DNA of 64,000 nt from Gemmobacter sp. 24YEA27 (GTDB taxonomy: Bacteria; Pseudomonadota; Alphaproteobacteria; Rhodobacterales; Rhodobacteraceae). Location of the stretch: positions 1,912,001-1,976,000 of the forward strand of contig NZ_JASJPW010000001.1 of NCBI RefSeq assembly GCF_030052995.1. The letters are read 5' to 3'. The notes under the pieces are model-generated. The model ran no database searches and was not told where the DNA came from. It saw only the letters and a program-made list of their open reading frames with translations. Positions 1 to 64,000 of the stretch are shown here, in pieces. The translations under genes and the position numbers were made by a program. Numbering within the stretch: position 1 is the first letter of the stretch; each line of letters begins with the position of its first letter.

Positions 1-9
1 GACCACGAC

Positions 10-429
10 TTATGGCTTGCCGCCATAGCTGCCGGGGCGGCGTTTATAGCCTGTCTGAGCCTTGATCCCCGCAAGCTGGGCCAATCTGGCCACCCGGTTC
101 GGACAGATGCTTTCGCCCTGTTCAACCAGATCGTCATGCAGCTTGCGATATCCGTAGACTTTCCCACTCTCCGCCCAGGCGCTCCGCAGCAGTTCAGTCT
201 GGCGCCTGTCTTCCTGGGCTCGCGCACTCATCGGAGCCTGTAGCCAGGCATAGAACCCGCTCGGCTGGATGCGCAGGCACCGGCACATGGCACGGACGGA
301 AAACTGCCCCCGATGCGCGGCCACAAACGCCGTCGCCATTGGGCTCGAACCAATGGCGCCACAATGGCTCCACTCACTTTGCATCCCTGACGAAATACGC
401 GGTGGCCCTTCGTCGGGAAAACAGTCCAC
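10..429 (-). pseudogene. IS3-family transposase OrfB, N-terminal part ending in a premature stop
   Basis: From about residue 33 the translation follows the usual start of IS3 OrfB (AFVAAHRGQFSVRAMCRCL, then the VYGYRKLHDDL helix region and GSYGGKP). This is the region ahead of the DDE integrase core, which lies outside the window. In this family GGKP is normally followed by S-V-V; here the serine position reads TAA and the next codons still give V-V, so a TCA to TAA change probably truncates the protein before its catalytic domain. The first ~30 residues do not look like OrfB and come from an inserted segment. Whether a later start rescues translation cannot be judged here. Confidence 0.6.
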
Positions 430-441
430 TGGACTGTTTTC
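417..441. repeat. 25-bp palindrome inserted at the orfA/orfB junction
   Basis: GAAAACAGTCC and GGACTGTTTTC form perfect 11-bp arms around a 3-base centre. The palindrome lies within roughly 45-50 bp that separate the broken end of orfA from its normal C-terminal codons, replacing the A-rich frameshift window expected in IS3 elements. A GGAGG-like motif lies just 5' of it on the coding strand, so it could support separate initiation of orfB. Confidence 0.7.
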
Positions 442-690
442 TCACCCTCCTCGATTTAGGATGTCGCGCTCGTCGCAAACCCGGGCCAGCTCCCGCTTCA
501 ACAGGCGGATCTCGGCATCCTTCCCGGTCTCGCCTGATGCCGTCTTCGCGAACTTGCGCTTCCAGGCATAGAGCGAGTGCTTGCTCACGCCGAGCCGTTC
601 AGAAACCTCGCTGACCGGGTAGCCCCGCTCCGTGATCTGAGCGACCGCATCGCGCTTGAAGTCGTCGCTGAAAGTGGCTGTGCCCATCAT
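442..690 (-). CDS. IS3-family transposase OrfA (HTH protein)
   Basis: An 82-residue protein with the HTH_Tnp_1 domain of IS3 OrfA: SDDFKRDAVAQITERGYPV, a helix-turn-helix (VSEVSERLGVSKHSLYAWKRKF) and a C-terminal leucine-zipper-like segment (IRLLKRELARVCDERDIL). OrfA binds the element ends and normally makes the transposase by -1 frameshifting into OrfB. A good ribosome binding site (AAGGAGGCC) precedes ATG at 690. The usual C-terminus (KKATAYF...DAK) is missing: the frame ends NRGG-stop, but ATAYFVRDAK-stop can still be read about 50 bases downstream in another frame. The end of orfA was therefore displaced by an insertion. Confidence 0.75.
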   Translation of the reverse strand: MMGTATFSDDFKRDAVAQITERGYPVSEVSERLGVSKHSLYAWKRKFAKTASGETGKDAEIRLLKRELARVCDERDILNRGG

Positions 691-753
691 GGCCTCCTTG
701 TCTCAAAATTAGCAAAGAAGGCGTCCACAAAACATGGGGCTATTCAGACGTTG

Positions 754-978
754 TTATGCACTCCTTATTCTCGTTGCTCCAGTGAGGAGCTTTGCCAGTC
801 CCAAGAGTTCACCGTGGATGGTGTTTCGGCTGCGACCGGATCTCGCGAGGTGTGCGGCATAGAGAGTGCCGATGATGCAAACTGATCCGCGCTCTCGGTC
901 GAGCAACAGGTATTGCGGGGCGTATGACGCGTTAGGAGCGGGGGTGTGAAGGAGACGGTAGTTCAGCATCGATATCAT
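754..978 (-). pseudogene. N-terminal remnant of a tyrosine-type integrase
   Basis: About 74 residues (APNASYAPQYLLLDRERG, then GTLYAAHLARSGRSRNTIH and ELLGLAKLLT) resemble the N-terminal SAM-like, core-binding region of tyrosine recombinases. The catalytic domain is absent. The frame stops at 754, about 10 bp before the IS terminus, so the gene was probably cut by the IS. A single extra base near 778 would turn LLTG into LLTW and keep the frame open into the IS. The start could be either of two nearby ATGs (978 or 969). The family assignment rests on pattern recognition only. Confidence 0.4.
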
Positions 979-1213
979 CCATGAGCCGGAGACAAGCCTG
1001 CGTGCATTCGTGTATCGAGATGTGAATAGGGTAAGCATGTTGCAGGCCATACGCCTACACTTTTCTTGTGGGCGATGGGGCAAGTGGGCTGGCCTTCTCC
1101 ACCTTCACTGTTTGATGGCTGCGGTGGAGAAGGCCAGCCCATCCATTGCTTTGCTCCCCGGTGGCCCAGGGCGGATATGCTGTGGTCTTTCCTCCAACGA
1201 AGGCGCGCAAGCT
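979..1213. other. Gene-free stretch between integrase remnant and Bax-inhibitor terminator
   Basis: Apart from the 19-bp inverted repeat at 1085-1141, I see no credible coding region, RNA or mobile-element end here. It is probably the scar of an accessory insertion. Confidence 0.4.
1085..1141. repeat. Perfect 19-bp inverted repeat with 19-base loop
   Basis: The arms at 1085-1103 (TGGGCTGGCCTTCTCCACC) and 1123-1141 are exact reverse complements. No T-run follows on either strand, so it does not look like an ordinary terminator. It lies in the gene-free stretch between the integrase remnant and the Bax-inhibitor gene. Confidence 0.8.
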
Positions 1214-1249
1214 AAAAAAAAGGCCCCGCCAACTTGCGCTGGCGGGGCC
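1214..1249 (-). terminator. Rho-independent terminator of the Bax-inhibitor gene
   Basis: Read on the minus strand, a 10-bp GC-rich stem (GGCCCCGCCA paired with TGGCGGGGCC, 8-base loop) is followed by eight T residues. It lies 31 bp beyond the stop codon of the gene at 1280-2056. Confidence 0.9.
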
Positions 1250-1279
1250 TCCTGTGCCGAGTGTGATCTCGGAAAAATT

Positions 1280-2056
1280 TTACTCTCTGTTACCCATAAA
1301 TTGCAGCAGGAACATGAAGAGATTGATGAAGTCGAGATAGAGGCTCAGCGCGCCCATGATGGCGGCCTTGCCGAGCCATTCCTGATCACCGGTCACTGCG
1401 TGCTGGATATAGGTGTTCTTGATGTTCTGCGTGTCATAGGCGGTCAGGCCGGCGAAAATCAGCACGCCGATCACCGGGATCGCGAAAGCAAGACCTTCCG
1501 ATTGCAGGAACATGTTCACGACCATCGCGACGATCAGGCCAACGAGGCCCATCATCAGGAAGGTGCCCATGCCCGACAGATCGCGCTTGGTCAGATAGCC
1601 ATAGAGCGACAGCGCCAGGAAGGAGATCGAGGTCACGAGGAAGGTCGAAGCGATCGATCCGCCGGTGAAGACGATGAAGATCCAGGACAGCGACAGGCCC
1701 ATGGCCGCCGCATAGACGTAGAAGAACAGCTGGGCCGACGCGACCGAGAGACGGTTGACCAGCGCGCCAAAGGCGAAAACCATCACCAGCGGCAGGAACA
1801 TGATCACCCATTTCAGCGGCGAGGCGAAGAGGGTGTAGCCGAACTGGGTCAGATAGGTGCCGTTGCGGATCTCAGCCACGGCCAGCGACGGATCCGTGGT
1901 CGTGGTCAGACCCGAAATCCCCCAGGCAATAGCAGCCGTGATCAGCATAGCCACGGACATCAGCCCGTAGACCTTATTCATATGGGCGCGAAGCCCTTCA
2001 TCGATCTGAGCGCGGGCGCCAACGCCTACACCGCGGACCGTTTCATATTGAGCCAT
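1280..2056 (-). CDS. Bax inhibitor-1/YccA family membrane protein
   Basis: The 258-residue protein has a short polar N-terminus, then about seven hydrophobic helices (for example VYGLMSVAMLITAAIAWG and FFYVYAAAMGLSLSWIF), matching the length and layout of the Bax inhibitor-1 family. Related bacterial proteins are inner-membrane proteins (YccA interacts with FtsH; BsYetJ leaks calcium); the role of this one is not defined. GGAGG precedes ATG by a normal spacing, and a strong terminator follows. It appears to be a single-gene unit. Confidence 0.9.
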   Translation of the reverse strand: MAQYETVRGVGVGARAQIDEGLRAHMNKVYGLMSVAMLITAAIAWGISGLTTTTDPSLAVAEIRNGTYLTQFGYTLFASPLKWVIMFLPLVMVFAFGALVNRLSVASAQLFFYVYAAAMGLSLSWIFIVFTGGSIASTFLVTSISFLALSLYGYLTKRDLSGMGTFLMMGLVGLIVAMVVNMFLQSEGLAFAIPVIGVLIFAGLTAYDTQNIKNTYIQHAVTGDQEWLGKAAIMGALSLYLDFINLFMFLLQFMGNRE

Positions 2057-2297
2057 TTAAGCCTCCGATGTTGTCCCTAAGGGCAACGCCGGGGAGTCCG
2101 GCGCACCTCACTGCCCGAATATCGGAAAGGATCGGCGTGATTTCAAGGATTTCTGCCCGCGTGTGGGTTAAAAATCATGTCATCTGTTGCGATTTGTTGT
2201 CTCTGGTCCGGCTAGGGGCCCGCATCGGCGCCCGGGCAGGGCAGGCGCAGGGGGCGGGATGATGCCGTGAGACCCCGCGCAGCCCGCAGCGATACCC

Positions 2298-2519
2298 TCA
2301 GCGATACCAATGGCCCGGCGCATCCCAGAAGGGGCGGGCAGCCTCGGCTTCGGCCTCGCGGCGGCTCAGGCCGATATCGCGCAAAAGCCGGCCGTCCAGC
2401 CTTGTGAGCTGCCGGCGATGGCGCCGGAGGGCATAGGCGAGCGCGATCCGGCGCCAGATCCCGGAGCGCGCATTTTTGCGGGACAGGCGCGAGAGGAAAG
2501 CCAGGTTGAGGTCTGACAT
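2298..2519 (-). CDS. DUF1127 domain-containing small protein
   Basis: A 73-residue, arginine-rich protein whose core (ALRRHRRQLTRLDGRLLRDIGLSRREAEAEAARPFW) matches DUF1127, including the typical L-D-x-x-L-L-R-D-I-G-L-S-R motif. Small DUF1127 proteins in Rhodobacter and Agrobacterium have been tied to RNA turnover and to stress or phosphate responses; the role here is unknown. It is transcribed away from the LysR gene starting at 2647, sharing a ~127 bp intergenic region, so the regulator may control it. Confidence 0.85.
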   Translation of the reverse strand: MSDLNLAFLSRLSRKNARSGIWRRIALAYALRRHRRQLTRLDGRLLRDIGLSRREAEAEAARPFWDAPGHWYR

Positions 2520-2646
2520 CAGCGGAGTCCTTTTGATCTGATTCTGTGATGCGGATCTGTGTTTGCATCAGGTATATTGATGTCTCCCTGAAATCCTTTC
2601 ATAATGGAAATGAATGATTGTTGGGTTATTCATCAGGATTTGTGAT

Positions 2647-3510
2647 ATGCCGCGCAACCTCGACATGACAGCGCTCCGTTCCTTCGTCACCGTGGCCGAT
2701 GTCGGCGGTGTGACGCGGGCTGCGGGATTTCTCAATCTGACGCAATCGGCGGTTTCGATGCAGATCAAGCGGCTTGAAGAGGCGCTTGGGCTGCCTTTGT
2801 TCCTGCGGGCGGCGCGCAAACTGGTGCTTTCGCCCGAGGGAGAGATGCTGGTCTCTTATGGCCGGCGCCTGCTTGAGATCAATGACGAGGCGCTGTCGCG
2901 GCTGGGGGGCGCGAAATACCAGGGCGAGATCCGGCTGGGGGTGCCCTATGACATTGTTTATCCTGCGATTCCCCAGATCCTGAAGCGGCTTGGGCAAAGC
3001 TGGCCGCTGATGCGGATCAATCTGGTGTCCTCGTTCACGCTGCACCTGAAAGAGGATTTCGCACGCGGCAAATTCGATGTGATCATGACCACCGAAGACC
3101 AGCCCGATGCCGGCGCCGAGGTGCTGTCATTGCGGCAGTTGCAATGGATCGGGGCGATTGATGGTACCGCCTGGCAGCGCCGGCCGCTGCGGCTTGGCTT
3201 CAAGCAAAGCTGTATCTTCCGGTCGCTGGCGATGACCGCGCTGGACCAGGCCGGGATCCCCTGGGAGCTGGCGGTTGATGGCGAAAGCGACCAGGTGGTG
3301 GATGCCTCGGTCGCGGCGGATCTGGCGGTCACGGTGCGCATCGCAGATGGCCTGCCCGAAGCGACCCAGCCGATCAGCGGCGAGAATGCGCTGCCCGCCC
3401 TTGGGCGGACGAAGATCGGGCTCTATGCGCTCGACACAATGCGCGGCGATGCCGGGGGCGAGGTGGCGGCGGCGCTTCTGTCCGAATTGCGCTGCGCCTA
3501 TGGCGGGTAG
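2647..3510 (+). CDS. LysR-family transcriptional regulator
   Basis: A 287-residue regulator. Residues ~5-65 hold the winged HTH (MTALRSFVTVADVGGVTRAA, then LTQSAVSMQIKRLEEALGL), followed by a periplasmic-binding-like effector domain (GEIRLGVPYDIVYPAIPQIL onward). I chose ATG at 2647 because homologues begin a few residues before the HTH; an upstream in-frame ATG at 2614 adds 11 residues of low plausibility. It is divergent from the DUF1127 gene and convergent with the oxidoreductase gene. LysR proteins commonly regulate the divergent neighbour. The ligand is unknown. Confidence 0.88.
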   Translation: MPRNLDMTALRSFVTVADVGGVTRAAGFLNLTQSAVSMQIKRLEEALGLPLFLRAARKLVLSPEGEMLVSYGRRLLEINDEALSRLGGAKYQGEIRLGVPYDIVYPAIPQILKRLGQSWPLMRINLVSSFTLHLKEDFARGKFDVIMTTEDQPDAGAEVLSLRQLQWIGAIDGTAWQRRPLRLGFKQSCIFRSLAMTALDQAGIPWELAVDGESDQVVDASVAADLAVTVRIADGLPEATQPISGENALPALGRTKIGLYALDTMRGDAGGEVAAALLSELRCAYGG

Positions 3511-3521
3511 GGGCGGTCGCC

Positions 3522-4508
3522 TCAGCCGGGGGTGGTCAGCAGAACCAGCTTGCCGGTCGCCTGGCGGTTGCGGATGGTCTCCAGCCCTGCTTCCAGTTGC
3601 GTGAAGGGCAGCTGTTGCGAGATCAGCGGGTGAATGCGCCCCTCCTGCCACCAGGCGAAGAGCTGGCGCAGGCTCGCCGCAAGCTCGCCGGGGGCGAAAT
3701 CGGAATAGCCGCCATACCAGAAGCCGATCACCGTAATATTGCGCACGAGCAACTGGTTGAGCGGCACCTGCGGCACCTCGCCGCCGGCGAAACCGATGGC
3801 GAGCATCCGCCCGCCCGGCCTTGTCGCCCGCATCGCGGCGTCAAATCCCGCTCCTCCCACCGTGTCATAGGTCACGTCGATGCCGCCAAGCGCGCGCAGC
3901 CGGTCCTTCAGGTCGGGCGCGTCGCTGTCGATCACCGCATCGGCGCCGGCGGCGCGGGCGATGGCTGCTTTCTCTGCGCCCCGGACCGAGGCAATCACCC
4001 GCGCGCCGAGGAGATGCCCGATCGCGACCGCCGTCAGGCCGACCCCGCCCGCAGCGCCGGTGACAAACAGCGTCTCACCTTCCCGCAGCATGGCCTTGCC
4101 CGCGAGCGCCAGATGCGAGGTGCCCCAGGCGATCTGGAACCCGGCGGCCGTGGCGAAATCCATGCCCTCGGGCAGTTCGACCAGCGCCGCCGCCGGCACG
4201 ACCGCATATTCCGCAAATCCGCCCTTTGACACCAGCGCCGCCACCCGCGCGCCGGTCGCGGGCCCGCCGGTTTCAGCGGTTCCGGGCCCGATAGCGACCA
4301 GGCTGCCGGAAAGCTCCAGCCCGCCGGTCACCGGCAGTGAATGGCGCACCTGATACCGCCCCTGGTTCATCAGCAGATCGGCAAAATTCAGCCCTGCCGC
4401 TGCAACCTGGACCAGAGCCTCGCCCGGGCCGGGGATGGGAATATCCACCTCGCAAAGTTGCATCGGCGCCCCAGCGGCCAGCGTTTGCCATGCTTTCATC
4501 CGCGTCAT
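3522..4508 (-). CDS. NADPH:quinone oxidoreductase family protein (zinc-free MDR)
   Basis: A 328-residue medium-chain dehydrogenase/reductase of the quinone oxidoreductase branch. The GroES-like N-terminal half has GLNFADLLMNQGRYQ, and the Rossmann half has the nucleotide-binding GAAGGVGLTAVAIGHLLGA motif. The structural-zinc cysteine cluster of alcohol dehydrogenases is absent, as in quinone reductases. It should reduce quinones or enoyl-type carbonyls with NADPH in the cytoplasm; the substrate is not predictable. Start chosen at MTRMKAW because GGAGGGG lies about 10 bases upstream; a longer frame to 4565 has no such site. Confidence 0.88.
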   Translation of the reverse strand: MTRMKAWQTLAAGAPMQLCEVDIPIPGPGEALVQVAAAGLNFADLLMNQGRYQVRHSLPVTGGLELSGSLVAIGPGTAETGGPATGARVAALVSKGGFAEYAVVPAAALVELPEGMDFATAAGFQIAWGTSHLALAGKAMLREGETLFVTGAAGGVGLTAVAIGHLLGARVIASVRGAEKAAIARAAGADAVIDSDAPDLKDRLRALGGIDVTYDTVGGAGFDAAMRATRPGGRMLAIGFAGGEVPQVPLNQLLVRNITVIGFWYGGYSDFAPGELAASLRQLFAWWQEGRIHPLISQQLPFTQLEAGLETIRNRQATGKLVLLTTPG

Positions 4509-4918
4509 CTGCCTGATCCCCTCCAGTCCCGGGCGCAGACTTCCTGCACAACTGACAGAAAGCAAATGGTTTTCTCACATATGTCGCGCAGGTCCGCCGG
4601 TGCCTCTGGCAGAGATGTGTGCAATTTGAAAGATATTCTCATTTTGAGACGCATAATGTAAATATCGTAATGGGCGAGTGGTTGCCCGTGCAAAGCATCT
4701 ATAGGTGAAGTTGCCTAGAGCATCCGGAATAAACTGCGCGGCCGGAAAATTCATCTGGCCAAAACCAGCCTGTTTTATGGTCAATCGTCGGATGGTGCTG
4801 AAAAATCTCGGTGCGGCTGTGCAAATGGCACGAAATATGCTTGTATCTTTATGGGAGGAGCCCGTCCTAAAGGCTCTCTTGCGGTTTAGTTCCTGGTAGA
4901 AGTCGTACGGAGTTGAGA
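4509..4918. other. Gene-free intergenic region between divergent genes
   Basis: About 410 bp between the oxidoreductase and XRE genes, more AT-rich than its surroundings. It must hold both promoters. I see no convincing open frame, hairpin terminator or RNA gene in it. Confidence 0.5.
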
Positions 4919-5275
4919 ATGAAGCACCCTGTTGACGCCCATGTGGGCAAACGTATTCGTCATCGTCGCTGGATGGTGGGGATGACTCAGCAACAGCTGG
5001 CCGATAAGGTTGGCATCAAATTCCAGCAAATTCAGAAATATGAAACCGGCATGAACCGGGTCAGCGCGTCGCGGCTCTGGGATATTGCCGATGCTCTGGG
5101 GGTTCAGATTGCCTTCTTCTTCGAAGGCCTGGCCGAGGGTGTCGAGGCTCATTCCGGGCAGGGTGATATGATGGCGGATAAAGAGGCACTGGAACTGGTG
5201 CGCTCCTATTATTCTATCCCCGAGGCGCAGCGACGTCGTCTCTTTGATCTCGCCCGGGTTCTTTCCGCCGCCTGA
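4919..5275 (+). CDS. XRE-family HTH regulator, Rhodobacteraceae type
   Basis: The 118-residue protein has an XRE/Cro HTH at residues ~9-65 (VGKRIRHRRWMVGMTQQQLA, then KVGIKFQQIQKYETGMNRVS) followed by DALGVQIAFFFEGL, typical of a conserved alphaproteobacterial regulator. The C-terminal third is helical. ATG at 4919 is preceded by ACGGAG at 6 bases spacing; the in-frame TTG two codons earlier overlaps that site and is less likely. It is monocistronic, upstream of hisN with a 170 bp gap. Target genes are unknown. Confidence 0.85.
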   Translation: MKHPVDAHVGKRIRHRRWMVGMTQQQLADKVGIKFQQIQKYETGMNRVSASRLWDIADALGVQIAFFFEGLAEGVEAHSGQGDMMADKEALELVRSYYSIPEAQRRRLFDLARVLSAA

Positions 5276-5445
5276 TCGCCTGACGCGAAATTTCCCGCGT
5301 TATTGGCCCCGACAGGCCAGCCCGTTATTTTCGGGTGACGGGGTGGGCCGGGGTGTGGGCGTAGCAGCCCCCATCCTGGCCACCGGGGTTTCTTGACCTC
5401 ATGACCCGGGGCGGTTAGCGCCGGAGGGACATGTAAGGTGAGACG

Positions 5446-6312
5446 ATGACATCTGATTCCCTGACGCTTTCCGACAGCACGCTGCGCCGCCCGCCCTCGG
5501 GCCTTGCCGCTGCGCTGCCGCTGACCGAGATCAACGCGCTGATCGCCACCGCCCATGCGCTCGCCGATGCGGCGCGGGTGGCGACGCTGGACTATTTCCG
5601 CCGCCCCGGCCTTGCCGCCGATAACAAAGAGACCGTGCGCTTTGACCCGGTCACCATGGGCGATCGCCTCTCAGAGCAGCGGATGCGCGAGATCCTCGCT
5701 GAACGGCGGCCGCAGGATGCCATCCTTGGCGAAGAATTCGGCACCAGCACCGGCACTTCGGGCCTGACCTGGGTTCTCGACCCGATCGACGGCACCCGTG
5801 GCTTTCTGACCGGCAGCCCGACCTGGGGCGTGCTGATCTCTCTGCGCGACGAGACGGGCCCGGTTTACGGCATCATCGACCAGCCCCATATCGGTGAGCG
5901 TTTCGAGGGCGGCTTCGGTCTCTCCCGCGTCGCCGGGCCGCGTGGCACGCATCCGCTCGCCACACGCCCGGAGCGGGGTCTGGAGGAGGCTTTTCTTTAT
6001 AGCACCTTCCCCGAGATCGGCAGCGAAGCGGAATATGCCGCCTTCCGCCGCGTGTCGCAAAAGGCAAAGCTGGTCCGCTACGGCATGGATTGCTACGCCT
6101 ATGCTTTGCTGGCGGCGGGGCAGATCGATCTTGTGATCGAGGCCGGTTTGCAGGCCTATGACATCCAGGCGCCGATGGCGGTGATCCGGGCGGCGGGAGG
6201 GGTTGTGACCTCCTGGGACGGGGGCGACTGCGCGCAGGGCGGGCGGGTTCTGGCGGCGGCCAATCCCGGGATCCATGCGGCGGCGCTGGAGCTTCTGAAC
6301 GCGACCGCCTGA
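5446..6312 (+). CDS. hisN: Histidinol-phosphatase, inositol monophosphatase family
   Basis: A 288-residue member of the Li+-sensitive, Mg2+-dependent phosphatase superfamily. The metal-binding motifs are visible: GEEFG (~104), DPIDGTRGFLTGSPTWG (~117-133) and the C-terminal YDIQAPMAVIRAAGG (the W/YD..A motif). The sequence resembles the HisN histidinol-phosphatases of alphaproteobacteria, which remove phosphate from L-histidinol phosphate in histidine synthesis; a general inositol monophosphatase is the alternative. AAGGTGAG lies 5 bases before ATG. A hairpin terminator follows 25 bp after the stop. Confidence 0.85.
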   Translation: MTSDSLTLSDSTLRRPPSGLAAALPLTEINALIATAHALADAARVATLDYFRRPGLAADNKETVRFDPVTMGDRLSEQRMREILAERRPQDAILGEEFGTSTGTSGLTWVLDPIDGTRGFLTGSPTWGVLISLRDETGPVYGIIDQPHIGERFEGGFGLSRVAGPRGTHPLATRPERGLEEAFLYSTFPEIGSEAEYAAFRRVSQKAKLVRYGMDCYAYALLAAGQIDLVIEAGLQAYDIQAPMAVIRAAGGVVTSWDGGDCAQGGRVLAAANPGIHAAALELLNATA

Positions 6313-6336
6313 CCTGGTATCACCTTCCCGCATGAC

Positions 6337-6366
6337 AAAGGGTGGTGCCTGCAGGCGCCGCCCTTT
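6337..6366 (+). terminator. Hairpin terminator after hisN
   Basis: A 13-bp stem (AAAGGGTGGTGCC with GGCGCCGCCCTTT, two G-U pairs on the plus-strand RNA) around a TGCA loop, ending in CCCTTTCT. The A-run on its left side means it could also terminate the convergent gene at 6404-6994. Confidence 0.65.
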
Positions 6367-6403
6367 CTGGTTCAGATGATCTGGCTGGTGATTTCGCGCT
6401 GGA

Positions 6404-6994
6404 TTACCTCCGGTCCCAGCCGATCAGCGCGGCGAGCAGCAACAAGGCCGAGCCGGCAAACCAGGCCCAGGCGCCTGGCCCGGCAAGGTCGGTTACGGCC
6501 CGGACGATGTCATTGGCCTTGCCGATATCGAGATTGGCCGGCACCGGCAGGTCTGAGGCGCCCTTACTGATCTTCCACACCGTCCAGCCGGTCAGGCCCA
6601 CACCAAGGCCCCCGCCCAGCAGGCCGATCAGACGCGATGGCAGGTTGAACAGAACAAGCACCAGAAACACCGCCGCCAGCGCGAAGGTCGCAAGGAAGGC
6701 CACCAGTTCCCCGGGCGAGCTGGCGATAAAACTGCGCAGCGCCTCGACATCGGGTTTCAGCGCGCTGATCAGATCCCAGGGCGTGACCGCGGGGATCGGA
6801 AGGGCAGGGCCGGTCCAGGACAGGAAAAGGCTGACCAGAATGGCAATGGCGGAAAGTATAGAAAGGGCACGCAAATCAAGGCTCCGATACTGACTGTCCG
6901 GCGGCCAGGCGACATGGGGCCCTGCCGGCGGTTCACGGCGATGTGATGGATGTGATCCGGCCATCGCTTTGCGGTCAAGTATAAAGATCGGCAT
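6404..6994 (-). CDS. Predicted four-helix membrane protein of unknown function
   Basis: I do not recognise the family. The ~196-residue protein has a polar N-terminus and four hydrophobic segments: ALSILSAIAILVSLFLSWTG, LVAFLATFALAAVFLVLVLF, LIGLLGGGLGVGLTGWTVW and AWFAGSALLLLAALIGW, with a soluble ~40-residue loop between the first two. The frame stays open far upstream (to 7636), but that extension lies antisense to the rraB-like gene and is not credible. Starts at 6994 (MPIFILD) or 6964 (MAGSHPS) are both possible; neither has a clear ribosome binding site. Confidence 0.6.
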   Translation of the reverse strand: MPIFILDRKAMAGSHPSHRREPPAGPHVAWPPDSQYRSLDLRALSILSAIAILVSLFLSWTGPALPIPAVTPWDLISALKPDVEALRSFIASSPGELVAFLATFALAAVFLVLVLFNLPSRLIGLLGGGLGVGLTGWTVWKISKGASDLPVPANLDIGKANDIVRAVTDLAGPGAWAWFAGSALLLLAALIGWDRR

Positions 6995-7177
6995 GTCGAA
7001 GACCGGGCAGAGAGCCGGCGAGGCGGCGGCGCGGATGCGGCCATTCCAGGACAGTTTTGCCCGGATGGGCGCGATTTTGCCGCCGCGTGGCACGGGGATC
7101 GGCCTCTCACGGCGCGTTTTCCCCCGCCTGCATTCGGGCGATTGAGCCGGCGGCCCGGCTCGGCTATCACTGGCGTC

Positions 7178-7507
7178 ATGAGCCATGATTTCTCTTTCCA
7201 GCGCCGTGAGACCTTTGACACCTTCCGCGAGTCGAAAGGGGTGAAACTGCCGGCCCGTGCCGTGGTGGATTTCGCCTTTTTTCCCGAGCTGGAACAGGCT
7301 GACTGGTCGGGCATTTCCCGCGCGCTCGAGGCGGCGGGCTATCGCGTCAGCCGCCCTGATGCAGAGGGTGAGGAAAGCGAAGAGCTGATCGCCTCGATCG
7401 GGCCGATCCCGATCAGCGCCGAGGAAATCTGGAAATACGAAGAGGCGGCGACGAAGATCGCGATCCGCTTTGATTTCTATCCCGATGGCTGGGAACTCGA
7501 TATCTGA
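7178..7507 (+). CDS. rraB: RraB-family ribonuclease E inhibitor-like protein
   Basis: The 109-residue acidic protein resembles the RraB (regulator of ribonuclease activity B) family: a first alpha/beta unit (KLPARAVVDFAFFP, then WSGISRALEAAGYRV) and a second half EEIWKYEEAATKIAIRFDFY with the usual DGWELD end. E. coli RraB binds RNase E and alters degradosome composition; whether this protein does so is inferred. Start set at MSHDFSFQ (7178); no strong ribosome binding site is visible, so translation may be from a near-leaderless or weak site. Confidence 0.7.
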   Translation: MSHDFSFQRRETFDTFRESKGVKLPARAVVDFAFFPELEQADWSGISRALEAAGYRVSRPDAEGEESEELIASIGPIPISAEEIWKYEEAATKIAIRFDFYPDGWELDI

Positions 7508-7828
7508 GGCGGTGATGGTGCCGGTGGTGTTCAGTGGCGCCAATAGGCCCCTTCGCGCCAGGCGACGCAGCGGCTTTTCACTCACAGATGCTGAAAATGG
7601 ATGAAGCACGCCGATGCGCGGGCTATAAAGATGCAATCAGTTGGATAGTCTTATCCGGATGCGGGTCAGGGATAGTTGTCCGGGAAAGCTGTCGGGGCCT
7701 GAAGGGCCTGGCAGGGATCCGGGCGGCCGTAACGGGCCGGATGAGAGGCCAGCATAAGGGACAGCAGACGGTTCTGCATAAATGTCCGGCGTGAGGGGTT
7801 GGAGCGGTTGAGCGGCAGGGAGAAACAA

Positions 7829-9691
7829 GTGTTCGGCAGATTCCTTCTTGGAGCGGGGCTGGGTGGTCTGGTCGGGACCGGCGTGCTTGCGCTGGTGTCG
7901 GTGTCGCTTTCCGGGCCGTTTCCGCAAAACCGCAGCGCCGGCACACTGCGGACCGAGGTCGGAATCGAAGACGCTGACGCCCGCCTTGCTCCTGACGCCA
8001 AAGCCGTGACGACAGAGACTGCCGCCGAGACTGCCGCAGTGGTCGATCCCGTGGCCGATCCTGCTGTGGCCGGGATCCCGACAGCACCGTCCCTTGATGC
8101 GCCAGGCGCTCCGGAGGAGACAGAGACCGCAAAGCCGAGCGTTCCCGAGGATAAGGCCGATCCCGACTTCGCCGCGGCGCCGAACCTGATTGACCTTCCC
8201 GAACTGGCTCTGGAGCATTCTTCAGACCCGGCACTCGCTGCGGCGCTGGAGGCTGCGCTTGATGCGGGTGACAGGGCTCCGGGTCTCGTGCCCGATCAGC
8301 CGGCGGATCTTGCCGATGCTGCCAGCGACGCTGTGCCAGAGGCCCCCGCCGCGCCCGAGGCCGCGCCGCTGGTCGCAGGGGTAACGGAGGGTCCCGACAC
8401 TGTCGCGACGCCGCCGGCTGAGCTGGCGGGGCTGCCGGAAACGCCGGCTCTGCCGCAAGACGGTCTCGCGGATGGCGAAACCGGGGTTGCCGCCGCCGGA
8501 ACAACCGTATCGCGCCCGGCCGGTCCTGCCGAGGACAGCGCGCCGGCGCTCGCATCAGCGCCCGAACCACCGCCGCTTACGGTCGAGGAAGAGCGGATGC
8601 TGGCGCAGATGGCGGCCGATCCGTTGCCGCAGGGCACAGAGCCGGCCAAAAGCGCTCCTGTGGCAGGCGATGGCTTTGTGATCCTGGAAGACGTTCCGAC
8701 ACCGTCACCGGCAGAGGCCGCAGCCGATACCGCTCTGGCAGATGCTGCGGGGGATGGGCAGGTCGCCGTCGAAAGCCTGCCGGCGGATCGCGATCCCGCA
8801 GCGGATACTGCGGATCCTTCTCCCGACAGTGGTGGGCCAGAGACCGGCGCGGCATCGGACCCGGCGGCGGTTAAAATGCTTACTCTGGACGATAAATCGT
8901 CATTGCCCGGCAATGGCACGATCAGCCGCGAGACCGGTGATGGCAGCACCCGTCTGCCGCGGATCGGCGAAACGCCGGAAGAGGCGGCGGCTGAAAGCAC
9001 CGCAATCGGCTCTGACGCGCCGCGTATCCTTTTTGCGCGTGACTTTGCAAACCCCGCCAACAAGCCGCGTTTCGCGGTGATCCTGCTCGATGACGGCTCG
9101 CCGGAGCTGGATCGCGCCGCCCTTGCCGATCTGCCTTTCGCGGTCAGTTTCGCGATCGATCCGCAATTGCCCAATGCCAGTGAGATCGCCGCGCTGTACC
9201 GCGCCGCCGGCCAGGAGGTGATCATGGTCGCGTCCGGCCTGCCCAAGGGCGCGGCGGCAAGCGATGTCGCGGTGGCCTTTAGTGCCATGGCGCAGGTATT
9301 GCCCGAAGCGGTGGCGACAATGGACGCGCCGGGGCGCAGCTTTCAGGCCGACCGTCCGCTGGCCAGCCTTGTCGTGCCCGAAATCGCCGCGCAGGGGCGC
9401 GGGCTCATCACCTGGAATATCGGCCTCAACGCCGCCGACCAGGTGGCAAAGCGCGAAGATGTTCCGGCAGCCGTGATCTTCCGCGACCTTGATGCCGAGG
9501 GCGAGGAGGCGCCGGTGATCCGCCGTTATCTCGACCGCGCCGCTTTCAAGGCGGCGCAGGATGGCGGCGTCACGGTCTTTGGCCGGGCCAGCCATGCGGC
9601 GACGGTGACCGCGCTTCTGGAATGGGCCGTTGAGGGCCGCGCCGCCAGTGTCGAACTGGCGCCTGTTACGGCAATGCTGGATGTCGACTGA
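7829..9691 (+). CDS. Divergent polysaccharide deacetylase family protein (YibQ-like)
   Basis: About 620 residues: one N-terminal membrane anchor (FLLGAGLGGLVGTGVLALVSV), a ~380-residue low-complexity linker rich in Ala, Pro, Glu and Asp, and a C-terminal divergent polysaccharide deacetylase domain (RFAVILLDDGSPELDRAAL, then LPFAVSFAIDPQLPNASEIA, then GQEVIMVASGLPKG). The domain keeps the NodB-like fold but in this family often lacks the metal triad, so catalysis is uncertain. It likely acts in the periplasm on envelope polysaccharide. GTG at 7829 is preceded by AGGGAGA; an upstream TTG (7799) is less likely. The GNAT gene follows with almost no gap. Confidence 0.8.
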   Translation: MFGRFLLGAGLGGLVGTGVLALVSVSLSGPFPQNRSAGTLRTEVGIEDADARLAPDAKAVTTETAAETAAVVDPVADPAVAGIPTAPSLDAPGAPEETETAKPSVPEDKADPDFAAAPNLIDLPELALEHSSDPALAAALEAALDAGDRAPGLVPDQPADLADAASDAVPEAPAAPEAAPLVAGVTEGPDTVATPPAELAGLPETPALPQDGLADGETGVAAAGTTVSRPAGPAEDSAPALASAPEPPPLTVEEERMLAQMAADPLPQGTEPAKSAPVAGDGFVILEDVPTPSPAEAAADTALADAAGDGQVAVESLPADRDPAADTADPSPDSGGPETGAASDPAAVKMLTLDDKSSLPGNGTISRETGDGSTRLPRIGETPEEAAAESTAIGSDAPRILFARDFANPANKPRFAVILLDDGSPELDRAALADLPFAVSFAIDPQLPNASEIAALYRAAGQEVIMVASGLPKGAAASDVAVAFSAMAQVLPEAVATMDAPGRSFQADRPLASLVVPEIAAQGRGLITWNIGLNAADQVAKREDVPAAVIFRDLDAEGEEAPVIRRYLDRAAFKAAQDGGVTVFGRASHAATVTALLEWAVEGRAASVELAPVTAMLDVD

Positions 9692-9695
9692 GCGG

Positions 9696-10130
9696 ATGGT
9701 GGTGATCCGCCCGGCGCTGCGCGCCGATGTGCCTGATATCTTCCGCGTCCGTCTTGCGGTGCGGGAAAACGCGCTGAGCGAGGCGGAACTGGCCGCGCTC
9801 GGCATCACGCGCGAGACGGTGGCAGAGCTGGTTGAGGCGCCCGGCACCGCCTGGGTGGCGGAAGAGGCCAGCACGCTTCTTGGCTTTTCGATGATCGACC
9901 GCGAGGAAGGCTGCCTCTTTGCCGCCTTTGTGGTGCCGGAGGCCGAGGGCAGGGGCATCGGACGCGCGCTGACCAGGGCCGCAGAAGCCGCGCTTTTCGC
10001 CGAACACGCGGAAATCTGGCTGGAAACGGCGGCCGGCAGCCGGGCCGAGGGCTTTTATCGCCGCCTTGGCTGGGGCGGCGCTACGCCGGTGGGGGACGGC
10101 GATCTGCGGCTGACAAAGCAGCGCGGCTGA
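9696..10130 (+). CDS. GNAT-family N-acetyltransferase
   Basis: The 144-residue protein has a GNAT fold: VIRPALRADVPDIFRVRLAV at the N-terminus and the acetyl-CoA pyrophosphate loop VPEAEGRGIGRALTRAAEAAL (R/Q-x-x-G-x-G/A motif), then WLETAAGSRAEGFYRRLGW. It transfers an acetyl group from acetyl-CoA to an amine; the acceptor is not predictable. It directly follows the deacetylase gene: an alternative ATG at 9681 overlaps that gene's stop codon, so the two are probably cotranscribed and translationally coupled. Confidence 0.85.
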   Translation: MVVIRPALRADVPDIFRVRLAVRENALSEAELAALGITRETVAELVEAPGTAWVAEEASTLLGFSMIDREEGCLFAAFVVPEAEGRGIGRALTRAAEAALFAEHAEIWLETAAGSRAEGFYRRLGWGGATPVGDGDLRLTKQRG

Positions 10131-10155
10131 AGCGTCACGCTGCGTCACCGGCTGC

Positions 10156-10869
10156 TCAGCTGCGCGCCTTGCGGTAGCTGTCTTTCACCGCGATCAGCGC
10201 GCCGTCAAAGCTGAAAATATCGCAGCCCCGCACATCGACGCTGGCCCCAGTCGCCGAAGTGCCGCGAAATCGCCAGGTCGACAGCCCGGTCTCGCCGGTG
10301 ATGTGATGCGCGCCCTCAAGCCAGGCGGCATCAGGAAAGTCCGCGAACAGCGCCGCATAAGCCGCCCGTACCGCCGCCTGACCCTGATGGATCACACCTT
10401 CGGCCTCGGACCCCGCAGCGCCGTGAAAGGCAGGATCGGCAGACATGCAGCCCATCAGCCCGTCAAGATCGCGCGCATTGAAACAATCCATCAGCCGCGT
10501 CATAGTCGCGAGGCGTGCCTCATCCCGGGCATCATCAACCACCTCAACCTCGAGGAAAGACAGCGGCGCGGTGCCGGCATTGGTCACATTGTGTTCGACC
10601 CCGACCCGTCGCGAATAGGGCACGCCCTGGGTCAGTGTCGCCTCTGCCCGCCCGCCACCGGCAAGGTCAAGGCCCAGTACCCCATCCGTCAGCGGCACGA
10701 TCACATAATCATGGCCATGGCGGTGCCAGCCGGTCTCGGCCCCCGGCGCGAAACGCCATTCGGTGACGCGAAAACGCTCGTCATCGATATGGGTGACGGG
10801 CTCGGCCTGGGGGGGTGAGGCCTGGGGTTTCGGGGCCTGAGGCTCAGGTGCGGGCGGGTGTTCAGACAT
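10156..10869 (-). CDS. Cupin and SnoaL/NTF2-like two-domain protein
   Basis: A 237-residue two-domain protein. After a proline-rich N-terminus, residues ~25-115 form a cupin barrel (FAPGAETGWHRHGHDYVIVPLTDG, with the metal-binding H-x-H motif). Residues ~120-237 form an NTF2/SnoaL-like domain (TRLMDCFNARDLDGLMGCM, then FRGTSATGASVDVRGCDIFSFDGALI). Such domains bind or isomerise small molecules; no substrate can be inferred. GGAGGTCACC directly precedes ATG. It stands alone between the GNAT and putR genes, both in the opposite or convergent sense. Confidence 0.75.
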   Translation of the reverse strand: MSEHPPAPEPQAPKPQASPPQAEPVTHIDDERFRVTEWRFAPGAETGWHRHGHDYVIVPLTDGVLGLDLAGGGRAEATLTQGVPYSRRVGVEHNVTNAGTAPLSFLEVEVVDDARDEARLATMTRLMDCFNARDLDGLMGCMSADPAFHGAAGSEAEGVIHQGQAAVRAAYAALFADFPDAAWLEGAHHITGETGLSTWRFRGTSATGASVDVRGCDIFSFDGALIAVKDSYRKARS

Positions 10870-10964
10870 GGTGACCTCCGGGTTGCTGACCGATGCTGGC
10901 GCAGGCCGGTTGCCTGCGGCAAGGCTGTTGGCCGTCTGGCCTGACCATCCGGACCGGTCTGGCG

Positions 10965-11426
10965 TTAAAGCGCCTCTTTCACCGCCTCCATCGCGACATA
11001 GGTCGAGGTCTGCGCCACATGTGGCAGCGCCGAGATCCGTTCCGCCAGCACCCGGCGGTAATCGGCGATATCGGCGGTGCGCACCTTCAGGAGGTAGTCA
11101 AAGCGGCTGGCGATCATATGGCATTGCTCGACTTCGGGCACGGTCAGAACGGCGCGGTTGAAGGCCTGGAGCGCCGCCTCGCGGGTATCGGCCAGCCGCA
11201 CTTCGACAAAGGCCACATGCGCCAGGCCCATTTTCACCGGGTCGAGAATGGCGCGATATCCCGCGATCACCCCGTCTTCTTCAAGCCGTTTCATCCGCGC
11301 CTGGACAGGGCTTTTCGACAGGCCGACGCGGCGTGCAAGCTCCACCGCTGAAACCCGGCCCTCGACGGCCAGAATGCGCAGAATCGCATGATCAAATCGA
11401 TCAAGATCAACAAGGGGATTTGGCAT
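10965..11426 (-). CDS. putR: Lrp/AsnC-family regulator, probable proline-dehydrogenase activator
   Basis: A 153-residue Lrp/AsnC protein: winged HTH at ~8-60 (FDHAILRILAVEGRVSAVEL, then RVGLSKSPVQARMKRLEEDG) and a C-terminal RAM ligand-sensing domain (VEVRLADTREAALQAFNRAV, then EVEQCHMIASRFDYLLKVRT). In Agrobacterium and Rhodobacter the regulator divergent from putA is PutR, which activates putA in response to proline. The divergent position with 103 bp between start codons supports the same role here. A perfect palindrome lies just upstream of its start. Confidence 0.88.
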   Translation of the reverse strand: MPNPLVDLDRFDHAILRILAVEGRVSAVELARRVGLSKSPVQARMKRLEEDGVIAGYRAILDPVKMGLAHVAFVEVRLADTREAALQAFNRAVLTVPEVEQCHMIASRFDYLLKVRTADIADYRRVLAERISALPHVAQTSTYVAMEAVKEAL

Positions 11427-11442
11427 GTAAAATCAACCTTTT

Positions 11443-11459
11443 CTGGCCATAATGGCCAG
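11443..11459. promoter_or_regulatory. Palindromic operator candidate between putR and putA
   Basis: CTGGCCATAATGGCCAG is a perfect 8-1-8 palindrome, 17 bp from the putR start codon and about 70 bp from the putA start. Lrp-type dimers bind such short dyads, so this is a candidate PutR site; this is inference from position and symmetry. Confidence 0.5.
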
Positions 11460-11529
11460 CGTTTACGGAAAGATCGGGAATACTGACTGGCAGATCAGGT
11501 GTATCATAGTCAAAACGCAGGAGGTCTGC

Positions 11530-14500
11530 ATGACAAATTCGCTTGATCTGGTCGCTGATGGAAGTCTTGCCCCCGAGGGGGAACTGGTGCGGGCTCTGAT
11601 CGCGCAAAGCGGTTTGGATCAGGCCGATCGCGACCGGATCGCGGCGGCGGGCGCCGATCTCGTGCGCCGCATTCGCTCGGGCGCTAAGCCAGGGCTGATG
11701 GAGGTGTTCCTCGCCGAATACGGGCTCTCGACCGATGAGGGCATTGCGCTGATGTGTCTGGCCGAGGCGCTCTTGCGCGTGCCGGATGCGCCGACCATGG
11801 ACGCACTGATCGAAGACAAGATCGCGCCTTCGGACTGGGGCAGGCATCTGGGCCATTCGGCATCTTCGCTGGTAAATGCCTCGACCTGGGCTTTGATGCT
11901 GACCGGCAAAGTGCTGGACGAGCGTGGCCCGGGCATTGCCGGCAGCCTGCGCGGCGCGATCCGTCGGCTGGGCGAGCCGGTGATCCGCTCGGCCACCACG
12001 CGCGCGATGAAAGAGATGGGCCGCCAGTTCGTGCTGGGGGAAACCATTGAAAAGGCGATGAAACGCGCGACGGAGCTGGAAGGGAAGGGCTATACCTATT
12101 CCTATGATATGTTGGGCGAAGGCGCGAAGACCGAGGCCGATGCCCGCAGCTATCACCTCGCCTATACCCGCGCGATCACTGCGATTGCCGGGGCGGTGAA
12201 AGGCCGCGATATCGGCGCCAATCCGGGCGTTTCCGTTAAGCTTTCCGCAATTCATCCGCGTTATGAAGTAGCCCATGAGGCGCGCGTGATGGAGGAACTC
12301 GTGCCGAGGCTGCGGGCTTTGGCTGGGCTCGCGAAATCTGCGGGCATCGGACTGAATGTCGATGCAGAGGAGGCGGACAGGCTCGATCTGTCGCTGAAGG
12401 TGATTGCGGCCACGCTGGAAGACCCGTCGCTGGCGGGATGGGACGGCTTTGGCGTGGTTGTGCAGGCTTACGGTCGGCGCTGCGGAGCGGCGATCGATGT
12501 GCTTTACGATCTGGCGACGCGTCTGAACCGCCGCATCATGGTGCGCCTGGTGAAGGGCGCCTATTGGGATTACGAGATCAAACGCGCCCAGGTGATGGGG
12601 CTGGAAAGCTTTCCGGTTTTCACCCGCAAACAGGCGACAGATGTGTCCTACATCACCAATGCGCAAAAGCTTTTGGGCATGACCGACCGCATCTATCCGC
12701 AATTTGCGGGGCATAATGCGCATACCGTGGCGGCGGTGCTCGACATGGCATCTGCGGCGGGCGTGAAACCCGAACAATATGAATTCCAGCGCCTGCATGG
12801 CATGGGCGAAAGGCTGCATGAGATCGTCCATGCCGATCAGAATACCCGCTGCCGCATCTATGCGCCGGTGGGCGCGCATCGCGATCTCCTCGCCTATCTC
12901 GTGCGGCGTCTGCTGGAAAACGGGGCGAATTCGTCCTTTGTGAACCAGATCGTCGATGAGGATGTAACGCCGGAACAGGTCGCCGCCTGCCCGCTGGCCT
13001 ATATGGAAAGCGTCTCGCCGGTCGAGAACCCGGCTGTGCCGCCGGCGCCGCAGATCTTCCCGGGCCGGGTCAATTCGAAAGGCTTTGACCTGACCTCGCG
13101 CGCCGATCTGCGCGAGATCGAGGCCGCGATGCAGCCGCATCTGACCCGGACTTACAGCGCCGGGCCGATCATCGCGGGCCGCGCCGCCGGGGCTTTGCGC
13201 ACGGATGTGGTGAACCCCGCGACGGGAGAGGTGGTGGGCCATGTCCTCGCCGCCTCCCGCGCCGATGTTGATACCGCTTTGCGGCTGGCCGAGCCCTGGG
13301 CCGCCGATGCCGCCACCCGCGCCACCGTCCTGCGCCGCGCAGCCGACGCCTATGAGGCGAATTTCGGCCAGATCTTCGCGCTGCTTACGCGTGAGGCCGG
13401 CAAAAACGCCCCGGATATGGTCGGCGAACTGCGCGAAGCGGTTGATTTCCTGCGATACTACGCGAATGGCGCCGAGGCCCTGACCGCCCCCGCCCGGGGT
13501 CGCTTCACCTGTATCAGCCCGTGGAATTTCCCGCTGGCGATCTTTTCGGGCCAGATCGCGGCGGCGCTCGCGGCTGGCAATGCGGTGCTGGCGAAACCGG
13601 CGGAACAGACGCCGCTGATCGCCGCGCTCGCGGTCGATCTTTTGCATCAGGCCGGGGTGCCGGTCACCGCGCTGCAGCTTTTGCCGGGCGAGGGCGATGT
13701 GGGTGCCTTGCTCACCTCTGATCCGCGCGTGGATGGGGTCGCCTTTACCGGCTCGACCGAAGTGGCGCTGCTGATCCGCCGCGCGATGGCGGAAAACCTC
13801 GCCCCCGGCGCGCCGCTGATCGCCGAGACTGGCGGGATGAACGCGATGGTGGTCGATTCCACCGCGCTGCCGGAACAGGCGGTGCGCGATATCGTGGCCT
13901 CTTCCTTCCAGTCGGCGGGGCAGCGCTGCTCGGCCTTGCGCTGCCTTTACGTGCAGGAAGATATCGCGGCCCCGATCCTTGAGATGCTGGAAGGCGCGAT
14001 GGATGAGCTGTCGATCGGCAATCCGGGTCTTCTGACCACCGATGTCGGGCCGGTGATTGATGCCGAGGCGCTTGCAACCATCCGCGCCCATATCGATCAG
14101 GCGCGGATCGAGGGGCGGCTGATCAAGGAACGCGCGGTGCCGGGGCAGGGGACATTCGCGCCGCCTGCGGTGATCCGCGTGCCGGGGATCGCTGCGATGG
14201 AGCGTGAGATTTTCGGCCCTGTCCTGCATGTTGCGACGTTCCGGGCCGGTGAAATCGACAAGGTTATCAATGAGATCAACGCCACCGGCTATGGTCTGAC
14301 CTTCGGTCTCCATACCCGTATCGATGACCGCGTGCAGCATTTCGTCGAGCGCATCCATTCCGGCAATATCTATGTCAACCGCAACCAGATCGGCGCGGTG
14401 GTGGGCAGTCAGCCCTTCGGTGGCGAGGGGCTTTCGGGCACCGGGCCAAAGGCCGGCGGGCCGGATTACCTGACCCGCTTCACCCGCCAGGCAGCGCCGC

Positions 14501-14970
14501 TGCAAGGGGCCGCCGGCGCGGTCACCGGCGAGGCCGTGGTCGCCGCAGCTCTGGCCGGGGCAGGCCAGGTCGCAGCGCCAGAGCCGCTCGACCTGCCCGG
14601 CCCGACCGGAGAATCGAACCGGCTTGGTCATTTCGCCCGCCCGCCGGTCCTGTGCCTCGGGCCAGGGGCTGCGGCGGTGGCGGCTCAGGCCAATGCGGTC
14701 ACCGCACTCGGCGGGGTGGCGATTGCGGCCGATGGTCTTGAGCCTGAGGCGCTGACCAGGCTGCAAGGCTTCAGCGGCGCGCTGTTCTGGGGCGAAGAGG
14801 CCGGGGCTCGCAGCCGCGCCCTCGCGCTGTCCGCCCGCAAAGGCGCCATCCTGCCGCTGATCACCGGCGCGCCCGACCGCGCCCATGTCACGCTCGAACG
14901 TCATGTCTGCATCGATACCACGGCATCGGGCGGCAATGCCAAACTGCTCTCCGAGGTGGCGGAGGCATAG
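11530..14970 (+). CDS. putA: Bifunctional proline dehydrogenase / L-glutamate gamma-semialdehyde dehydrogenase
   Basis: The 1146-residue protein has the PutA layout: an N-terminal helical arm, the FAD-dependent proline dehydrogenase barrel (~80-480, with EQYEFQRLHGMGERL and RCRIYAPVGAHRDLLAYLVRRLLENGANSS split by a few residues), then the NAD-dependent P5C dehydrogenase (~560-1000, with GFTGSTEVALLIR-like FTGSTE, and the catalytic cysteine in QSAGQRCSALRCLYV). It oxidises proline to glutamate, channelling the intermediate. There is no N-terminal ribbon-helix-helix DNA-binding domain, consistent with separate control by PutR. CAGGAGGTCT precedes ATG at 11530. Confidence 0.96.
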   Translation: MTNSLDLVADGSLAPEGELVRALIAQSGLDQADRDRIAAAGADLVRRIRSGAKPGLMEVFLAEYGLSTDEGIALMCLAEALLRVPDAPTMDALIEDKIAPSDWGRHLGHSASSLVNASTWALMLTGKVLDERGPGIAGSLRGAIRRLGEPVIRSATTRAMKEMGRQFVLGETIEKAMKRATELEGKGYTYSYDMLGEGAKTEADARSYHLAYTRAITAIAGAVKGRDIGANPGVSVKLSAIHPRYEVAHEARVMEELVPRLRALAGLAKSAGIGLNVDAEEADRLDLSLKVIAATLEDPSLAGWDGFGVVVQAYGRRCGAAIDVLYDLATRLNRRIMVRLVKGAYWDYEIKRAQVMGLESFPVFTRKQATDVSYITNAQKLLGMTDRIYPQFAGHNAHTVAAVLDMASAAGVKPEQYEFQRLHGMGERLHEIVHADQNTRCRIYAPVGAHRDLLAYLVRRLLENGANSSFVNQIVDEDVTPEQVAACPLAYMESVSPVENPAVPPAPQIFPGRVNSKGFDLTSRADLREIEAAMQPHLTRTYSAGPIIAGRAAGALRTDVVNPATGEVVGHVLAASRADVDTALRLAEPWAADAATRATVLRRAADAYEANFGQIFALLTREAGKNAPDMVGELREAVDFLRYYANGAEALTAPARGRFTCISPWNFPLAIFSGQIAAALAAGNAVLAKPAEQTPLIAALAVDLLHQAGVPVTALQLLPGEGDVGALLTSDPRVDGVAFTGSTEVALLIRRAMAENLAPGAPLIAETGGMNAMVVDSTALPEQAVRDIVASSFQSAGQRCSALRCLYVQEDIAAPILEMLEGAMDELSIGNPGLLTTDVGPVIDAEALATIRAHIDQARIEGRLIKERAVPGQGTFAPPAVIRVPGIAAMEREIFGPVLHVATFRAGEIDKVINEINATGYGLTFGLHTRIDDRVQHFVERIHSGNIYVNRNQIGAVVGSQPFGGEGLSGTGPKAGGPDYLTRFTRQAAPLQGAAGAVTGEAVVAAALAGAGQVAAPEPLDLPGPTGESNRLGHFARPPVLCLGPGAAAVAAQANAVTALGGVAIAADGLEPEALTRLQGFSGALFWGEEAGARSRALALSARKGAILPLITGAPDRAHVTLERHVCIDTTASGGNAKLLSEVAEA

Positions 14971-15215
14971 CGACCCGACCTGATGGGCGGGCCCCGGCAA
15001 GGCTCGCCCAGGTTTGCGATATGTGCCAACAGCCCTAACGCGCTTGCCGTTTTCATTACCTTCGCTCTGATCGCGCTGAACATGGCAGGGCTTTCGCCCG
15101 GTAATCCTCGCCGTTTTAACGAGGCGCAGAAGCAGACATCCGGCAGCCATCTTCAGTTGTTGCTCCGCACCCGGAGACCCTCGCCACACCTGAAGCGCAA
15201 TCCGCTTCTCATCAT
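14971..15215. other. Intergenic region between putA and the lysis cassette
   Basis: About 245 bp with no supported gene. It probably contains the boundary between chromosomal core and the phage-derived cassette; no direct repeat marking that boundary was recognised. Confidence 0.4.
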
Positions 15216-15240
15216 GCCCGGCCGCCGCGCCGGGCTTTTT
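15216..15240 (+). terminator. Hairpin terminator upstream of the endolysin gene
   Basis: GCCCGGC pairs with GCCGGGC around a 6-base loop and is followed by five T residues, 22 bp before the endolysin start. It may end putA transcription and insulate the cassette. Confidence 0.7.
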
Positions 15241-15262
15241 CACATCCATCATGGAGAACGAC

Positions 15263-15886
15263 ATGACCGAGGCATTCTTTGCCGCGATCCGTCCGCTGTT
15301 CGGCGGCAGCCTGAAACAGGCGCAGGTTGATGGCCTCAACGCCATCCTTGCCGCCACCACGACCCTGCCGCGCAGTTTCCGCGCCTATATCCTTGCGACC
15401 GCTTATCACGAGACTGCCCACACCATGCAGCCGATCCGGGAATATGGCCGGGGCAAGGGTAAGAAATACGGCGTGGTCGATCAGACCGGCAAGGCGCCCT
15501 ATGGCCGGGGCTATGTCCAGCTCACCTGGCGCGAGAACTATCAGCGCGCAGATCGTGAGCTCGGTCTGGGCGGCCGGTTGGCGGCGGATTACGACCTCGC
15601 GCTTGATCCGGCGATTTCGGCGCAGATCCTTGTCGAGGGAATGCTCGACGGCTGGTTCACCGGCAAGGCGCTGCGGGATTACCTGCCCGGGGACTATATC
15701 GGGGCCCGGCGCATCGTGAACGGCACTGACCGGGCGCAGCAGATCGCGGGCTATGCCAGGGACTTTGAGGCCGCGTTGGTGGCCGGTGATGATCCTGCAG
15801 GCGCTGCGGCCGATCCTTTCGCCGCGCCCGGCTGGCTCGCTGCCTTCCTCAAATTCATTGCAACCCTGCTCAGGAGGTCGAAATGA
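15263..15886 (+). CDS. GH19 (chitinase-like) phage endolysin
   Basis: A 207-residue protein with a glycoside hydrolase family 19 signature: ILATAYHETAHTMQPIREYG holds the catalytic glutamate region, and APYGRGYVQLTWRENYQRAD is the usual second block. GH19 endolysins cut peptidoglycan glycan strands. No signal peptide is present, so release would need a holin; a short amphipathic C-terminus (WLAAFLKFIATLLRRSK) might contact membrane. GGAGAACGAC precedes ATG at 15263; an earlier ATG at 15251 overlaps that site. The stop overlaps the next start (ATGA), so the cassette is translationally coupled. Confidence 0.88.
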   Translation: MTEAFFAAIRPLFGGSLKQAQVDGLNAILAATTTLPRSFRAYILATAYHETAHTMQPIREYGRGKGKKYGVVDQTGKAPYGRGYVQLTWRENYQRADRELGLGGRLAADYDLALDPAISAQILVEGMLDGWFTGKALRDYLPGDYIGARRIVNGTDRAQQIAGYARDFEAALVAGDDPAGAAADPFAAPGWLAAFLKFIATLLRRSK

Positions 15887-16068
15887 TCGCCCCGCTTTCC
15901 CGCATCCTCGCCCGCTATACCGCTTCGGCGCTCGTAACCTATGGCGCCATCGCCCCGCCGGATGCGGCATTCATGGAGCCGGAGATCACGTTGCTGATCG
16001 GTCTCGGCATCGGCGCCCTGACAGAAGGCGTCTATGCGCTGGCCGTGAGGTTCGGATGGGCGCGCTGA
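15883..16068 (+). CDS. Small membrane protein of the lysis cassette (holin-like position)
   Basis: A 61-residue protein with a hydrophobic C-terminal helix (ITLLIGLGIGALTEGVYALAV) ending RFGWAR. I do not recognise a named family. Its ATGA overlap with the endolysin stop and the spanin-like genes that follow suggest a role in lysis, as a holin or an accessory. A single predicted helix is compatible with a class III-like holin, but this is inferred from position only. Confidence 0.65.
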   Translation: MIAPLSRILARYTASALVTYGAIAPPDAAFMEPEITLLIGLGIGALTEGVYALAVRFGWAR

Positions 16069-16283
16069 TACTCCGCTGGCTCTGGAAGCCCGTCGCCGTG
16101 CTGCTGGCCCTGCTGGCGGTCTGGCTGCGGGGCAGGGCGAGCGCAAAGCAACAGACCGCGCTGGAAGCCGCAGAGGCCTATGTGCGCGGGCGGAAAGGAA
16201 TGGACAAAGCAGATGCTGAGATTTCCGATGCTCCTCATGTGCTGCGGTCTGCTCTCAGCGTGCGTCCGCCCGACACCAAATGA
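16056..16283 (+). CDS. Candidate inner-membrane spanin subunit (Rz-like)
   Basis: The 75-residue protein begins with an N-terminal membrane anchor (LILRWLWKPVAVLLALLAVWL) followed by a charged, helix-forming periplasmic stretch (RGRASAKQQTALEAAEAYVRG). This is the topology of an i-spanin. Its start overlaps the preceding gene by 13 bp, and its 3' third contains the start of a lipoprotein gene in another frame, the classic nested Rz/Rz1 arrangement. Spanins fuse inner and outer membranes at the last step of Gram-negative lysis. Sequence similarity to a known Rz was not tested. Confidence 0.65.
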   Translation: MGALILRWLWKPVAVLLALLAVWLRGRASAKQQTALEAAEAYVRGRKGMDKADAEISDAPHVLRSALSVRPPDTK

Positions 16284-16413
16284 CAGCGCCATCTGCGATG
16301 GATCGCGGGCGGCGCGGGCTGATCATGCGGCGGCGCTGGCGGTCTCACCGGACGACCGGTCGGTGGTGAGCGGGGCCCGGCTTATCGCGCTGATCGATGC
16401 AGGTTGTCGCTGA
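16213..16413 (+). CDS. Candidate outer-membrane spanin lipoprotein (Rz1-like), overlapping frame
   Basis: A 66-residue protein with a lipoprotein signal: MLRFPMLLMCCGLLSAC, where LSAC is a lipobox and the cysteine would be acylated. The mature part is short and carries a pair of cysteines. It begins inside the preceding spanin-like gene in the +1 frame and overlaps it by 71 bp, as Rz1 does with Rz. Together they would span the periplasm. A similar small lipoprotein of other function cannot be excluded. Confidence 0.65.
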   Translation: MLRFPMLLMCCGLLSACVRPTPNDSAICDGSRAARADHAAALAVSPDDRSVVSGARLIALIDAGCR

Positions 16414-16458
16414 TTTTGTGATTTGCAGAATCGGCGAATGTTCCGCAAATGTTCCTGC

Positions 16459-16698
16459 ATGTTTGCTCACCATCTGCACCTCACCTGTCGATGCGGTCAC
16501 CACCGCCAAATCCTCGCTGAGGATATCCCGGAGGCATGGCAACAGGACCGGCTGAACATTCGGCCCGAGATATTCGACCGGATGCTTTGCCTCGCCTGCG
16601 GCACACGCGGGCGCCCGCAGTCGACCATCATATCGCCCGTCTGCACCGGGCCAGCCGGCGATGGCTGGCTGCTCAAAAGCCAATCTCAGGATCAGTGA
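16459..16698 (+). CDS. Small zinc-ribbon-like phage protein, unknown function
   Basis: About 79 residues containing CRCGHH near the N-terminus and CLACGTRG about 30 residues later, a four-cysteine arrangement suggesting a zinc ribbon. The family is not recognised. It lies between the spanin pair and the glutaredoxin-like gene, 7 bp before the latter, so it belongs to the same transcript. Starts at 16423 or 16438 are also possible; none has a strong ribosome binding site. Confidence 0.5.
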   Translation: MFAHHLHLTCRCGHHRQILAEDIPEAWQQDRLNIRPEIFDRMLCLACGTRGRPQSTIISPVCTGPAGDGWLLKSQSQDQ

Positions 16699-16705
16699 GG
16701 CACCC

Positions 16706-16927
16706 ATGATCATCCTCTACACCTCGCCGGGCTGTGGCCCGTGCGTTGCGACGAAGCGCGCGCTGGATCGGGCTGGGCCGGTCTATGAGGAGCGGGCAGG
16801 GGCTGACTGGCCGGAAGAGGTCGAGCGGCTGGCCCGGATCGCCGGGTCGCGACAGGGGCCGCTGGTGGTGGCTGGTGATAAGGTTTGGTCGGGGTTTCGG
16901 GCGGATATGCTGGCGGGGCTGACCTGA
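16706..16927 (+). CDS. Glutaredoxin/NrdH-like thiol redox protein
   Basis: A 73-residue thioredoxin-fold protein: MIILYTSPGCGPCVATKRAL carries a CGPC active site directly after the first beta strand, as in NrdH-type glutaredoxins. It would use a thiol-disulfide exchange with a reductase or ribonucleotide reductase partner. It closes the lysis cassette; small redox proteins are common in phage genomes. The C-terminal part (PLVVAGDKVWSGFRADML) retains the GF/Y-x-x-D/K end of the family. Confidence 0.78.
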   Translation: MIILYTSPGCGPCVATKRALDRAGPVYEERAGADWPEEVERLARIAGSRQGPLVVAGDKVWSGFRADMLAGLT

Positions 16928-17071
16928 TGCATCGAATCAGGAACGAGGCAGGAACATACCTTGCCAAAAACTTGCCACAGGTCAGCGCGCGTTCCTGCAG
17001 CGTTCTGCGCGGCTCACATCAGGCATGTATTGGGTTTTCTGTCATTTATCCAGTATTATCATGTGGATAAA

Positions 17072-17146
<75 letters not shown>

Positions 17147-17273
17147 GCCGTCTCGGTGAGCGGGGGAATAAACATAATCATTCCCGACCGCAAGCCCCTT
17201 TTCTTGCTCTTGTGACAGGTTCCTTCCGGCGGGCTCTGGACCGTGCCGGGGGGAGAGGCTATTTCTTTCGGGC

Positions 17274-17512
17274 ATGGACCAGTTCGAGAAAAAGCCCCCC
17301 AGGACAGACCCGTGGACAGACCCGCGCACAAGGTGGCCGGTGCTCCGGTTGTGAGCGCGGCGGTCACGCGGGAAGGGCGTCTCAAGGCGGCGCTGAAAGC
17401 CAATATGGCAAGGCGAAAGGCGCAGGCGCGGGGGCGGGCGGAAGGTTCCGGCCCTGAGGTGGGGACACACGGCCAGAGGGGCGGAGATCTCGGTTCAGGG
17501 GAAGGCGGTTAA
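17274..17512 (+). CDS. Small basic protein upstream of murA (apparent one-base frameshift)
   Basis: The C-terminal part REGRLKAALKANMARRKAQA resembles a small Arg/Lys-rich protein that I recall immediately upstream of murA in Rhodobacteraceae. In the sequence as given, ATG at 17274 reads MDQFEKKPPRTDPW and soon stops, while the conserved part lies in the +1 frame (open from a GTG at 17243). One extra C in the six-C run near 17296-17301 would join them into a 79-residue protein starting MDQFEKKPPQDRPVDRPA. This repeats the pattern seen in purM and purN. Function unknown. Confidence 0.5.
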
Positions 17513-17712
17513 GGCCTGATCCCGGGATCTGGTCGCAGGAGGTCTGATCGAAGGGGATCTGGTCAAAGAGGATCAGGGCAGCAGATCTGACTGGCGGGAA
17601 GATCGCCGAGAGGGCCATGTATAGCGCGGATCTGCTGGGCCAATGCGCAAATAGGGCTGTGACCGGGCCCGAGAGTGGCGGTCATAACAAGGACAAAGGG
17701 TAAGAGGCGGGC

Positions 17713-18981
17713 ATGGATTCGATTCTGGTTAAGGGCAACGGCGCACTCAACGGGGTGATTCCCATCGCGGGCGCCAAGAATGCCTGTCTGACACTGATGC
17801 CGGCGACGCTTTTGTCGGAAGAGCCCCTGACGCTGACCAATGCGCCGCGGCTCTCGGATATCCGCACCATGACGAGCCTGCTCGAATCACTCGGCGTTGA
17901 GGTTTCGGCGCTGCAGGATGGCAAGGTTATCACCATGTCGTCGCATGGCACGCTGAACCCGACGGCGGATTACGATATTGTCCGCAAAATGCGGGCGTCC
18001 AATCTGGTCCTTGGCCCGCTGCTGGCGCGGCTGGGTCATGCGGTTGTGTCGCTGCCCGGGGGCTGTGCGATCGGCGCGCGGCCGATGGATATTCATATCG
18101 ATGCGCTCTCGGCGCTTGGGGCCGAGATCGATCTGCGGGACGGCTATCTCCATGCGAAGACGCAGGGTGGGCTGAAAGGCGCGGTGCATGAGATGCGTTT
18201 CGCCTCTGTCGGGGCGACCGAGAATTTCGTGATGGCGGCGACGCTCGCGAAGGGCACCTCTGTCCTGAAAAACGCCGCGCGCGAGCCGGAAATCGTTGAT
18301 CTTGTTCAGTGTCTGCGCCGCATGGGCGCCGAGATCGAGGGCGAGGGCACCTCGACCATCACCATCCAGGGCGTGACCAGCCTGCGCGGCGCCACCCATC
18401 CGGTGGTGACCGACCGGATTGAGCTTGGCACCTATATGCTCGCGCCCGCGATCTGTGGCGGTGAGGTGGAATGCCTGGGCGGGCGGATCGACCTGCTGGC
18501 GGCGTTCTGTGAGAAACTCGACGCGGCGGGGATTTCCGTCACCGAGACCGAAAAAGGTCTGAAGGTCGCGCGCAAGAATGGCCGCGTGAAGGCGGTTGAT
18601 GTGGTGACCGAGCCTTTCCCGGGTTTCCCGACCGATCTCCAGGCGCAGATGATGGCGCTTTTGTGCACCGCCGAGGGCACGAGCGTGCTGGAAGAGAAGA
18701 TCTTCGAGAATCGCTTCATGCATGCGCCGGAACTGATGCGGATGGGCGCCAGAATCGAGGTTCACGGCGGTCATGCCACCGTGCATGGCGTCGAGAAACT
18801 GCGCGGCGCGCCGGTGATGGCGACCGATCTGCGCGCGAGCGTGTCGCTTATTCTTGCCGGGCTCGCGGCCGAGGGGGAGACGGTGGTGAGCCGGGTCTAT
18901 CACCTGGATCGCGGCTATGAGCGGGTCGAGGAGAAGCTTCTCGCCTGTGGAGCGCATATCGAACGGATCAGTGGCGTCTGA
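17713..18981 (+). CDS. murA: UDP-N-acetylglucosamine 1-carboxyvinyltransferase
   Basis: The 422-residue enzyme has the EPSP synthase-like double fold and MurA motifs: [18 protein letters not shown] with the UDP-GlcNAc-binding K-N pair near the N-terminus, and [20 protein letters not shown] with the catalytic cysteine that adds to phosphoenolpyruvate and is the fosfomycin target. It commits UDP-GlcNAc to peptidoglycan synthesis in the cytoplasm. Length and motifs are complete. The DUF2948 gene follows after 10 bp. Confidence 0.97.
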
Positions 18982-18991
18982 GGGGGCGGAT

Positions 18992-19468
18992 ATGGCAGAT
19001 GCACGTTTCGAGGATGGCGAAGAGGCACCGCTGAAGCTGGTGGCGCTGGAGCCAGAGGATCTGACGGTGATCGCCAGCCTGATCCAGGATGCGGTTCTGC
19101 CGGCCAGTGAGATGAAATATGATCGCAAGCGCCGCCGTTTCGCGGCGCTTGTCAATCGCTTCCGCTGGGAAGACAGCGATTTTGCCGAACGTTCCGGCCG
19201 TGCCTATGAACGGGTGCGCAGCCTGTTGACGGTTGAAGATGTGCTGGATGTACGCAGCCAGGGCATCAGCCCGGGCGACGCCGATCAGGTGCTGTCGGTT
19301 CTGGATCTGGCTTATGCGCCGGGCGAGGATGGCACCGGGGCGCTGACGCTGATCCTCGCCGGAGACGGGCTGATCGAGCTGCGGCTGGAAGCCCTGGAAG
19401 TGGTGCTGACCGATGTGACAAAGCCCTATCTCGCGCCATCGGGGAAGAAGCCGGAACACCGGGACTGA
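18992..19468 (+). CDS. DUF2948 family protein
   Basis: The 158-residue protein (PLKLVALEPEDLTVIASLIQ, then AVLPASEMKYDRKRRRFAAL and LILAGDGLIELRLEALEVVL) matches DUF2948, an alphaproteobacterial family of unknown function almost always next to murA. No membrane segment or signal peptide is present, so it is probably cytoplasmic. Its start is 10 bp beyond the murA stop, with GGGGGCGGAT before ATG, so the two form an operon. Confidence 0.88.
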   Translation: MADARFEDGEEAPLKLVALEPEDLTVIASLIQDAVLPASEMKYDRKRRRFAALVNRFRWEDSDFAERSGRAYERVRSLLTVEDVLDVRSQGISPGDADQVLSVLDLAYAPGEDGTGALTLILAGDGLIELRLEALEVVLTDVTKPYLAPSGKKPEHRD

Positions 19469-19513
19469 CCGCAGGCCCTTGCCGGGCTTGCTGTCAAAGG
19501 GGCTGCCGCAGTT

Positions 19514-20032
19514 TCAGCCGGGCGGGCAGGAGGTCAGCCAGAGCTGATCCCAGGGTTCATCCCCCGGGCTGGTGAAAATGGCATAGCGCAGCTGGCGCCC
19601 GAGATCGGTGAAGAGGAGGCTCGGCGGAGCCTTGTGGCCCTCGATGGGGAAGGCGCCGATCTGGTTGCCCTCGACCGAATAGACCAGACCCTCCCAGACG
19701 CGGCAGGCCTCAAGCTGTTCGTCAGAAGGCGCATCTTCGGGCCCGGGGGGCGGGCAGCCGTCATAAATCACACCGGTATCGCGGCTGGTGCCCATATTGG
19801 TGCGGATCTCGCCCCAGAGCATGCGCCCGTCCCGGGTTTCAATGTCGAAAATCGCAAGCACCATGCCGCTTTGTTCCCAGCTTTGCAGCGGTCGGAAGCT
19901 GAGGCGGAAGCCGGTTGCCTTGTCGGTATAGACGGATTGGGTCACCGGGCAGGCGACGTCCGCAAGTGCGGGCGCCACAAGTGATGTCAGCGCGAGGGCG
20001 AGGCCCGTGCGGCCGAGGAGGGGGCGGATCAC
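19514..20032 (-). CDS. Secreted protein of unknown function, coupled to tyrS
   Basis: A 172-residue protein with a Sec signal peptide ([21 protein letters not shown]) and a mature domain with several cysteines ([28 protein letters not shown] and LWLTSCPPG at the C-terminus). The family is not recognised. Its ATG overlaps the tyrS stop (ATGA at 20032-20029), so it is translated from the tyrS transcript. Likely periplasmic with one or more disulfides. Confidence 0.72.
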
Positions 20033-21279
20033 TCCAGCACCACCAGCGCGTGGCGCTTCTTGCCGGCGGTGAGTTTCACCGGATCGGCCAGCTCGCCCGC
20101 GCCAAGGCGCAGGCCCGCATCAAGGATGATCTCGTCATTCATCTTCGCGCCGCCCTCGGCGATCAGCCGTTTGGCATCTTTGCCCGAACCCGAAAGCCCG
20201 GCGCGGACCAGAAGCTGGACGATGCCGATCCCATCGGCCACTTCCGCCGCGGTCAGCGCCACGGTCGGCAGGTCATCACCGATACCGCCCTTTTCAAACA
20301 CCTCGCGCGCGGTTGCCTCCGCCGCCTTCGCCGCCTCTTCGCCATGCAAAAGCGCGGTTGCGAGATTGGCGAGGATGATCTTCGCCTCGTTGATCTCGGA
20401 CCCTTGCAGCGCGCCCAGCCGGTCGCATTCTGCAACCGGCAGTTCGGTGAAGATCTTCAGGAACCGCGCCACATCGGCATCGGTCGTATTGCGCCAGAAC
20501 TGCCAGAACTCATAAGCCGAGAGCATCTGGTCATTCAGCCAGACCGCGCCATTCGCGGATTTGCCCATCTTGCGCCCGTCAGACGTGGTCAGAAGCGGCG
20601 TGGTCAGCCCGTAGATCTCTTTCTCCGCGACGCGGCGCGCAAGGTCGATCCCGTTGACGATATTGCCCCACTGGTCTGATCCACCCATCTGCAACAGGCA
20701 GCCATAGCGGCGGTTGATCTCAACAAAATCATAGGCTTGCAGAATCATATAGTTGAATTCGAGGAAAGACAGGCTCTGTTCCCGATCCAGCCGCGATTTG
20801 ACGCTTTCAAAAGACAGCATCCGGTTGACCGAGAAATGCCGCCCGATATCGCGCAGGAAATCGAGGTAATTCAGATGATCCAGCCATTCGGCATTATTGA
20901 GCATGATGGCCCCATTCGGCGCATCCGAGTAATCGAGATATTTCGCGAAAACGCGGCCCATACCGGCGATATTCTCGTCGATCTTTTCCGGGGTCAGCAG
21001 CGGACGCTCTTCGGACCGGAACGAGGGGTCGCCCACCTTGGTCGTGCCGCCGCCCATCAGCGTGATCGGTTTATGGCCGGTTTTTTGCAGCCAGCGCAGC
21101 ACCATGATGTTCATCAGATGGCCGACATGCAGGCTTGCCGCCGTCGCGTCATAGCCGATATAGGCGGGCACCACCCCCTTGATCAGGGCCTCGTCCAGCG
21201 CCTGATAATCGGTGCAATCGGCCACAAAGCCGCGCTCGAACATCACACGCAGGAATTCTGATTTCGGATGGTAGGTCAT
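20029..21279 (-). CDS. tyrS: Tyrosyl-tRNA synthetase
   Basis: A 416-residue class I synthetase with the HIGH-type motif ([18 protein letters not shown]), the KMSKS-type motif ([14 protein letters not shown]) and a C-terminal S4-like RNA-binding domain ([20 protein letters not shown]). It charges tRNA-Tyr in the cytoplasm. The start at 21279 follows GGAGCGCGACC; the frame is open another kilobase upstream, but only as the antisense of anmK. It is divergent from anmK, and a secreted-protein gene follows in an ATGA overlap. Confidence 0.96.
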
Positions 21280-21348
21280 GGGTCGCGCTCCGCGCTTTCG
21301 CTTGCATATAGTCAGGCGGGTATAGCCGGGCGGGGGGTAAAGGAAAAG

Positions 21349-22503
21349 ATGGGCAGCATGGCGGAAAGAGATCCCTGGAAAAGTGCCGTCCAAAAAGGGG
21401 AGAGCGGCCCGGCGGTCTGGGCCCTTGGCACCATGTCGGGAACTTCGCTTGACGGTGTCGATGCGGCGATGGTGCTGACCAACGGCCATGAGGTGCTGGA
21501 ATTCGGCCCCTCGGCCTTTCGCCCCTATACGGCGGCCGAGCAGGCGATCCTGCGTGCAGCCCTCGGGCGCTGGCCCGGCGAGCCTGGCGTGGCCGAAGCC
21601 ACCGAGATTGTCGAAACCGCTCATGCCGAGGTGATGGCGCGCTTTGACGGCGTGCAGATCGCGGGCTTCCACGGCCAGACCCTGGCGCATGATCCAGGGG
21701 GGCGCGGCACGCATCAGGCGGGGAATGGCCAGCTGCTGGCCGATACGCTCGGGCTGCCGGTGTTGTGGGATTTCCGTACCGCAGATGTGCAGATGGGCGG
21801 GCAGGGCGCGCCGCTGGCGCCGTTCTATCATTTCGCGCTGGCGCGCCGGATCGGCGCGACGGGGCCAGTGGCGTTCCTGAACCTGGGCGGCGTTGGCAAC
21901 CTGACCTGGGTGGACCCCACGCTGCCACATCCGCAATCCGATGGCGCGCTGCTGGCTTTTGACACTGGCCCTGCCAATGCGCCGGTCAATGACCTGATGC
22001 AGGCCCGACTTGGCAAAAGCCATGACGAGAATGGCGCGGTGGCGGCAAAGGGACGGGTGAAAAAGCCCGTGCTGGATCAGTTCCTCGCCCATCCGTATTT
22101 TCTGAAAATGCCGCCAAAATCGCTGGATCGCGATGCGTTCGCGGGGCTGGTCGCTGCGGTCAGAAAGCTCGACACGGCGGCAGCGGCGGCCACACTCACT
22201 GCAGCGGCGGTCTCGGCGGTGGTGGAAGGCGCTAAACATTTCCCGCGCCCGGTGTCGCGGCTGCTTGTGACCGGCGGCGGGCGGCATAATCCGGTGATGA
22301 TGAAGGGCCTCGCAAAGCGGCTTGGCTGCCCGGTCGATCCGGTCGAGGCGGTGGGGCTGGACGGGGATATGCTCGAAGCCCAGGCCTTCGCCTTCCTCGC
22401 GGTGCGGGTGGCGAAGGGGCTGCCGACCTCATGCCGGACAACCACCGGCGTTGCGGCCAATATCGGCGGCGGCACCCTGTCGCGGCCAGCCCTGTCAGAC
22501 TGA
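21349..22503 (+). CDS. anmK: Anhydro-N-acetylmuramic acid kinase
   Basis: A 384-residue sugar kinase of the ASKHA fold: [18 protein letters not shown] is the N-terminal ATP phosphate-binding motif, followed by [25 protein letters not shown] and [14 protein letters not shown], all typical of AnmK. It converts anhydroMurNAc to MurNAc-6-phosphate in cell-wall recycling. ATG at 21349 follows AAAGGA; the in-frame start at 21358 is also possible. It diverges from tyrS, an arrangement common in this family of bacteria. Confidence 0.94.
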
Positions 22504-22681
22504 GCGGCGGCAGACCCCGGCCCGTTTCAGCACTGCCGCACCTTATGAATCCTGTATTTCACAGTAAGTTTTGCGTGCCAGGAGTTTAATTCCTGCGCTA
22601 AAATTTTATGTGTTGCCAGAACTGTCGCGACGGGGGTTGCGACCCGGAAATATGCGTCCCGAAGGGCGTTGCTCGGAATGG

Positions 22682-23707
22682 ATGACTGGCTTGGCAACCT
22701 TTGAATTTTACGCGACCGGCGATCAGATCGGCACCTATGGCGCCGCGAGTGGCCAGGGCAATGGGATGGGGATGGTCGTCACCCTGACCAATGTCCATGC
22801 GATCGGAAGTGCCACCGATATTTACCGGATCGTTGTCAGCCAGGCCAACAGCAACGACACCACTTTGCATAATGGCCAATGGGTGTCGATCTATACCTGG
22901 TCGGAAAGCAATCCCTCCGGCACATTGGTCTACAGCCAGCTGAACCCGCAGGACGATATGTTCCAGGGCCGGGCTTCGGGGGAAAATTACCAGATCTTCA
23001 GCTACAGCTCGAACCTGGTGATCGACCTGCGCGGCGTCGCGAGCGGCACGACCACCTATGGCGCCGAACAGAACGAGGCGCTGAATGCGCAGCTGCCCTT
23101 CAGCGGGTTTGCGAAATCTCCGCAGGATCTGTTTCCGCCAACGCCTTGTTTCCTTGCCGGAACCAGGATCCTGACAAAGCGTGGCCCGGTTGCAGTAGAA
23201 CAGCTGCGGCCCGGCGACCGGGTCTGGACGCGCGGCCATGGGATGCAGAAGATCCGATGGATCGGATCGGCGCCTGCGGCCGGTATCGCCCATCTCGCAC
23301 CGGTGCGTTTTGACACCAGTGTCCTTGGCAATGACCGTCCGGTCTTTTTGTCGCAACAGCATCGCGTGCTGATCAGCGGCTGGCAGGCGCAGCTGAATTT
23401 CGGCGCGGAGGAGGTTCTCGTCGCAGCGTTGCATCTGGTGGATGGCGAGCGGGTCCGGATCGAGAGCCGGCCGCAGGTCGAATACTGGCATATCGCCTTC
23501 GCGCAGCATGAGATCATCTGTGCCGAAGGCATGCTGGCCGAGAGCCTCTTCCCGGGCCCGATGGCGCTTGCCTCGGTTTCACCTGCCGCGCGGGAGGAAT
23601 TGCTGGCACTGTTCCCGGACTATTTCGGCGAGAGCGCGCGGGCGACGCCGCAGACAACGCGTCTCTGTCTGAACCGGCGCGAGGCGCAGGTGCTGCATCT
23701 GAACTGA
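22682..23707 (+). CDS. Hint (Hedgehog/intein) domain protein
   Basis: About 341 residues. The N-terminal ~150 residues are a beta-rich, glycine-rich domain of unknown role (TFEFYATGDQIGTYGAASGQ onward). Residues ~155-300 form a Hint_2 module starting at PCFLAGTRILTKRGPVAVEQ, with RPGDRVWTRGHGMQKIRWIG, then FLSQQHRVLISG. The N-terminal Cys and the H-x-x-x-x block suggest autoproteolytic capacity, as in type I-secreted alphaproteobacterial Hint proteins. No signal peptide is seen. ATG at 22682 is chosen; the open frame runs back to 22571. Confidence 0.75.
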   Translation: MTGLATFEFYATGDQIGTYGAASGQGNGMGMVVTLTNVHAIGSATDIYRIVVSQANSNDTTLHNGQWVSIYTWSESNPSGTLVYSQLNPQDDMFQGRASGENYQIFSYSSNLVIDLRGVASGTTTYGAEQNEALNAQLPFSGFAKSPQDLFPPTPCFLAGTRILTKRGPVAVEQLRPGDRVWTRGHGMQKIRWIGSAPAAGIAHLAPVRFDTSVLGNDRPVFLSQQHRVLISGWQAQLNFGAEEVLVAALHLVDGERVRIESRPQVEYWHIAFAQHEIICAEGMLAESLFPGPMALASVSPAAREELLALFPDYFGESARATPQTTRLCLNRREAQVLHLN

Positions 23708-23772
23708 ACTGCGATCAGGCCCGAAGGGCAGTCTGCTCTGAACAGGGGTCGGATCCGGGGCTCAGACGCGGC

Positions 23773-24365
23773 TCAGCCTGTGGTGAAAACCGGGCTGTGA
23801 TCGCCTGCCGCATAGCGGCGCAGCACCGCCGGGTAGAGACGGTGTTCCTCGCGCAGCACCCGTGCGGCAAGGGTTTCGGCAGTGTCTCCCGCCAGGACCG
23901 GCACCCGTGCCTGACCAAGCAATGGCCCGTCATCCAGCACCGCCGTCACCTCATGCACCGTGCAGCCCGCCTCCTGATCGCCCGCGTCAAGCGCGCGCTG
24001 ATGGGTGTGCAGCCCGGGATATTTCGGCAGGAGGGACGGGTGGATGTTCAGCATCCGGCCCTGGAACCGCGCGACAAAGCCCGGCGTCAGCACGCGCATG
24101 AACCCGGCAAGGCAAAGGATATCCGGCTGTGACGCCTCGATATGGGCGATCAGTTCGGCCTCGAAAGCCGCGCGGTCGGTTTTGAACGGGCGGTGATCGA
24201 CGGCGGCCGTGGCAATGCCGGCCGCGCGCGCTTTTTCCAGCCCCGAGGCCGCGGGGTCATTCGACGCCACCAGCACCGCGCGGGCCGGATGGTCGCCGGT
24301 CATCGACCTGACCAGCGCCATCATATTCGAGCCACCCCCGAAATCAGGATGGCGACGCGTTTCAC
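23773..24365 (-). pseudogene. purN: Phosphoribosylglycinamide formyltransferase, frameshifted in the glycine loop
   Basis: PurN transfers formyl from 10-formyl-THF to GAR in purine synthesis. From MMALVRSMTGDHPARAVLVA onward the protein is complete, including NIHPSLLPKYPGLHTHQRAL and the catalytic H/D region. The first residues (KRVAILISG) are in another frame: GTG at 24365 overlaps the purM stop, and ATTTCGGGGGTGGC carries five Gs where ISGGGSN needs six. With one added base the gene is 594 bp, an exact 198 codons. Loss of PurN function or, more likely, a sequencing error are the options; see the finding on homopolymers. Confidence 0.85.
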
Positions 24366-25430
24366 AGCAGGCGCCCTTTGTAGATCACGCCTTCGCCCGA
24401 GGCATCCTGCGCTACGATCCGGCCCATGCGCACCGGCGCTTCGCCGGCGGCTTTCAGGCTGGCCTCGATGGCATCCGCCTGGTCCGGGTCAACCACCAGC
24501 ATCATGCCGATGCCGCAGTTGAAAGTCTTCAGAAGCTCCGGCTCCGACATGCCGGCGGTCTCGGCCAGCCAGCGGAAGACCGCCGGCAGATCCCAGGCAC
24601 CAAGGTCGATCTCGCAGGCCAGCCCTTCGGGCAGCACGCGGGGGGATTCTCGGTGATGCCGCCGCCGGTGATATGCGCAAGGCCATGGACCCCGCCCAGT
24701 TTCGCCGCCGCCAGCGCCTGTCTGACATAAAGCCGGGTCGGCTGAAGCAGCGCCTCGCCCAGCGTCGATTGTGCCCAGGGGCAGGGGTCTGACCAGCCAA
24801 GGCCGGAGATTTCGACCACTTTGCGCACGAAACTATAGCCGTTGGAATGGACACCGCTGGACGTCAGGCCGATCAGGATATCGCCCTCGGCAACGCCTGC
24901 GGGCAGGTGGGTGCCGCGCTCCATCGCGCCGACCGCGAAACCGGCGAGGTCGAAATCACCCTTGTGATACATTCCCGGCATCTCGGCGGTCTCGCCGCCG
25001 ATCAGCGCACAGCCCGATTCCGCGCAGCCCTTCGCGATCCCCTCGATGATCCGGGTCGCCTCATCGACATCGAGCTTGCCGGTGGCGAAATAGTCAAGGA
25101 AGAACAGGGGCTCCGCGCCCTGGCAGACGAGGTCATTGACGCACATCGCCACCAGATCGACGCCGATCGTATCGACATTACCGGTATCGATCGCGATCCG
25201 CAGCTTGGTGCCAACCCCATCGGTCGCCGCCACCAGGATCGGATCCTTATAGCCGGCATCTTTGAGGTCAAAAAGCGCGCCAAAACCGCCGAGCCCCCCA
25301 TCACGCCCTTGCGCGACGTGGCTTTCGCAGAGGGTTTGATCCGGTCGACCAGCCGGTTTCCGGCGTCGATATCGACGCCCGCGCCCGCATAGGTCAGCCC
25401 TTGTTTCCCGGCATTCTCGCTCGTGGTCAT
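24362..25430 (-). pseudogene. purM: Phosphoribosylformylglycinamidine cyclo-ligase with two one-base frameshifts
   Basis: PurM closes the imidazole ring (FGAM to AIR) in purine synthesis. Three consecutive frame segments together give a whole Pur[21 protein letters not shown] to GVMGG, then [18 protein letters not shown] sequence to [12 protein letters not shown], then [14 protein letters not shown] to GRLL. The first break is at a six-G run (ATGGGGGGCTC, seven expected) and the second at a six-C run (AATCCCCCCGCG, seven expected). Adding both bases gives 1071 bp, 357 codons. The stop overlaps the purN GTG start. Both breaks are homopolymer contractions, pointing to sequencing artefact. Confidence 0.88.
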
Positions 25431-25635
25431 TCGCCCGTCTCCCGGCCCGCTGGTCGCCCGTTCAATATCTGGCCCGCTTAGCCCAAAGCCTTGCAAAGCG
25501 CAACGCGCCCCGGGAGGCAAGACAAAGGTAGCGGATTTCGAATCCTTGACCCCCGGCCATCATCTGCTTAGGCAGGTTCCACTTTCCGGGAGGCGGATTG
25601 CACAGGGGATGCCCCCGTGGCCATCCGCTCCTGCC

Positions 25636-25711
25636 GGGCCTGTAGCTCAATGGTCAGAGCAGGGCGCTCATAACGCCTTGGTTGGGGGTTCGAGTCCCTC
25701 CGGGCCTACCA
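25636..25711 (+). tRNA. tRNA with CAT anticodon, probably tRNA-Ile2
   Basis: Complete cloverleaf: acceptor GGGCCTG with CGGGCCT, D arm, anticodon stem GGGCG/CGCCT with loop CTCATAA (anticodon CAT), T arm with TTCGAGT loop, and encoded CCA. The GGGCGCTCATAACGCCTTGG region resembles the lysidine-modified tRNA-Ile2 of alphaproteobacteria rather than elongator or initiator tRNA-Met; modification state cannot be read from DNA. A truncated integrase gene begins 94 bp downstream, so its 3' end is a likely attachment site. Confidence 0.9.
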
Positions 25712-25804
25712 ATCTAACCCATTGGTGTCAAAGAAAACCCTTGTATTGCTGGGGTTTTCCCCATTACGTGACCCCAAAATTGACCCCAAAACGAGAGCGG
25801 GATC

Positions 25805-26074
25805 ATGGCGGGCCGGTCAAAGTATCTCTACTTCAAGCGCAAGCGCTACAGTGCCAGAATCGCGGTCCCTAAGCCTTTGCAAGGGATCATGGGTAAGACT
25901 GAGCTGACGAAGGCACTGGGCGCAGATCGGCGCGAGGCAGAGAAACGCCTTCCCGGCGTGGTCGCGTCTATGTTGCGCGATCTTGAGCTGGCAGAGCGCA
26001 AGCTGAAAGGCGAGAATCTGCATGGGGCCGATGATCTGTTGCGGCTGGCTAACTTCTGGACAAATGCGGGCTAA
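25805..26074 (+). pseudogene. Tyrosine integrase, N-terminal fragment next to tRNA
   Basis: The 89 residues (SKYLYFKRKRYSARIAVPKP, then KTELTKALGADRREAEKRLP) match the DUF6538-type N-terminal domain of phage and island integrases. The core-binding and catalytic domains are missing: the frame ends at TNAG-stop inside a 22-bp partial tandem repeat. A 3'-truncated integrase beside a tRNA marks a former integrative element. The Mu-like prophage beginning about 400 bp later is not an integrase-type element, so this is probably an older or separate insertion. Confidence 0.75.
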
Positions 26075-26083
26075 CTTCTGGAC
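26047..26083. repeat. 15-bp direct repeat at the integrase break point
   Basis: GGCTAACTTCTGGAC occurs at 26047-26061 and again at 26069-26083, seven bases apart. The integrase frame ends inside the second copy, so slippage or a rearrangement at this spot probably truncated the gene. Confidence 0.7.
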
Positions 26084-26479
26084 GAAAAAGTTCGCCGATA
26101 GGATCCCTTTGCGGCGCGCTACCATCTGCACAGGTGATTTTGGTTGGCGTTGACGAGAACAGTCTGTACGCCCTTGAAAAATGGCGCGGAGGCTTCGAAC
26201 TTAGGTTGAGAACACGTCATACGAGGTATTACCAATGATCCTTCTCAAGTCATCCCACCCCGACTGCCGTTACAGGTCATACCCTTTTGCTCTCAAAGAT
26301 GCCCCGTTGGCGCCTAGCCAGGTATCCAAACTTCCAACGGTGGTGTGCTCCTCAAACGCCAAGTCCCTTTGCAGTGTCCATCTAATGCCGCAATTAAAGG
26401 GCTAGCACGGACTTCTTCGACGGATGAGACTGCCGTCAGGATCTGACCCCCGCAGCAATTCCCACGTGGATCCTGACAG
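26084..26479. other. Gene-free stretch at the right flank of the prophage
   Basis: About 395 bp of lower-GC sequence with no supported gene between the integrase fragment and the first prophage tail gene. It should contain the prophage end, but I could not recognise Mu-type end sequences or a 5-bp target duplication. Confidence 0.4.
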
Positions 26480-26560
26480 CTAAACCAGCCCGCCGATCAG
26501 GGTCGCCCATATAGCGGCCCCGCCGAGGATCGACGGGACCAGCCACCAGCAGGGCGTCAC
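26480..26560 (-). CDS. 26-residue predicted membrane peptide at the end of the tail operon
   Basis: GTG at 26560 overlaps the stop of the preceding gene (GTGA). The peptide reads MTPCWWLVPSILGGAAIWAT followed by LIGGLV, essentially one transmembrane helix. The overlap and its position as last gene of the operon argue for a real gene; short hydrophobic proteins often end such tail modules. Function unknown. Confidence 0.45.
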   Translation of the reverse strand: MTPCWWLVPSILGGAAIWATLIGGLV

Positions 26561-27444
26561 GGGAATGTCGCAGGATCAGGATAAGTGTCGCCGAACCATT
26601 CCCCGCCCGGTGCATGCGCGGCGGTGAACATCGCAAAGTCGATGGCATCAAGCTCCGCGTAGGTTCGCCCAGAGACCGTCATGTCTTCAATATAGACCCG
26701 CTCAATGATGCCCGACACGCCCGGAAGGTTGAATGCGCCGTATCCAGGGACAGTTCCAACACTAAAATACGGGGAGTTTGTCAGGCCCACATTGGCGGGC
26801 TTCTCTAAACCATTGCCGTTCCATCCCTGCCGACCGATGTTCCGAATACGCGGGGCGTCGGTGTCCCAAAGCGCATTGAATGTGCCTTGGCCCGGAAATC
26901 TCTGCCCCAAGGTGTACGCGCTGCCACTGCCAGAAAGGTCGAACAGGGTGCTGCCACTTGGAGAAGACACCCGGGAATAGATGCCCAAAGGCATTGGGGC
27001 ATTCTGAGAGCCTTGTACGCCACGACGAAGCGACCGCATCCAGATGCTGGCAAAGAAAGCGTGGTCACTGTTATCGAACAGGTAATTCTTAAGGAAAGCG
27101 GCCTCGATGCCCAACCCACTAGGCGTGGTAAGACCCGAGGTATGGCTCCACAGACCATAAATTCCGCCCTTGGAAGTCCGCTGTTTCAATGCCGGGACGC
27201 TGTTCGCAGGATTGGTGTTAAAGATGGTGGGACGTGCGACAGATGGGGATACACCGAGGATACCACCGGAGATATCTGCGGCGATGTTGCTGAGTGCAGC
27301 ACCAGCAACCACCCCTCTAGCATCGCCGCCATCAGAGTGGGTCGGATCCCAGAGCAGCAGGCTCCCTTTCGACATGATCGGATCGGCGTAAATCTTCGGG
27401 CCGGTGAACGAAGTGATCCCCGGAATGATAAGGCGCTTGCCCAT
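26557..27444 (-). CDS. Phage tail-associated protein, probable fibre or receptor-binding component
   Basis: A 295-residue protein with a beta-rich, Gly/Ser/Asn-rich composition (for example SRVSSPSGSTLFDLSGSGSA and VGLTNSPYFSVGTVPGYGAF) and a C-terminal ERVYIEDMTVSGRTYAELDA, reminiscent of concanavalin-like or phage adhesin domains. No family was recognised with confidence. It follows the SGNH tail fibre gene immediately, with its GGAG site overlapping that gene's stop. The position after the fibre suggests a distal tail or chaperone role. Confidence 0.6.
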   Translation of the reverse strand: MGKRLIIPGITSFTGPKIYADPIMSKGSLLLWDPTHSDGGDARGVVAGAALSNIAADISGGILGVSPSVARPTIFNTNPANSVPALKQRTSKGGIYGLWSHTSGLTTPSGLGIEAAFLKNYLFDNSDHAFFASIWMRSLRRGVQGSQNAPMPLGIYSRVSSPSGSTLFDLSGSGSAYTLGQRFPGQGTFNALWDTDAPRIRNIGRQGWNGNGLEKPANVGLTNSPYFSVGTVPGYGAFNLPGVSGIIERVYIEDMTVSGRTYAELDAIDFAMFTAAHAPGGEWFGDTYPDPATFP

Positions 27445-27447
27445 GGT

Positions 27448-29034
27448 TCAGCTCCAGTAAGAGAGGGAAACGCCTGCCAGATAGAAGCAGACGGCGATGA
27501 CGTATTGCCCAGCATCGTTGTGGTGGACCCCATCAGAACGAAGGGAAGGCGGGATAGAGCCGACCGCGATGGCGGCGAGGTCGTCGCTGGTAGGCGTTAG
27601 CCCTGCGACCTGAAAAGCCCAAAGCGACGAAAGCATTGCCCGAATGTTCACAAAGCGCGGGCCGAACTCTTTCAGATATCGCGCTTCCATCTCGGCGTTT
27701 GTGGCGGCGTTGACGCCTGTCCGGGTCCAGACGAGGAAGCGACCGGCCCGACCCTGACTGGTCCAGTTGATCATGGCCCAGTTCATCCGGATCAGGTCTT
27801 CAAGATCCGAATAGCCACCATTCTGACCGATGCCGATGATGGGGAAACCATCCCGATAAGCGTCATAGGCAGCGGTTTTCACCCTACAGGGTGAAGGCAT
27901 CATGACCGCAGCGCCGGCTGCGGCCCGCGTAAAGCGATAAACGACCGAGGTGTCTTCGAGAACATGGCGGGACAGGGTGCCGCGAATGCCACATATCTCC
28001 ACCGGGTTTACCCCAAGGCTCCCCTGCACGAGAGGCGCAACAGAGAGACCGTCCTGATAGGTCAGTGTGATGTCCACTGGCGCTGTATCTGCCGGGATGT
28101 TGTTTCCCGGAAATCCTGCAAGAAAGCTGAGCGCCGATGTACGGGCGGTAATGGTGCGCGCGGTCTCGCCACCGATACCCATTGGATCATGGGGGATGCC
28201 GGTAAGGTTGGACAGGACATCGCGCCAACGATTACCAGCAGTTCCGCCAGCGCCAGCGCTCAGGCTGTCCCCAATGGGTAGCAGACGATCAGGCGGACGA
28301 TCCCAAAGGTTTGCGACAGGCATGCGCTCCTGGAACCACGACAACAGCCGCAGCATGACCCGGTCTGTCAGATGCCCGGCCTCATCCAGTTCGAGATCCG
28401 AGCTGTTGCCGTCCTCATCGGTGATCGCGAACGAGACGGTTGCCTGTTCTGGCAGATCGGCTGCCGTCACCCCGCCAAGCGAAGCCGGTGGCAGGAAGGG
28501 AGCGACACCCCCCGCGATATTCTCAAGGGCGCGCGGCGTGAAATGCCCCTCAGGGTCAAGCTCGACATCGGATGCATTGCCGTCTTCGTCAGTGATGGCG
28601 AAGGAAATCTCCGCAGCCGGTGCAATCGCGCCGAACCGCGCATCGCCGATCTGGCTCTGCAATTGCTCCATGTCTGACCGTTGCGCCTTGTCAGAAAGCG
28701 CCGGCACGCTGGGCGTCGTCGCGATCAGCGTGGCAACCCCGCCTGCATCGTGCCGGTAGATGTAGAGCGCGACATCCGGATCGGCCGAGGTCAGGTTAAA
28801 GGTCTGATCCACCTCAGTGGCGGCGAGGCCCTCGACCGTGGTCGGGTAGATCTTGGTCTGATCGCGCTCGAGGTTACGGAGGTCCTCCATACCGTCTGCA
28901 ACAGGACCAGTTGCCACCAGTTGAGTGGCGAAATCATTGAAAGCCTGACGCCCGGTCCCATCGGGGCCGTTGACCAGCAGCTCTGCCGAGATACTGACGC
29001 GCGCGATGTTTTCAGAGCTGATGCCGCCTGCCAT
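27448..29034 (-). CDS. Tail fibre with C-terminal SGNH/GDSL hydrolase domain
   Basis: The 528-residue protein has an N-terminal fibre part with two near-identical repeats (SFAITDEDGNASDVELD and SFAITDEDGNSSDLELD, ~165 and ~215) and a C-terminal SGNH hydrolase. Block I is LLPIGDSLSAGAGG (nucleophile Ser), a glycine block is MGIGGETART, the asparagine block is IGIGQNGGYSD and block V is SDGVHHNDAG with the Asp and His. SGNH domains in tail fibres typically deacetylate surface polysaccharide. The enzyme would act outside the cell during host recognition. ACAGGAGACAGG precedes ATG. Confidence 0.8.
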   Translation of the reverse strand: MAGGISSENIARVSISAELLVNGPDGTGRQAFNDFATQLVATGPVADGMEDLRNLERDQTKIYPTTVEGLAATEVDQTFNLTSADPDVALYIYRHDAGGVATLIATTPSVPALSDKAQRSDMEQLQSQIGDARFGAIAPAAEISFAITDEDGNASDVELDPEGHFTPRALENIAGGVAPFLPPASLGGVTAADLPEQATVSFAITDEDGNSSDLELDEAGHLTDRVMLRLLSWFQERMPVANLWDRPPDRLLPIGDSLSAGAGGTAGNRWRDVLSNLTGIPHDPMGIGGETARTITARTSALSFLAGFPGNNIPADTAPVDITLTYQDGLSVAPLVQGSLGVNPVEICGIRGTLSRHVLEDTSVVYRFTRAAAGAAVMMPSPCRVKTAAYDAYRDGFPIIGIGQNGGYSDLEDLIRMNWAMINWTSQGRAGRFLVWTRTGVNAATNAEMEARYLKEFGPRFVNIRAMLSSLWAFQVAGLTPTSDDLAAIAVGSIPPSLRSDGVHHNDAGQYVIAVCFYLAGVSLSYWS

Positions 29035-29086
29035 GCCTGTCTCCTGTGGGATCAGTCATGGCTTTACGCGCGCGCGCGATGATGTT

Positions 29087-29105
29087 GGTCCGGACATCTG
29101 TCCGG
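29087..29105. repeat. 19-bp palindromic element, copy A
   Basis: GGTCCGGACATCTGTCCGG, containing CCGGACA and TGTCCGG arms around TC. It lies 53 bp upstream of the minus-strand tail fibre start and 72 bp upstream of a plus-strand cargo gene. An identical copy is at 36645-36663. Confidence 0.85.
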
Positions 29106-29176
29106 GCGCTGCCCCGGCCACTATTCAATTGCTTACAAGGCGGTGTAGGGTTTGAGATTTAGAGGACGGAGGTTTT

Positions 29177-29875
29177 ATGAATTTTGTTTCCTTGGTCATC
29201 GGAGGAACACCTCCGACATCCCCGACGTGGCTCTCTGCTGTTTTACCAGGAATCACCGTTGCGCTAGGAGCAGGCATAACGCTGTTCCTGCTGAACTGGC
29301 TCAGAGAGTGGCTCACAGCGCATTGGAAGCGCAAAACCGATGCCGGAGTACTCGCCTTTTCACTCGTGACTGAATTCGACCGCCTCGTCGGTGACTGCAC
29401 AGAGGTGATCAATGATCCTTTGCAAGTTAATGGACAAGGCTGGCGCGCGACAGTGAACTCTCCCAGGATGACTTTTCCCGAAAGCTGGGACTGGCGATGC
29501 TTTCCGTCGAAGCTTCAGTACAGAATCCGGTCCATCCCGAACCAGATCGCGCTAGCGGACGGCTACGTGCATGACCTGTATTTCTACGGCGAAGGCCCTC
29601 CAGAATATGAAGACGCCTTTGATGAGCGCATTCTACGCTATGCAGCAATCGGTATTGAGGCAGTTTTGATCAACGAAACCCTCGCTAAGGAATATGGTGT
29701 GCCCTTGCTGGACCGAGGTGACTGGGATCCTGTGGAAAAATTCAACAGAGAGATTCAGAAAATTAGGGTCAAGCACAAGGTAGCAGAAGCAAAGGCAAAG
29801 GCGGCTCGTCGGAGGAAGCCGACCAACGCGCGCGCTAAGGTTGCTTCAGACAACCATGACGCTGAACGGCCCTGA
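29177..29875 (+). CDS. Membrane-anchored cargo protein of unknown function
   Basis: A 232-residue protein, the first of two plus-strand genes inside the minus-strand prophage operon. After a short N-terminus, SAVLPGITVALGAGITLFLL forms one transmembrane helix; the rest is a soluble, largely helical domain with WDWRCFPSKL and a Lys/Arg/Ala-rich C-terminus (VAEAKAKAARRRKPTNARAK). GGAGGTTTT precedes ATG. It overlaps the 3' end of the J gene by 30 bp tail to tail. Its separate strand and lower GC mark it as a moron-type gene; I do not recognise its family. Defence or superinfection exclusion is plausible but unproven. Confidence 0.7.
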   Translation: MNFVSLVIGGTPPTSPTWLSAVLPGITVALGAGITLFLLNWLREWLTAHWKRKTDAGVLAFSLVTEFDRLVGDCTEVINDPLQVNGQGWRATVNSPRMTFPESWDWRCFPSKLQYRIRSIPNQIALADGYVHDLYFYGEGPPEYEDAFDERILRYAAIGIEAVLINETLAKEYGVPLLDRGDWDPVEKFNREIQKIRVKHKVAEAKAKAARRRKPTNARAKVASDNHDAERP

Positions 29876-32800
29876 AACCGGCCCCGGCACACCCTCGGAG
29901 GTCTGCGGCTCGAGCCAGACAAAATGCTCGCCTTGCGAGAGACAGGCGGCTGTCTCGAGATAGGCGACGACACCGGTGATCGAGCCGTCAAAATCCGCAG
30001 ACGCGAGGAACTCGATGCGGGTGTTTCCGGTGACCGCCTGGATGCGGTCGAGATGCTCGCCATTCCCTGACGCCGCCTGCCCCGGACGGGTGCTGCCGCC
30101 GCTGAGGCGGGGCGTGACCGTCCCGGCCGTGCGCCCCGTCACAGTGAAGGCGAGGCGATACCATTTGCCCGTGATGGTTTCGAAGCTCTGCCCGATCACA
30201 TCGGCCGTGCCGGGTGTGTGTGTGGCGAGACCGCCTGAAACTTCCCATCCCGCTTCGGCATCCCATGCGGCCGGGTTTGTCATCAGGCCGCCAGTGACCA
30301 GATTAGATCGCGTGGTGTCTCCCAGCGGGATCGACATCGCCTGCAGAGGCGTCGAGCTGTGCGCCGCGCCAACCGCATCTGTCTCACGATAGAGCAGATC
30401 CCAGTCTGCCCGATAAATCTGGATCCGGGTTGTCAGGGCATCGTCGCCGGTGGAAAGCTGGATCAGAGCGCCGCCGAGCAGCGGCGTGATGGAAATCGCC
30501 TCCTGATCCAGCGCCGCCGGCAGATCGATGCTGCCACCGACCAGCAGGGTCAGCTCTGTCGTTCGGGGACCAGCGATTCCATTGGCTGAAATTGCCCGCG
30601 CGCGGATCTGGACGGTTTCACCGGAGCTATACTCCTCGATGCTGCCGCCGCCATTCGCGGCTGGAATGCTGACAGTCGTCCAGATGCCCGACGTGCCGTC
30701 GCGGTGATCGACTTCGAAACTGGCGGTGCTGACCGGCCCGCTGCCCGCCACGAGGGAGTAGAAGATGAACCCCGCCTCATCCGTTTCCGCCACGCCGAAA
30801 CTGACGCCGGAAAACCGGGGCGCGGGCGGCTGCATGGTATTCTCGCCGATCTCGGCGCCGACCCGGCCGGACCAGGGCGGGATCTCGGCCGCGTCCGTCA
30901 GCTCGTCGATGATGTCGGCGGCGGCAACCGCCCGGATGATCGCACATTGATCGGTGGTCGCTTCGATATTGGTGACCACGAGGTCAAAGCTGTCCTGCCC
31001 CATTATGCCGAAATGCACGATGTCATCCGCCGCCGGCACCGGCCCCGTGCCAGTCATCGTCAGCAGCACCGTTTCCCCGGGAACCGTCCGGACAGGGCGC
31101 ACAACCGACTGGCCAATGGTGTCAGGTGCCATATGCGGGGGGCGGCTCTCATAGACCCGAAAGCGCAGGGCGTAGCTCGCCCCCTCGGCCATGGTCATGA
31201 GATTGTCGATTTCGACCAGCTGGCCCTGAACCAAACGGACGCGGGCAACCTGCTGGGTCTGGCGCAGAACATAATGGTTCAGCGCCACCTTGTCGCCTCG
31301 TGTCGCGACCCGCAGAAGGCCATCCTGTGTGACCTCGATCACGTCGGGGCGGTGCTCAGCCTCATGAAAGCGACGGGTCGCCTCGCGCCAGACGATGGCC
31401 GCATTGGTCAGGCCGGGCAGCGACAGCTCCTCGGTCAGGGTGATGTCACCCTCATAGCCCGGACGGCGCACGATCCGCCTCGCCTCGCGGAAATCGTTCT
31501 CCTCGTCGTTGAAGGGCACGATCCAGGCATGGGGCTTTTCAGTATAGGTGCGGCGCAGGTTGAAATCCCAGCTGTTGCGCGGGCTGATATGATCGACGAT
31601 CAGACCCTCGGGCCGGTCGATGACCACGCCCCATTTGCGACCGTCATGGCGCGGTGACGCCCGGCCGGCGGCGGCGATCTCGGCCCGCGCCTCGCGCAAG
31701 GTCATGCCCGCCTGGTCCAGAACCCGGTTGTAATGCAGCTGCCTCGTCCGACAAAATTCGTGCCAGTCGGCCAGCAGCTCCAGATCGATCTGATCATCGC
31801 GCTGGCGGCGGGGATTGAAGGGTGCCTGAAGGGCGAAGCGGAAAAGGCTTGCGGGGTTCGAGGTCGGGCGTTCGATCCAGGTGCCGGTTCCCTGGTCCCA
31901 GTCGAGGCACCGCCGCGCCACAAGGGCGCTGAAATTGTCCAAAGCGCCAGACAGCTGATGTGTGGCTTTGACCCGCATCGCGACCAGCGCCAGCGGATGC
32001 GGGTAGTCAATCGGATATTCCGGCCGAAACGTCTGCAACGCGGCCCAGACCGTGCGCATCTGGACTTTGTCGTCATCGCTTTCCACGCTGAGCATGGTGC
32101 AGCGGATCTCCCAGCGACCGCGCGTCGGAAATGACCAGGAATGCTGACGGTAAAAGGCCTGCGTCGTTCGGGCCGAGACCGCCAACTCTGTAATGAACTG
32201 CCATTCATCAGATCCAGCGAGCCGTTGTTCGATCCGGACATAGACGGTGATATATCGCCGCTCGCCGTCGTCATCGAAGCGCGCGAGACCAGCGGGAAAG
32301 GCAAGGATGACATTGGCCGAGGCAGCGTCCGCGCCCGTTGTCCGGATCACCGGCTGATCCTCGTCAGGCAGGTCACCTATGACATCGACGGTAACCCATT
32401 CCCATTCGTCCCGGCTGAGCCGTCTCTTGTAGGTCCGCTGGCCGACCTTTCCCCTGATGACATTGCCCTGATCATCCCGCTGCAATGGCTTGATCAGATC
32501 AACGCCGATCTGCTCTTCCAGCACCTGCTGCGGATAGAGGGTGACCGACTCGTCATCTGCCAGACCCTCACGCACCTCGATTTCGACCTCGTCGTAATCG
32601 GCGAGACTGGTTTCGCCGATCCGGAAATCTGACAGAGACAGCGGGCCTTCGCCGAACGCGAAAAGCGCACGGACATACTGACGATCCCCGACGATCTCGG
32701 TGTAAGATCTGGCCGCGAAGGGCGGCGCATATCGGGTCTGACCCAGCACGACCGGCACCGCACCGTCAGGATCCAGCCGATTGCGCCAGCCCGACAAGGC

Positions 32801-33277
32801 GTAGTTAGGCTTCGTTTCCTCGGGCTTGACCGGTGGAATCAGCGCATTGATCAGCAACGACCCGAGCAGACTGACGCCCATACCCACCAAGGCGGATGTC
32901 ACCGCGTAACCAACCTCGCCAGCCACAAAACCCATAGCACCCGCCGCCCAGGCACCAATGGCGACAGCCGCGACAGCCACGACAATCGACAGGACCGCGC
33001 GCAAGGCATTTTTACCGGGGACCAGTCGGATCACGACCCGAACCCCCTCGCGCGGCCTGACGCTTTGCCAGCGTTCCGGCAGCACAACAGCGGATCCCCG
33101 CGCGCTGACCAGTACCACCCGGGCGCGCGCCCTCATGGCGGGTTCAAGACCCGGCAATGCCGCCGCGACAATATCACCGACCGTCATCCCGACCGGCAGT
33201 GTCATCTCGATACGGGCGCTGCCTGGATCAATGGCAGGCGCCGCAAGGACGGGGATGCGGGCCAGGTCACAAGTCAT
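29846..33277 (-). CDS. Host-specificity / central tail tip protein (J-like)
   Basis: A 1143-residue protein. The N-terminal ~170 residues resemble tail assembly proteins with a ubiquitin-like part and glycine-rich membrane-active segments (LSIVVAVAAVAIGAWAAGAM). The rest matches J-type tail tip proteins: NYALSGWRNRLDPDGAVPVV, RSYTEIVGDRQYVRALFAFG and fibronectin-like segments toward the C-terminus. It would form the tail tip that contacts the host. ATG overlaps the stop of the K-like gene. The sequence is intact, unlike the tape measure. Confidence 0.85.
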   Translation of the reverse strand: MTCDLARIPVLAAPAIDPGSARIEMTLPVGMTVGDIVAAALPGLEPAMRARARVVLVSARGSAVVLPERWQSVRPREGVRVVIRLVPGKNALRAVLSIVVAVAAVAIGAWAAGAMGFVAGEVGYAVTSALVGMGVSLLGSLLINALIPPVKPEETKPNYALSGWRNRLDPDGAVPVVLGQTRYAPPFAARSYTEIVGDRQYVRALFAFGEGPLSLSDFRIGETSLADYDEVEIEVREGLADDESVTLYPQQVLEEQIGVDLIKPLQRDDQGNVIRGKVGQRTYKRRLSRDEWEWVTVDVIGDLPDEDQPVIRTTGADAASANVILAFPAGLARFDDDGERRYITVYVRIEQRLAGSDEWQFITELAVSARTTQAFYRQHSWSFPTRGRWEIRCTMLSVESDDDKVQMRTVWAALQTFRPEYPIDYPHPLALVAMRVKATHQLSGALDNFSALVARRCLDWDQGTGTWIERPTSNPASLFRFALQAPFNPRRQRDDQIDLELLADWHEFCRTRQLHYNRVLDQAGMTLREARAEIAAAGRASPRHDGRKWGVVIDRPEGLIVDHISPRNSWDFNLRRTYTEKPHAWIVPFNDEENDFREARRIVRRPGYEGDITLTEELSLPGLTNAAIVWREATRRFHEAEHRPDVIEVTQDGLLRVATRGDKVALNHYVLRQTQQVARVRLVQGQLVEIDNLMTMAEGASYALRFRVYESRPPHMAPDTIGQSVVRPVRTVPGETVLLTMTGTGPVPAADDIVHFGIMGQDSFDLVVTNIEATTDQCAIIRAVAAADIIDELTDAAEIPPWSGRVGAEIGENTMQPPAPRFSGVSFGVAETDEAGFIFYSLVAGSGPVSTASFEVDHRDGTSGIWTTVSIPAANGGGSIEEYSSGETVQIRARAISANGIAGPRTTELTLLVGGSIDLPAALDQEAISITPLLGGALIQLSTGDDALTTRIQIYRADWDLLYRETDAVGAAHSSTPLQAMSIPLGDTTRSNLVTGGLMTNPAAWDAEAGWEVSGGLATHTPGTADVIGQSFETITGKWYRLAFTVTGRTAGTVTPRLSGGSTRPGQAASGNGEHLDRIQAVTGNTRIEFLASADFDGSITGVVAYLETAACLSQGEHFVWLEPQTSEGVPGPVSGPFSVMVV

Positions 33278-33720
33278 CGCGAAGCCTCGGAAACGATGTG
33301 AACAGGCCGTTCAACGGCCTTTGAAGCATGCCGAAAGATCCCGGTCAGACGGTGAGACCAGCGCCCGGACCTGTAATCGGCCAGTTTGGCGCAATCCTCG
33401 CCCTCCATATGGATCATGAGGCCATCCCGGACGACGACACCCAGATGCGAGGTCAGACGCCCGCGCCGGATCACCGCGATATCGAAGGCCTGCGCCGGGC
33501 CGGAAACCGGCGCCCAGAGCGGCGAAACCTCAGCGCCGCCGATCAGCGCCGCGATCTCGCCCTGCTCCTCGGCCGAGGCATAGTCACCGAGGTAATCCGG
33601 CAGCGAGATGCCCAGTTCCTCGCGGTAAATCAGCCAGGCAAGACCCCAGCAATCGCAACCGCCGCGCGCACGGCCGAGATCCTCGAAGGGGATGCCGATG
33701 AAGCGATCTGACCAGTTCAT
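33274..33720 (-). CDS. NlpC/P60-type tail assembly peptidase (lambda K-like)
   Basis: The 148-residue protein has the NlpC/P60 catalytic arrangement: ARGGCDCWGLAWLIYREELG with the nucleophilic cysteine, and RLTSHLGVVVRDGLMIH with the histidine. It resembles the K-type tail tip peptidase, which may open peptidoglycan during DNA injection or process tail proteins. Its start follows the DUF2312 stop by a few bases, and its stop overlaps the J start (ATGA). Confidence 0.85.
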   Translation of the reverse strand: MNWSDRFIGIPFEDLGRARGGCDCWGLAWLIYREELGISLPDYLGDYASAEEQGEIAALIGGAEVSPLWAPVSGPAQAFDIAVIRRGRLTSHLGVVVRDGLMIHMEGEDCAKLADYRSGRWSHRLTGIFRHASKAVERPVHIVSEASR

Positions 33721-33723
33721 AGC

Positions 33724-33969
33724 TTACTGCATCCCGAGCGCGGTCATGTAGACCTCGAGCATGGCTTCGGCTTCCTGGCGCTCATTCGCATCCTGCTTGC
33801 GCAACGATACGATTTTGCGGAGCGCCTTGGTGTCAAAGCCCCGGCCCTTGGCCTCGGCGTAGACCTCTTTCAGCTGCTCGGCGATATCCTTCTTCTCTGC
33901 CTCATATTGCTCGATCCGCTCGATCAGTTGGCGCAGCTCGTCGGCGGTGATGTTGAAAGCATCGTTCAT
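33724..33969 (-). CDS. DUF2312 (GapR-type) protein within the tail operon
   Basis: The 81-residue protein FNITADELRQLIERIEQYEA to KDIAEQLKEVYAEAKGRGFD then TKALRKIVSLRKQDANERQE is a clear DUF2312 match, the family of GapR, which in Caulobacter binds overtwisted DNA ahead of replication and transcription forks. GGGGGCTTCC precedes ATG. The same frame extends upstream to another good start at 34110, giving a possible fusion. A nucleoid-type protein in a tail gene run is out of place and was probably inserted. Confidence 0.85.
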   Translation of the reverse strand: MNDAFNITADELRQLIERIEQYEAEKKDIAEQLKEVYAEAKGRGFDTKALRKIVSLRKQDANERQEAEAMLEVYMTALGMQ

Positions 33970-33988
33970 GGAAGCCCCCATGCTGGTT

Positions 33989-34140
33989 ATGAATGCAGGC
34001 CCGGAATTGGACGCCAAAGCGCCCCCCGCTGAACAGTTGACCGGATCTGAGCTGAAGACAAAGGCCGCACGAGCATACTGATCATCACCAACGATTTCGG
34101 TGTAGGACATGTGCTTCTCCTCATGAATGCAGGCCCGGAA
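33989..34140 (-). repeat. 134-bp unit flanked by 18-bp direct repeats, carrying a J-gene fragment
   Basis: ATGAATGCAGGCCCGGAA occurs at 33989-34006 and 34123-34140. Between them the minus strand has GAGGAGAAGCAC before ATG (34110) and encodes MSYTEIVGDDQYARAAFVFS, closely like the J-protein segment RSYTEIVGDRQYVRALFAFG. The frame runs on into the DUF2312 gene, giving a potential 128-residue chimera. It looks like a partial duplication of tail gene DNA at the end of the upstream gene. Confidence 0.75.
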
Positions 34141-34645
34141 ACCGCAGTTTCGTGAGCCGCCCGGGCGGAAACGGCTCGAGGTCGGTATTCTCGCGCGACA
34201 GCGAGAGGACGATCTCGCCGGCATTGATGTCGGCCGAGATGACCTGAAGGCCGATATGCTCCTCCTCAATCAGGTCCGGCGACGAGGCGAGCACGATGGC
34301 AATGTCGATATCGGGCGGGGTCGTGACCGAAAGCACCAGCTCGACCATCGCACTGTCGAGGTTTTCCAGCACGATCTGGGCAGTGGCCGGCGCATCATCT
34401 GCGTCCCCGGGCAGCACGGCCGAGGCGATGATCCACAAGAACGGCTCCGTCACCGGATTGGCGCCACCCCAGCTGGACCGGGTGCCGTAGATCTCGGGAT
34501 CGACCTGCAAGCGCTCGGTGTTGTCGGTTGAGAGCAGGATCGGCGCGGCCAGCTCCGGATGGCTGATCCGGAAGAGCGCCACCTCGATCTCACCGGTTGC
34601 CGGCGCATCCTGCGCCATGCGGGCATTCAGGCTGAGCCGTCTCAT
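34121..34645 (-). CDS. DUF1833-like phage minor tail protein
   Basis: The 174-residue protein starts MRRLSLNARMAQDAPATGEI and contains IEVALFRISHPELAAPILLS, a DUF1833-type pattern found in minor tail proteins beside tape measure genes. It is acidic and beta-rich. ATG at 34645 overlaps the stop of the preceding gene (ATGA); a longer frame to 34726 only reads that gene out of frame. The last six codons lie in one copy of the 18-bp direct repeat, so its original C-terminus may have been altered. Confidence 0.72.
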   Translation of the reverse strand: MRRLSLNARMAQDAPATGEIEVALFRISHPELAAPILLSTDNTERLQVDPEIYGTRSSWGGANPVTEPFLWIIASAVLPGDADDAPATAQIVLENLDSAMVELVLSVTTPPDIDIAIVLASSPDLIEEEHIGLQVISADINAGEIVLSLSRENTDLEPFPPGRLTKLRFPGLHS

Positions 34646-35061
34646 GGCAGCACCACGATGGAAAAGGATTTGCGGAATTCGATCCCGACCACGGTCTCGA
34701 CCGGCAGCTGATCCCCCCAGGCGCAAAGCCAGCGGCCCGCCATCAGGATCGGAACACCGGCGCTGGTCAGCAGAGGCGCCCCACCCGAAGTCAGCAGAGA
34801 CCAGCCTTCGGTGGTCGGATCCGGCATCCAGAAGCGCAAAGCACCCTGGGCGCAGGCATCTTCGAAGAAATTGTCAAAGACCGCGCGCTGATTGCGATCC
34901 AGCAACACCGAGAGCGTGACCAGCTTCGGCACACCGGAAAACCGGCGCCGATAGCGCGGCGGCCCCATATCGGCCTGCGTCTTGCGTCGGGCCTCCTGGG
35001 ATTGCCGCTGCCAGCTGTCCCGTTCGGGGCGCGGCAAGGATGAGGGCCAGACCGCGATCAT
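34642..35061 (-). CDS. Phage tail protein of unknown fold, tape-measure neighbour
   Basis: A 139-residue protein (MIAVWPSSLPRPERDSWQRQ, then LSVLLDRNQRAVFDNFFEDA, then WLCAWGDQLPVETVVGIEFR) similar in pattern to a protein I recall in many alphaproteobacterial Mu-like prophages between tape measure and DUF1833 genes. It is probably a tail assembly component. Both ends are coupled: its ATG overlaps the tape measure stop, and its stop overlaps the next ATG. Confidence 0.75.
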   Translation of the reverse strand: MIAVWPSSLPRPERDSWQRQSQEARRKTQADMGPPRYRRRFSGVPKLVTLSVLLDRNQRAVFDNFFEDACAQGALRFWMPDPTTEGWSLLTSGGAPLLTSAGVPILMAGRWLCAWGDQLPVETVVGIEFRKSFSIVVLP

Positions 35062-35940
35062 CCGCGCCTCGTGGCTGGCTGGCGCAATCCATAGCCCTGC
35101 TGGAGCGCACGGGCGCCGCGACCGCCCGGAGTGGTGATGCCCTCGGCCGTCGCATCCGAGAAGATGAAACGCTGCTGGCGCTGACCGCGCGCGTCGGTGG
35201 TTTCCTCGGTTTCGACCCGGACACCGTTCGAACTGCGATCCTCGAAGGTCTGGTTGATCTGAACGACGGCCGGCGCATTGCTGTTCGCCGCCATGACCGG
35301 CGCGCGCGATGTCAGGATTTCACGGGTCTGCGCCGCGTTGAAGATCCGGGATGCGCCGGTCGCCTCCAGCTCCGGACCATTTTCGCCGACAATGCGCCAG
35401 CCGCCACGGTGATCACCGCCAGAGGCAAAGCCGGGCAGACCGATGGCACTGGCGATCCCGCCGGCCAGGGTTCCGAGGAAGCCCATGAACCCACCCTGCG
35501 CACCGCCCGAGGTGAAACCGTTCACGCCGCTGACGAGCGCGTTGCCAAAGGCGTCCATGCCGGTGCCGAGCGTCCCAAGATTGGCGGTTGCCTGCGTGGC
35601 CGTGGTGCCAAATTTCGCCAGAGAGGCTTCGGCCGCCCCGAGCCGGCCATTCCAGTTATGTGCTCCGGTCGGATTGGCAGCGGTCCAGCCCTGCGGGCGT
35701 TCGAAACCAGCAAATGCCGCAGTCGCCTGCTGAACATTGGTCGAGGCCATGAGCTTTTTCATGGCCGCGCTCTCAGAGGTCTGAAGCTCCTTCCAGACAT
35801 ACTCGAGCTGGGCGTTCACATTGCCGAGGCCAGCCTTGCCGCCGGTCGCCGCCAGCAGGCCATCAGCGCGGTCCTTATGGTGTTGGAACAAGCCGAAGGA
35901 TGTATACTGTCCGTTGATCTTGTCGCCCTGCGCAAGCGGA
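35058..35940 (-). pseudogene. Tape measure / tail lysozyme protein, C-terminal remnant
   Basis: About 290 residues remain of a protein that is normally far longer. KINGQYTSFGLFQHHKDRADG and FAGFERPQGWTAANPTGAHN resemble the phage tail lysozyme/peptidoglycan-binding end of tape measure proteins; further on are the glycine-rich segment AQGGFMGFLGTLAGGIASAI and a long polar C-terminus. The 5' part is lost: just before codon NPLAQGDK the sequence joins the protease gene in another frame. The remnant has no own start. Confidence 0.8.
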
Positions 35941-36588
35941 TTTCTCCTTTTCACGGTTGGGGGGAATGACGGGCGGCGTGTCACCCGAAAAGCTGGGGAG
36001 CGGAGACTTTTCGGCCTCCTCGAGCCAGTCGATTTCCCAGGCGGGCAGTACCTTATCGGCGGCATCGAGACCGTCGCGGTCGATCATCCAGTCGCGGAAG
36101 CGGCGGAAGAGCGAGGCGGTTTGTGCGGCGGCGCCGAATTCAGCGGTGAAAACCACACCCGCCTCACCGGCGAATTGCGCGTTCTTCAGGCCGGGGACGC
36201 CAGGCGCTGCGCCACCGAGGAAACCGAGGTGTTTCGGATACCAGGTGCCCGCGACCGGATTGTGCGCCTGATCCGGGCTGAAGAAGGCCATGGAGACCTT
36301 CTTGAACCGACCGGCTTTGACCAGCCCGGCGAATTCCGGTTCGATCTCGCCAATGGTGGCGAAGAGGCGCTCTTCCTGGCTGTCATAATCGAAGGACTCG
36401 ATCCAGCCATAGGCCGGCGCGTCCGTGGCAGGGTGCCCGATGACGACAGGCGCCGGCGCCGTGGCTGGATCATAGCTGTCGGCCACCGCCTTCAGGTCAG
36501 CGGCGGAATAGGTGATCGCGGCGCCGGCCATCGGTTTGAAGGTGCCGGGGCGGAATACCTCGATACGGGCTGTCAGGGGTTTGGTCAT
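35875..36588 (-). CDS. Mu gpI-type phage protease, C-terminal tail replaced by deletion junction
   Basis: The 237-residue protein keeps the protease core: FRPGTFKPMAGAAITYSAAD, then ATAPAPVVIGHPATDAPAYG (with the conserved IGHP motif), then LVKAGRFKKVSMAFFSPDQA (the catalytic Ser/His region of head maturation proteases). Up to NREKEK it follows the family; the last ~24 residues (SACAGRQDQRTVYILRL) read the tape measure sequence out of frame and stop at 35875. A normal gpI continues into a scaffold region. The deletion thus removed everything from here to the tape measure end, including the major capsid gene. Confidence 0.85.
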   Translation of the reverse strand: MTKPLTARIEVFRPGTFKPMAGAAITYSAADLKAVADSYDPATAPAPVVIGHPATDAPAYGWIESFDYDSQEERLFATIGEIEPEFAGLVKAGRFKKVSMAFFSPDQAHNPVAGTWYPKHLGFLGGAAPGVPGLKNAQFAGEAGVVFTAEFGAAAQTASLFRRFRDWMIDRDGLDAADKVLPAWEIDWLEEAEKSPLPSFSGDTPPVIPPNREKEKSACAGRQDQRTVYILRLVPTP

Positions 36589-36644
36589 GGATATCCGGCT
36601 CGGTCAGGGTGCCGAACTGGTTTCGCATGACGCTGGAGGGGATA

Positions 36645-36663
36645 GGTCCGGACATCTGTCCGG
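36645..36663. repeat. 19-bp palindromic element, copy B
   Basis: Identical to 29087-29105. It lies 57 bp upstream of the minus-strand protease start and on the upstream side of the DUF2971 cargo gene. Equal spacing to the two minus-strand genes suggests a shared regulatory or recombination role. Confidence 0.85.
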
Positions 36664-36908
36664 TCAGCCTGAGAGGGGTGTTTCAGGCCCCGCCCGCACC
36701 ATGCTCTGACGACAGGGCGGCGGTCAATGGGTTTGAAGGCGCCAGGGTTGATCCGAATTGGCCCGTAGAGCGATCCTGACAGGGGCCTGACAGGGGATGA
36801 GCTAATCTGACGGGGGACGTATCACCGACCACCACTTCTATCGCTGACGCGCAAATGTCAGAGTTGCGCATCTTCAACCAGAATCACTTGCCGGAGTTTC
36901 AGTTTCGA
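36664..36908. other. Non-coding DNA between the palindromic element and the DUF2971 gene
   Basis: About 245 bp, AT-richer than the phage genes around it. It probably carries the cargo gene promoter; no sigma-70 boxes were convincing by eye and no second gene was seen. Confidence 0.4.
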
Positions 36909-37772
36909 ATGTCGATGAAGATTATTGCGGCCACTTCGGCGAAAAAAGCCACGCACCTCACTCATTATACGAACTTACAAGGCCTCAAGGGTATCATCAC
37001 GGGAAGAAGTTTGTGGTTGAGCCACGCAAGTTTCCTGAATGACCCAGCGGAGCTCAAGCATGGCTTGAGGCAAGCGAGACAAGTTTTGCGGTATCTCCTC
37101 GATGAATCGGATCGCGATCCTTCGCTTCCCGTCGCGACCGAACGAAGAAAAATTCTTCTGGAGAGACTGATCGCTGAGGTGCCGCAGATAAAAGATCCGA
37201 ATGCCTACGTTACCTGTCTTTGCGAAGAGGACGACCTCCTAAGTCAGTGGCGAGGCTACACCCCAGGCGAAGGGGTGAGTATCTCATTCGAAATTGATGC
37301 CCTGCGGCGGGTGTTCGGCACCAGAGGAGCCGAGCTGCATCAAGTGCAATATGGCATATCCAAACCAACCCGAGGAATTCTGTCAGAACTGAAGAAACAA
37401 CTTCCGGACATCGTTGGTGACTTGGAAAGCTTCATAGGGGAGAGATCGGACGATACGCTGAGTGAAGAATTCCGAAAACTAGTCCAGAAGCTCACACCTA
37501 GGTTCAAGGTGCGAGGATTTCAGGAGGAACGCGAGTGGCGTATCGTTGTCATGGACCCAGAGCGTAGCTTGGTTGAGTTCAGGCCACGTGGGCCGATCAT
37601 GTTGCCATATACGTCCCTGGAAGCCTCAGAACCCTTGCTACCCATCTCCCACATCACAATCAGCCCTGGGGTAAATGACGATGCGGTCGCCGCGAGTTTG
37701 CGTTTGTTTCTGGACCACCATGAATATAAGAAATGCACCGTCCGAAAAAGTTCGACTCCTTACAGAAAATAG
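36909..37772 (+). CDS. DUF2971 cargo protein
   Basis: A ~287-residue DUF2971 protein: HLTHYTNLQGLKGIITGRSL, then LWLSHASFLNDPAELKHG, then TCLCEEDDLLSQWRGYTPGE and a C-terminal EREWRIVVMD block. DUF2971 proteins have an ADP-ribosyltransferase-like sequence pattern in part and often appear in defence islands and as phage cargo; no activity is established here. It is on the plus strand, in lower-GC DNA, and converges with the virion morphogenesis gene 7 bp away. Starts at 36855 and 36915 are alternatives; CCGGAG lies 12 bases before 36909. Confidence 0.8.
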   Translation: MSMKIIAATSAKKATHLTHYTNLQGLKGIITGRSLWLSHASFLNDPAELKHGLRQARQVLRYLLDESDRDPSLPVATERRKILLERLIAEVPQIKDPNAYVTCLCEEDDLLSQWRGYTPGEGVSISFEIDALRRVFGTRGAELHQVQYGISKPTRGILSELKKQLPDIVGDLESFIGERSDDTLSEEFRKLVQKLTPRFKVRGFQEEREWRIVVMDPERSLVEFRPRGPIMLPYTSLEASEPLLPISHITISPGVNDDAVAASLRLFLDHHEYKKCTVRKSSTPYRK

Positions 37773-37779
37773 ATCTGTA

Positions 37780-38313
37780 TCATAATGTCTCTAGCCAGAC
37801 CTCTGCGATGCGGATCACCTCGGCCTCGTCGGCGGCAGAGAACCCCAGAAACGGACGCGCCGGGATATCTCCCCAGGGCATATGCATGAAAAAGTCTTGG
37901 GATTTGGCGCGCTTCGCCGACGGCTTCGTGCGCCCCATCTTCGCGCCAAAGGAACCCTGAGGTGCACCAAAATGCATCACCGCCGCCTGCGGAGCTGGCG
38001 AGCCGATCAGGAGCTGAGTGTCGGAGGCCTGATAGTTGATGCCGGCCGCCATCCGGCTGGTCGCGCGCAAGATCGTGGTGGCGGTGATGCCGGCCTTCTT
38101 GCGGCGCTCCAGGGTGAGCGGGCGCAGGCTGGCCCAGGGTGTCCCGTCCGGGCCGGTTTCGCTGGCGAAATTCCGGGGAATGGCCTCGTCGGTCATGTAT
38201 TCGCCGACGTTCTTGTAGAAGCCTGCCAGGTTCTCCATGCGCGAGGCCAGCTCCGCGAGCCTTGCCCGTGCCTGCGCGTCGTCGAGCTCCGCTCGGAATG
38301 TGATGCCTGCCAC
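37780..38313 (-). CDS. Phage virion morphogenesis protein (Mu gpG-like)
   Basis: A 177-residue protein of the virion morphogenesis family: MAGITFRAELDDAQARARLA, then ASETGPDGTPWASLRPLTLE, then PWGDIPARPFLGFSAADEAE, with the typical TGPDGxPW and PARPFLG motifs. In Mu, gpG and relatives act in tail or head-tail completion. GTG at 38313 has GAGGAGAA upstream. The gene is intact, but its operon is interrupted here by the plus-strand DUF2971 gene. Confidence 0.88.
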   Translation of the reverse strand: MAGITFRAELDDAQARARLAELASRMENLAGFYKNVGEYMTDEAIPRNFASETGPDGTPWASLRPLTLERRKKAGITATTILRATSRMAAGINYQASDTQLLIGSPAPQAAVMHFGAPQGSFGAKMGRTKPSAKRAKSQDFFMHMPWGDIPARPFLGFSAADEAEVIRIAEVWLETL

Positions 38314-38414
38314 TGGATTTTCTCCTCAAATGCGCTAAGTTTCAGGTGTCAGCCCGGTGAGGCGGTGCCTGCCCTCACAACCGGTCTGACGCGGCGGCCC
38401 GAGCACCCGGGCCG

Positions 38415-39890
38415 CTATTTTCTTTTCCAGACCAGCTTGCCGATCCGCTGAGCGTCGAGATGGCGCATATCCGGCTTTGACCGGTTCAGCGGCGCATAGC
38501 CGGTGATCTCGCGCCAGAATTTCCGGCCCAGCTCCATCATCACCACCAGACCATTGCCAGGATCGGCGCGGATGTAGCGACGGGTCAGTGCCTGATCAAA
38601 CTGTCCAGGATGCGCATCGAGCGGCACTTCCCGCACCCCGAGCCAGATTTCGTCAGGATCTGCCAGCGCCTCGGCTATAAGCGCGGCATAGGAGGCATGG
38701 CCGCGCTTATAGCCCTTCCAGCGACCGTCATTGCCGAAGAACATCTCGCCCGAGATCGGGAAACGATGGCCGGCCTTATCCTCGAACAGCGCGGCGCGGC
38801 CGACATCGCCGCCAAGCGGCTGCAGCAGCGCTCGGATGTAATCCTCGGCCGCAAGACCCTCCGGCATGACCGTGGCCTGAAACGGCCGGGCCTTTGCCAG
38901 CAGATCCGCAATCGGCTCCGGCTGATCGATGCTGACAACATGCCGGCCGCGCGGATCGCCGGTCGGGACAGCATCCGGATCCTGCAGGAGGGCTGAAGGC
39001 ACGAGGCCGCGCTCCCAGTGATCACCGGGCATGTAGTCCCAGCCCTTTCCGATTCCCATCGGCTGCATGACCAACTGCCCGGTGGCGCGGTCGATCTGCG
39101 GGATCAGCGCATCCCGGGGTGCTTCATCCGGCCCTGTTTTGCCCAACCGCTCAAGAGACCGGCGCGACAGGGTCCGGACACCGCAGCTGCAGAGCCAGTC
39201 ATTCGGCGGGAAATGGGTATCCCACCACGGGTCGTTCCACATCAGAACGAGGCCATGCCAGCCGAGGTGCTGCTTGCGGGGAACCTTCGGGGTGCGGCTG
39301 TCGCCGTGCAAATACTGCCAGTATGGCCGGAGCTTCACCACATCCGGGTCGCGCATCTGCTTCAGGCGGCCGGCCATGAAGCTGGTGCGGATATTGGTCT
39401 CGAAGATCGTCCGGATCCGCCATTCCCGCTCGCCCTTATAGGACCAGCCATATTTCTCGACGAGGCGGTCGAAGTCCTTGGCGAAGTCCTCGACATAACG
39501 GCCGTTCTCGGCGGCGTCGATGATCGCGGTCTGAAACTCCTCGAGCATCGCGGTATCGGTGACGCCGGCCACGACGAAGGCGCGGTCGTGGATCCCGTGC
39601 ATCGCATCGAGCCAGCTCCTAGTCGGGAGCGGCCGCTTCTGGCGCAGGAAGTCGATCTGTTCCTTGAACGGGAGCCGGCCGGGGGTGATGGCAAAGGCGG
39701 CACCTTCATCATCATCGAGGAAGACATGTTCCCGGCCCTCCCATGCCGCCAGTTCCATCGCATCTGTCAGGATCGAGGCGAGCGGCGCCGGTGTCCAGCG
39801 CGCAGCGAGCTCGAGGAGGCCGGAGAGTGCCGCCGCCCAGCCATCCTCTGTCGCGCCGAAGCCGGTGGCCTGATCGAGAACCTGACGCAC
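38415..39890 (-). CDS. Phage head morphogenesis protein (Mu gp30/SPP1 gp7 type) with PBECR2 nuclease-fold domain
   Basis: Residues ~75-260 form the gp7 minor head domain (SWLDAMHGIHDRAFVVAGVT, then IRTIFETNIRTSFMAGRLKQ, then CSCGVRTLSRRSLERLG). Residues ~355-490 (HRFPISGEMFFGNDGRWKGY, then IAEALADPDEIWLGVREV) match the PBECR2 barnase/EndoU/colicin-like fold. The frame extends upstream of the first usable start (GTG, 39890) to about 39990 with plausible sequence (HVCFSEPDGPVERVVTEALE), which looks like the C-terminus of the DUF935 portal. See the A9 finding: a -1 shift in the portal gene would join the two. Confidence 0.85.
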   Translation of the reverse strand: MRQVLDQATGFGATEDGWAAALSGLLELAARWTPAPLASILTDAMELAAWEGREHVFLDDDEGAAFAITPGRLPFKEQIDFLRQKRPLPTRSWLDAMHGIHDRAFVVAGVTDTAMLEEFQTAIIDAAENGRYVEDFAKDFDRLVEKYGWSYKGEREWRIRTIFETNIRTSFMAGRLKQMRDPDVVKLRPYWQYLHGDSRTPKVPRKQHLGWHGLVLMWNDPWWDTHFPPNDWLCSCGVRTLSRRSLERLGKTGPDEAPRDALIPQIDRATGQLVMQPMGIGKGWDYMPGDHWERGLVPSALLQDPDAVPTGDPRGRHVVSIDQPEPIADLLAKARPFQATVMPEGLAAEDYIRALLQPLGGDVGRAALFEDKAGHRFPISGEMFFGNDGRWKGYKRGHASYAALIAEALADPDEIWLGVREVPLDAHPGQFDQALTRRYIRADPGNGLVVMMELGRKFWREITGYAPLNRSKPDMRHLDAQRIGKLVWKRK

Positions 39891-39994
39891 CGCCGCGACC
39901 CGGCGCTGAAAATGAAGCTCGGCCGTCTCCAGCGCCTCAGTGACGACGCGCTCGACCGGCCCGTCAGGCTCAGAAAAGCAGACGTGACGATGCG

Positions 39995-41389
39995 CTACCG
40001 TTTTTTTTTAAGCCGGACGGCCGAGAACTGGGCGACATCGGCGGTCTGGAACGGGTCGGGTTCCTCGGCCTCTCCCGCGAAGGCGTGGCGGGCCGCGACC
40101 AGCGCATCAATCGCCTTGTCCGAAAGCGCGTCCGTCACCTCAAAGCTGACGATGTATTCCCGCGCGACCTGATCATCCTCGAATTTCGCGGCCTGTTTGA
40201 CAATGATGCTGATCGCCTCATCCGTCAGCTTCGCGGCCTCGGCCTTCGACTTCCGGGTTTCTGCTGCGGCCTTTTCGTTCTTGGGGCGCAGCCTGCGCAC
40301 CGTGGGCACCGCAGCCCCTGGCAGGTTGTATTCGACAATCCAGCGGCAGAGTGATCCCCGCAGCGTGTCGGCCAGCTCGTCCCCATCACTGTCGGCGCGC
40401 ACCTCGAGCTGGTCTGCATGGACCTCGCCAAGCGCGCGGTTGCCGCCGCCCTCGGTGACCTGGCTGGTCAGGGTCTCCCCGGTGACTGCAATCGAGATCT
40501 GCTTGTCCCAATAGGCCACGAACTGTTCATAGGTGACCGTGCCGCTGCGCGATGCCTCCAGAAACTCGATATCCGTCCCGATTGGCACGGTGATCGCCGA
40601 ACTGGTACGGACATTGACCAGAGTGTTCATCAGCCGGGCCTGTTCGTCCGAGAGCATCCCATATGGGGTTTTACCCACCACGGTCGGCGCCGAAAACTTC
40701 TCGAGGAAGTGCAGCCAGAAGGTAATCCCTTCGCGCTTGAACAGGACTGCCCAGAACAAAGACGAGCCGAGACCGAGGCCATAGGGGTTGTTCCCGACCA
40801 CGCCGACACGGTGAACGATAAACTTGCGCGCCGGCAACAGCTCGCCCTCGGTCATGTTATTCCACGTCAGGAGGCGCAGCTGCCAGTCCCGGTCAAAGAC
40901 GAAGCGGCGCTGGTCATGGGCGATAATCCTGACAGGCCGGATCTCGGCGCCGACGCGATCCCAGACCAGCTCGGCCGCTGAAAACCCCATCAGGGTTGCG
41001 TCGAGTAGATCGCGGCAGACCTTGTCGAAGGGCAGCGCTTCGAAACAGCGATCCACCAGGTCAGCCGCTTCCTTGTCGATGGGGCGATCCCCGCCGGGCT
41101 CAGCCTCCCAATCCCGGGACACCAGGGCGCTTTTGCGCTTCTCCAGCATCGAGCCGGCATGCGGATCGCGCTTGATCTCCTGATAAATCGCGAGGCCCTT
41201 GCCGCCGCCTTGTTGGATCAGGGTGTCGTCGGCATGCTGCATCGCCCCGGAATAGAACGGGATGGTGATATCGTTCGCCACCGAGGCGATCAGGGTGCGG
41301 GCGTCCGAGGGCAGGTTTTTGCGGGCCGATTCCGCGAAGGCGGCCGGCTGTGCGCGTGGGGCGTGTTTCGGCTTCTTGCGGCGGCTCAT
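39995..41389 (-). CDS. Phage portal protein (DUF935, Mu gp29-like)
   Basis: The 464-residue protein is a DUF935 portal: LIQQGGGKGLAIYQEIKRDP, then SALVSRDWEAEPGGDRPIDK, then HFLEKFSAPTVVGKTPYGML, then AVTGETLTSQVTEGGGNRAL. It would form the dodecameric DNA gate at the capsid vertex. The C-terminal helical segment usual for the family (about 80 residues) is missing; instead the gene ends RLKKKR-stop in a run of nine A. In the -1 frame the missing segment follows directly. ATG overlaps the stop of a 46-codon gene. Confidence 0.88.
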   Translation of the reverse strand: MSRRKKPKHAPRAQPAAFAESARKNLPSDARTLIASVANDITIPFYSGAMQHADDTLIQQGGGKGLAIYQEIKRDPHAGSMLEKRKSALVSRDWEAEPGGDRPIDKEAADLVDRCFEALPFDKVCRDLLDATLMGFSAAELVWDRVGAEIRPVRIIAHDQRRFVFDRDWQLRLLTWNNMTEGELLPARKFIVHRVGVVGNNPYGLGLGSSLFWAVLFKREGITFWLHFLEKFSAPTVVGKTPYGMLSDEQARLMNTLVNVRTSSAITVPIGTDIEFLEASRSGTVTYEQFVAYWDKQISIAVTGETLTSQVTEGGGNRALGEVHADQLEVRADSDGDELADTLRGSLCRWIVEYNLPGAAVPTVRRLRPKNEKAAAETRKSKAEAAKLTDEAISIIVKQAAKFEDDQVAREYIVSFEVTDALSDKAIDALVAARHAFAGEAEEPDPFQTADVAQFSAVRLKKKR

Positions 41390-41526
41390 TTCTTATTTCC
41401 CCTGCGCTGGACGATTGCCCTGCAAATCCCTTCAAGGACTTCGATGATCTGACCAGCCGCGTTCCAGCCAAAGCGGGCACCGAGTCCGGCAACCAGGGAA
41501 AAACCAAAGATCTGAAACAGGATCAT
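41386..41526 (-). CDS. 46-residue small protein coupling terminase and portal genes
   Basis: Starts MILFQIFGFSLVAGLGARFG and ends IVQRRGNKK: a hydrophobic N-terminus, then a charged tail. ATG at 41526 overlaps the terminase stop (ATGA), and its own stop overlaps the portal ATG (ATGA). Two exact couplings make a real gene likely. The role is unknown. Confidence 0.65.
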   Translation of the reverse strand: MILFQIFGFSLVAGLGARFGWNAAGQIIEVLEGICRAIVQRRGNKK

Positions 41527-42140
41527 CCGCGCCCCCCCAGCCTGAAACCTGACCGCTGGCCAGCGCCCGACGCCGAGGCGGTCTGCATGTTGCCCGCGCC
41601 ACCAGCGCCACCGCCGCCCGCGTAAAGCAGGGTGTTCTGCCAGAGCATGTCGAGGGCGTCGGGGCCGTCATCATGGGCGCCGTTCGGCCACTGCTGCAGC
41701 TGCTCGATCATCGTGGTCTGTGTGGTGTTGAACCGGATCAGCCCTGCCGTGACGGGGGGCTGAAGGCGCTCGATGCGCAGATCCTTGTCGGCATTCGGGA
41801 TGATCGGCACGGCCGAGATCCCGACGCCCTGCTTTGCCGCCGTCAACATCAGCGTGGTACGCAGAAATTCCTGGAACTGGACGGTCTCGACGAACCACAG
41901 CATGCAGCGGTATTTCCGCTGCATCTCGATGGTGTCCGAGATGATGATGTCCGGCAGACGTTTGCGGATCGATGCTTCAATCAAGTCCATGACGCCGGTC
42001 AGCCGGTTAACCGGCGCAGTAAATGCGTCATTGCGCGGCCGTTCCCAGGAAAAGATGTGCCAGGTATCACTCAGACGCTCGAGGACACCTGAGGCAAAGC
42101 CGGACCAGAGAGGGCGAGGGTAAGGATTGAACTTCGGCAC
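41523..42140 (-). pseudogene. Large terminase, C-terminal nuclease part with a foreign N-terminus
   Basis: From about residue 50, PDIIISDTIEMQRKYRCMLW, then VETVQFQEFLRTTLMLTAAK, then GAHDDGPDALDMLWQ match the C-terminal RNase H-like nuclease domain of the Mu-type large terminase. The ATPase half is missing. The first ~50 residues (FNPYPRPLWSGFASGVLERL and following) do not look like terminase and probably come from unrelated sequence joined by deletion, with the join near 41990. Packaging would be impossible. Confidence 0.75.
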
Positions 42141-42545
42141 GGCGGTAAGCTCCCTTCAGGATGAAGTTCTCTGGTCCGAAAAGCGGGCGCTTATCGGTTT
42201 GGGTGAATGATGAATGTTGGAGGCTGGAACAGTCGTGCCTGGGAAAGCCGGCCTGAGCTTCAGCGAGTGAGCGTCAGGTTGGCGAGGGTGGAGTTCAGCG
42301 TCAAGCGATGCGGCCGGAGACCTGAGGAGCGCGGCTCATGGCGGCCACGGATGCAGTGCCGAAGGGTGAACTCTTCTAGTGCATTGAAATATAACAATAT
42401 AAGCTGGGTTCGGCGAAAAATGGTCGTTAATCGCCTTGTTTATGGTCGCCGAAACCCCGGAAATGGGCCTTAATTGGCTGGTATTTCAAAAGACCGGAAC
42501 ACGACCTAGCCTGGTGGGGTCCTGGTGGGTGGGCTTATTTGCTTA
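42141..42545. other. Gene-free stretch at the left flank of the prophage
   Basis: About 400 bp without a supported gene, between the terminase fragment and the pccB promoter region. It probably contains the left prophage or island boundary and the start of the chromosomal promoter; no direct repeat of the tRNA 3' end was seen. Confidence 0.4.
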
Positions 42546-42585
42546 TTTGCATTTTGCGAAACTTGTGGTGGCAACAGTTTGCAAA
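42546..42585 (+). promoter_or_regulatory. TTTGCAAA-type operator candidates upstream of pccB
   Basis: TTTGCATTTTGCGAAA (42546-42561) and TTTGCAAA (42578-42585) lie 70-110 bp before the pccB start. In Rhodobacter sphaeroides the short-chain acyl-CoA regulator PccR is reported to bind TTTGCAAA-type repeats upstream of pccB. The match is partial: the spacing and second half-sites are not perfect. Treat it as a candidate. Confidence 0.45.
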
Positions 42586-42655
42586 TTTCCGAAGTTTCGT
42601 TTTCTTTTCCAGTCGCGCAATATTATTGTTCTCTCGATTCCCCGGGAGGTGCGCC

Positions 42656-44188
42656 ATGAAAGATATCCTGCAAGAGCTTGAAGACCGTCGTGCAGTGGCG
42701 CGGGCAGGGGGCGGGCAGCGGCGGATTGATGCGCAGCATGCCAAGGGTAAGCTGACGGCGCGCGAGCGGATCGGGCTTTTGCTTGATGAAGGCTCGTTTG
42801 AAGAATTCGACATGTTCGTGGCCCATCGCTGCACCGATTTCGGGATGGAGCAGGACCGGCCCCCGGGGGATGGGGTTGTCACCGGCTGGGGCACCATCAA
42901 TGGGCGGATGGTCTATGTCTTCAGTCAGGATTTCACGGTTTTCGGCGGCTCGCTTTCCGAGACCCACGCGCAGAAGATCTGTAAGATCATGGATATGGCG
43001 ATCCAGAATGGGGCGCCGGTGATCGGGATCAACGATTCCGGCGGGGCGCGGATCCAGGAAGGGGTTGCCTCGCTCGCGGGCTATGCTGATGTGTTCCAGA
43101 GGAATGTTCTGGCCTCCGGCGTGGTGCCGCAGATCTCGCTCATCATGGGGCCCTGCGCGGGAGGCGCGGTCTATTCGCCCGCCATGACCGACTTTATCTT
43201 TATGGTGAAAGACAGCTCTTACATGTTTGTCACCGGCCCGGATGTGGTCAAAACCGTGACCAATGAGGTGGTGACGGCCGAGGAACTTGGCGGGGCATCG
43301 ACCCATACGAAGAAATCCTCGGTGGCGGATGGTGCGTTTGAAAACGACGTCGAGGCGCTGGCCGAGATCCGCAGACTGTTTGATTTTCTGCCGCTCAACA
43401 ACCGCGAAAAGGCACCGGTGCGGCCCTTCTTTGACGAGCCGGGCCGGATCGAGCAAAGCCTTGATACGCTGATCCCGGACAATCCGAACCAGCCTTACGA
43501 CATGAAGGAGCTGATCCATAAGATCGCCGATGAGGGCGATTTCTATGAGATCCAGAAGGATTACGCCGGCAATATCATCACCGGCTTCATCCGGATCGAG
43601 GGGCAGACGGTGGGCGTGGTCGCGAACCAGCCGATGGTGCTGGCGGGCTGTCTGGATATCGACAGCTCGCGCAAGGCGGCGCGGTTCGTGCGCTTTTCGG
43701 ATGCCTTCGAGATCCCGATCCTGACGCTGGTTGATGTGCCGGGCTTTCTGCCGGGCACAAGCCAGGAATATGGCGGTGTGATCAAACATGGCGCCAAACT
43801 GCTGTTTGCTTACGGCGAGGCGACGGTTCCGAAGGTGACGGTGATCACCCGCAAAGCCTATGGCGGCGCCTATGACGTGATGTCGTCGAAACATCTGCGC
43901 GGCGACTTCAACTATGCCTGGCCCACCGCCGAGATTGCGGTGATGGGGGCGAAGGGCGCGGTCGAGATCCTGTACCGCTCGGAACTGGGCGATAAGGACA
44001 GGATCGCCGAGCGCACGAGGGATTATGAGAATCGATTCGCCAATCCTTTCGTCGCGGCTGAGAAAGGCTTTATCGACGAGGTGATCCAGCCCAGATCCAC
44101 CCGGCGCCGTTTGGCGCGCGCTTTTGCGAGCCTTCGCAACAAGAAGCTCTCGAACCCGTGGAAGAAGCACGACAATATCCCGCTCTGA
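42656..44188 (+). CDS. pccB: Propionyl-CoA carboxylase beta subunit
   Basis: A 510-residue biotin-dependent carboxyltransferase: the crotonase-like N-half has [20 protein letters not shown] and [20 protein letters not shown] (acyl-CoA site), and the C-half has [20 protein letters not shown] and [18 protein letters not shown] (carboxybiotin site). With PccA it makes methylmalonyl-CoA from propionyl-CoA. GGGAGGT precedes ATG at 42656; the open frame runs to 42539 but has no comparable site. It lies upstream of pccA and the methylmalonyl-CoA mutase gene. Confidence 0.95.
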
Positions 44189-44213
44189 AAACCCCATGAG
44201 GTGAGGTCGGGAT

Positions 44214-44633
44214 ATGTCTTCTCTGTTCAGCCGTCTTTTTATTGCCAGTTCTCTGGCGCTTTGCCTTGCGGCGGGGCGCTGCGACGATGGGGAGGCGGCC
44301 GCGACGGGCGAGGGGGCAATCGCACTGCCTTCGGGCAAAACCGCCGAATGGCTCGACGTGCAGAGCGATACAGCCGGAGTTGAGGGCGCGACCGCGCGCT
44401 TTCGTTTCATCGACAAGAGCCTGAAGCCGGGCGAGGACCGCAGCGCAGATATGCAGAGCCTTTGTGACACATTCGCGCGTGAGCGGGTTGCGGCCATGGT
44501 GCCTGCGCCACGCCAGATTGTGATCACGCTGGCCGATCGCCCGGTTGCCTTCGGTGCAACTGATCCTGAAGCCGTGCAGCTTTTCGAGGCATATCGCCTC
44601 GAAAACGCTGCCTGCATCTGGGAGATGTTCTGA
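44214..44633 (+). CDS. DUF6497-type exported protein
   Basis: A 139-residue protein with an N-terminal hydrophobic signal (LFIASSLALCLAAG) and a mature domain TAEWLDVQSDTAGVEGATAR, then IVITLADRPVAFGATDPEAV and a C-terminal Cys. It resembles the DUF6497 proteins that I recall between pccB and pccA in Rhodobacteraceae. It is 25 bp after the pccB stop and so likely cotranscribed. Probably periplasmic; function unknown. Confidence 0.7.
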   Translation: MSSLFSRLFIASSLALCLAAGRCDDGEAAATGEGAIALPSGKTAEWLDVQSDTAGVEGATARFRFIDKSLKPGEDRSADMQSLCDTFARERVAAMVPAPRQIVITLADRPVAFGATDPEAVQLFEAYRLENAACIWEMF

Positions 44634-44844
44634 AGATGGCACTACATCTGGTTGAAAACTGGGGCAAAACACCTCCTTCTGATGTATTGGAGTCACAGGG
44701 TAGCAACTTACTCACGCGCGCGTGTTTTTCGGCCCCGGATTCCGCTATCTTCACCCCAGGCCGACCCCAAGCGGCCTTTACCTCGCAAAGGGACAGGGCC
44801 GGCATAGTGCTGGCCTCAAGATCCCTGAATGAATGGAGCAGAAG

Positions 44845-44985
44845 ATGTCGAGCACTATCCGTATTGTCGTTGCACTGGCTTTCGTGGGCACCATTGCTGC
44901 CTGCGCAAAGAAAGTTGAAGAAGAAGTCGTCTATATCGACCAGCCGGTTTCGGTCGAGCCGGTCTATACCGGTAAATACAAGTAA
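44845..44985 (+). CDS. 46-residue lipoprotein (first of a pair)
   Basis: A 46-residue precursor. MSSTIRIVVALAFVGTIAAC is a lipoprotein signal, with lipobox IAAC; the mature part is about 27 residues ending SVEPVYTGKYK. GGAG precedes ATG. A paralogue with the same ending lies 220 bp downstream, each with its own hairpin terminator. Acylated mini-lipoproteins of this size may anchor or regulate envelope proteins; the family is not named as far as I know. Confidence 0.75.
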   Translation: MSSTIRIVVALAFVGTIAACAKKVEEEVVYIDQPVSVEPVYTGKYK

Positions 44986-44992
44986 GACGACC

Positions 44993-45033
44993 GCTCAGCC
45001 CGGACGGAGATTCGGACGGGCTGAGCCGTTTCT
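44993..45033 (+). terminator. Hairpin after the first mini-lipoprotein gene
   Basis: GCTCAGCCCG pairs perfectly with CGGGCTGAGC (10 bp, 14-base spacer) starting 8 bp after the stop, followed by CGTTTCT. The weak T-run lowers confidence in termination. Confidence 0.6.
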
Positions 45034-45207
45034 GCGGCGCGTGGCACTGGCCGGCGCCGCCTGTTTTGGGCCTGTCTCAAAGCATGGCAGAGCTGTTGCC
45101 GCATTCGTTGCGCAGGCTTTTGCAAATTCTGTGAAATCTCCGATTCCCTTCTGCGAGCGCACACCATATGGTGCGGCACATCACCCTGATTCGCACTGGA
45201 GGTTGTC

Positions 45208-45336
45208 ATGCGGACCACTGCTATCGTCGCCCTTATCGCTCTCTCGACCCTGGCCGCTTGCGCCAAGAAAACCGAGACCGTTGTTGTTGCTGAGCCCGTT
45301 TCGGTCGAGCCGACCTACACCGGCAAGTACAAGTGA
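45208..45336 (+). CDS. 42-residue lipoprotein (second of a pair)
   Basis: A 42-residue precursor. MRTTAIVALIALSTLAAC is the lipoprotein signal (lipobox LAAC); the mature peptide AKKTETVVVAEPVSVEPTYT ends GKYK. It shares CAKK and the EPVSVEPxYTGKYK ending with the upstream gene. TGGAGG precedes ATG. The conserved C-terminus across two short proteins points to selection on that tail rather than chance. Confidence 0.75.
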   Translation: MRTTAIVALIALSTLAACAKKTETVVVAEPVSVEPTYTGKYK

Positions 45337-45343
45337 TTTCGCA

Positions 45344-45380
45344 GGGCGGTTGATCCCTGACGGATCGGCCGCCCGGCTTT
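45344..45380 (+). terminator. Hairpin after the second mini-lipoprotein gene
   Basis: A 13-bp stem with two G-U pairs (GGGCGGTTGATCC with GGATCGGCCGCCC, loop CTGAC) begins 7 bp after the stop and is followed by GGCTTTCC. Plausible but weak T-run. Confidence 0.55.
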
Positions 45381-45489
45381 CCTGCCTGACCGGATTTATT
45401 CCGGGTTTTATACCGAATGTTTCTGGCGCCGCTGGCGCCACGCCTGCCCATCCTGCTAAAGCCGGTTCCGCAAAGAAAGGAACCGCGCC

Positions 45490-45888
45490 ATGTTAAAGCA
45501 CAGGGGCTTTCCGGGGCGTCTTACCGGAACCGATTTCCAGTTCACCATCCGTCGCGCCAATCTTAAGGATGGGCCGGCAAAGATCATCCGCCGCGAGCGG
45601 TTCAGGGATCGCAAATTCGTCGACCGCAAGGCTGACGAGGCCTTTATGGCAGCGCTCTGGGCCTGTTTCGGCGAAGAGGTGTTTGAGCGCGGCAATCTTG
45701 ACGCCGGGCGACTGTCCTGGCTGTTTGGCCGCGAGGTCGTGGCCGCAGAAGATCCCTTCAATCCGGCCAGCTATGAGGCCTTGCTGAAGATCGACGTCAA
45801 ACGCGCCGAGGCGGCCTTTCCGGCGGTTTTTGCGCCGGATGCACCGGCTGTCAGCTTTGACGAGGATGACGGGGAGGATTGGGAATGA
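45490..45888 (+). CDS. Conserved-looking protein of unknown function
   Basis: A 132-residue protein, basic N-terminal half (MLKHRGFPGRLTGTDFQFTI, then AKIIRRERFRDRKFVDRKAD) and acidic C-terminal end (FDEDDGEDWE). Composition and codon use match neighbouring genes, and a ribosome-binding-like AAAGGAACC lies before ATG. I do not recognise its family. No membrane segment or signal. It sits between the mini-lipoproteins and a glycine-zipper lipoprotein in the pcc locus. Confidence 0.6.
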   Translation: MLKHRGFPGRLTGTDFQFTIRRANLKDGPAKIIRRERFRDRKFVDRKADEAFMAALWACFGEEVFERGNLDAGRLSWLFGREVVAAEDPFNPASYEALLKIDVKRAEAAFPAVFAPDAPAVSFDEDDGEDWE

Positions 45889-46069
45889 TCCTCCTGCCGG
45901 CAGTCTTTCCGCGCAACATGACCCTTGCGGCCACGGCAAAATGCGCTGGCCTGGCGGGTTTCAGCCGTTTTGGCGGTCGCATTTGCGTGAGAACTGCCGG
46001 CATATCTTTTGCAACTCAAAAGAATGCGCTAGAATCGGCCTCAACCATAACAAACCGAGGCAGTCTCTC

Positions 46070-46324
46070 ATGCGTAAACTTGTCCTGCTCCTCCCGATTC
46101 TCGCCCTGCCGCTGGCTGGCTGCGTCAATAATGGCGGTGGCTATAACAACGGCTATGGCAGCTCTTCGCCGATGGACAGCGCCGCTGTGCGCACCGTTGG
46201 CGGCGCCGCAGCCGGCGCGCTGGTTGCAAGCGCAACCGGTGGTTCGAAAACCCAGGGCGCCCTCATTGGCGCCGTTGCCGGCGGCGGCTCCTGCATGGTG
46301 CCCGGCCTCAACAACTGTAACTGA
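46070..46324 (+). CDS. Glycine-zipper lipoprotein
   Basis: The 84-residue precursor has a lipoprotein signal (MRKLVLLLPILALPLAGC) and a mature part with an asparagine-rich linker followed by a glycine zipper (TVGGAAAGALVASATGG, then GALIGAVAGGGSC). Such zippers insert in the outer membrane. ATG at 46070 has a GAGG site upstream. A strong terminator follows, making it a separate transcript ahead of pccA. Function unknown, as for most of the family. Confidence 0.75.
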   Translation: MRKLVLLLPILALPLAGCVNNGGGYNNGYGSSSPMDSAAVRTVGGAAAGALVASATGGSKTQGALIGAVAGGGSCMVPGLNNCN

Positions 46325-46375
46325 TCCGTCGCCCGCAGCCGCGGGGACCGATCTTATTTTCGACAATCTGAAACG

Positions 46376-46410
46376 GGGTCTTCCGGCAGCTTATGCCGGA
46401 AGACCCTTTT
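46376..46410 (+). terminator. Strong hairpin terminator before pccA
   Basis: Perfect 13-bp stem GGGTCTTCCGGCA / TGCCGGAAGACCC around GCTTA, followed by TTTT. It separates the glycine-zipper lipoprotein from pccA. Confidence 0.85.
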
Positions 46411-46453
46411 GCATTTCGGCCCGGCTGAAGCGGGCCGGGACTGAGGGAGAGCC

Positions 46454-48457
46454 ATGTTCAAGAAGATCCTGATCGCGAACCGGGGTGAGATCGCCTGCCG
46501 TGTCATCAAGACCGCGCGGAAGATGGGCATTAAGACGGTTGCCGTCTATTCCGATGCCGACCGCAACGCGCTGCATGTGCAGATGGCGGATGAGGCCGTG
46601 CATATCGGCCCGGCCCCGGCGAACCAGTCCTATATCGTGATCGGGAAGATCCTTGACGCCATCCGCCAGACCGGCGCCGAGGCGGTGCATCCGGGCTATG
46701 GCTTCCTGTCCGAACGGATGGATTTCGCCGCCGCCCTTGAGGAAATGGGTGTGGTGTTCATCGGGCCGCCCTCTCCGGCGATCGAGAAGATGGGCGATAA
46801 GATCACCTCGAAGAAACTGGCGCAGGAGGCCGGGGTCTCGACGGTGCCGGGCTATATGGGGCTGATTGCTGACGCGGAAGAGGCCGCGCGCATCTCGGAC
46901 CAGATCGGCTATCCGGTGATGATCAAGGCAAGCGCGGGTGGTGGCGGCAAGGGGATGCGGATCGCCTGGTCGGCCGATGAGGCGCGCGAAGGGTTCGAAT
47001 CGTCAAAGAACGAGGCGGCGAACAGCTTCGGCGATGACCGCATTTTCATTGAAAAATTCGTGACGCAGCCGCGCCATATCGAGATCCAGGTGCTGGCTGA
47101 TCAGCACGGCAATACCGTCTATCTGCATGAGCGTGAATGTTCGATCCAGCGTCGGAACCAGAAAGTCATCGAGGAGGCGCCGTCGCCCTTCCTTGACGAA
47201 GCGACCCGCAAGGCGATGGGCGAACAGGCCTGTGCGCTTGCGAAAGCGGTGGGGTATACCTCGGCGGGGACGGTGGAATTCATCGTCGACGGCGCGCGGA
47301 ATTTCTACTTCCTCGAGATGAATACCCGGCTGCAGGTGGAACATCCCGTCACCGAACTGATCACCGGCATCGATCTTGTCGAGCAGATGATCCGTGTAGC
47401 AGCGGGCGAGAAACTGCCCTTCGCGCAGTCCGATCTGAAGATCAACGGCTGGGCGATGGAGAGCCGGCTTTACGCCGAAGACCCCTATCGCAACTTCCTG
47501 CCCTCGATCGGCCGTCTGACCCGCTACCGCCCGCCTGTCGAAGGTCAGACCTCGCGTGGTGGCATCGTTCGGAATGATACCGGCGTCTATGAGGGCGGCG
47601 AGATCTCGATGTATTACGACCCGATGATCGCGAAGCTCTGCACCTGGGCGCCGACCCGTGAGGCCGCGATTGGCGAGATGCGCCTGGCGCTGGATACATT
47701 CGAGGTCGAGGGGATCGGCCATAACCTGCCTTTCGTCGCGGCGGTGATGGATCACCCGAAATTCGTCGCCGGTGACATCACCACGGCGTTTATCGCCGAA
47801 GAATATCCCGAAGGCTTCCAGGGCGCGACGCTGCCCGAGGGCGAGCTGAAGCGGATGGCGGCGGCGGCGGCGGCGATGAACCGCGTGGCCGAGATCCGGC
47901 GGACGAAGATTTCCGGCACGATGGACAATCATCAGCGCCGGGTGGGGGATGACTGGGTCGTGAGCCTTGGCGGGTATGATTTCGCGGTGACGATTGCGGC
48001 GGATCGCGAGGGGTCGACCGTGGGCTTCGCGGATGGCAGCAGCCTGCGCGTGAGTTCAGACTGGGTGCCTGGCCAGCCGCTGGCGCGGATCGCGGTCGAT
48101 GGTTCGGATCTGGTGATGAAGGTCGAAAAGATCCCGATGGGCTTTCGCCTGCGCAGCCGTGGCGCCGATCTGAAAACCCATGTGCGCAGCCCCCGCGCGG
48201 CGGAGCTGGCGAAGCTGATGCCCGAGAAACTGCCGCCCGACACCTCTCGCTTCCTTCTGTGCCCGATGCCGGGGCTGGTGGTGAAGATCCAGGTCGAGGA
48301 AGGCCAGGAGGTCCAGGAAGGCCAGGCGCTCGCCACCGTCGAGGCGATGAAGATGGAGAACATCCTCAAAGCCGAGAAACGCGGCGTGGTGAAGCTGATC
48401 AAGGCGAAACCCGGCGAGAGCCTCCGTGTGGATGATGTGATCATGGAGTTCGAATAG
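46454..48457 (+). CDS. pccA: Propionyl-CoA carboxylase alpha subunit (biotin carboxylase and BCCP)
   Basis: The 667-residue protein has the biotin carboxylase domain (~1-450: KILIANRGEIACRVIKTARK at the start, ATP-grasp ASAGGGGKGMRIAW, and EMNTRLQVEHPVTE), a linker domain, and a biotinyl domain at the C-terminus with VEAMKMENI, the lysine being biotinylated. It carboxylates biotin, which PccB uses to form methylmalonyl-CoA. It has its own upstream terminator-bounded transcript start but lies in the same locus as pccB. Confidence 0.95.
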   Translation: MFKKILIANRGEIACRVIKTARKMGIKTVAVYSDADRNALHVQMADEAVHIGPAPANQSYIVIGKILDAIRQTGAEAVHPGYGFLSERMDFAAALEEMGVVFIGPPSPAIEKMGDKITSKKLAQEAGVSTVPGYMGLIADAEEAARISDQIGYPVMIKASAGGGGKGMRIAWSADEAREGFESSKNEAANSFGDDRIFIEKFVTQPRHIEIQVLADQHGNTVYLHERECSIQRRNQKVIEEAPSPFLDEATRKAMGEQACALAKAVGYTSAGTVEFIVDGARNFYFLEMNTRLQVEHPVTELITGIDLVEQMIRVAAGEKLPFAQSDLKINGWAMESRLYAEDPYRNFLPSIGRLTRYRPPVEGQTSRGGIVRNDTGVYEGGEISMYYDPMIAKLCTWAPTREAAIGEMRLALDTFEVEGIGHNLPFVAAVMDHPKFVAGDITTAFIAEEYPEGFQGATLPEGELKRMAAAAAAMNRVAEIRRTKISGTMDNHQRRVGDDWVVSLGGYDFAVTIAADREGSTVGFADGSSLRVSSDWVPGQPLARIAVDGSDLVMKVEKIPMGFRLRSRGADLKTHVRSPRAAELAKLMPEKLPPDTSRFLLCPMPGLVVKIQVEEGQEVQEGQALATVEAMKMENILKAEKRGVVKLIKAKPGESLRVDDVIMEFE

Positions 48458-48461
48458 ATCC

Positions 48462-49375
48462 ATGGCGATCCCGGAATTTCAGACATTCATGCGGCCGGTT
48501 CTCCAGGAGGTCGCGGATCGTGGACCTGTCCTGACACGCGACCTGACGGTGATTGTCGCCGACCGGCTTGGACTCTCTGAGGATGAGCGCGCTGAGATGG
48601 TTTCTTCAGGCAATAAGACGCGGCTTTTTGACCGCGTTGCCTGGGCTGCAACCTATCTTTGCCAGGCGGGGTTGCTGGAGCGCCCCGTCGGGCGGTGCTG
48701 CAAATCACCGCAGCCGGTCGCGAGGCCTTGCAGTCGGGCCCGGAGCGCATCACCCGGGCATGGCTACAAGAGGTCTCACCACAATTCCGGGTCTTTTCGC
48801 TGGGGGCGGCGGGCGATGAGAGTGATGCAAATGCGGTCGCGGAGACGGCAGCAGCGGCATTGACGCCTGATGAGGCGATCCGGAATGCACATCGTCAGCT
48901 GGATGAGGCCTTGGGTCAGGAGCTTGTGGAGCGGCTGGTCACCGCCAGTCCCGCATTCTTTGAACACACGATCCGTGAGCTGCTGGTAAAAATGGGCTAT
49001 GGCGAGGGGCGCCATGCTGCCGATGTTCTTGGTGGTGCCGGAGATGACGGCGTTGATGGTGTCGTCAACCTTGATACGCTTGGCGTCGATCAGGTCTATT
49101 TTCAGGCCAAACGCTACCGCCAGGATATAGCTGTCGGCTCGGGCGCCCTGCGTGATTTCTTTGGTGCGCTTGCGCTGAAGGATGTGACCAAGGGCATCTT
49201 TGTGACCACAGCGCGCTTCTCCGACTCCGCACGTCTGACGGCCGAAAAGCTCAACAAGCGTATCGTTTTGATTGATGGGGCAGAACTCGCACGGCTTCTC
49301 ATAAGGTTTTCGGTAGGATGCCGCATTCGGGAAACCTACAAGGTTTCCGAAATCGAAGAAGATTTCTTCGAATGA
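48462..49375 (+). pseudogene. mrr: Mrr-type restriction endonuclease with an apparent one-base frameshift
   Basis: The first segment (FMRPVLQEVADRGPVLTRDL to QAGLLERP) is the Mrr N-terminal winged helix; the second (RRAVLQITAAGREALQSGPE onward) contains the catalytic fold, VVNLDTLGVDQVYFQAKRYR, with the Asp and Q-x-K residues of the Mrr nuclease. Mrr proteins cut methylated DNA. The segments are joined only if the CGCCCCGTCGG run has one more C; with it the gene is an exact 915 bp, 305 codons. It starts 4 bp after the pccA stop, an unusual place for a defence gene. Confidence 0.8.
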
Positions 49376-49382
49376 GCGGAAT

Positions 49383-49880
49383 TTACCGCCCCGCCGGGTT
49401 TTTCTCCAGCGCCTCGGTGCGGGCGATGGGCATTTTGTCGATGGTGTTGATGATCTCGCGTGGCGCGCGGGGCGAGGGGCGGCGGACCGGCGAGCGCCAG
49501 TCCTTGTCCATCATCACCAGCGAAAAGCCACGCGGGCGCAGCTTGAGGCGGATCTCTGACGGGGTCGCGGGATCGGTGTCGGTGATCAGCACCACATCGC
49601 GCGCCACCAGCTGCGGGTAAAGGTCGGGCAGGATCTCCATCTGCCGGATGAAATTCGGGTCATGCGGATTGTCGGCAAAGACGATCACGGGGCGCCGCAG
49701 GAATAATTCGTCTGCTTCGGAAATCCCTGAGGCAGGCACCGGGCCGAACGGGGCGCCCAGATCGGGTATCTCCGCCACCGGCTCTTCGGACGGGGCCTCC
49801 TGCGCCTGCAGGAGGGAGGGAACAAGGCCCGCAATCGCGGCCATGAGAACGAGGGAACGGCGGTCGAGCTTATGATCCAT
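49383..49880 (-). CDS. DUF4174 family exported protein
   Basis: The 165-residue protein has a signal peptide (RRSLVLMAAIAGLVPSLLQA) and a thioredoxin-like DUF4174 domain (RRPVIVFADNPHDPNFIRQM, then DVVLITDTDPATPSEIRLKL, then RGFSLVMMDKDWRSPV). It lacks a CxxC pair. Members occur near metabolic genes in alphaproteobacteria; the function is undefined. It diverges from the methylmalonyl-CoA mutase gene and converges with mrr. Confidence 0.8.
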   Translation of the reverse strand: MDHKLDRRSLVLMAAIAGLVPSLLQAQEAPSEEPVAEIPDLGAPFGPVPASGISEADELFLRRPVIVFADNPHDPNFIRQMEILPDLYPQLVARDVVLITDTDPATPSEIRLKLRPRGFSLVMMDKDWRSPVRRPSPRAPREIINTIDKMPIARTEALEKNPAGR

Positions 49881-49972
49881 GCTCCGGATATAGAGTGGAT
49901 CGGGCGAAACCCCAAGCGGCGAGATGCGCCTGATCGACAGATCGGGTCAGTCTGGCGAACGGAGTGACGAGA

Positions 49973-52114
49973 ATGAGCGATCAGAACACCCCTGACCTGG
50001 CCTCCTGGGAGGCCTTGGCCTCGAAGGAGCTGAAGGGCAAACCTGCCTCCAGCCTGAACTGGCAGACGCTGGAGGGGATCGAGGTCAAGCCACTCTATAC
50101 GGCGGCCGATCTGGAGGGGCTGCCGCAACTGGGCGAGCTTCCGGGCGTGGCGCCCTTCACCCGTGGTCCGCGCGCGACGATGTATGCGGGCAGGCCCTGG
50201 ACGATCCGGCAATATGCCGGGTTTTCGACCGCCGAAGAGAGCAATGCTTTCTACCGCAAGAACCTTGCGGCGGGGCAGCAGGGGGTTTCGGTCGCCTTCG
50301 ATCTGGCCACGCACCGGGGCTATGACAGCGATCATCCGCGTGTGGTGGGGGATGTGGGCAAGGCCGGTGTGGCAATCGATTCTGTCGAGGATATGAAGAT
50401 CCTGTTCGACGGCATTCCCCTGGACAAAGTCTCGGTTTCCATGACGATGAATGGTGCGGTGATCCCGATCCTCGCCTCGTTCATCGTGGCGGGGGAAGAG
50501 CAGGGCCATGCGCGCAGCCTGCTGTCGGGCACCATTCAGAACGACATTCTGAAAGAGTTCATGGTCCGCAACACCTATATCTATCCGCCCGAGCCAAGCA
50601 TGCGGATCATCGCGGATATCATCGAATATACCTCGAAGGAGATGCCGAAATTCAATTCGATCTCGATCTCAGGCTATCACATGCAGGAGGCGGGGGCGAA
50701 CCTCGTCCAGGAGCTGGCCTATACGCTGGCCGACGGGCGCGAATATGTCCGGGCGGCGCTGGCGGCGGGGATGCCGGTTGATGAATTCGCCGGAAGGCTG
50801 TCCTTCTTTTTCGCCATCGGCATGAATTTCTTCATGGAGATCGCGAAACTCAGGGCGGCGCGGATGCTCTGGACCCGCATCATGCAGGAGTTTGAACCGA
50901 AGAAGCTGTCTTCGCTGATGCTGCGCACTCATTGCCAGACATCCGGCGTCAGCCTGCAGGAGGCCGATCCCTATAACAACGTGGTCCGCACCGCCTATGA
51001 GGCGATGTCTGCGGCTTTGGGCGGCACGCAGTCACTCCACACCAATGCGCTCGACGAGGCGATTGCGCTGCCGACCGAGTTCTCGGCCCGGATCGCAAGG
51101 AACACCCAGCTGATCTTGCAGGAAGAGACTGGCATCACCCATGTCGTCGATCCGCTGGCCGGGTCTTACTATGTCGAAAGCCTGACCGCACAGCTGGCGG
51201 AAGAAGCCTGGAAGCTGATCGAAGAGGTCGAGGCGATGGGAGGCATGACCAAGGCGGTGGCCTCGGGCATGCCGAAGCTGAGGATCGAGGAAACCGCGGC
51301 CCGGCGTCAGGCCATGATCGACCGCGGCGAAGAGGTTGTGGTCGGCGTCAACAAATACCGCAAGGCGAAAGAAGACCCGATCGACATCCTCGAGATCGAC
51401 AATATGGCGGTGCGCGACGCCCAGATCGCGCGGCTTGATCAGATCCGCGCGACCCGTGACCAGGTGGCCTGTGATGCGGCGCTGCTGGAACTGGGGCGAC
51501 GCACCGTCGAGGGCGGCAATCTGCTGGAAGCCGCCGTCGAATGCGCGCGGATGCGGGCGTCGCTTGGCGAGATCAGCCTCGCGATGGAAGGCACATTCGG
51601 GCGTCACAGGGCGGAGGTGAAGACTTTGGCAGGGGTATACGGGGCCGCCTATGAGGGCGATGCGGGTTTCGAGGCGATCCAGAAAGACGTCGAGGCTTTC
51701 GCGGAAGAAGAGGGCCGCCGGCCCCGGATGCTGGTCGTGAAAATGGGCCAGGACGGGCATGATCGCGGCGCGAAAGTGATCGCGACCGCCTTTGCCGATA
51801 TCGGATTTGACGTGGATGTGGGGCCTTTGTTCCAGACCCCGGAAGAGGCGGCGCAGGATGCCATCGACAATGACGTCCACATTATCGGCATCTCATCCCA
51901 GGCGGCGGGGCATAAGACACTCGCGCCGCTGCTGATTGCGGCGCTGAATAAGGCCGGTGCGGGTGATATCATGGTGATATGTGGTGGCGTGATCCCGCAA
52001 CAGGATTACGACTACCTGAAAAAGGCCGGGGTGAAGGCGATTTTCGGGCCGGGCACCAATATCCCCGATGCAGCGAAAGAGATCCTCGACCTGATCCGGG
52101 CGACACGCGCCTGA
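49973..52114 (+). CDS. scpA: Methylmalonyl-CoA mutase
   Basis: A 713-residue single-chain mutase. The N-terminal TIM barrel has [20 protein letters not shown] and [20 protein letters not shown], and the C-terminal cobalamin domain has [20 protein letters not shown], the DxHxxG-type B12 ligand motif. It converts methylmalonyl-CoA to succinyl-CoA with adenosylcobalamin. With pccB and pccA it completes propionate use, apart from the epimerase, which is not in the window. GGAGTGACGAG precedes ATG at 49973. Confidence 0.95.
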
Positions 52115-52145
52115 TACCGGCATTTTTTCTGATACCGGCATTTTT
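52111..52145 (+). repeat. 17-18 bp tandem repeat across the scpA stop codon
   Basis: CTGATACCGGCATTTTTT followed directly by CTGATACCGGCATTTTT. The scpA TGA lies in the first unit. The T-runs may act as weak termination signals ahead of the main terminator. Confidence 0.8.
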
Positions 52146-52151
52146 ACAGGG

Positions 52152-52180
52152 AAAAGGGGGCGATACCGCCCCCCTTTTTT
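52152..52180 (+). terminator. Terminator of scpA (possibly bidirectional)
   Basis: GGGGGCG pairs with CGCCCCC around ATAC, flanked by four A on the left and six T on the right. It lies 38 bp after the scpA stop. Confidence 0.85.
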
Positions 52181-52317
52181 CATTTGATGAGGTTCGGTTC
52201 GCGGTTTGCTGCGCTGATCGCCCTTTCACTGATCCTGCGTTGGCTCTGTCATTGCTCGGCCAAGACCATAAAAAAGGGAATTCGCGGGTCATCGCGCCAG
52301 AGGATTGCACCATCCTG

Positions 52318-52545
52318 ATGCCGCAGCTCCTGGCAGAGTTTTCCTTTACCCACCCGGAGGTGATGGCGTTGATTTCCGGGGCGAAGGGGCCGGGCGAGGG
52401 CAATGGCGCGGGCTGCTTTATCGGTTTCGGTCGGGACATGGTCGAGGCACTGATGAAAAGCCGGGGCTGGGATGAGGTGAGGGCCAATCGCGAGCGTTTT
52501 CGCGTGGTTGGGTCAGGTGCCGCCTCGGACGTGGTTGGCTTTTAA
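52318..52545 (+). CDS. Possible small protein, unknown function
   Basis: A 75-residue frame (MPQLLAEFSFTHPEVMALIS onward, ending GAASDVVGF). It has balanced composition and an in-frame extension upstream (FSFDEVRFAVCCADRPFTDP, GQDHKKGNSRVIAPEDCTIL) without a normal start codon. It may be a real gene with an unseen frameshift, a remnant or chance. No family recognised. Confidence 0.3.
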   Translation: MPQLLAEFSFTHPEVMALISGAKGPGEGNGAGCFIGFGRDMVEALMKSRGWDEVRANRERFRVVGSGAASDVVGF

Positions 52546-52983
52546 GGCGAGGATCCGTTGTCGACGATCTGTTCGTCAGCCACAGGACCCCGGCTACGGC
52601 AACAGATCCCGCTGCACACTTCTTCGGGTATGGGGGCGCATCTTTCTGTACTGCCGTCGTGCCCCCTTCTGGCAGGGGCGGGGTGGCGATGTGATGTGCC
52701 ACCGGGCTGGCGGCATCGGCGGTATTTCGTAGGGATGTCCGGATTGCGCAATCCACGCCTTGTCTTCTGCGCTGTCCGGCCCCATCTTGTTCTTACGACC
52801 GTTGGTCATGCGTCGAGAAGTCTCCGCCTGACCTCGTTTGCCTTGATACCCTGAAATTGTCGGCACCTCAAAGATCTGGGGTGTTTCCGGTTCCCGGTTC
52901 TGATCCGACCCTGCGGCTTTTGCCTTTGCAGGGACTGAACCCCATATCCGTGCCCCAGGGCCGGATCATCAAAGGATAATCTC
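52546..52983. other. Stretch without a supported gene before the cyclic glucan synthase operon
   Basis: About 440 bp. A few short open frames exist on both strands but none has plausible composition with a ribosome binding site. The promoter of the small basic protein and the glucan synthase is likely near its right end; AAAGGA lies before the GTG at 52984. Confidence 0.4.
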
Positions 52984-53118
52984 GTGGCCAGGGAAAACAA
53001 ACGCGGCAACCGCGAAGCGAAAAAGCCCAAGCAGGTCAAAGTCGCGCCCGTCGCGGCACCGCTGTTCGAAAAGGGCGCCCTGTTTGCGGCGGCAGCGCCA
53101 AAGAAGAAAAAGACTTGA
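52984..53118 (+). CDS. 44-residue basic protein upstream of the glucan synthase
   Basis: Reads MARENKRGNREAKKPKQVKV, then LFEKGALFAAAAP and KKKKT; very rich in Lys/Arg. Short proteins with REAKKPK segments recur in alphaproteobacteria as I recall, but have no known function. AAAGGA lies 9 bases before GTG. The stop codon TGA overlaps the TTG start of the glucan synthase (TTGA), implying coupled translation. Confidence 0.6.
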   Translation: MARENKRGNREAKKPKQVKVAPVAAPLFEKGALFAAAAPKKKKT

Positions 53119-56100
53119 TCCGCCTCCTCCTCTCGGCCGCGGCACGCTTACGAAACGGGGGCGGAACAAGGGAGAGGAGAGGTGAGACTGGCCCCGGCGC
53201 CGCAGGCGGGTTTCCCGGTTCTGCCGGCGAGTACCCCGGTTCTGCCGGCCTTTGGTCGGACACCGCACCTGTGCGGGCAGAGCTTTTCAGCGTAGAGCGG
53301 CTGGAGCAGCACGCGGTCACGCTGGCCGCGGCACAATCGGTTGCCTCACATCGCAACAGGATGCCGCCGCTGCGCCGCAGGCTTGATGCCAATGCCAGGG
53401 TCCTGCTCGCCGCCTGGCGGGCCAGCGCCAGAGAAGTGGCTGCCGGGCATGATGTGGTTCCGGCGGCCGACTGGCTTTTGGACAATTATCATCTGGTCGA
53501 AGCGCAGATCCGCGAGATCCGCACCGATCTGCCCGATGGATATTACCGTCTTCTGCCGAAGCTGGCGGAGGGTCCGTTTGCGGGGTATCCGCGCGTCTTC
53601 GGTATCGCCTGGGCCTTTGTCGCCCATACCGACAGTCATTTCGACCCGAAAATCCTGCGCCGCTTTCTGGTGGCCTATCAGACGGTCCAGCCGCTGACGA
53701 TCGGCGAGCTCTGGGCCGTGGCCATCACCCTTCGCATCGTGCTGGTCGAGAATCTGCGGCGGCTTGCAGATCAGATGACGCTGGGCCGGGCCGAGCGGGC
53801 CGAGGCCGACAGCCTTGCCGATCAGATCTGTGCCCCGGGTCAGGCCCATGCGGCGCTGCTGCCCGAGGTCGAACGGCGCGCGCGTGGCCCCCTGTCAGAG
53901 GTATTCGCGGCCCAGCTGGCCAAACGCCTGCGCGACCGCGATCCGCGCACCAATCCGGCACTTGGCTGGCTCGAGGAACGGCTGGAGGCTCAGGGGACAA
54001 GCATCGATACGGTCGTGCGTCACGCCCAGGAACGGCAGGGGGCGTCAAACGTCACGCTGCGCAATGTGGTGACCGCGATGCGCAGCATCTCGGCCACTGA
54101 CTGGGCCGATCTCTTTGAAAGCGTCAGTCTGGTCGAGGCACGGCTTCGGGAACAGCCGGGCTATGGCGCGATGGATTTTTCCAGCCGCAACCTGTACCGC
54201 AGCGCCATCGAAGACCTGTCGCGCGGCAGCGCGCTCAGCGAGACTGCCGTCGTGGAACAGGCGCGGGCCCGCACAGAAGCGCACCAGGCGGGAGAGGCGC
54301 AGGCCGATCCGGGCTGGTCGCTGATCGCCGCCGGACGGCAGGCTTTCGAGCGGCAGATCGGGTTTCGCCCCTCTGCCCGGCAGCGCTTTCGCCGTTGGGG
54401 GATCGCTGCGGGCTTGCGGGGCTATCTTGGCACGATCTGCGGTCTGACGCTGGCCCTGCTGGCGCTCTGCGCGGTTTGGGTGGCGGACAGCGGCTCCGGT
54501 CTCATCTGGCTCCTCGCGATGGTGCTGCCGGTCAGCGGCGTTGCGGTGATGCTGGTGGACCGGGTGGCGGGCGCCGGCCTCGGGGCGACGTTGCTCCCAG
54601 GTCTTGATCTGCGGGGCGGAGTGCCGGAACAGCTGCGCACCGTCGTTGTTGTGCCGGTTCTGGTCACCGGCAGCAAGGATCTGGAAGACCAGATCGGGAC
54701 GCTGGAGGTGCATCACCTTTCCGGGGCAGGGGGAGATCTGACCTTCATCTTGCTGACGGATAATGTGGATGCCCCGCAGGAGGTTATGCCGGAAGATGCA
54801 GCGCTGCTGGCTCAGGCAGAGGCAGGTATCGCCGCCCTGAACCGCTGCTATCCGCCGGGGCCGGCCGGTCCGCGCTTCCTTCATCTGCACCGCCCCCGGC
54901 AGTTCAATCCCGCCGAAGGTGTCTGGATGGGGTGGGAGCGTAAGCGCGGCAAACTGCATGAGCTGAACCGCCTGTTGCGCGGTGCGACGGATACCCGCTT
55001 TCGCACAGCCGACGGCCAGGTGCCGGCCGTTCCCGCTGCGGTGCGCTATGTCATCACGCTGGACGCCGACACCCGGATGCCGCGTGACACCGCGGCGCGT
55101 CTGATCGGCAAGATTGCCCATCCGCTGAACCGACCGGTCCTTGACCCGGAGGTGCAGCGCGTGACCAGTGGCTATGGCATCCTGCAGCCGCGCGTCACCC
55201 CGGCGCTGGAGCCGGGTGCCCCGGCGACGCTTTATCACAAGGCCAGCGCCGGTCCAGGCGGGATGGATCCCTATGCATCCGCAGCCTCGGATCTGTGGCA
55301 GGATCTGTTCGGCGAGGGCGCCTTCACCGGCAAGGGCATTTATGACATCGACGCTTTTGAGGCCGCGATGCGCGGTCGGGTGCCCGAGAACTCCCTGCTG
55401 AGCCATGATCTGCTGGAGGGGATCTTTGCCCGCGCCGGTCTTGCCTCGGATGTAGAGCTGGTCGAGACATTTCCGGGTCGCACCGACATTGCAGCGCGCC
55501 GCCAGCATCGCTGGACACGGGGCGACTGGCAGCTCCTGCGCTGGCTTTTTGCGCCCGCCGTGCCGATGCTGGGCCGGGTCAGGATGGCCGACACGCTGCG
55601 TCGCTCGCTGATCGCGCCGTCGATGCTGGCGGCGCTGGTGCTGGGATGGGTGCTGCCGGGAGGGGCCGCACTGGCGGCGACGCTGCTGCTGCTCGCCGCT
55701 CTGGCAGTGCCGCTGGTGTGGCCGACGGTTCTCGGGCTGATTCCGCACCGGGCCGGGCTGGATCTGTCGGGCCTGTTGCGCCAGGCGGCGGGCGATCTGG
55801 CGATGACGGGCCTGCGGGTCGGGCTGGCGGTGACATTCCTTGCCGATACCGCCTGGCGGATGATGGATGCGATCCTGCGCAGCCTGTGGCGGACCGGCGT
55901 TTCGCACCGCCATCTGCTGCAATGGACCACGGCGGCGCAGGCCGCGGGCGGGGCGAGACCCGGGCCGTGGCGCCTTGCAGGTTTCATGGCCGGCGGCATT
56001 GGCCTCGGCGTTGCGCTGGTGGTGGTGGCTGTGCTCATTGCGCCCGCAGCGGCGCCGCTCGCGCTGCCTTTTGCAGCATTGTGGCTTTGTGCGCCGTTGA

Positions 56101-59100
56101 TTGCCTGGCGGATCAGCCATGCATCGGCCCGGTCGCCGCAGGAGACCCTTACCCCCGATGCGGCGCGGGATCTGCGGCTGATTGCCCGCGCCACCTGGTC
56201 CTACTTTGAGACCTTTGTGACGGCGGAGCACAGACACCTGCCGCCCGACAATTTTCAGGAAATTCCGGTGCCGCTGACAGCGGCCCGCACATCGCCCACC
56301 AATATGGGCCTCTATCTGCTGTCTTGCGTGGCGGCGCGCGATTTCGGCTGGATCGGCACAATAGAGGCCACTGCGCGGCTGGAGGCGACGCTTGCCACGA
56401 TGCAGGCGCTGCCGAAGCAAAAGGGCCACTTTTACAACTGGTACCGGACCCTGGATGACGAGGTGCTCAGCCCGGCCTATGTCTCTTCGGTGGACAGCGG
56501 CAATCTGGCGGGACATTTGATCGCCCTGGCAAATGCCTGCGACGCCTGGGCGATGGATGACGGCTTGCCGGACAGCGAAACCCAACGCGCGGGTCTCACC
56601 GACACGCTCAGCCTTGCCCGCCGGTCACTGGGGGGGCGCTCACAGGGGGGAGATGTTTCCGGGATCAGCGCGCTGCTCGACGATCTGGAAGCCGCGATCC
56701 TCGCCCCGGGCGAGGGCATTGCCTGGCCTGCCATCCTGCGTCTCGCCGTCAAGGCAAAGGGCGCTTTGGCGAGCGATCCGCTGGCTGACAGCCTGCGGGG
56801 ATGGTTGCAGGCCCTGTGCGATCAATGCACCTGCAATGCCCATCCGCATGATCCCGAAGCATTGCCGCCGCGCCTGCACGTCCTGTCAGCAAAGGCACGG
56901 GAAATGGCGCTGGCGATGGATTTCGCCTTCCTTTTTGATCCCGATCGCAAGCTCCTGTCGATCGGCTGGTCGCGTGACGACAACGCCCTTGACGAGAGCT
57001 GCTATGATCTGCTGGCATCCGAGGCCCGGCTGGCAAGTCTTTTTGCCATCGCCAAAGGCGATGTTCCGGTGCGTCACTGGTTCCGGCTGGGCCGCTCGGC
57101 CAGGCCGGCGCGGGGCGGTTCGGTGCTGGTGTCCTGGTCGGGCTCGATGTTCGAATATCTGATGCCGGCGCTGGTGATGGAGGAGCCGGCGGGAAGCCTG
57201 CTGGATCAGACCAGCCGGCAGGTGGTGTCCTGGCAGCGCGCCTATGGCCGCCAGAGCGGCATTCCCTGGGGCATATCGGAATCCGGCTTCAATGCCCGCG
57301 ATCTGGATATGAATTACCAGTATTCCACCTTTGGCATCCCGGGGATGGGGCTGAAGCGCGGGCTTGCCACCGATCTGGTGGTGGCCCCCTATGCCACCGG
57401 GCTTGCAGCTATGTTCGCACCGGTCAGGGCTCAGCAAAACTATGCCGCGCTGGAGGCGACAGGCGGTCGCGGGCGCTACGGCTTTTATGAGGCGCTGGAT
57501 TTCACCCCCTCGCGGCTGCCCGAAGGCCAGGCCGTTGCCGTGGTGCGCAGCTATATGGCGCATCATCAGGGCATGACCATCGTTGCCATCGCGAATGTTC
57601 TACATTCCGGCCGCATGAGAGCGCATTTCCATGCCGAGCCGATGATCCGCGCCACCGAGCTCCTGTTGCAGGAACGCATTCCGCGCGACATTCCGGCGGT
57701 GACCCCGCGACCCGAGGCGGTTGTTGTTCCAGACAGCACGACCGCGCTCGACATTCAGCGTATGGCGCAGATCACGGGCCCGCCGCAGGGGCCGCCTTTC
57801 AGCCATCTGCTGTCGAACGGGCAGCTTTCGGTGATGCTGACCGCAACGGGCGGCGGCTATACCCGCTGGGGAGACATCGCGCTGACGCGCTGGCAACCCG
57901 ATCCGACCTGCGACACTGACGGCCTCAGGATCTGGCTGCGGGATCTGGCGGATGGGCGCCTTTATCCGGTTGCAGGCTCAGCCGTGGCCGAAGACCGCGA
58001 AGTGCAGTACTTCGAGGATCGCGCCCTGTTTGCGCATCGTGCGGGCACGCTGACCACGACAATGGATGTCCTGGTGTCGGGCGAGGACGACACCGAGGTG
58101 CGGCGGGTTTCGATCAGCTCTTCCTCGCGGCGCCCGCGCGAGGTGGAGCTGACCTCTTACCTCGGCCTCGCGCTGACCACACCGGCGGCAGATGCGGCGC
58201 ATCCGGCCTTTGCGCGGATGTTCGTCGAGACGGAATATCTGCCCGAATTCGGGGCGATCATAGCCACGCGCAGGTCGCGCGCGGCTGATGAGGCTCCGGT
58301 CTGGGCCGCCCATTTCCTGACGGTCGAGGGGGAGACTGCGGCGGCGATGCAATTTGAAACCGACCGCGCCGCCTTTGTCGGGCGCGACAATGACATGTCC
58401 TCGGCGCAGGCGCTGAGGCCCGGGGGCAGGCTGGCGGGCGGCACCGGCACTGTGCTTGATCCGGTCTTTGCGCTGCGCCAGCGCGTCAGGATCGCCGCCG
58501 GCGGCACGGTGCGGCTGGCATTCTGGACCGTGGCCGCGCCGGGCCGGGCCGAATTGCTGGACCTGATTGACCGCCACCATGATCGCAGCGCCTTTGACCG
58601 CGCCCGCACCCTGGCCTGGACCCAGGCCCAGGTGCAGCTGCGCCATCTCGGTGCGACCCCGCTGCAGGCGGCGGCGTTTCAGCGGCTGACCGCGCCGATC
58701 CTGTTCAGCGATCCGCGCTTTCGCGCCCGGCCCGATCTGATCGCCAGGGGGGCGGGCAAACAATCGGCGCTCTGGCCGATGGGGGTCTCGGGCGACCTGC
58801 CCATCGTGCTGCTGCGCATCGATGATGCCGATGACATGGCGCAGGTGCATGAGGTGCTGCTGGCGCAGGAATACTGGCGCGGCAAACGCCTCGCGGTGGA
58901 TCTGGTGATCCTGAACGAGCATCCCGCCTCCTATGTTCAGGGGCTGCAATCGGCAATCGACGCCGCGCTGCGGGGCGCGCGCACTGCCGGGGGCAGCGGC
59001 GGGGGCCAGGTCTATGCCTTGCGCGCTGATCTGATCTCACCCGAGGCGCGGGCGCTGCTGATTTCGGTGGCACGGGTGCTTCTGGTGGCACGGCGCGGCC

Positions 59101-61616
59101 CCCTGGCCGAACAGATCGCCGCGATCCTGGCGGAGGATAGTGACGAAGAGGCGGTCGCCGCGCCGCGCCTGCGGCAGCGCCCCGCCGCGGCCAGCCCGCC
59201 TCCGGTCGAAGAGCTGGAGTTCTTCAACGGCATTGGCGGCTTTGCGCGGCAGGGACGGGAATATGTCACGGTCCTTGACGGGGGCGCCCCAACCCCCGCG
59301 CCCTGGATCAATGTCATCGCAAATGACAGCTTTGGCTTTCAGGTCTCGGCCACCGGCAGCACCAGCGCCTGGGCAGAGAACAGCCGTGAGAACCGCCTGA
59401 CCCCCTGGTCGAACGACGCCGTGGCAGATCCGGCGGGCGAGGCGTTCTACATCCGCGATGACGCCACCGGCGAGGTGTTCTCGCCCACCGCCGCGCCCTT
59501 GCACCAGCCAGGCCGCCATATCGCGCGTCATGGCTTTGGCTACAGCCGGTTCCGGCATGAGGCGGGCGGGATCGGCTTTGATCTGCTGCACTTCGTCCCG
59601 CTGACCGACCCGGTCCGGATCTCGCGCCTGACGTTGCGGAACCTTTCGGGGCAGCCAAGGCGGCTGACTTTAATCAGCTATGCCGAGCCGGTCATGGGCC
59701 CGTCGCGTGCGGGCGCTGCGCCGTTCCTGATCACCGGCCACGATGCAGAAACCGGCGCGCTCTTTGCCCGCAATCCGTGGAACATCGCCTTTCCGGACCG
59801 GGTCATGTTCGTCGATATGGCGGGTGCGCAATGCGGCTTCACCGCTGATCGCACCGGGTTTCTGGGTCGGGGCGGCACTTTGGCCAGCCCCCTGGCGCTG
59901 GGCCCCGGGCAAGCGCTTTCGGGCCTTAGCGGCGCGGGCCTTGATCCCTGCATGGCGCTGGAACGCCAGGTGGACCTGGCGCCCGGAGAACAGGTCGTCA
60001 CGGACCACTTCCTCGGCCAGGCGGCCTCTGCCGAAGAGGCGCAAAGCCTTATCCTCCGCCTGCGCGCAAGCGATCCTGATGCCTTGCTGGCCGAGGTCGA
60101 GGCGCATTGGGAAGCGGTGCTTGGTACGGTTCAGGTCACGACACCCGACCGCGCGACCGACATCATGGTAAACGGCTGGCTGCAATACCAGACGCTGGCC
60201 TGCCGGGTGCAGGCCCGGGCCGGGTTTTATCAGGCCAGCGGGGCCTATGGCTTTCGCGATCAGTTGCAGGATGGCATGGCGCTGACTGTGCCGCAGCCCG
60301 ACCGGGTGCGCGCGCATCTCTTGCGCGCAGCCGGACGGCAGTTCCCCGAGGGCGACGTGCAACACTGGTGGCTGCCGCATTCCGGGCAGGGCGTCCGCAC
60401 GAGGATCTCGGATGATTGCGTCTGGCTGGCCTATGCCGTCGCCGATTATGTTTCGGTGACGGGCGATACGTCGGTGCTGGACGAGGGGGTCCCCTTCATC
60501 GAAGGGCCCGCACTGGCGCCCGGCCAGCATGATGCCTTCTTCCTGCCCGATGTCTCTGGCTGCAAGGCGGCGCTCTGGCAGCATTGTGCGCTTGGGCTGG
60601 ACCGGGCGATCACGCTCACAGGCGGGCTTGGCCTGCCGCTGATCGGGACGGGCGACTGGAATGATGGCATGAACCGGGTGGGCGAGGGCGGGCGGGGCGA
60701 GAGTGTCTGGCTTGGCTGGTTGCTGCTTGACACGCTGCGCCGCTTCCTTCCCCTGGCCGTGAGCCGCGATCCGGCCCGTGCCGCGCGCTGGCAGGCGCAT
60801 GCCGACGGGCTGCGCATGGCGCTTGAGCGCGAAGCCTGGGACGGAGACTGGTACCGCCGCGCGACCTTTGACGACGGAACATGGCTTGGTTCTGCCGCAA
60901 GCGCCGCGTGCCGGATCGATTCCATTGCGCAAAGCTGGGCGGCGCTGTCGGGGCAGGCTGACCCCGTGCGCACCGCGCAGGCCATGGCATCGCTCGACCG
61001 GCACCTGATCCGTCCGAAACCGGGTATCGCCCTTCTGTTCACCCCGCCTTTTGACAAGGCTGATCCCGGATCTGGCCCCGATCCGGGCTATATCGCGGCC
61101 TACCCTCGCGGATTGCGCGAGAATGGCGGCCAGTACAGCCACGCGGCGATGTGGGCGGTGCTGGCGCGGACAAAGCTGAGAGATGGTGACGGGGCCGCGC
61201 GCCTTTTCGCGATGCTGAACCCGGTCAATCACGCGCTGACACCGGAAGACACGCAACGCTACAAGGTCGAACCCTATGTTGTGGCGGCCGATGTCTATTC
61301 TGTCAGCCCGCATGAGGGCAGGGGCGGCTGGACATGGTATACCGGCTCAGCGGCCTGGATGTATCGCGCGGCGGTCGAAGGCATTCTGGGCATCCGGCGC
61401 GAGGGGAGCTATCTGCGGATCGCCCCCTGTCTGCCTGCCCATTGGCCGGGCTTTGCCGCGCAGCTGCGCATCGCCGGCACCAGCCTTGATGTAAGCGTGA
61501 CGCAGGGAAATTCTGCACCGGAAGGGTCGGTAACCGCGCAGGGCGGCGAGATGCGGGTCGCCCTGGACGGCGCGCAGCATAGGCTCAGGATCCACCTTCA
61601 GACCGGCGCTGCCTGA
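53115..61616 (+). CDS. ndvB: Cyclic beta-1,2-glucan synthase-type protein (NdvB/ChvB-like)
   Basis: A 2833-residue membrane enzyme. Four groups of membrane helices lie between ~435 and ~1010. The cytosolic GT84 domain holds YVITLDADTRMPRDTAARL at ~642 and RWTRGDWQLLRWLF at ~799. A glycoamylase-like domain follows at ~1300-1500 (ISESGFNARDLDMNYQYSTF), and the C-terminal part is a GH94-type phosphorylase domain with GTGDWNDGMNRVGEGGRG (~2510). These enzymes initiate, elongate, cyclise and size osmoregulated periplasmic glucans from UDP-glucose. The TTG start overlaps the small basic gene. Product linkage is inferred from the family. Confidence 0.9.
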   Translation: MIRLLLSAAARLRNGGGTRERRGETGPGAAGGFPGSAGEYPGSAGLWSDTAPVRAELFSVERLEQHAVTLAAAQSVASHRNRMPPLRRRLDANARVLLAAWRASAREVAAGHDVVPAADWLLDNYHLVEAQIREIRTDLPDGYYRLLPKLAEGPFAGYPRVFGIAWAFVAHTDSHFDPKILRRFLVAYQTVQPLTIGELWAVAITLRIVLVENLRRLADQMTLGRAERAEADSLADQICAPGQAHAALLPEVERRARGPLSEVFAAQLAKRLRDRDPRTNPALGWLEERLEAQGTSIDTVVRHAQERQGASNVTLRNVVTAMRSISATDWADLFESVSLVEARLREQPGYGAMDFSSRNLYRSAIEDLSRGSALSETAVVEQARARTEAHQAGEAQADPGWSLIAAGRQAFERQIGFRPSARQRFRRWGIAAGLRGYLGTICGLTLALLALCAVWVADSGSGLIWLLAMVLPVSGVAVMLVDRVAGAGLGATLLPGLDLRGGVPEQLRTVVVVPVLVTGSKDLEDQIGTLEVHHLSGAGGDLTFILLTDNVDAPQEVMPEDAALLAQAEAGIAALNRCYPPGPAGPRFLHLHRPRQFNPAEGVWMGWERKRGKLHELNRLLRGATDTRFRTADGQVPAVPAAVRYVITLDADTRMPRDTAARLIGKIAHPLNRPVLDPEVQRVTSGYGILQPRVTPALEPGAPATLYHKASAGPGGMDPYASAASDLWQDLFGEGAFTGKGIYDIDAFEAAMRGRVPENSLLSHDLLEGIFARAGLASDVELVETFPGRTDIAARRQHRWTRGDWQLLRWLFAPAVPMLGRVRMADTLRRSLIAPSMLAALVLGWVLPGGAALAATLLLLAALAVPLVWPTVLGLIPHRAGLDLSGLLRQAAGDLAMTGLRVGLAVTFLADTAWRMMDAILRSLWRTGVSHRHLLQWTTAAQAAGGARPGPWRLAGFMAGGIGLGVALVVVAVLIAPAAAPLALPFAALWLCAPLIAWRISHASARSPQETLTPDAARDLRLIARATWSYFETFVTAEHRHLPPDNFQEIPVPLTAARTSPTNMGLYLLSCVAARDFGWIGTIEATARLEATLATMQALPKQKGHFYNWYRTLDDEVLSPAYVSSVDSGNLAGHLIALANACDAWAMDDGLPDSETQRAGLTDTLSLARRSLGGRSQGGDVSGISALLDDLEAAILAPGEGIAWPAILRLAVKAKGALASDPLADSLRGWLQALCDQCTCNAHPHDPEALPPRLHVLSAKAREMALAMDFAFLFDPDRKLLSIGWSRDDNALDESCYDLLASEARLASLFAIAKGDVPVRHWFRLGRSARPARGGSVLVSWSGSMFEYLMPALVMEEPAGSLLDQTSRQVVSWQRAYGRQSGIPWGISESGFNARDLDMNYQYSTFGIPGMGLKRGLATDLVVAPYATGLAAMFAPVRAQQNYAALEATGGRGRYGFYEALDFTPSRLPEGQAVAVVRSYMAHHQGMTIVAIANVLHSGRMRAHFHAEPMIRATELLLQERIPRDIPAVTPRPEAVVVPDSTTALDIQRMAQITGPPQGPPFSHLLSNGQLSVMLTATGGGYTRWGDIALTRWQPDPTCDTDGLRIWLRDLADGRLYPVAGSAVAEDREVQYFEDRALFAHRAGTLTTTMDVLVSGEDDTEVRRVSISSSSRRPREVELTSYLGLALTTPAADAAHPAFARMFVETEYLPEFGAIIATRRSRAADEAPVWAAHFLTVEGETAAAMQFETDRAAFVGRDNDMSSAQALRPGGRLAGGTGTVLDPVFALRQRVRIAAGGTVRLAFWTVAAPGRAELLDLIDRHHDRSAFDRARTLAWTQAQVQLRHLGATPLQAAAFQRLTAPILFSDPRFRARPDLIARGAGKQSALWPMGVSGDLPIVLLRIDDADDMAQVHEVLLAQEYWRGKRLAVDLVILNEHPASYVQGLQSAIDAALRGARTAGGSGGGQVYALRADLISPEARALLISVARVLLVARRGPLAEQIAAILAEDSDEEAVAAPRLRQRPAAASPPPVEELEFFNGIGGFARQGREYVTVLDGGAPTPAPWINVIANDSFGFQVSATGSTSAWAENSRENRLTPWSNDAVADPAGEAFYIRDDATGEVFSPTAAPLHQPGRHIARHGFGYSRFRHEAGGIGFDLLHFVPLTDPVRISRLTLRNLSGQPRRLTLISYAEPVMGPSRAGAAPFLITGHDAETGALFARNPWNIAFPDRVMFVDMAGAQCGFTADRTGFLGRGGTLASPLALGPGQALSGLSGAGLDPCMALERQVDLAPGEQVVTDHFLGQAASAEEAQSLILRLRASDPDALLAEVEAHWEAVLGTVQVTTPDRATDIMVNGWLQYQTLACRVQARAGFYQASGAYGFRDQLQDGMALTVPQPDRVRAHLLRAAGRQFPEGDVQHWWLPHSGQGVRTRISDDCVWLAYAVADYVSVTGDTSVLDEGVPFIEGPALAPGQHDAFFLPDVSGCKAALWQHCALGLDRAITLTGGLGLPLIGTGDWNDGMNRVGEGGRGESVWLGWLLLDTLRRFLPLAVSRDPARAARWQAHADGLRMALEREAWDGDWYRRATFDDGTWLGSAASAACRIDSIAQSWAALSGQADPVRTAQAMASLDRHLIRPKPGIALLFTPPFDKADPGSGPDPGYIAAYPRGLRENGGQYSHAAMWAVLARTKLRDGDGAARLFAMLNPVNHALTPEDTQRYKVEPYVVAADVYSVSPHEGRGGWTWYTGSAAWMYRAAVEGILGIRREGSYLRIAPCLPAHWPGFAAQLRIAGTSLDVSVTQGNSAPEGSVTAQGGEMRVALDGAQHRLRIHLQTGAA

Positions 61617-61655
61617 GCGGAGGCCACCGCAATCCGCCCGCTTGCGCAAGGCGTC

Positions 61656-62543
61656 TCAGCCGGGCGGCTCTGCGCAAGCGTCTTCCGAGACAGTGACAGT
61701 GACTGCCATATCGATCAGGGCGTCACTGCGGCCGGTGAAACTGCCCGTGACAGGCACGATCTGACGCACGTCGCGGGCCACGGCCACCGGAATCAGGTTC
61801 TTCGGGCCGACGCTGCGATTGGTCGGATCAAAAGTGATCCACCCCGCACCGGGGACATAGATCTCGGTCCAGGCATGGGTCGAGCCCGGCCCGGCCGTGC
61901 CCTGCAGTTCACTCTGAGGGTTGAACAGGTAGCCCGACACGATACGGGCGCCAAATCCCAGAACACGCACCGCTTCGGCCAGCAGGACCGCAAAATCCCG
62001 GCAGGCGCCCCAGCCACGCCGGAGCGTCTCGAGTGGCGTCTGGGTGCCTTCGGTTTCGCGGCATTGATAGGAAATCTGGTTGGCCACCCCGTTGCTGATA
62101 TCCTTCAGCAGGGACAGCGTGTCGGTCGGGCGGCTGTAGACAAAGCCTTCGGCCCAGCGGAGGAGGTGACCTTCCGGATCAGCATATTGTGGCGCGGATA
62201 ATGCGCCAAGATCGCTCCATTCGTCATCAGGGTAGCGGAAGGGCCAGTTTATCGCCGGAGCCGCGATGGAGAAGACGGGCCAGACCTGCGCCGTCAGCTC
62301 GATCCGCGTCCGGCTCTCGATCTCGAGATAGGCCGCAGGGTCTGCGAATGTTGCTGTGGCAACGGTATTGCCCGCCACATCATGCGCCCAGGTCATGTCC
62401 GCGTCCGGAGACACGGAAACGCTATGGGACAGCAGGCGCAGATCCCGCGATTCACGCGGGCGCAGCATCAGCCGGTGTTGCCCAAGAAAGACCTCGGTGC
62501 GGTAGCGATAGAGCGTTTTGTGAAATGTTGTGAGAATGGTCAA
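61656..62543 (-). CDS. Transglutaminase-like domain protein
   Basis: A ~295-residue protein: N-terminal beta domain (TILTTFHKTLYRYRTEVFLG, then LRPRESRDLRLLSHSVSVSP), then the transglutaminase core with RRGWGACRDFAVLLAEAVRV (Cys), STHAWTEIYVPGAGWITFDP (His and Asp). The bacterial family includes peptidases and cross-linking enzymes; the substrate is unknown. A TTG at 62543 is the chosen start because homologues begin near LTILTTF; the frame continues to 62777. It converges with the glucan synthase, 40 bp away. Confidence 0.8.
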   Translation of the reverse strand: MTILTTFHKTLYRYRTEVFLGQHRLMLRPRESRDLRLLSHSVSVSPDADMTWAHDVAGNTVATATFADPAAYLEIESRTRIELTAQVWPVFSIAAPAINWPFRYPDDEWSDLGALSAPQYADPEGHLLRWAEGFVYSRPTDTLSLLKDISNGVANQISYQCRETEGTQTPLETLRRGWGACRDFAVLLAEAVRVLGFGARIVSGYLFNPQSELQGTAGPGSTHAWTEIYVPGAGWITFDPTNRSVGPKNLIPVAVARDVRQIVPVTGSFTGRSDALIDMAVTVTVSEDACAEPPG

Positions 62544-62592
62544 CCGGCATCCAGTTCTGTCCTGTGGAGCAGCCCCGACGCCTGTGAGCTCC

Positions 62593-63099
62593 TCAGGTCT
62601 TCCGGGGTGTTGCGTGATGGAGGTTTGCGGGGTTTTTCCAGGAATGCGATCCTTTGCAGCGTTTGCAGATGCGTTCGCCGAACCCTTCGCTCGGGAACGC
62701 CGTCGCGCAACGCAGACAGAAACGCTCTTTCGGCGAATCCGCCAGGGCACGTTGCACAAGGGGCTCGTCCGGCACATCCGCGTTCATGGCTCTGTCGGCC
62801 ACCCCGCACTCAGCCGCCCGCCCCCTGCCTCCCGCATCCGACCGCGCCCGGTCAGCCGCGCCTGATCTGCGGGCACGCGCCGGATCGGTTTCAGCATCCC
62901 TGCCTCCCGGGCCTTTGTCGTCCCAAAGAGACCGCAGATCCGCCCCTGTAATGTTGCGCAGGCCTTCCACCCCGCCCGGTCGTTTATACCGTTCCTTGTG
63001 ACCGGCTTCGACGGCGCAGGCGACATGACGGCGGAGATCTGCTGCCACCTGGCCCCCGGGGCGGCGCCGGAGATCGGGGTTTCCCGGATCATCGCTCAT
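62593..63099 (-). CDS. Zinc-ribbon-like protein of unknown function
   Basis: A 168-residue protein: an Arg-rich, probably disordered N-terminal two-thirds (MSDDPGNPDLRRRPGGQVAA onward) and a C-terminal four-cysteine module, FCLRCATAFPSEGFGERICK followed by RCKGSHSW, of the CxxC...CxxC kind seen in small phage and plasmid proteins. It overlaps the following upstream gene by 11 bp. Function not recognised. Confidence 0.55.
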   Translation of the reverse strand: MSDDPGNPDLRRRPGGQVAADLRRHVACAVEAGHKERYKRPGGVEGLRNITGADLRSLWDDKGPGGRDAETDPARARRSGAADRARSDAGGRGRAAECGVADRAMNADVPDEPLVQRALADSPKERFCLRCATAFPSEGFGERICKRCKGSHSWKNPANLHHATPRKT

Positions 63100-63370
63100 T
63101 TTGCGCGACCCCTGGCGGGCGTGGCGCCAGATCGCGGTATACGGCGGCTTCCAGGTCTTTCTCGGTGACGGGACGCATCTCATCCCGACCGGAGCGGTCG
63201 CTGACCATTATATAGGTTGAGGTTCTGCGCCAGGCCTCGAAACTCAGCCCCTGCAAAAGCTCTTCCTCGATGAGGATATCATAAGGCCCGGCGGGGAGCT
63301 GGTCCACGTAGCCGGGCAAGGTGAAGGAATGGGCGAAAGACACGCGCTTCCTGGATGACCGAATGTTCAT
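63089..63370 (-). CDS. Conserved hypothetical protein
   Basis: The 93-residue protein reads MNIRSSRKRVSFAHSFTLPG, then YVDQLPAGPYDILIEEELLQ and GLSFEAWRRTSTYIMVSDRS, a pattern I recall from short alphaproteobacterial hypotheticals. GGAGGCCACAG directly precedes ATG. Its 3' end overlaps the zinc-ribbon gene, so the two are cotranscribed. No membrane segment; function unknown. Confidence 0.7.
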   Translation of the reverse strand: MNIRSSRKRVSFAHSFTLPGYVDQLPAGPYDILIEEELLQGLSFEAWRRTSTYIMVSDRSGRDEMRPVTEKDLEAAVYRDLAPRPPGVAQNER

Positions 63371-63649
63371 CTGTGGCCTCCGATCAGGTCTGAATGGCAT
63401 GCCCGAGCGTCGCGTCAGACCCGCAGACATGCGACGGCAAGGTCTGGTCAAACATAGGACAGGCGGGCAGGGCCGGGGCTGATGGGTGTTAGCTTTCTTT
63501 AAAAATACAGCAACATGGACGCAGGCGGTCGGATTTCCTGGGGCGGGCCGCCGATCTGGCACGGACCGGGTGAAAAACAGCCCAGGGCTGCCCGAATTGA
63601 TCCCCTGATGCGGCCCCGTGCCATCCGCCTGTCGTCCCGGCCAACCTGT
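63371..63649. other. Intergenic region before the Crp/Fnr gene end
   Basis: About 280 bp with no supported coding region. It presumably holds the promoter of the hypothetical pair to its left. Confidence 0.35.
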
Positions 63650-64000
63650 TCAGCGCAACAGCGGGCCTTCATGATCCATATAGGCCGTATCGAAGCCCGC
63701 GAGGGATTGCAGCCGGGTCAGGTCGTTGAAGACAACCCTGCCTTTCTGGAAGGTGACCAGTCCGTCCTCCCGCAACTGCCGCAGCACCCGGTTGACATGG
63801 ATGGCGCTCAGGCCAAGCGCATCGGCCAGGTGGTATTGCGTCAGCGGGCAGGAGAACCCCGTCCTGTCGCCAACCCCGACTAGGTTCAGCCGTGCCCCGA
63901 GTTCCAGCAGCAGATGCGCCATACGCTCGACCGCCGAGCGGCGCCCAAGGTTGACCAGATGCTCGACCATCATCGCCTCGTCCCGCGAGGACGCCCAGAG
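63650..64000 (-). CDS. Crp/Fnr-family regulator, C-terminal part (runs off the window edge)
   Basis: The visible ~116 residues are the C-terminal part of a Crp/Fnr protein: the dimerisation helix EHLVNLGRRSAVERMAHLLL and the winged HTH (SCPLTQYHLADALGLSAIHV, then NRVLRQLREDGLVTF). The sensor domain is beyond 64000, so the signal (oxygen, NO or other) cannot be assigned. The stop at 63650 ends the gene; the first listed in-frame methionine is internal. Confidence 0.85.
   Translation of the reverse strand, partial: LWASSRDEAMMVEHLVNLGRRSAVERMAHLLLELGARLNLVGVGDRTGFSCPLTQYHLADALGLSAIHVNRVLRQLREDGLVTFQKGRVVFNDLTRLQSLAGFDTAYMDHEGPLLR

Follow-up and report, generated by a model that had tools for sequence, protein, structure and literature searches.

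The 19-bp palindrome GGTCCGGACATCTGTCCGG, which occurs twice in a phage-derived region of the Gemmobacter sp. 24YEA27 chromosome, is very probably the operator of late promoters of the RcapMu type, a Mu-like group in which late transcription would depend on an activator of the C/Mor family, and it appears to be orphaned in this genome. Intact phages would carry the gene for this activator, C, directly ahead of the lysis module, and a C dimer would bind the core dyad CGGAC-N4-GTCCG from -50 to -37, centred at -43.5 and replacing the -35 box, and would help RNA polymerase to use a poor -10 element. Shared control by C would allow the lysis, head, and tail units to start together late in the cycle. 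The initial annotation had offered two readings of the palindrome, a late-operon control site or a site that recruits cargo genes; the first is strongly supported by its position in related phages, its geometry and direction, and its concerted change within each phage.

The 19-bp element and its surroundings in a prophage remnant

Within the window, i.e., the whole 64,000-nucleotide stretch of DNA analysed, GGTCCGGACATCTGTCCGG sits exactly at 29087-29105 and 36645-36663. A scan of the window confirmed that there is no third match, even at up to three mismatches, and the chance expectation is a mean of 0.01 copies (100 dinucleotide shuffles). These two are also the only exact copies in the genome (5,082,392 bases in 12 contigs, 98.6% complete), where three further places match at three mismatches. 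The palindrome proper is CCGGACA-TC-TGTCCGG (7+2+7). As had been described, each copy lies shortly upstream of a minus-strand gene, 53 bp from the start of a tail-fibre gene (29034) and 57 bp from that of a head protease gene (36588), with plus-strand genes beginning on the other side at 29177 and 36855.

The region had been called a prophage, and its phage origin stands, but it is a deletion remnant rather than an intact element. Its terminase is a fragment, and the N-terminal part of the head maturation protease (35875..36588, minus strand; phrog_976, profile positions 30-233 of 415) runs directly into the C-terminal part of a tape measure protein (35058..36065, minus strand; phrog_19487, profile positions 857-1142 of 1147) brought beside it by deletion, so that the head, connector, and tail-tube genes lying between these two in RcapMu are missing here. 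The lys region is gone from the window, leaving the I position, before the protease, and the site behind J. Copy 1 is flanked upstream by the gene for a J-like central tail protein (29846..33277, minus strand; phrog_31, PF24801) and downstream by the tail-fibre gene (27448..29034, minus strand; phrog_28673/phrog_11419 tail), the first of its predicted unit; the upstream neighbour of copy 2 is a neck/G-like gene (37780..38313, minus strand), similar to 21901-22482 of the related genome G100 (phrog_26/PF05069). Megablast of the region against named phages returned EBPR siphovirus 4, aligned at 78% across 8% of the query, along with two tRNA matches, and a search of viral contigs with the tail-fibre protein found nothing beyond the same prophage.

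No C protein was detected in this genome, either with the C-protein set A2 at E <= 0.01 or with PF08765; the A2 search was positive in the control genomes G054, G058, and G035, and A2 contains the C proteins of these three or near copies of them. A search with MuA from G100 likewise matched nothing here while matching all three controls; a Pfam search for the Mu transposase domain was silent in every control genome, so that its silence here carries no weight. Since C and much of the late region appear to have been lost, both window sites are regarded as relics of C-dependent late promoters, presumably without function here, and not as working ones.

Short palindromes such as these fit many host regulators, and the dyad might be the operator of a host protein adopted by the phage. 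This is extremely improbable: a relaxed form of the palindrome occurs at nine sites in this genome, two of them the window copies, compared with 21 for a reversed-pattern control, and the half-site varies between phages in step with each phage's own C protein. The lack of enrichment rules out a host-wide element and favours the control-site reading. In most of 100 relatives, the forward pattern was less frequent than the reversed one or about as frequent; G071, with 12 forward sites vs 3 reversed, is among the exceptions.

Late-unit starts in related phages

In transposable phages of the RcapMu kind, the core dyad recurs at the starts of late units: between the C gene and lysis (Plys in Mu), in front of the head protease (PI in Mu), and in front of later tail genes. 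A best-dyad score of at least 11 was reached in 33/38 non-redundant lys windows and 52/62 non-redundant I windows, as against 1-5 of 38-68 control windows shifted by +300, +600, or -400 bp. Six of 46 records failed to reach this score: L131, L132, L134, and L138 at lys as well as I, and L122 and L169 only at lys. The dyad is shared by RcapMu (lys site 13945-13968, protease site 22367-22388) and RcWaterboi (13279-13300 and 21541-21564, respectively), whose C genes are in the same position. These two phages differ from the window in their longer stem followed by a T tract, an intact late region, a neck-protease junction without cargo, and the absence of a strict dyad behind J. In Rhizobium phage RR1-B, one dyad stands in four copies at late-unit starts (11530, 18994, 26071, and 31108), although with a CGGAA half-site, a longer spacer, and a C helix reading RWVRE instead of RHVRR. 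Copy 2 therefore has counterparts at the same place in RcapMu, RcWaterboi, RR1-B, and the 52 protease windows, and would represent PI, the promoter of the protease/head unit; copy 1 has its counterpart in records L174 and L175, where a dyad overlaps the final codons of the J homologue, and would be a further late promoter behind J, serving the tail fibre here. Recurrence at the same positions in relatives again favours a control site.

The arrangement resembles that of phage Mu. In Pm of Mu, the Mor dyad spans -51 to -36 and is centred at -43.5, and Plys, PI, PP, and Pmom contain a related dyad that is bound by C (PMC4287176). A dyad over the -35 region with a poor or absent -35 box is common to these promoters and those considered here, as are sites before lysis and before the protease, and the -43.5 centre is that of Pm (PMC4287176, PMC4461284). 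Unlike those of Mu, however, the half-sites here are GC-rich (CGGAM/KTCCG) with a spacer of 3-5 nt set phage by phage, and extra sites, often extended into hairpins, stand before the tail tube or tape measure, before baseplate genes, or behind J. No strict CGGAM dyad occurs in Mu 9000-36717, and the sites therefore cannot be called Mu C sites; a half-site sequence that differs between phages is to be expected. The outgroup D3112, a Mu-like phage of Pseudomonas aeruginosa, also lacks a strict dyad of the CGGAM kind, but repeats another 24-mer (21/24 identical) after an activator-like gene and before the protease. In the literature covered, to which the RcapMu description (Fogg 2011) did not belong, there was no account of these sites in alphaproteobacterial Mu-like phages, and the main texts of PMC8601537 and PMC5488378 make no mention of a promoter, terminator, or palindrome.

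Geometry of the predicted promoters and co-variation of operator and activator

Relatives yielded 76 long-stem sites, 52 of them non-redundant, from which L118 and L163 were dropped as chance-like before counting. When the remaining 50 are anchored on the right half-site, one A keeps a constant offset in 44 (information 1.60). Other anchors give less: 1.28 for the palindrome centre, 0.51 for the best A relative to the stem end, and no column above 0.23 for the ATG. With alignment on the right half-site and this A set as -11, the 87 non-redundant lys and I sites of relatives have A at -11 in 70, A or T at -10 in 70, T at -7 in 45, C at -1 in 49, and A at +1 in 48. Given the A at -11, the dyad centre falls at -43.5 for a spacer of 4, which is supported by the fit of the T at -7 and of C/A at -1/+1. 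The dyad of the relatives thus lies upstream of the -35 region and overlaps it, at a fixed place.

The element is also directional. The A is present at 106/150 strict dyads reading with the late genes and at 20/150 on the other strand (nominal Fisher p 7e-25, from records that are partly redundant and with the window copies as 2 of the 150). By position, the 150 comprise 62 dyads before the protease (A in 53), 37 behind C (A in 29), 21 at a third position, +4.0 to +7.7 kb (A in only 11), 22 elsewhere (A in 6), and 8 whose records have no protease start tabled (A in 7).

Both window copies, which were in neither of the alignments that gave the consensus from other phages, have the A at the fixed offset past the right half-site. 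Copy 1 (29087..29105, minus strand; exact), the predicted operator before the tail fibre, has its right half-site at plus-strand positions 29091-29095 and its centre at 29097.5; the predicted -10, TAAAGC (29061..29066, minus strand), places the -11 A at 29065 and a putative +1 near 29054. For copy 2 (36645..36663, minus strand; exact), the predicted operator of PI, the right half-site is at plus-strand 36649-36653, the predicted -10 is GAAACC (36619..36624, minus strand) with the -11 A at 36623, and +1 would lie near 36612. Both -10 sequences are poor, the +1 A is absent at both copies (the -1/+1 bases are CT and GG), and a sigma-70 consensus scan of 28900-36900 found no promoter. Divergent use of the dyad toward the cargo genes is not supported, since on that side the position of the A is taken by T at copy 1 and by C at copy 2.

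Exact matches to the 19-mer in genome contigs numbered four, in four records, one of them Pseudogemmobacter bohemicus, which alone among them has the A at the required place; these matches are counted neither for nor against the operator reading. The exact 16-mer was found in 34 stretches of viral contigs, of which L018/L050 and L022/L043 represent two contigs with two matches each. Viral contig L029, with two 16-mer matches at the same 7558-bp spacing as in the window, is the same prophage and therefore not independent.

The hairpins of several relatives suggest another function, in which the palindrome is primarily an intrinsic terminator closing the upstream unit, or perhaps, in RcapMu-like phages, terminator and operator together. 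A stem of 9-10 bp followed by T-rich sequence is found in RcapMu, G100, G101, G058, and RR1-B, the eight nucleotides past the stem average 4.5 T against 1.5 expected (50 sites), and folding beats shuffled sequences in RcapMu (z -4.5 and -4.0) and RR1-B (-3.2). A rho-independent terminator is also described as bounding a late gene cluster of the transposable phage Fc02 (PMC9936078). Nevertheless, many relatives have only the short dyad, with no long stem or T tract; the conserved A keeps its distance to the half-site and not to the stem end; and spacer length is fixed within a phage. At the window copies, no terminator was called, a stable GC hairpin joined to a T run is not found, and the hairpins are no better than shuffles (z -0.23 and -0.84). 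A primary terminator role is therefore judged unlikely, and the operator reading is retained.

Half-site and spacer (3, 4, or 5) differ between phages, while within a phage the lys and I sites agree in both in 40/40 scorable records, or 32/32 when redundancy is removed. Random re-pairing of lys and I sites gave a mean of 11.0 agreements and a maximum of 20 (10,000 rounds); the dyad finder is biased toward CCGGAC and spacers of about 4, a preference that re-pairing keeps and for which the raw 40/40 is uncorrected. The recognition helix of C varies alongside. Its motif, RHVRx, ends in R in 32/32 GGAC records that could be read, and 12/13 GGAA/GGAG records have E, K, G, or H there; L171 is an exception. 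L122, whose helix is unreadable, and L157, L161, and L169, with other half-sites, stand outside this count. Along the C tree, there are only about four operator changes, leaving three usable independent pairs, and helix co-variation alone therefore cannot reach significance. A Mor/C-family profile matched in 49/86 records of relatives; many of these records stop short of the C region. C of G100 matches PF08765/phrog_836. The match of C to Pfam Mor is partial (36.7 bits against a cut-off of 24.9, over 32 residues), and hhalign gives C a probability of 81.5% against Mu C. A search of solved structures with C matched no Mor structure, and its sole match, a designed repeat protein, was taken as an artefact.

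These relationships tentatively point to an operator code, for which the chances are put at a little under even. Each C protein may dictate, for all of its late promoters together, both the half-site (GGAC, GGAA, GGAG, or CGAC) and the length of the dimer spacer (3, 4, or 5), so that every phage would have a late regulon of its own. Within the RcapMu branch, the operator may also have been extended into a terminator, with a single palindrome closing one unit, opening the next, and insulating the intervening cargo slot.

Cargo genes beside the predicted late promoters

A plus-strand cargo gene adjoins each window copy directly. Between J and copy 1 lies a gene for a candidate defence protein, PDC-S67 (29177..29875; PADLOC, E 9.4e-37, residues 31-210), and between the neck gene and copy 2 a gene for a DUF2971 protein (36855..37772; PF11185), which shows as a gap against relatives and has only marginal PADLOC matches (E 0.007). 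The coincidence of element and cargo is real, and the junction before the protease is a recurrent slot: insertions occur between neck and protease genes in 20/76 records, as against 5/323 gene pairs at five other junctions pooled. This junction really is a cargo hot spot. D3112 likewise carries accessory genes between neck gene and protease, including AcrF2 at 18927-19199 (between 18796 and 19918), and CRISPR-inhibiting genes are reported from region of genomic plasticity G (RGP G) of P. aeruginosa Mu-like phages (PMC4378225).

Both the adjacency in the window and the excess of insertions at this junction might suggest that cargo is recruited by the dyad, acting as a site of recombination or insertion, as had been proposed. 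As a mechanism, this is unsupported, because cargo does not accompany the site wherever it occurs: the lys dyad lies within 45 nt of the C stop codon with no cargo between in 33/38 non-redundant windows, and the dyad behind J is free of cargo in both L174 and L175. Moreover, D3112 has cargo at the same junction without a strict dyad, and strict scans show no second dyad bracketing the cargo in cargo-bearing records. Recruitment by the dyad is thus considered highly improbable. With the palindrome as a late operator, the plus-strand genes would instead be accessory genes inserted just upstream of pre-existing late promoters, at transcription-unit boundaries.

A curious repeat thereby becomes a general, testable rule, by which sequence alone could reveal the late promoters of a large group of transposable phages. 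The phages also offer natural activator/operator pairs for asking how Mor/C proteins choose their DNA. Cargo occupies the slot before the protease promoter in these relatives as it does in D3112, where the gene is an anti-CRISPR, which makes this slot a place to seek new genes for defence or counter-defence.

The palindrome and its positions in Mu-like phages

The 19-bp palindrome (core CGGAC-N4-GTCCG) occurs in two exact copies in the window, precisely where the initial annotation had placed them, at 29087-29105 beside the tail-fibre gene and at 36645-36663 beside the head protease gene. The chance expectation is 0.01 for three or fewer mismatches, and no further exact copy was found in the whole genome. 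Both copies lie within what is left of a Mu-like phage: a fragment of the terminase, a portal of the Mu type, MuF carrying a PBECR2 nuclease domain, a neck gene, the N-terminal part of the protease adjoining the C-terminal part of the tape measure protein, minor tail genes, J and the tail fibre. The PBECR2 domain stands at the C-terminal end of the MuF-like head protein (38415-39890). The tail module also contains a GapR-like gene (PF10073; 33724-34269), in the region of which the short repeat ccgggcctgcattcat occurs near 34000 and near 34121-34136.

A protease match was present in six of 100 related genomes, the window's own included; the other five belong to the same genus (one), family (three) and class (one). 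IMG/VR yielded 12 loci in a first search, one of them the window's own prophage, and later a set of 80 loci with an alignment, the best 80 of at least 558. The exact 16-mer core was seen twice in each of two IMG/VR contigs (L018/L050; L022/L043), and a Pseudogemmobacter bohemicus locus (L015) carries the exact 19-mer with an A at the promoter offset described below.

The element had been proposed to be either a late-operon control site or a site that recruits cargo genes. In related Mu-like phages, dyads of this kind were found at the starts of late units. The RcapMu palindrome lies between the stop codon of the Mor/C-family activator C and the endolysin gene, and again between the neck and protease genes; RcWaterboi has its palindrome in the same places, which are those of Mu Plys and PI. 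RR1-B carries a different palindrome in four copies, also at late-unit starts. Additional sites occur 4.4-7 kb downstream of the protease, ahead of the tail tube (G100) or tape measure (RR1-B, L177, L178). Some phages have others 12-15 kb downstream of it, ahead of baseplate genes (RR1-B, L177, L178, L176); in records L174 and L175 the dyad at this latter distance is at the end of J. D3112 (L173) has another 24-mer at 10693 and 19737 (21/24 identical), after an activator-like gene and before the protease, which is perhaps its own late-promoter element.

Accessory genes at the neck-protease junction

From neck stop to protease start, 60 of 79 records have a gap of 226-391 bp, and the other 19 one of 736-4869 bp. 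When an insertion was defined, in a second query set that includes a few near duplicates (G054/G102, G035/L141), as a gap exceeding the median by more than 400 bp, this junction held insertions in 20/76 records, and five neighbouring junctions in 4/70, 0/52, 1/77, 0/63 and 0/61. The junction is thus a recurrent accessory-gene slot in transposable phages, and in D3112 this junction (18796-19918) holds AcrF2. Inserted proteins, scanned in six of these records besides the window, included a C5 methyltransferase with a HATPase (L113), a SIR2-like protein by PADLOC defence-system models (L136), GmrSD-like and PIN proteins (L140), a PIN protein (L170) and a TPR protein (L151); the scan of L161 gave no match. 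In the window, the plus-strand gene beside copy 1 (29177-29875), formerly an "unknown membrane protein", matches PDC-S67, one of PADLOC's candidate defence families (E 9.4e-37), and the DUF2971 gene beside copy 2 (36855-37772) has marginal PADLOC matches only.

Recruitment of cargo by the dyad was nevertheless rejected, because the dyad stands alone behind C and overlaps the end of J without cargo in L174 and L175. Judged by the latter arrangement, the copy 1 dyad was most likely present before the cargo gene was inserted. We would guess that a transcription-unit boundary is where an additional gene does least harm, hence the cargo there.

Geometry of the predicted promoters and variation of the predicted operators

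The strongest signal downstream of the dyad was an A at a constant distance from the right half-site, the arm nearer the late gene, in 44 of 50 non-redundant long-stem sites. It was sharp when sites were aligned by half-site, blurred by stem end and absent by start codon. In a broader, overlapping alignment of 87 non-redundant sites behind C (lys) or before the protease (I), assembled without the window and with this A set as -11, the counts were -12 C 46, -11 A 70, -10 A or T 70, -8 G 54, -7 T 45, -1 C 49 and +1 A 48, a pattern suggestive of a poor -10 element plus CA at the expected start. On this numbering, a dyad with spacer 4 spans -50 to -37 and is centered at -43.5, which matches the center of the Mor dyad (-51 to -36) in Mu Pm, a promoter without a -35 box (PMC4287176). 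Among 150 strict dyads from 86 partly redundant records, the A lay on the late-gene side in 106 vs. 20 on the other. By site class, it was found before the protease in 53/62, behind C in 29/37, at +4.0 to +7.7 kb in 11/21, elsewhere in 6/22 and at unplaced sites in 7/8. The two copies in the window, absent from both alignments, carry the A at -11 and lack the A at +1.

The predicted operator sequence varied between phages (half-sites GGAC, GGAA, GGAG and CGAC; spacers 3, 4 and 5) and agreed between lys and I within them. From 49 records with C, three without a tabled protease start were removed, and so were six in which lys, I or both scored too low (L131, L132, L134, L138, L122, L169); the half-site 5-mer and spacer length were identical at lys and I in all 40 that remained, and in 32/32 without near duplicates. 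Random re-pairing gave a mean of 11.0 agreements and a maximum of 20. With operator classes assigned by hand and L122, L157, L161 and L169 left out, GGAC phages have a C recognition helix of the RHVRR type ending in R in 32/32 readable records, and the helix of GGAA/GGAG phages (RWVRE, RWVRK, RHVRG or RHVRH) ends in another residue in 12/13, the exception being L171 (RWVRR). About four operator changes fall on the C tree and yield three independent pairs, which is not enough to test the co-variation by itself.

Predicted operators, possible terminators and probable relic sites

A constant spacer within each phage suits a protein dimer; a hairpin loop has no such need. On the RcapMu branch, where the dyad has grown into a strongly folding stem of 9-10 bp followed by a T-rich tail, it plausibly also serves as a terminator, as a second role. 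Many relatives keep the short dyad alone, however, and at the window copies no terminator was called and folding was no better than that of shuffles, so that the function common to all sites is that of a predicted operator. A second, different hairpin just before the protease start was observed in L057, L058, L099 (22417-22436), L055 and L103. Its arms co-change between phages (GTTCGTC/GACGAAC, GTCCGTC/GACGGAC, GGTCCAGTGTT/AACACTGGACC), and it is perhaps an RNA operator covering the ribosome site.

In the window's genome, no match was obtained with a profile built from relatives' C proteins (which did match G054, G058 and G035, three genomes that had contributed their own C proteins, or near copies of them, to it), with Pfam Mor, or with the MuA protein of G100, which also matched those three genomes. 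Since C and MuA were not found and the first gene behind PI is truncated, the window's sites are probably relics. Upstream of the protease remnant in G001 (L098), of the same genus, a deletion of 12 bp between two CCGGAC repeats, read by eye, has removed the right half-site, which would be expected where selection on the site has ceased.

Promoter geometry, late-unit positions and the agreement of lys and I within phages thus strongly support the proposal of a late-operon control site. In the paper listings and passages searched, which did not include the RcapMu paper itself, no account of such an operator family was seen. The element is predicted to be an activator-dependent late promoter, ordinary in kind; what appears new lies in the detail, a clade-wide set of predicted, phage-specific operators within a constant promoter geometry.
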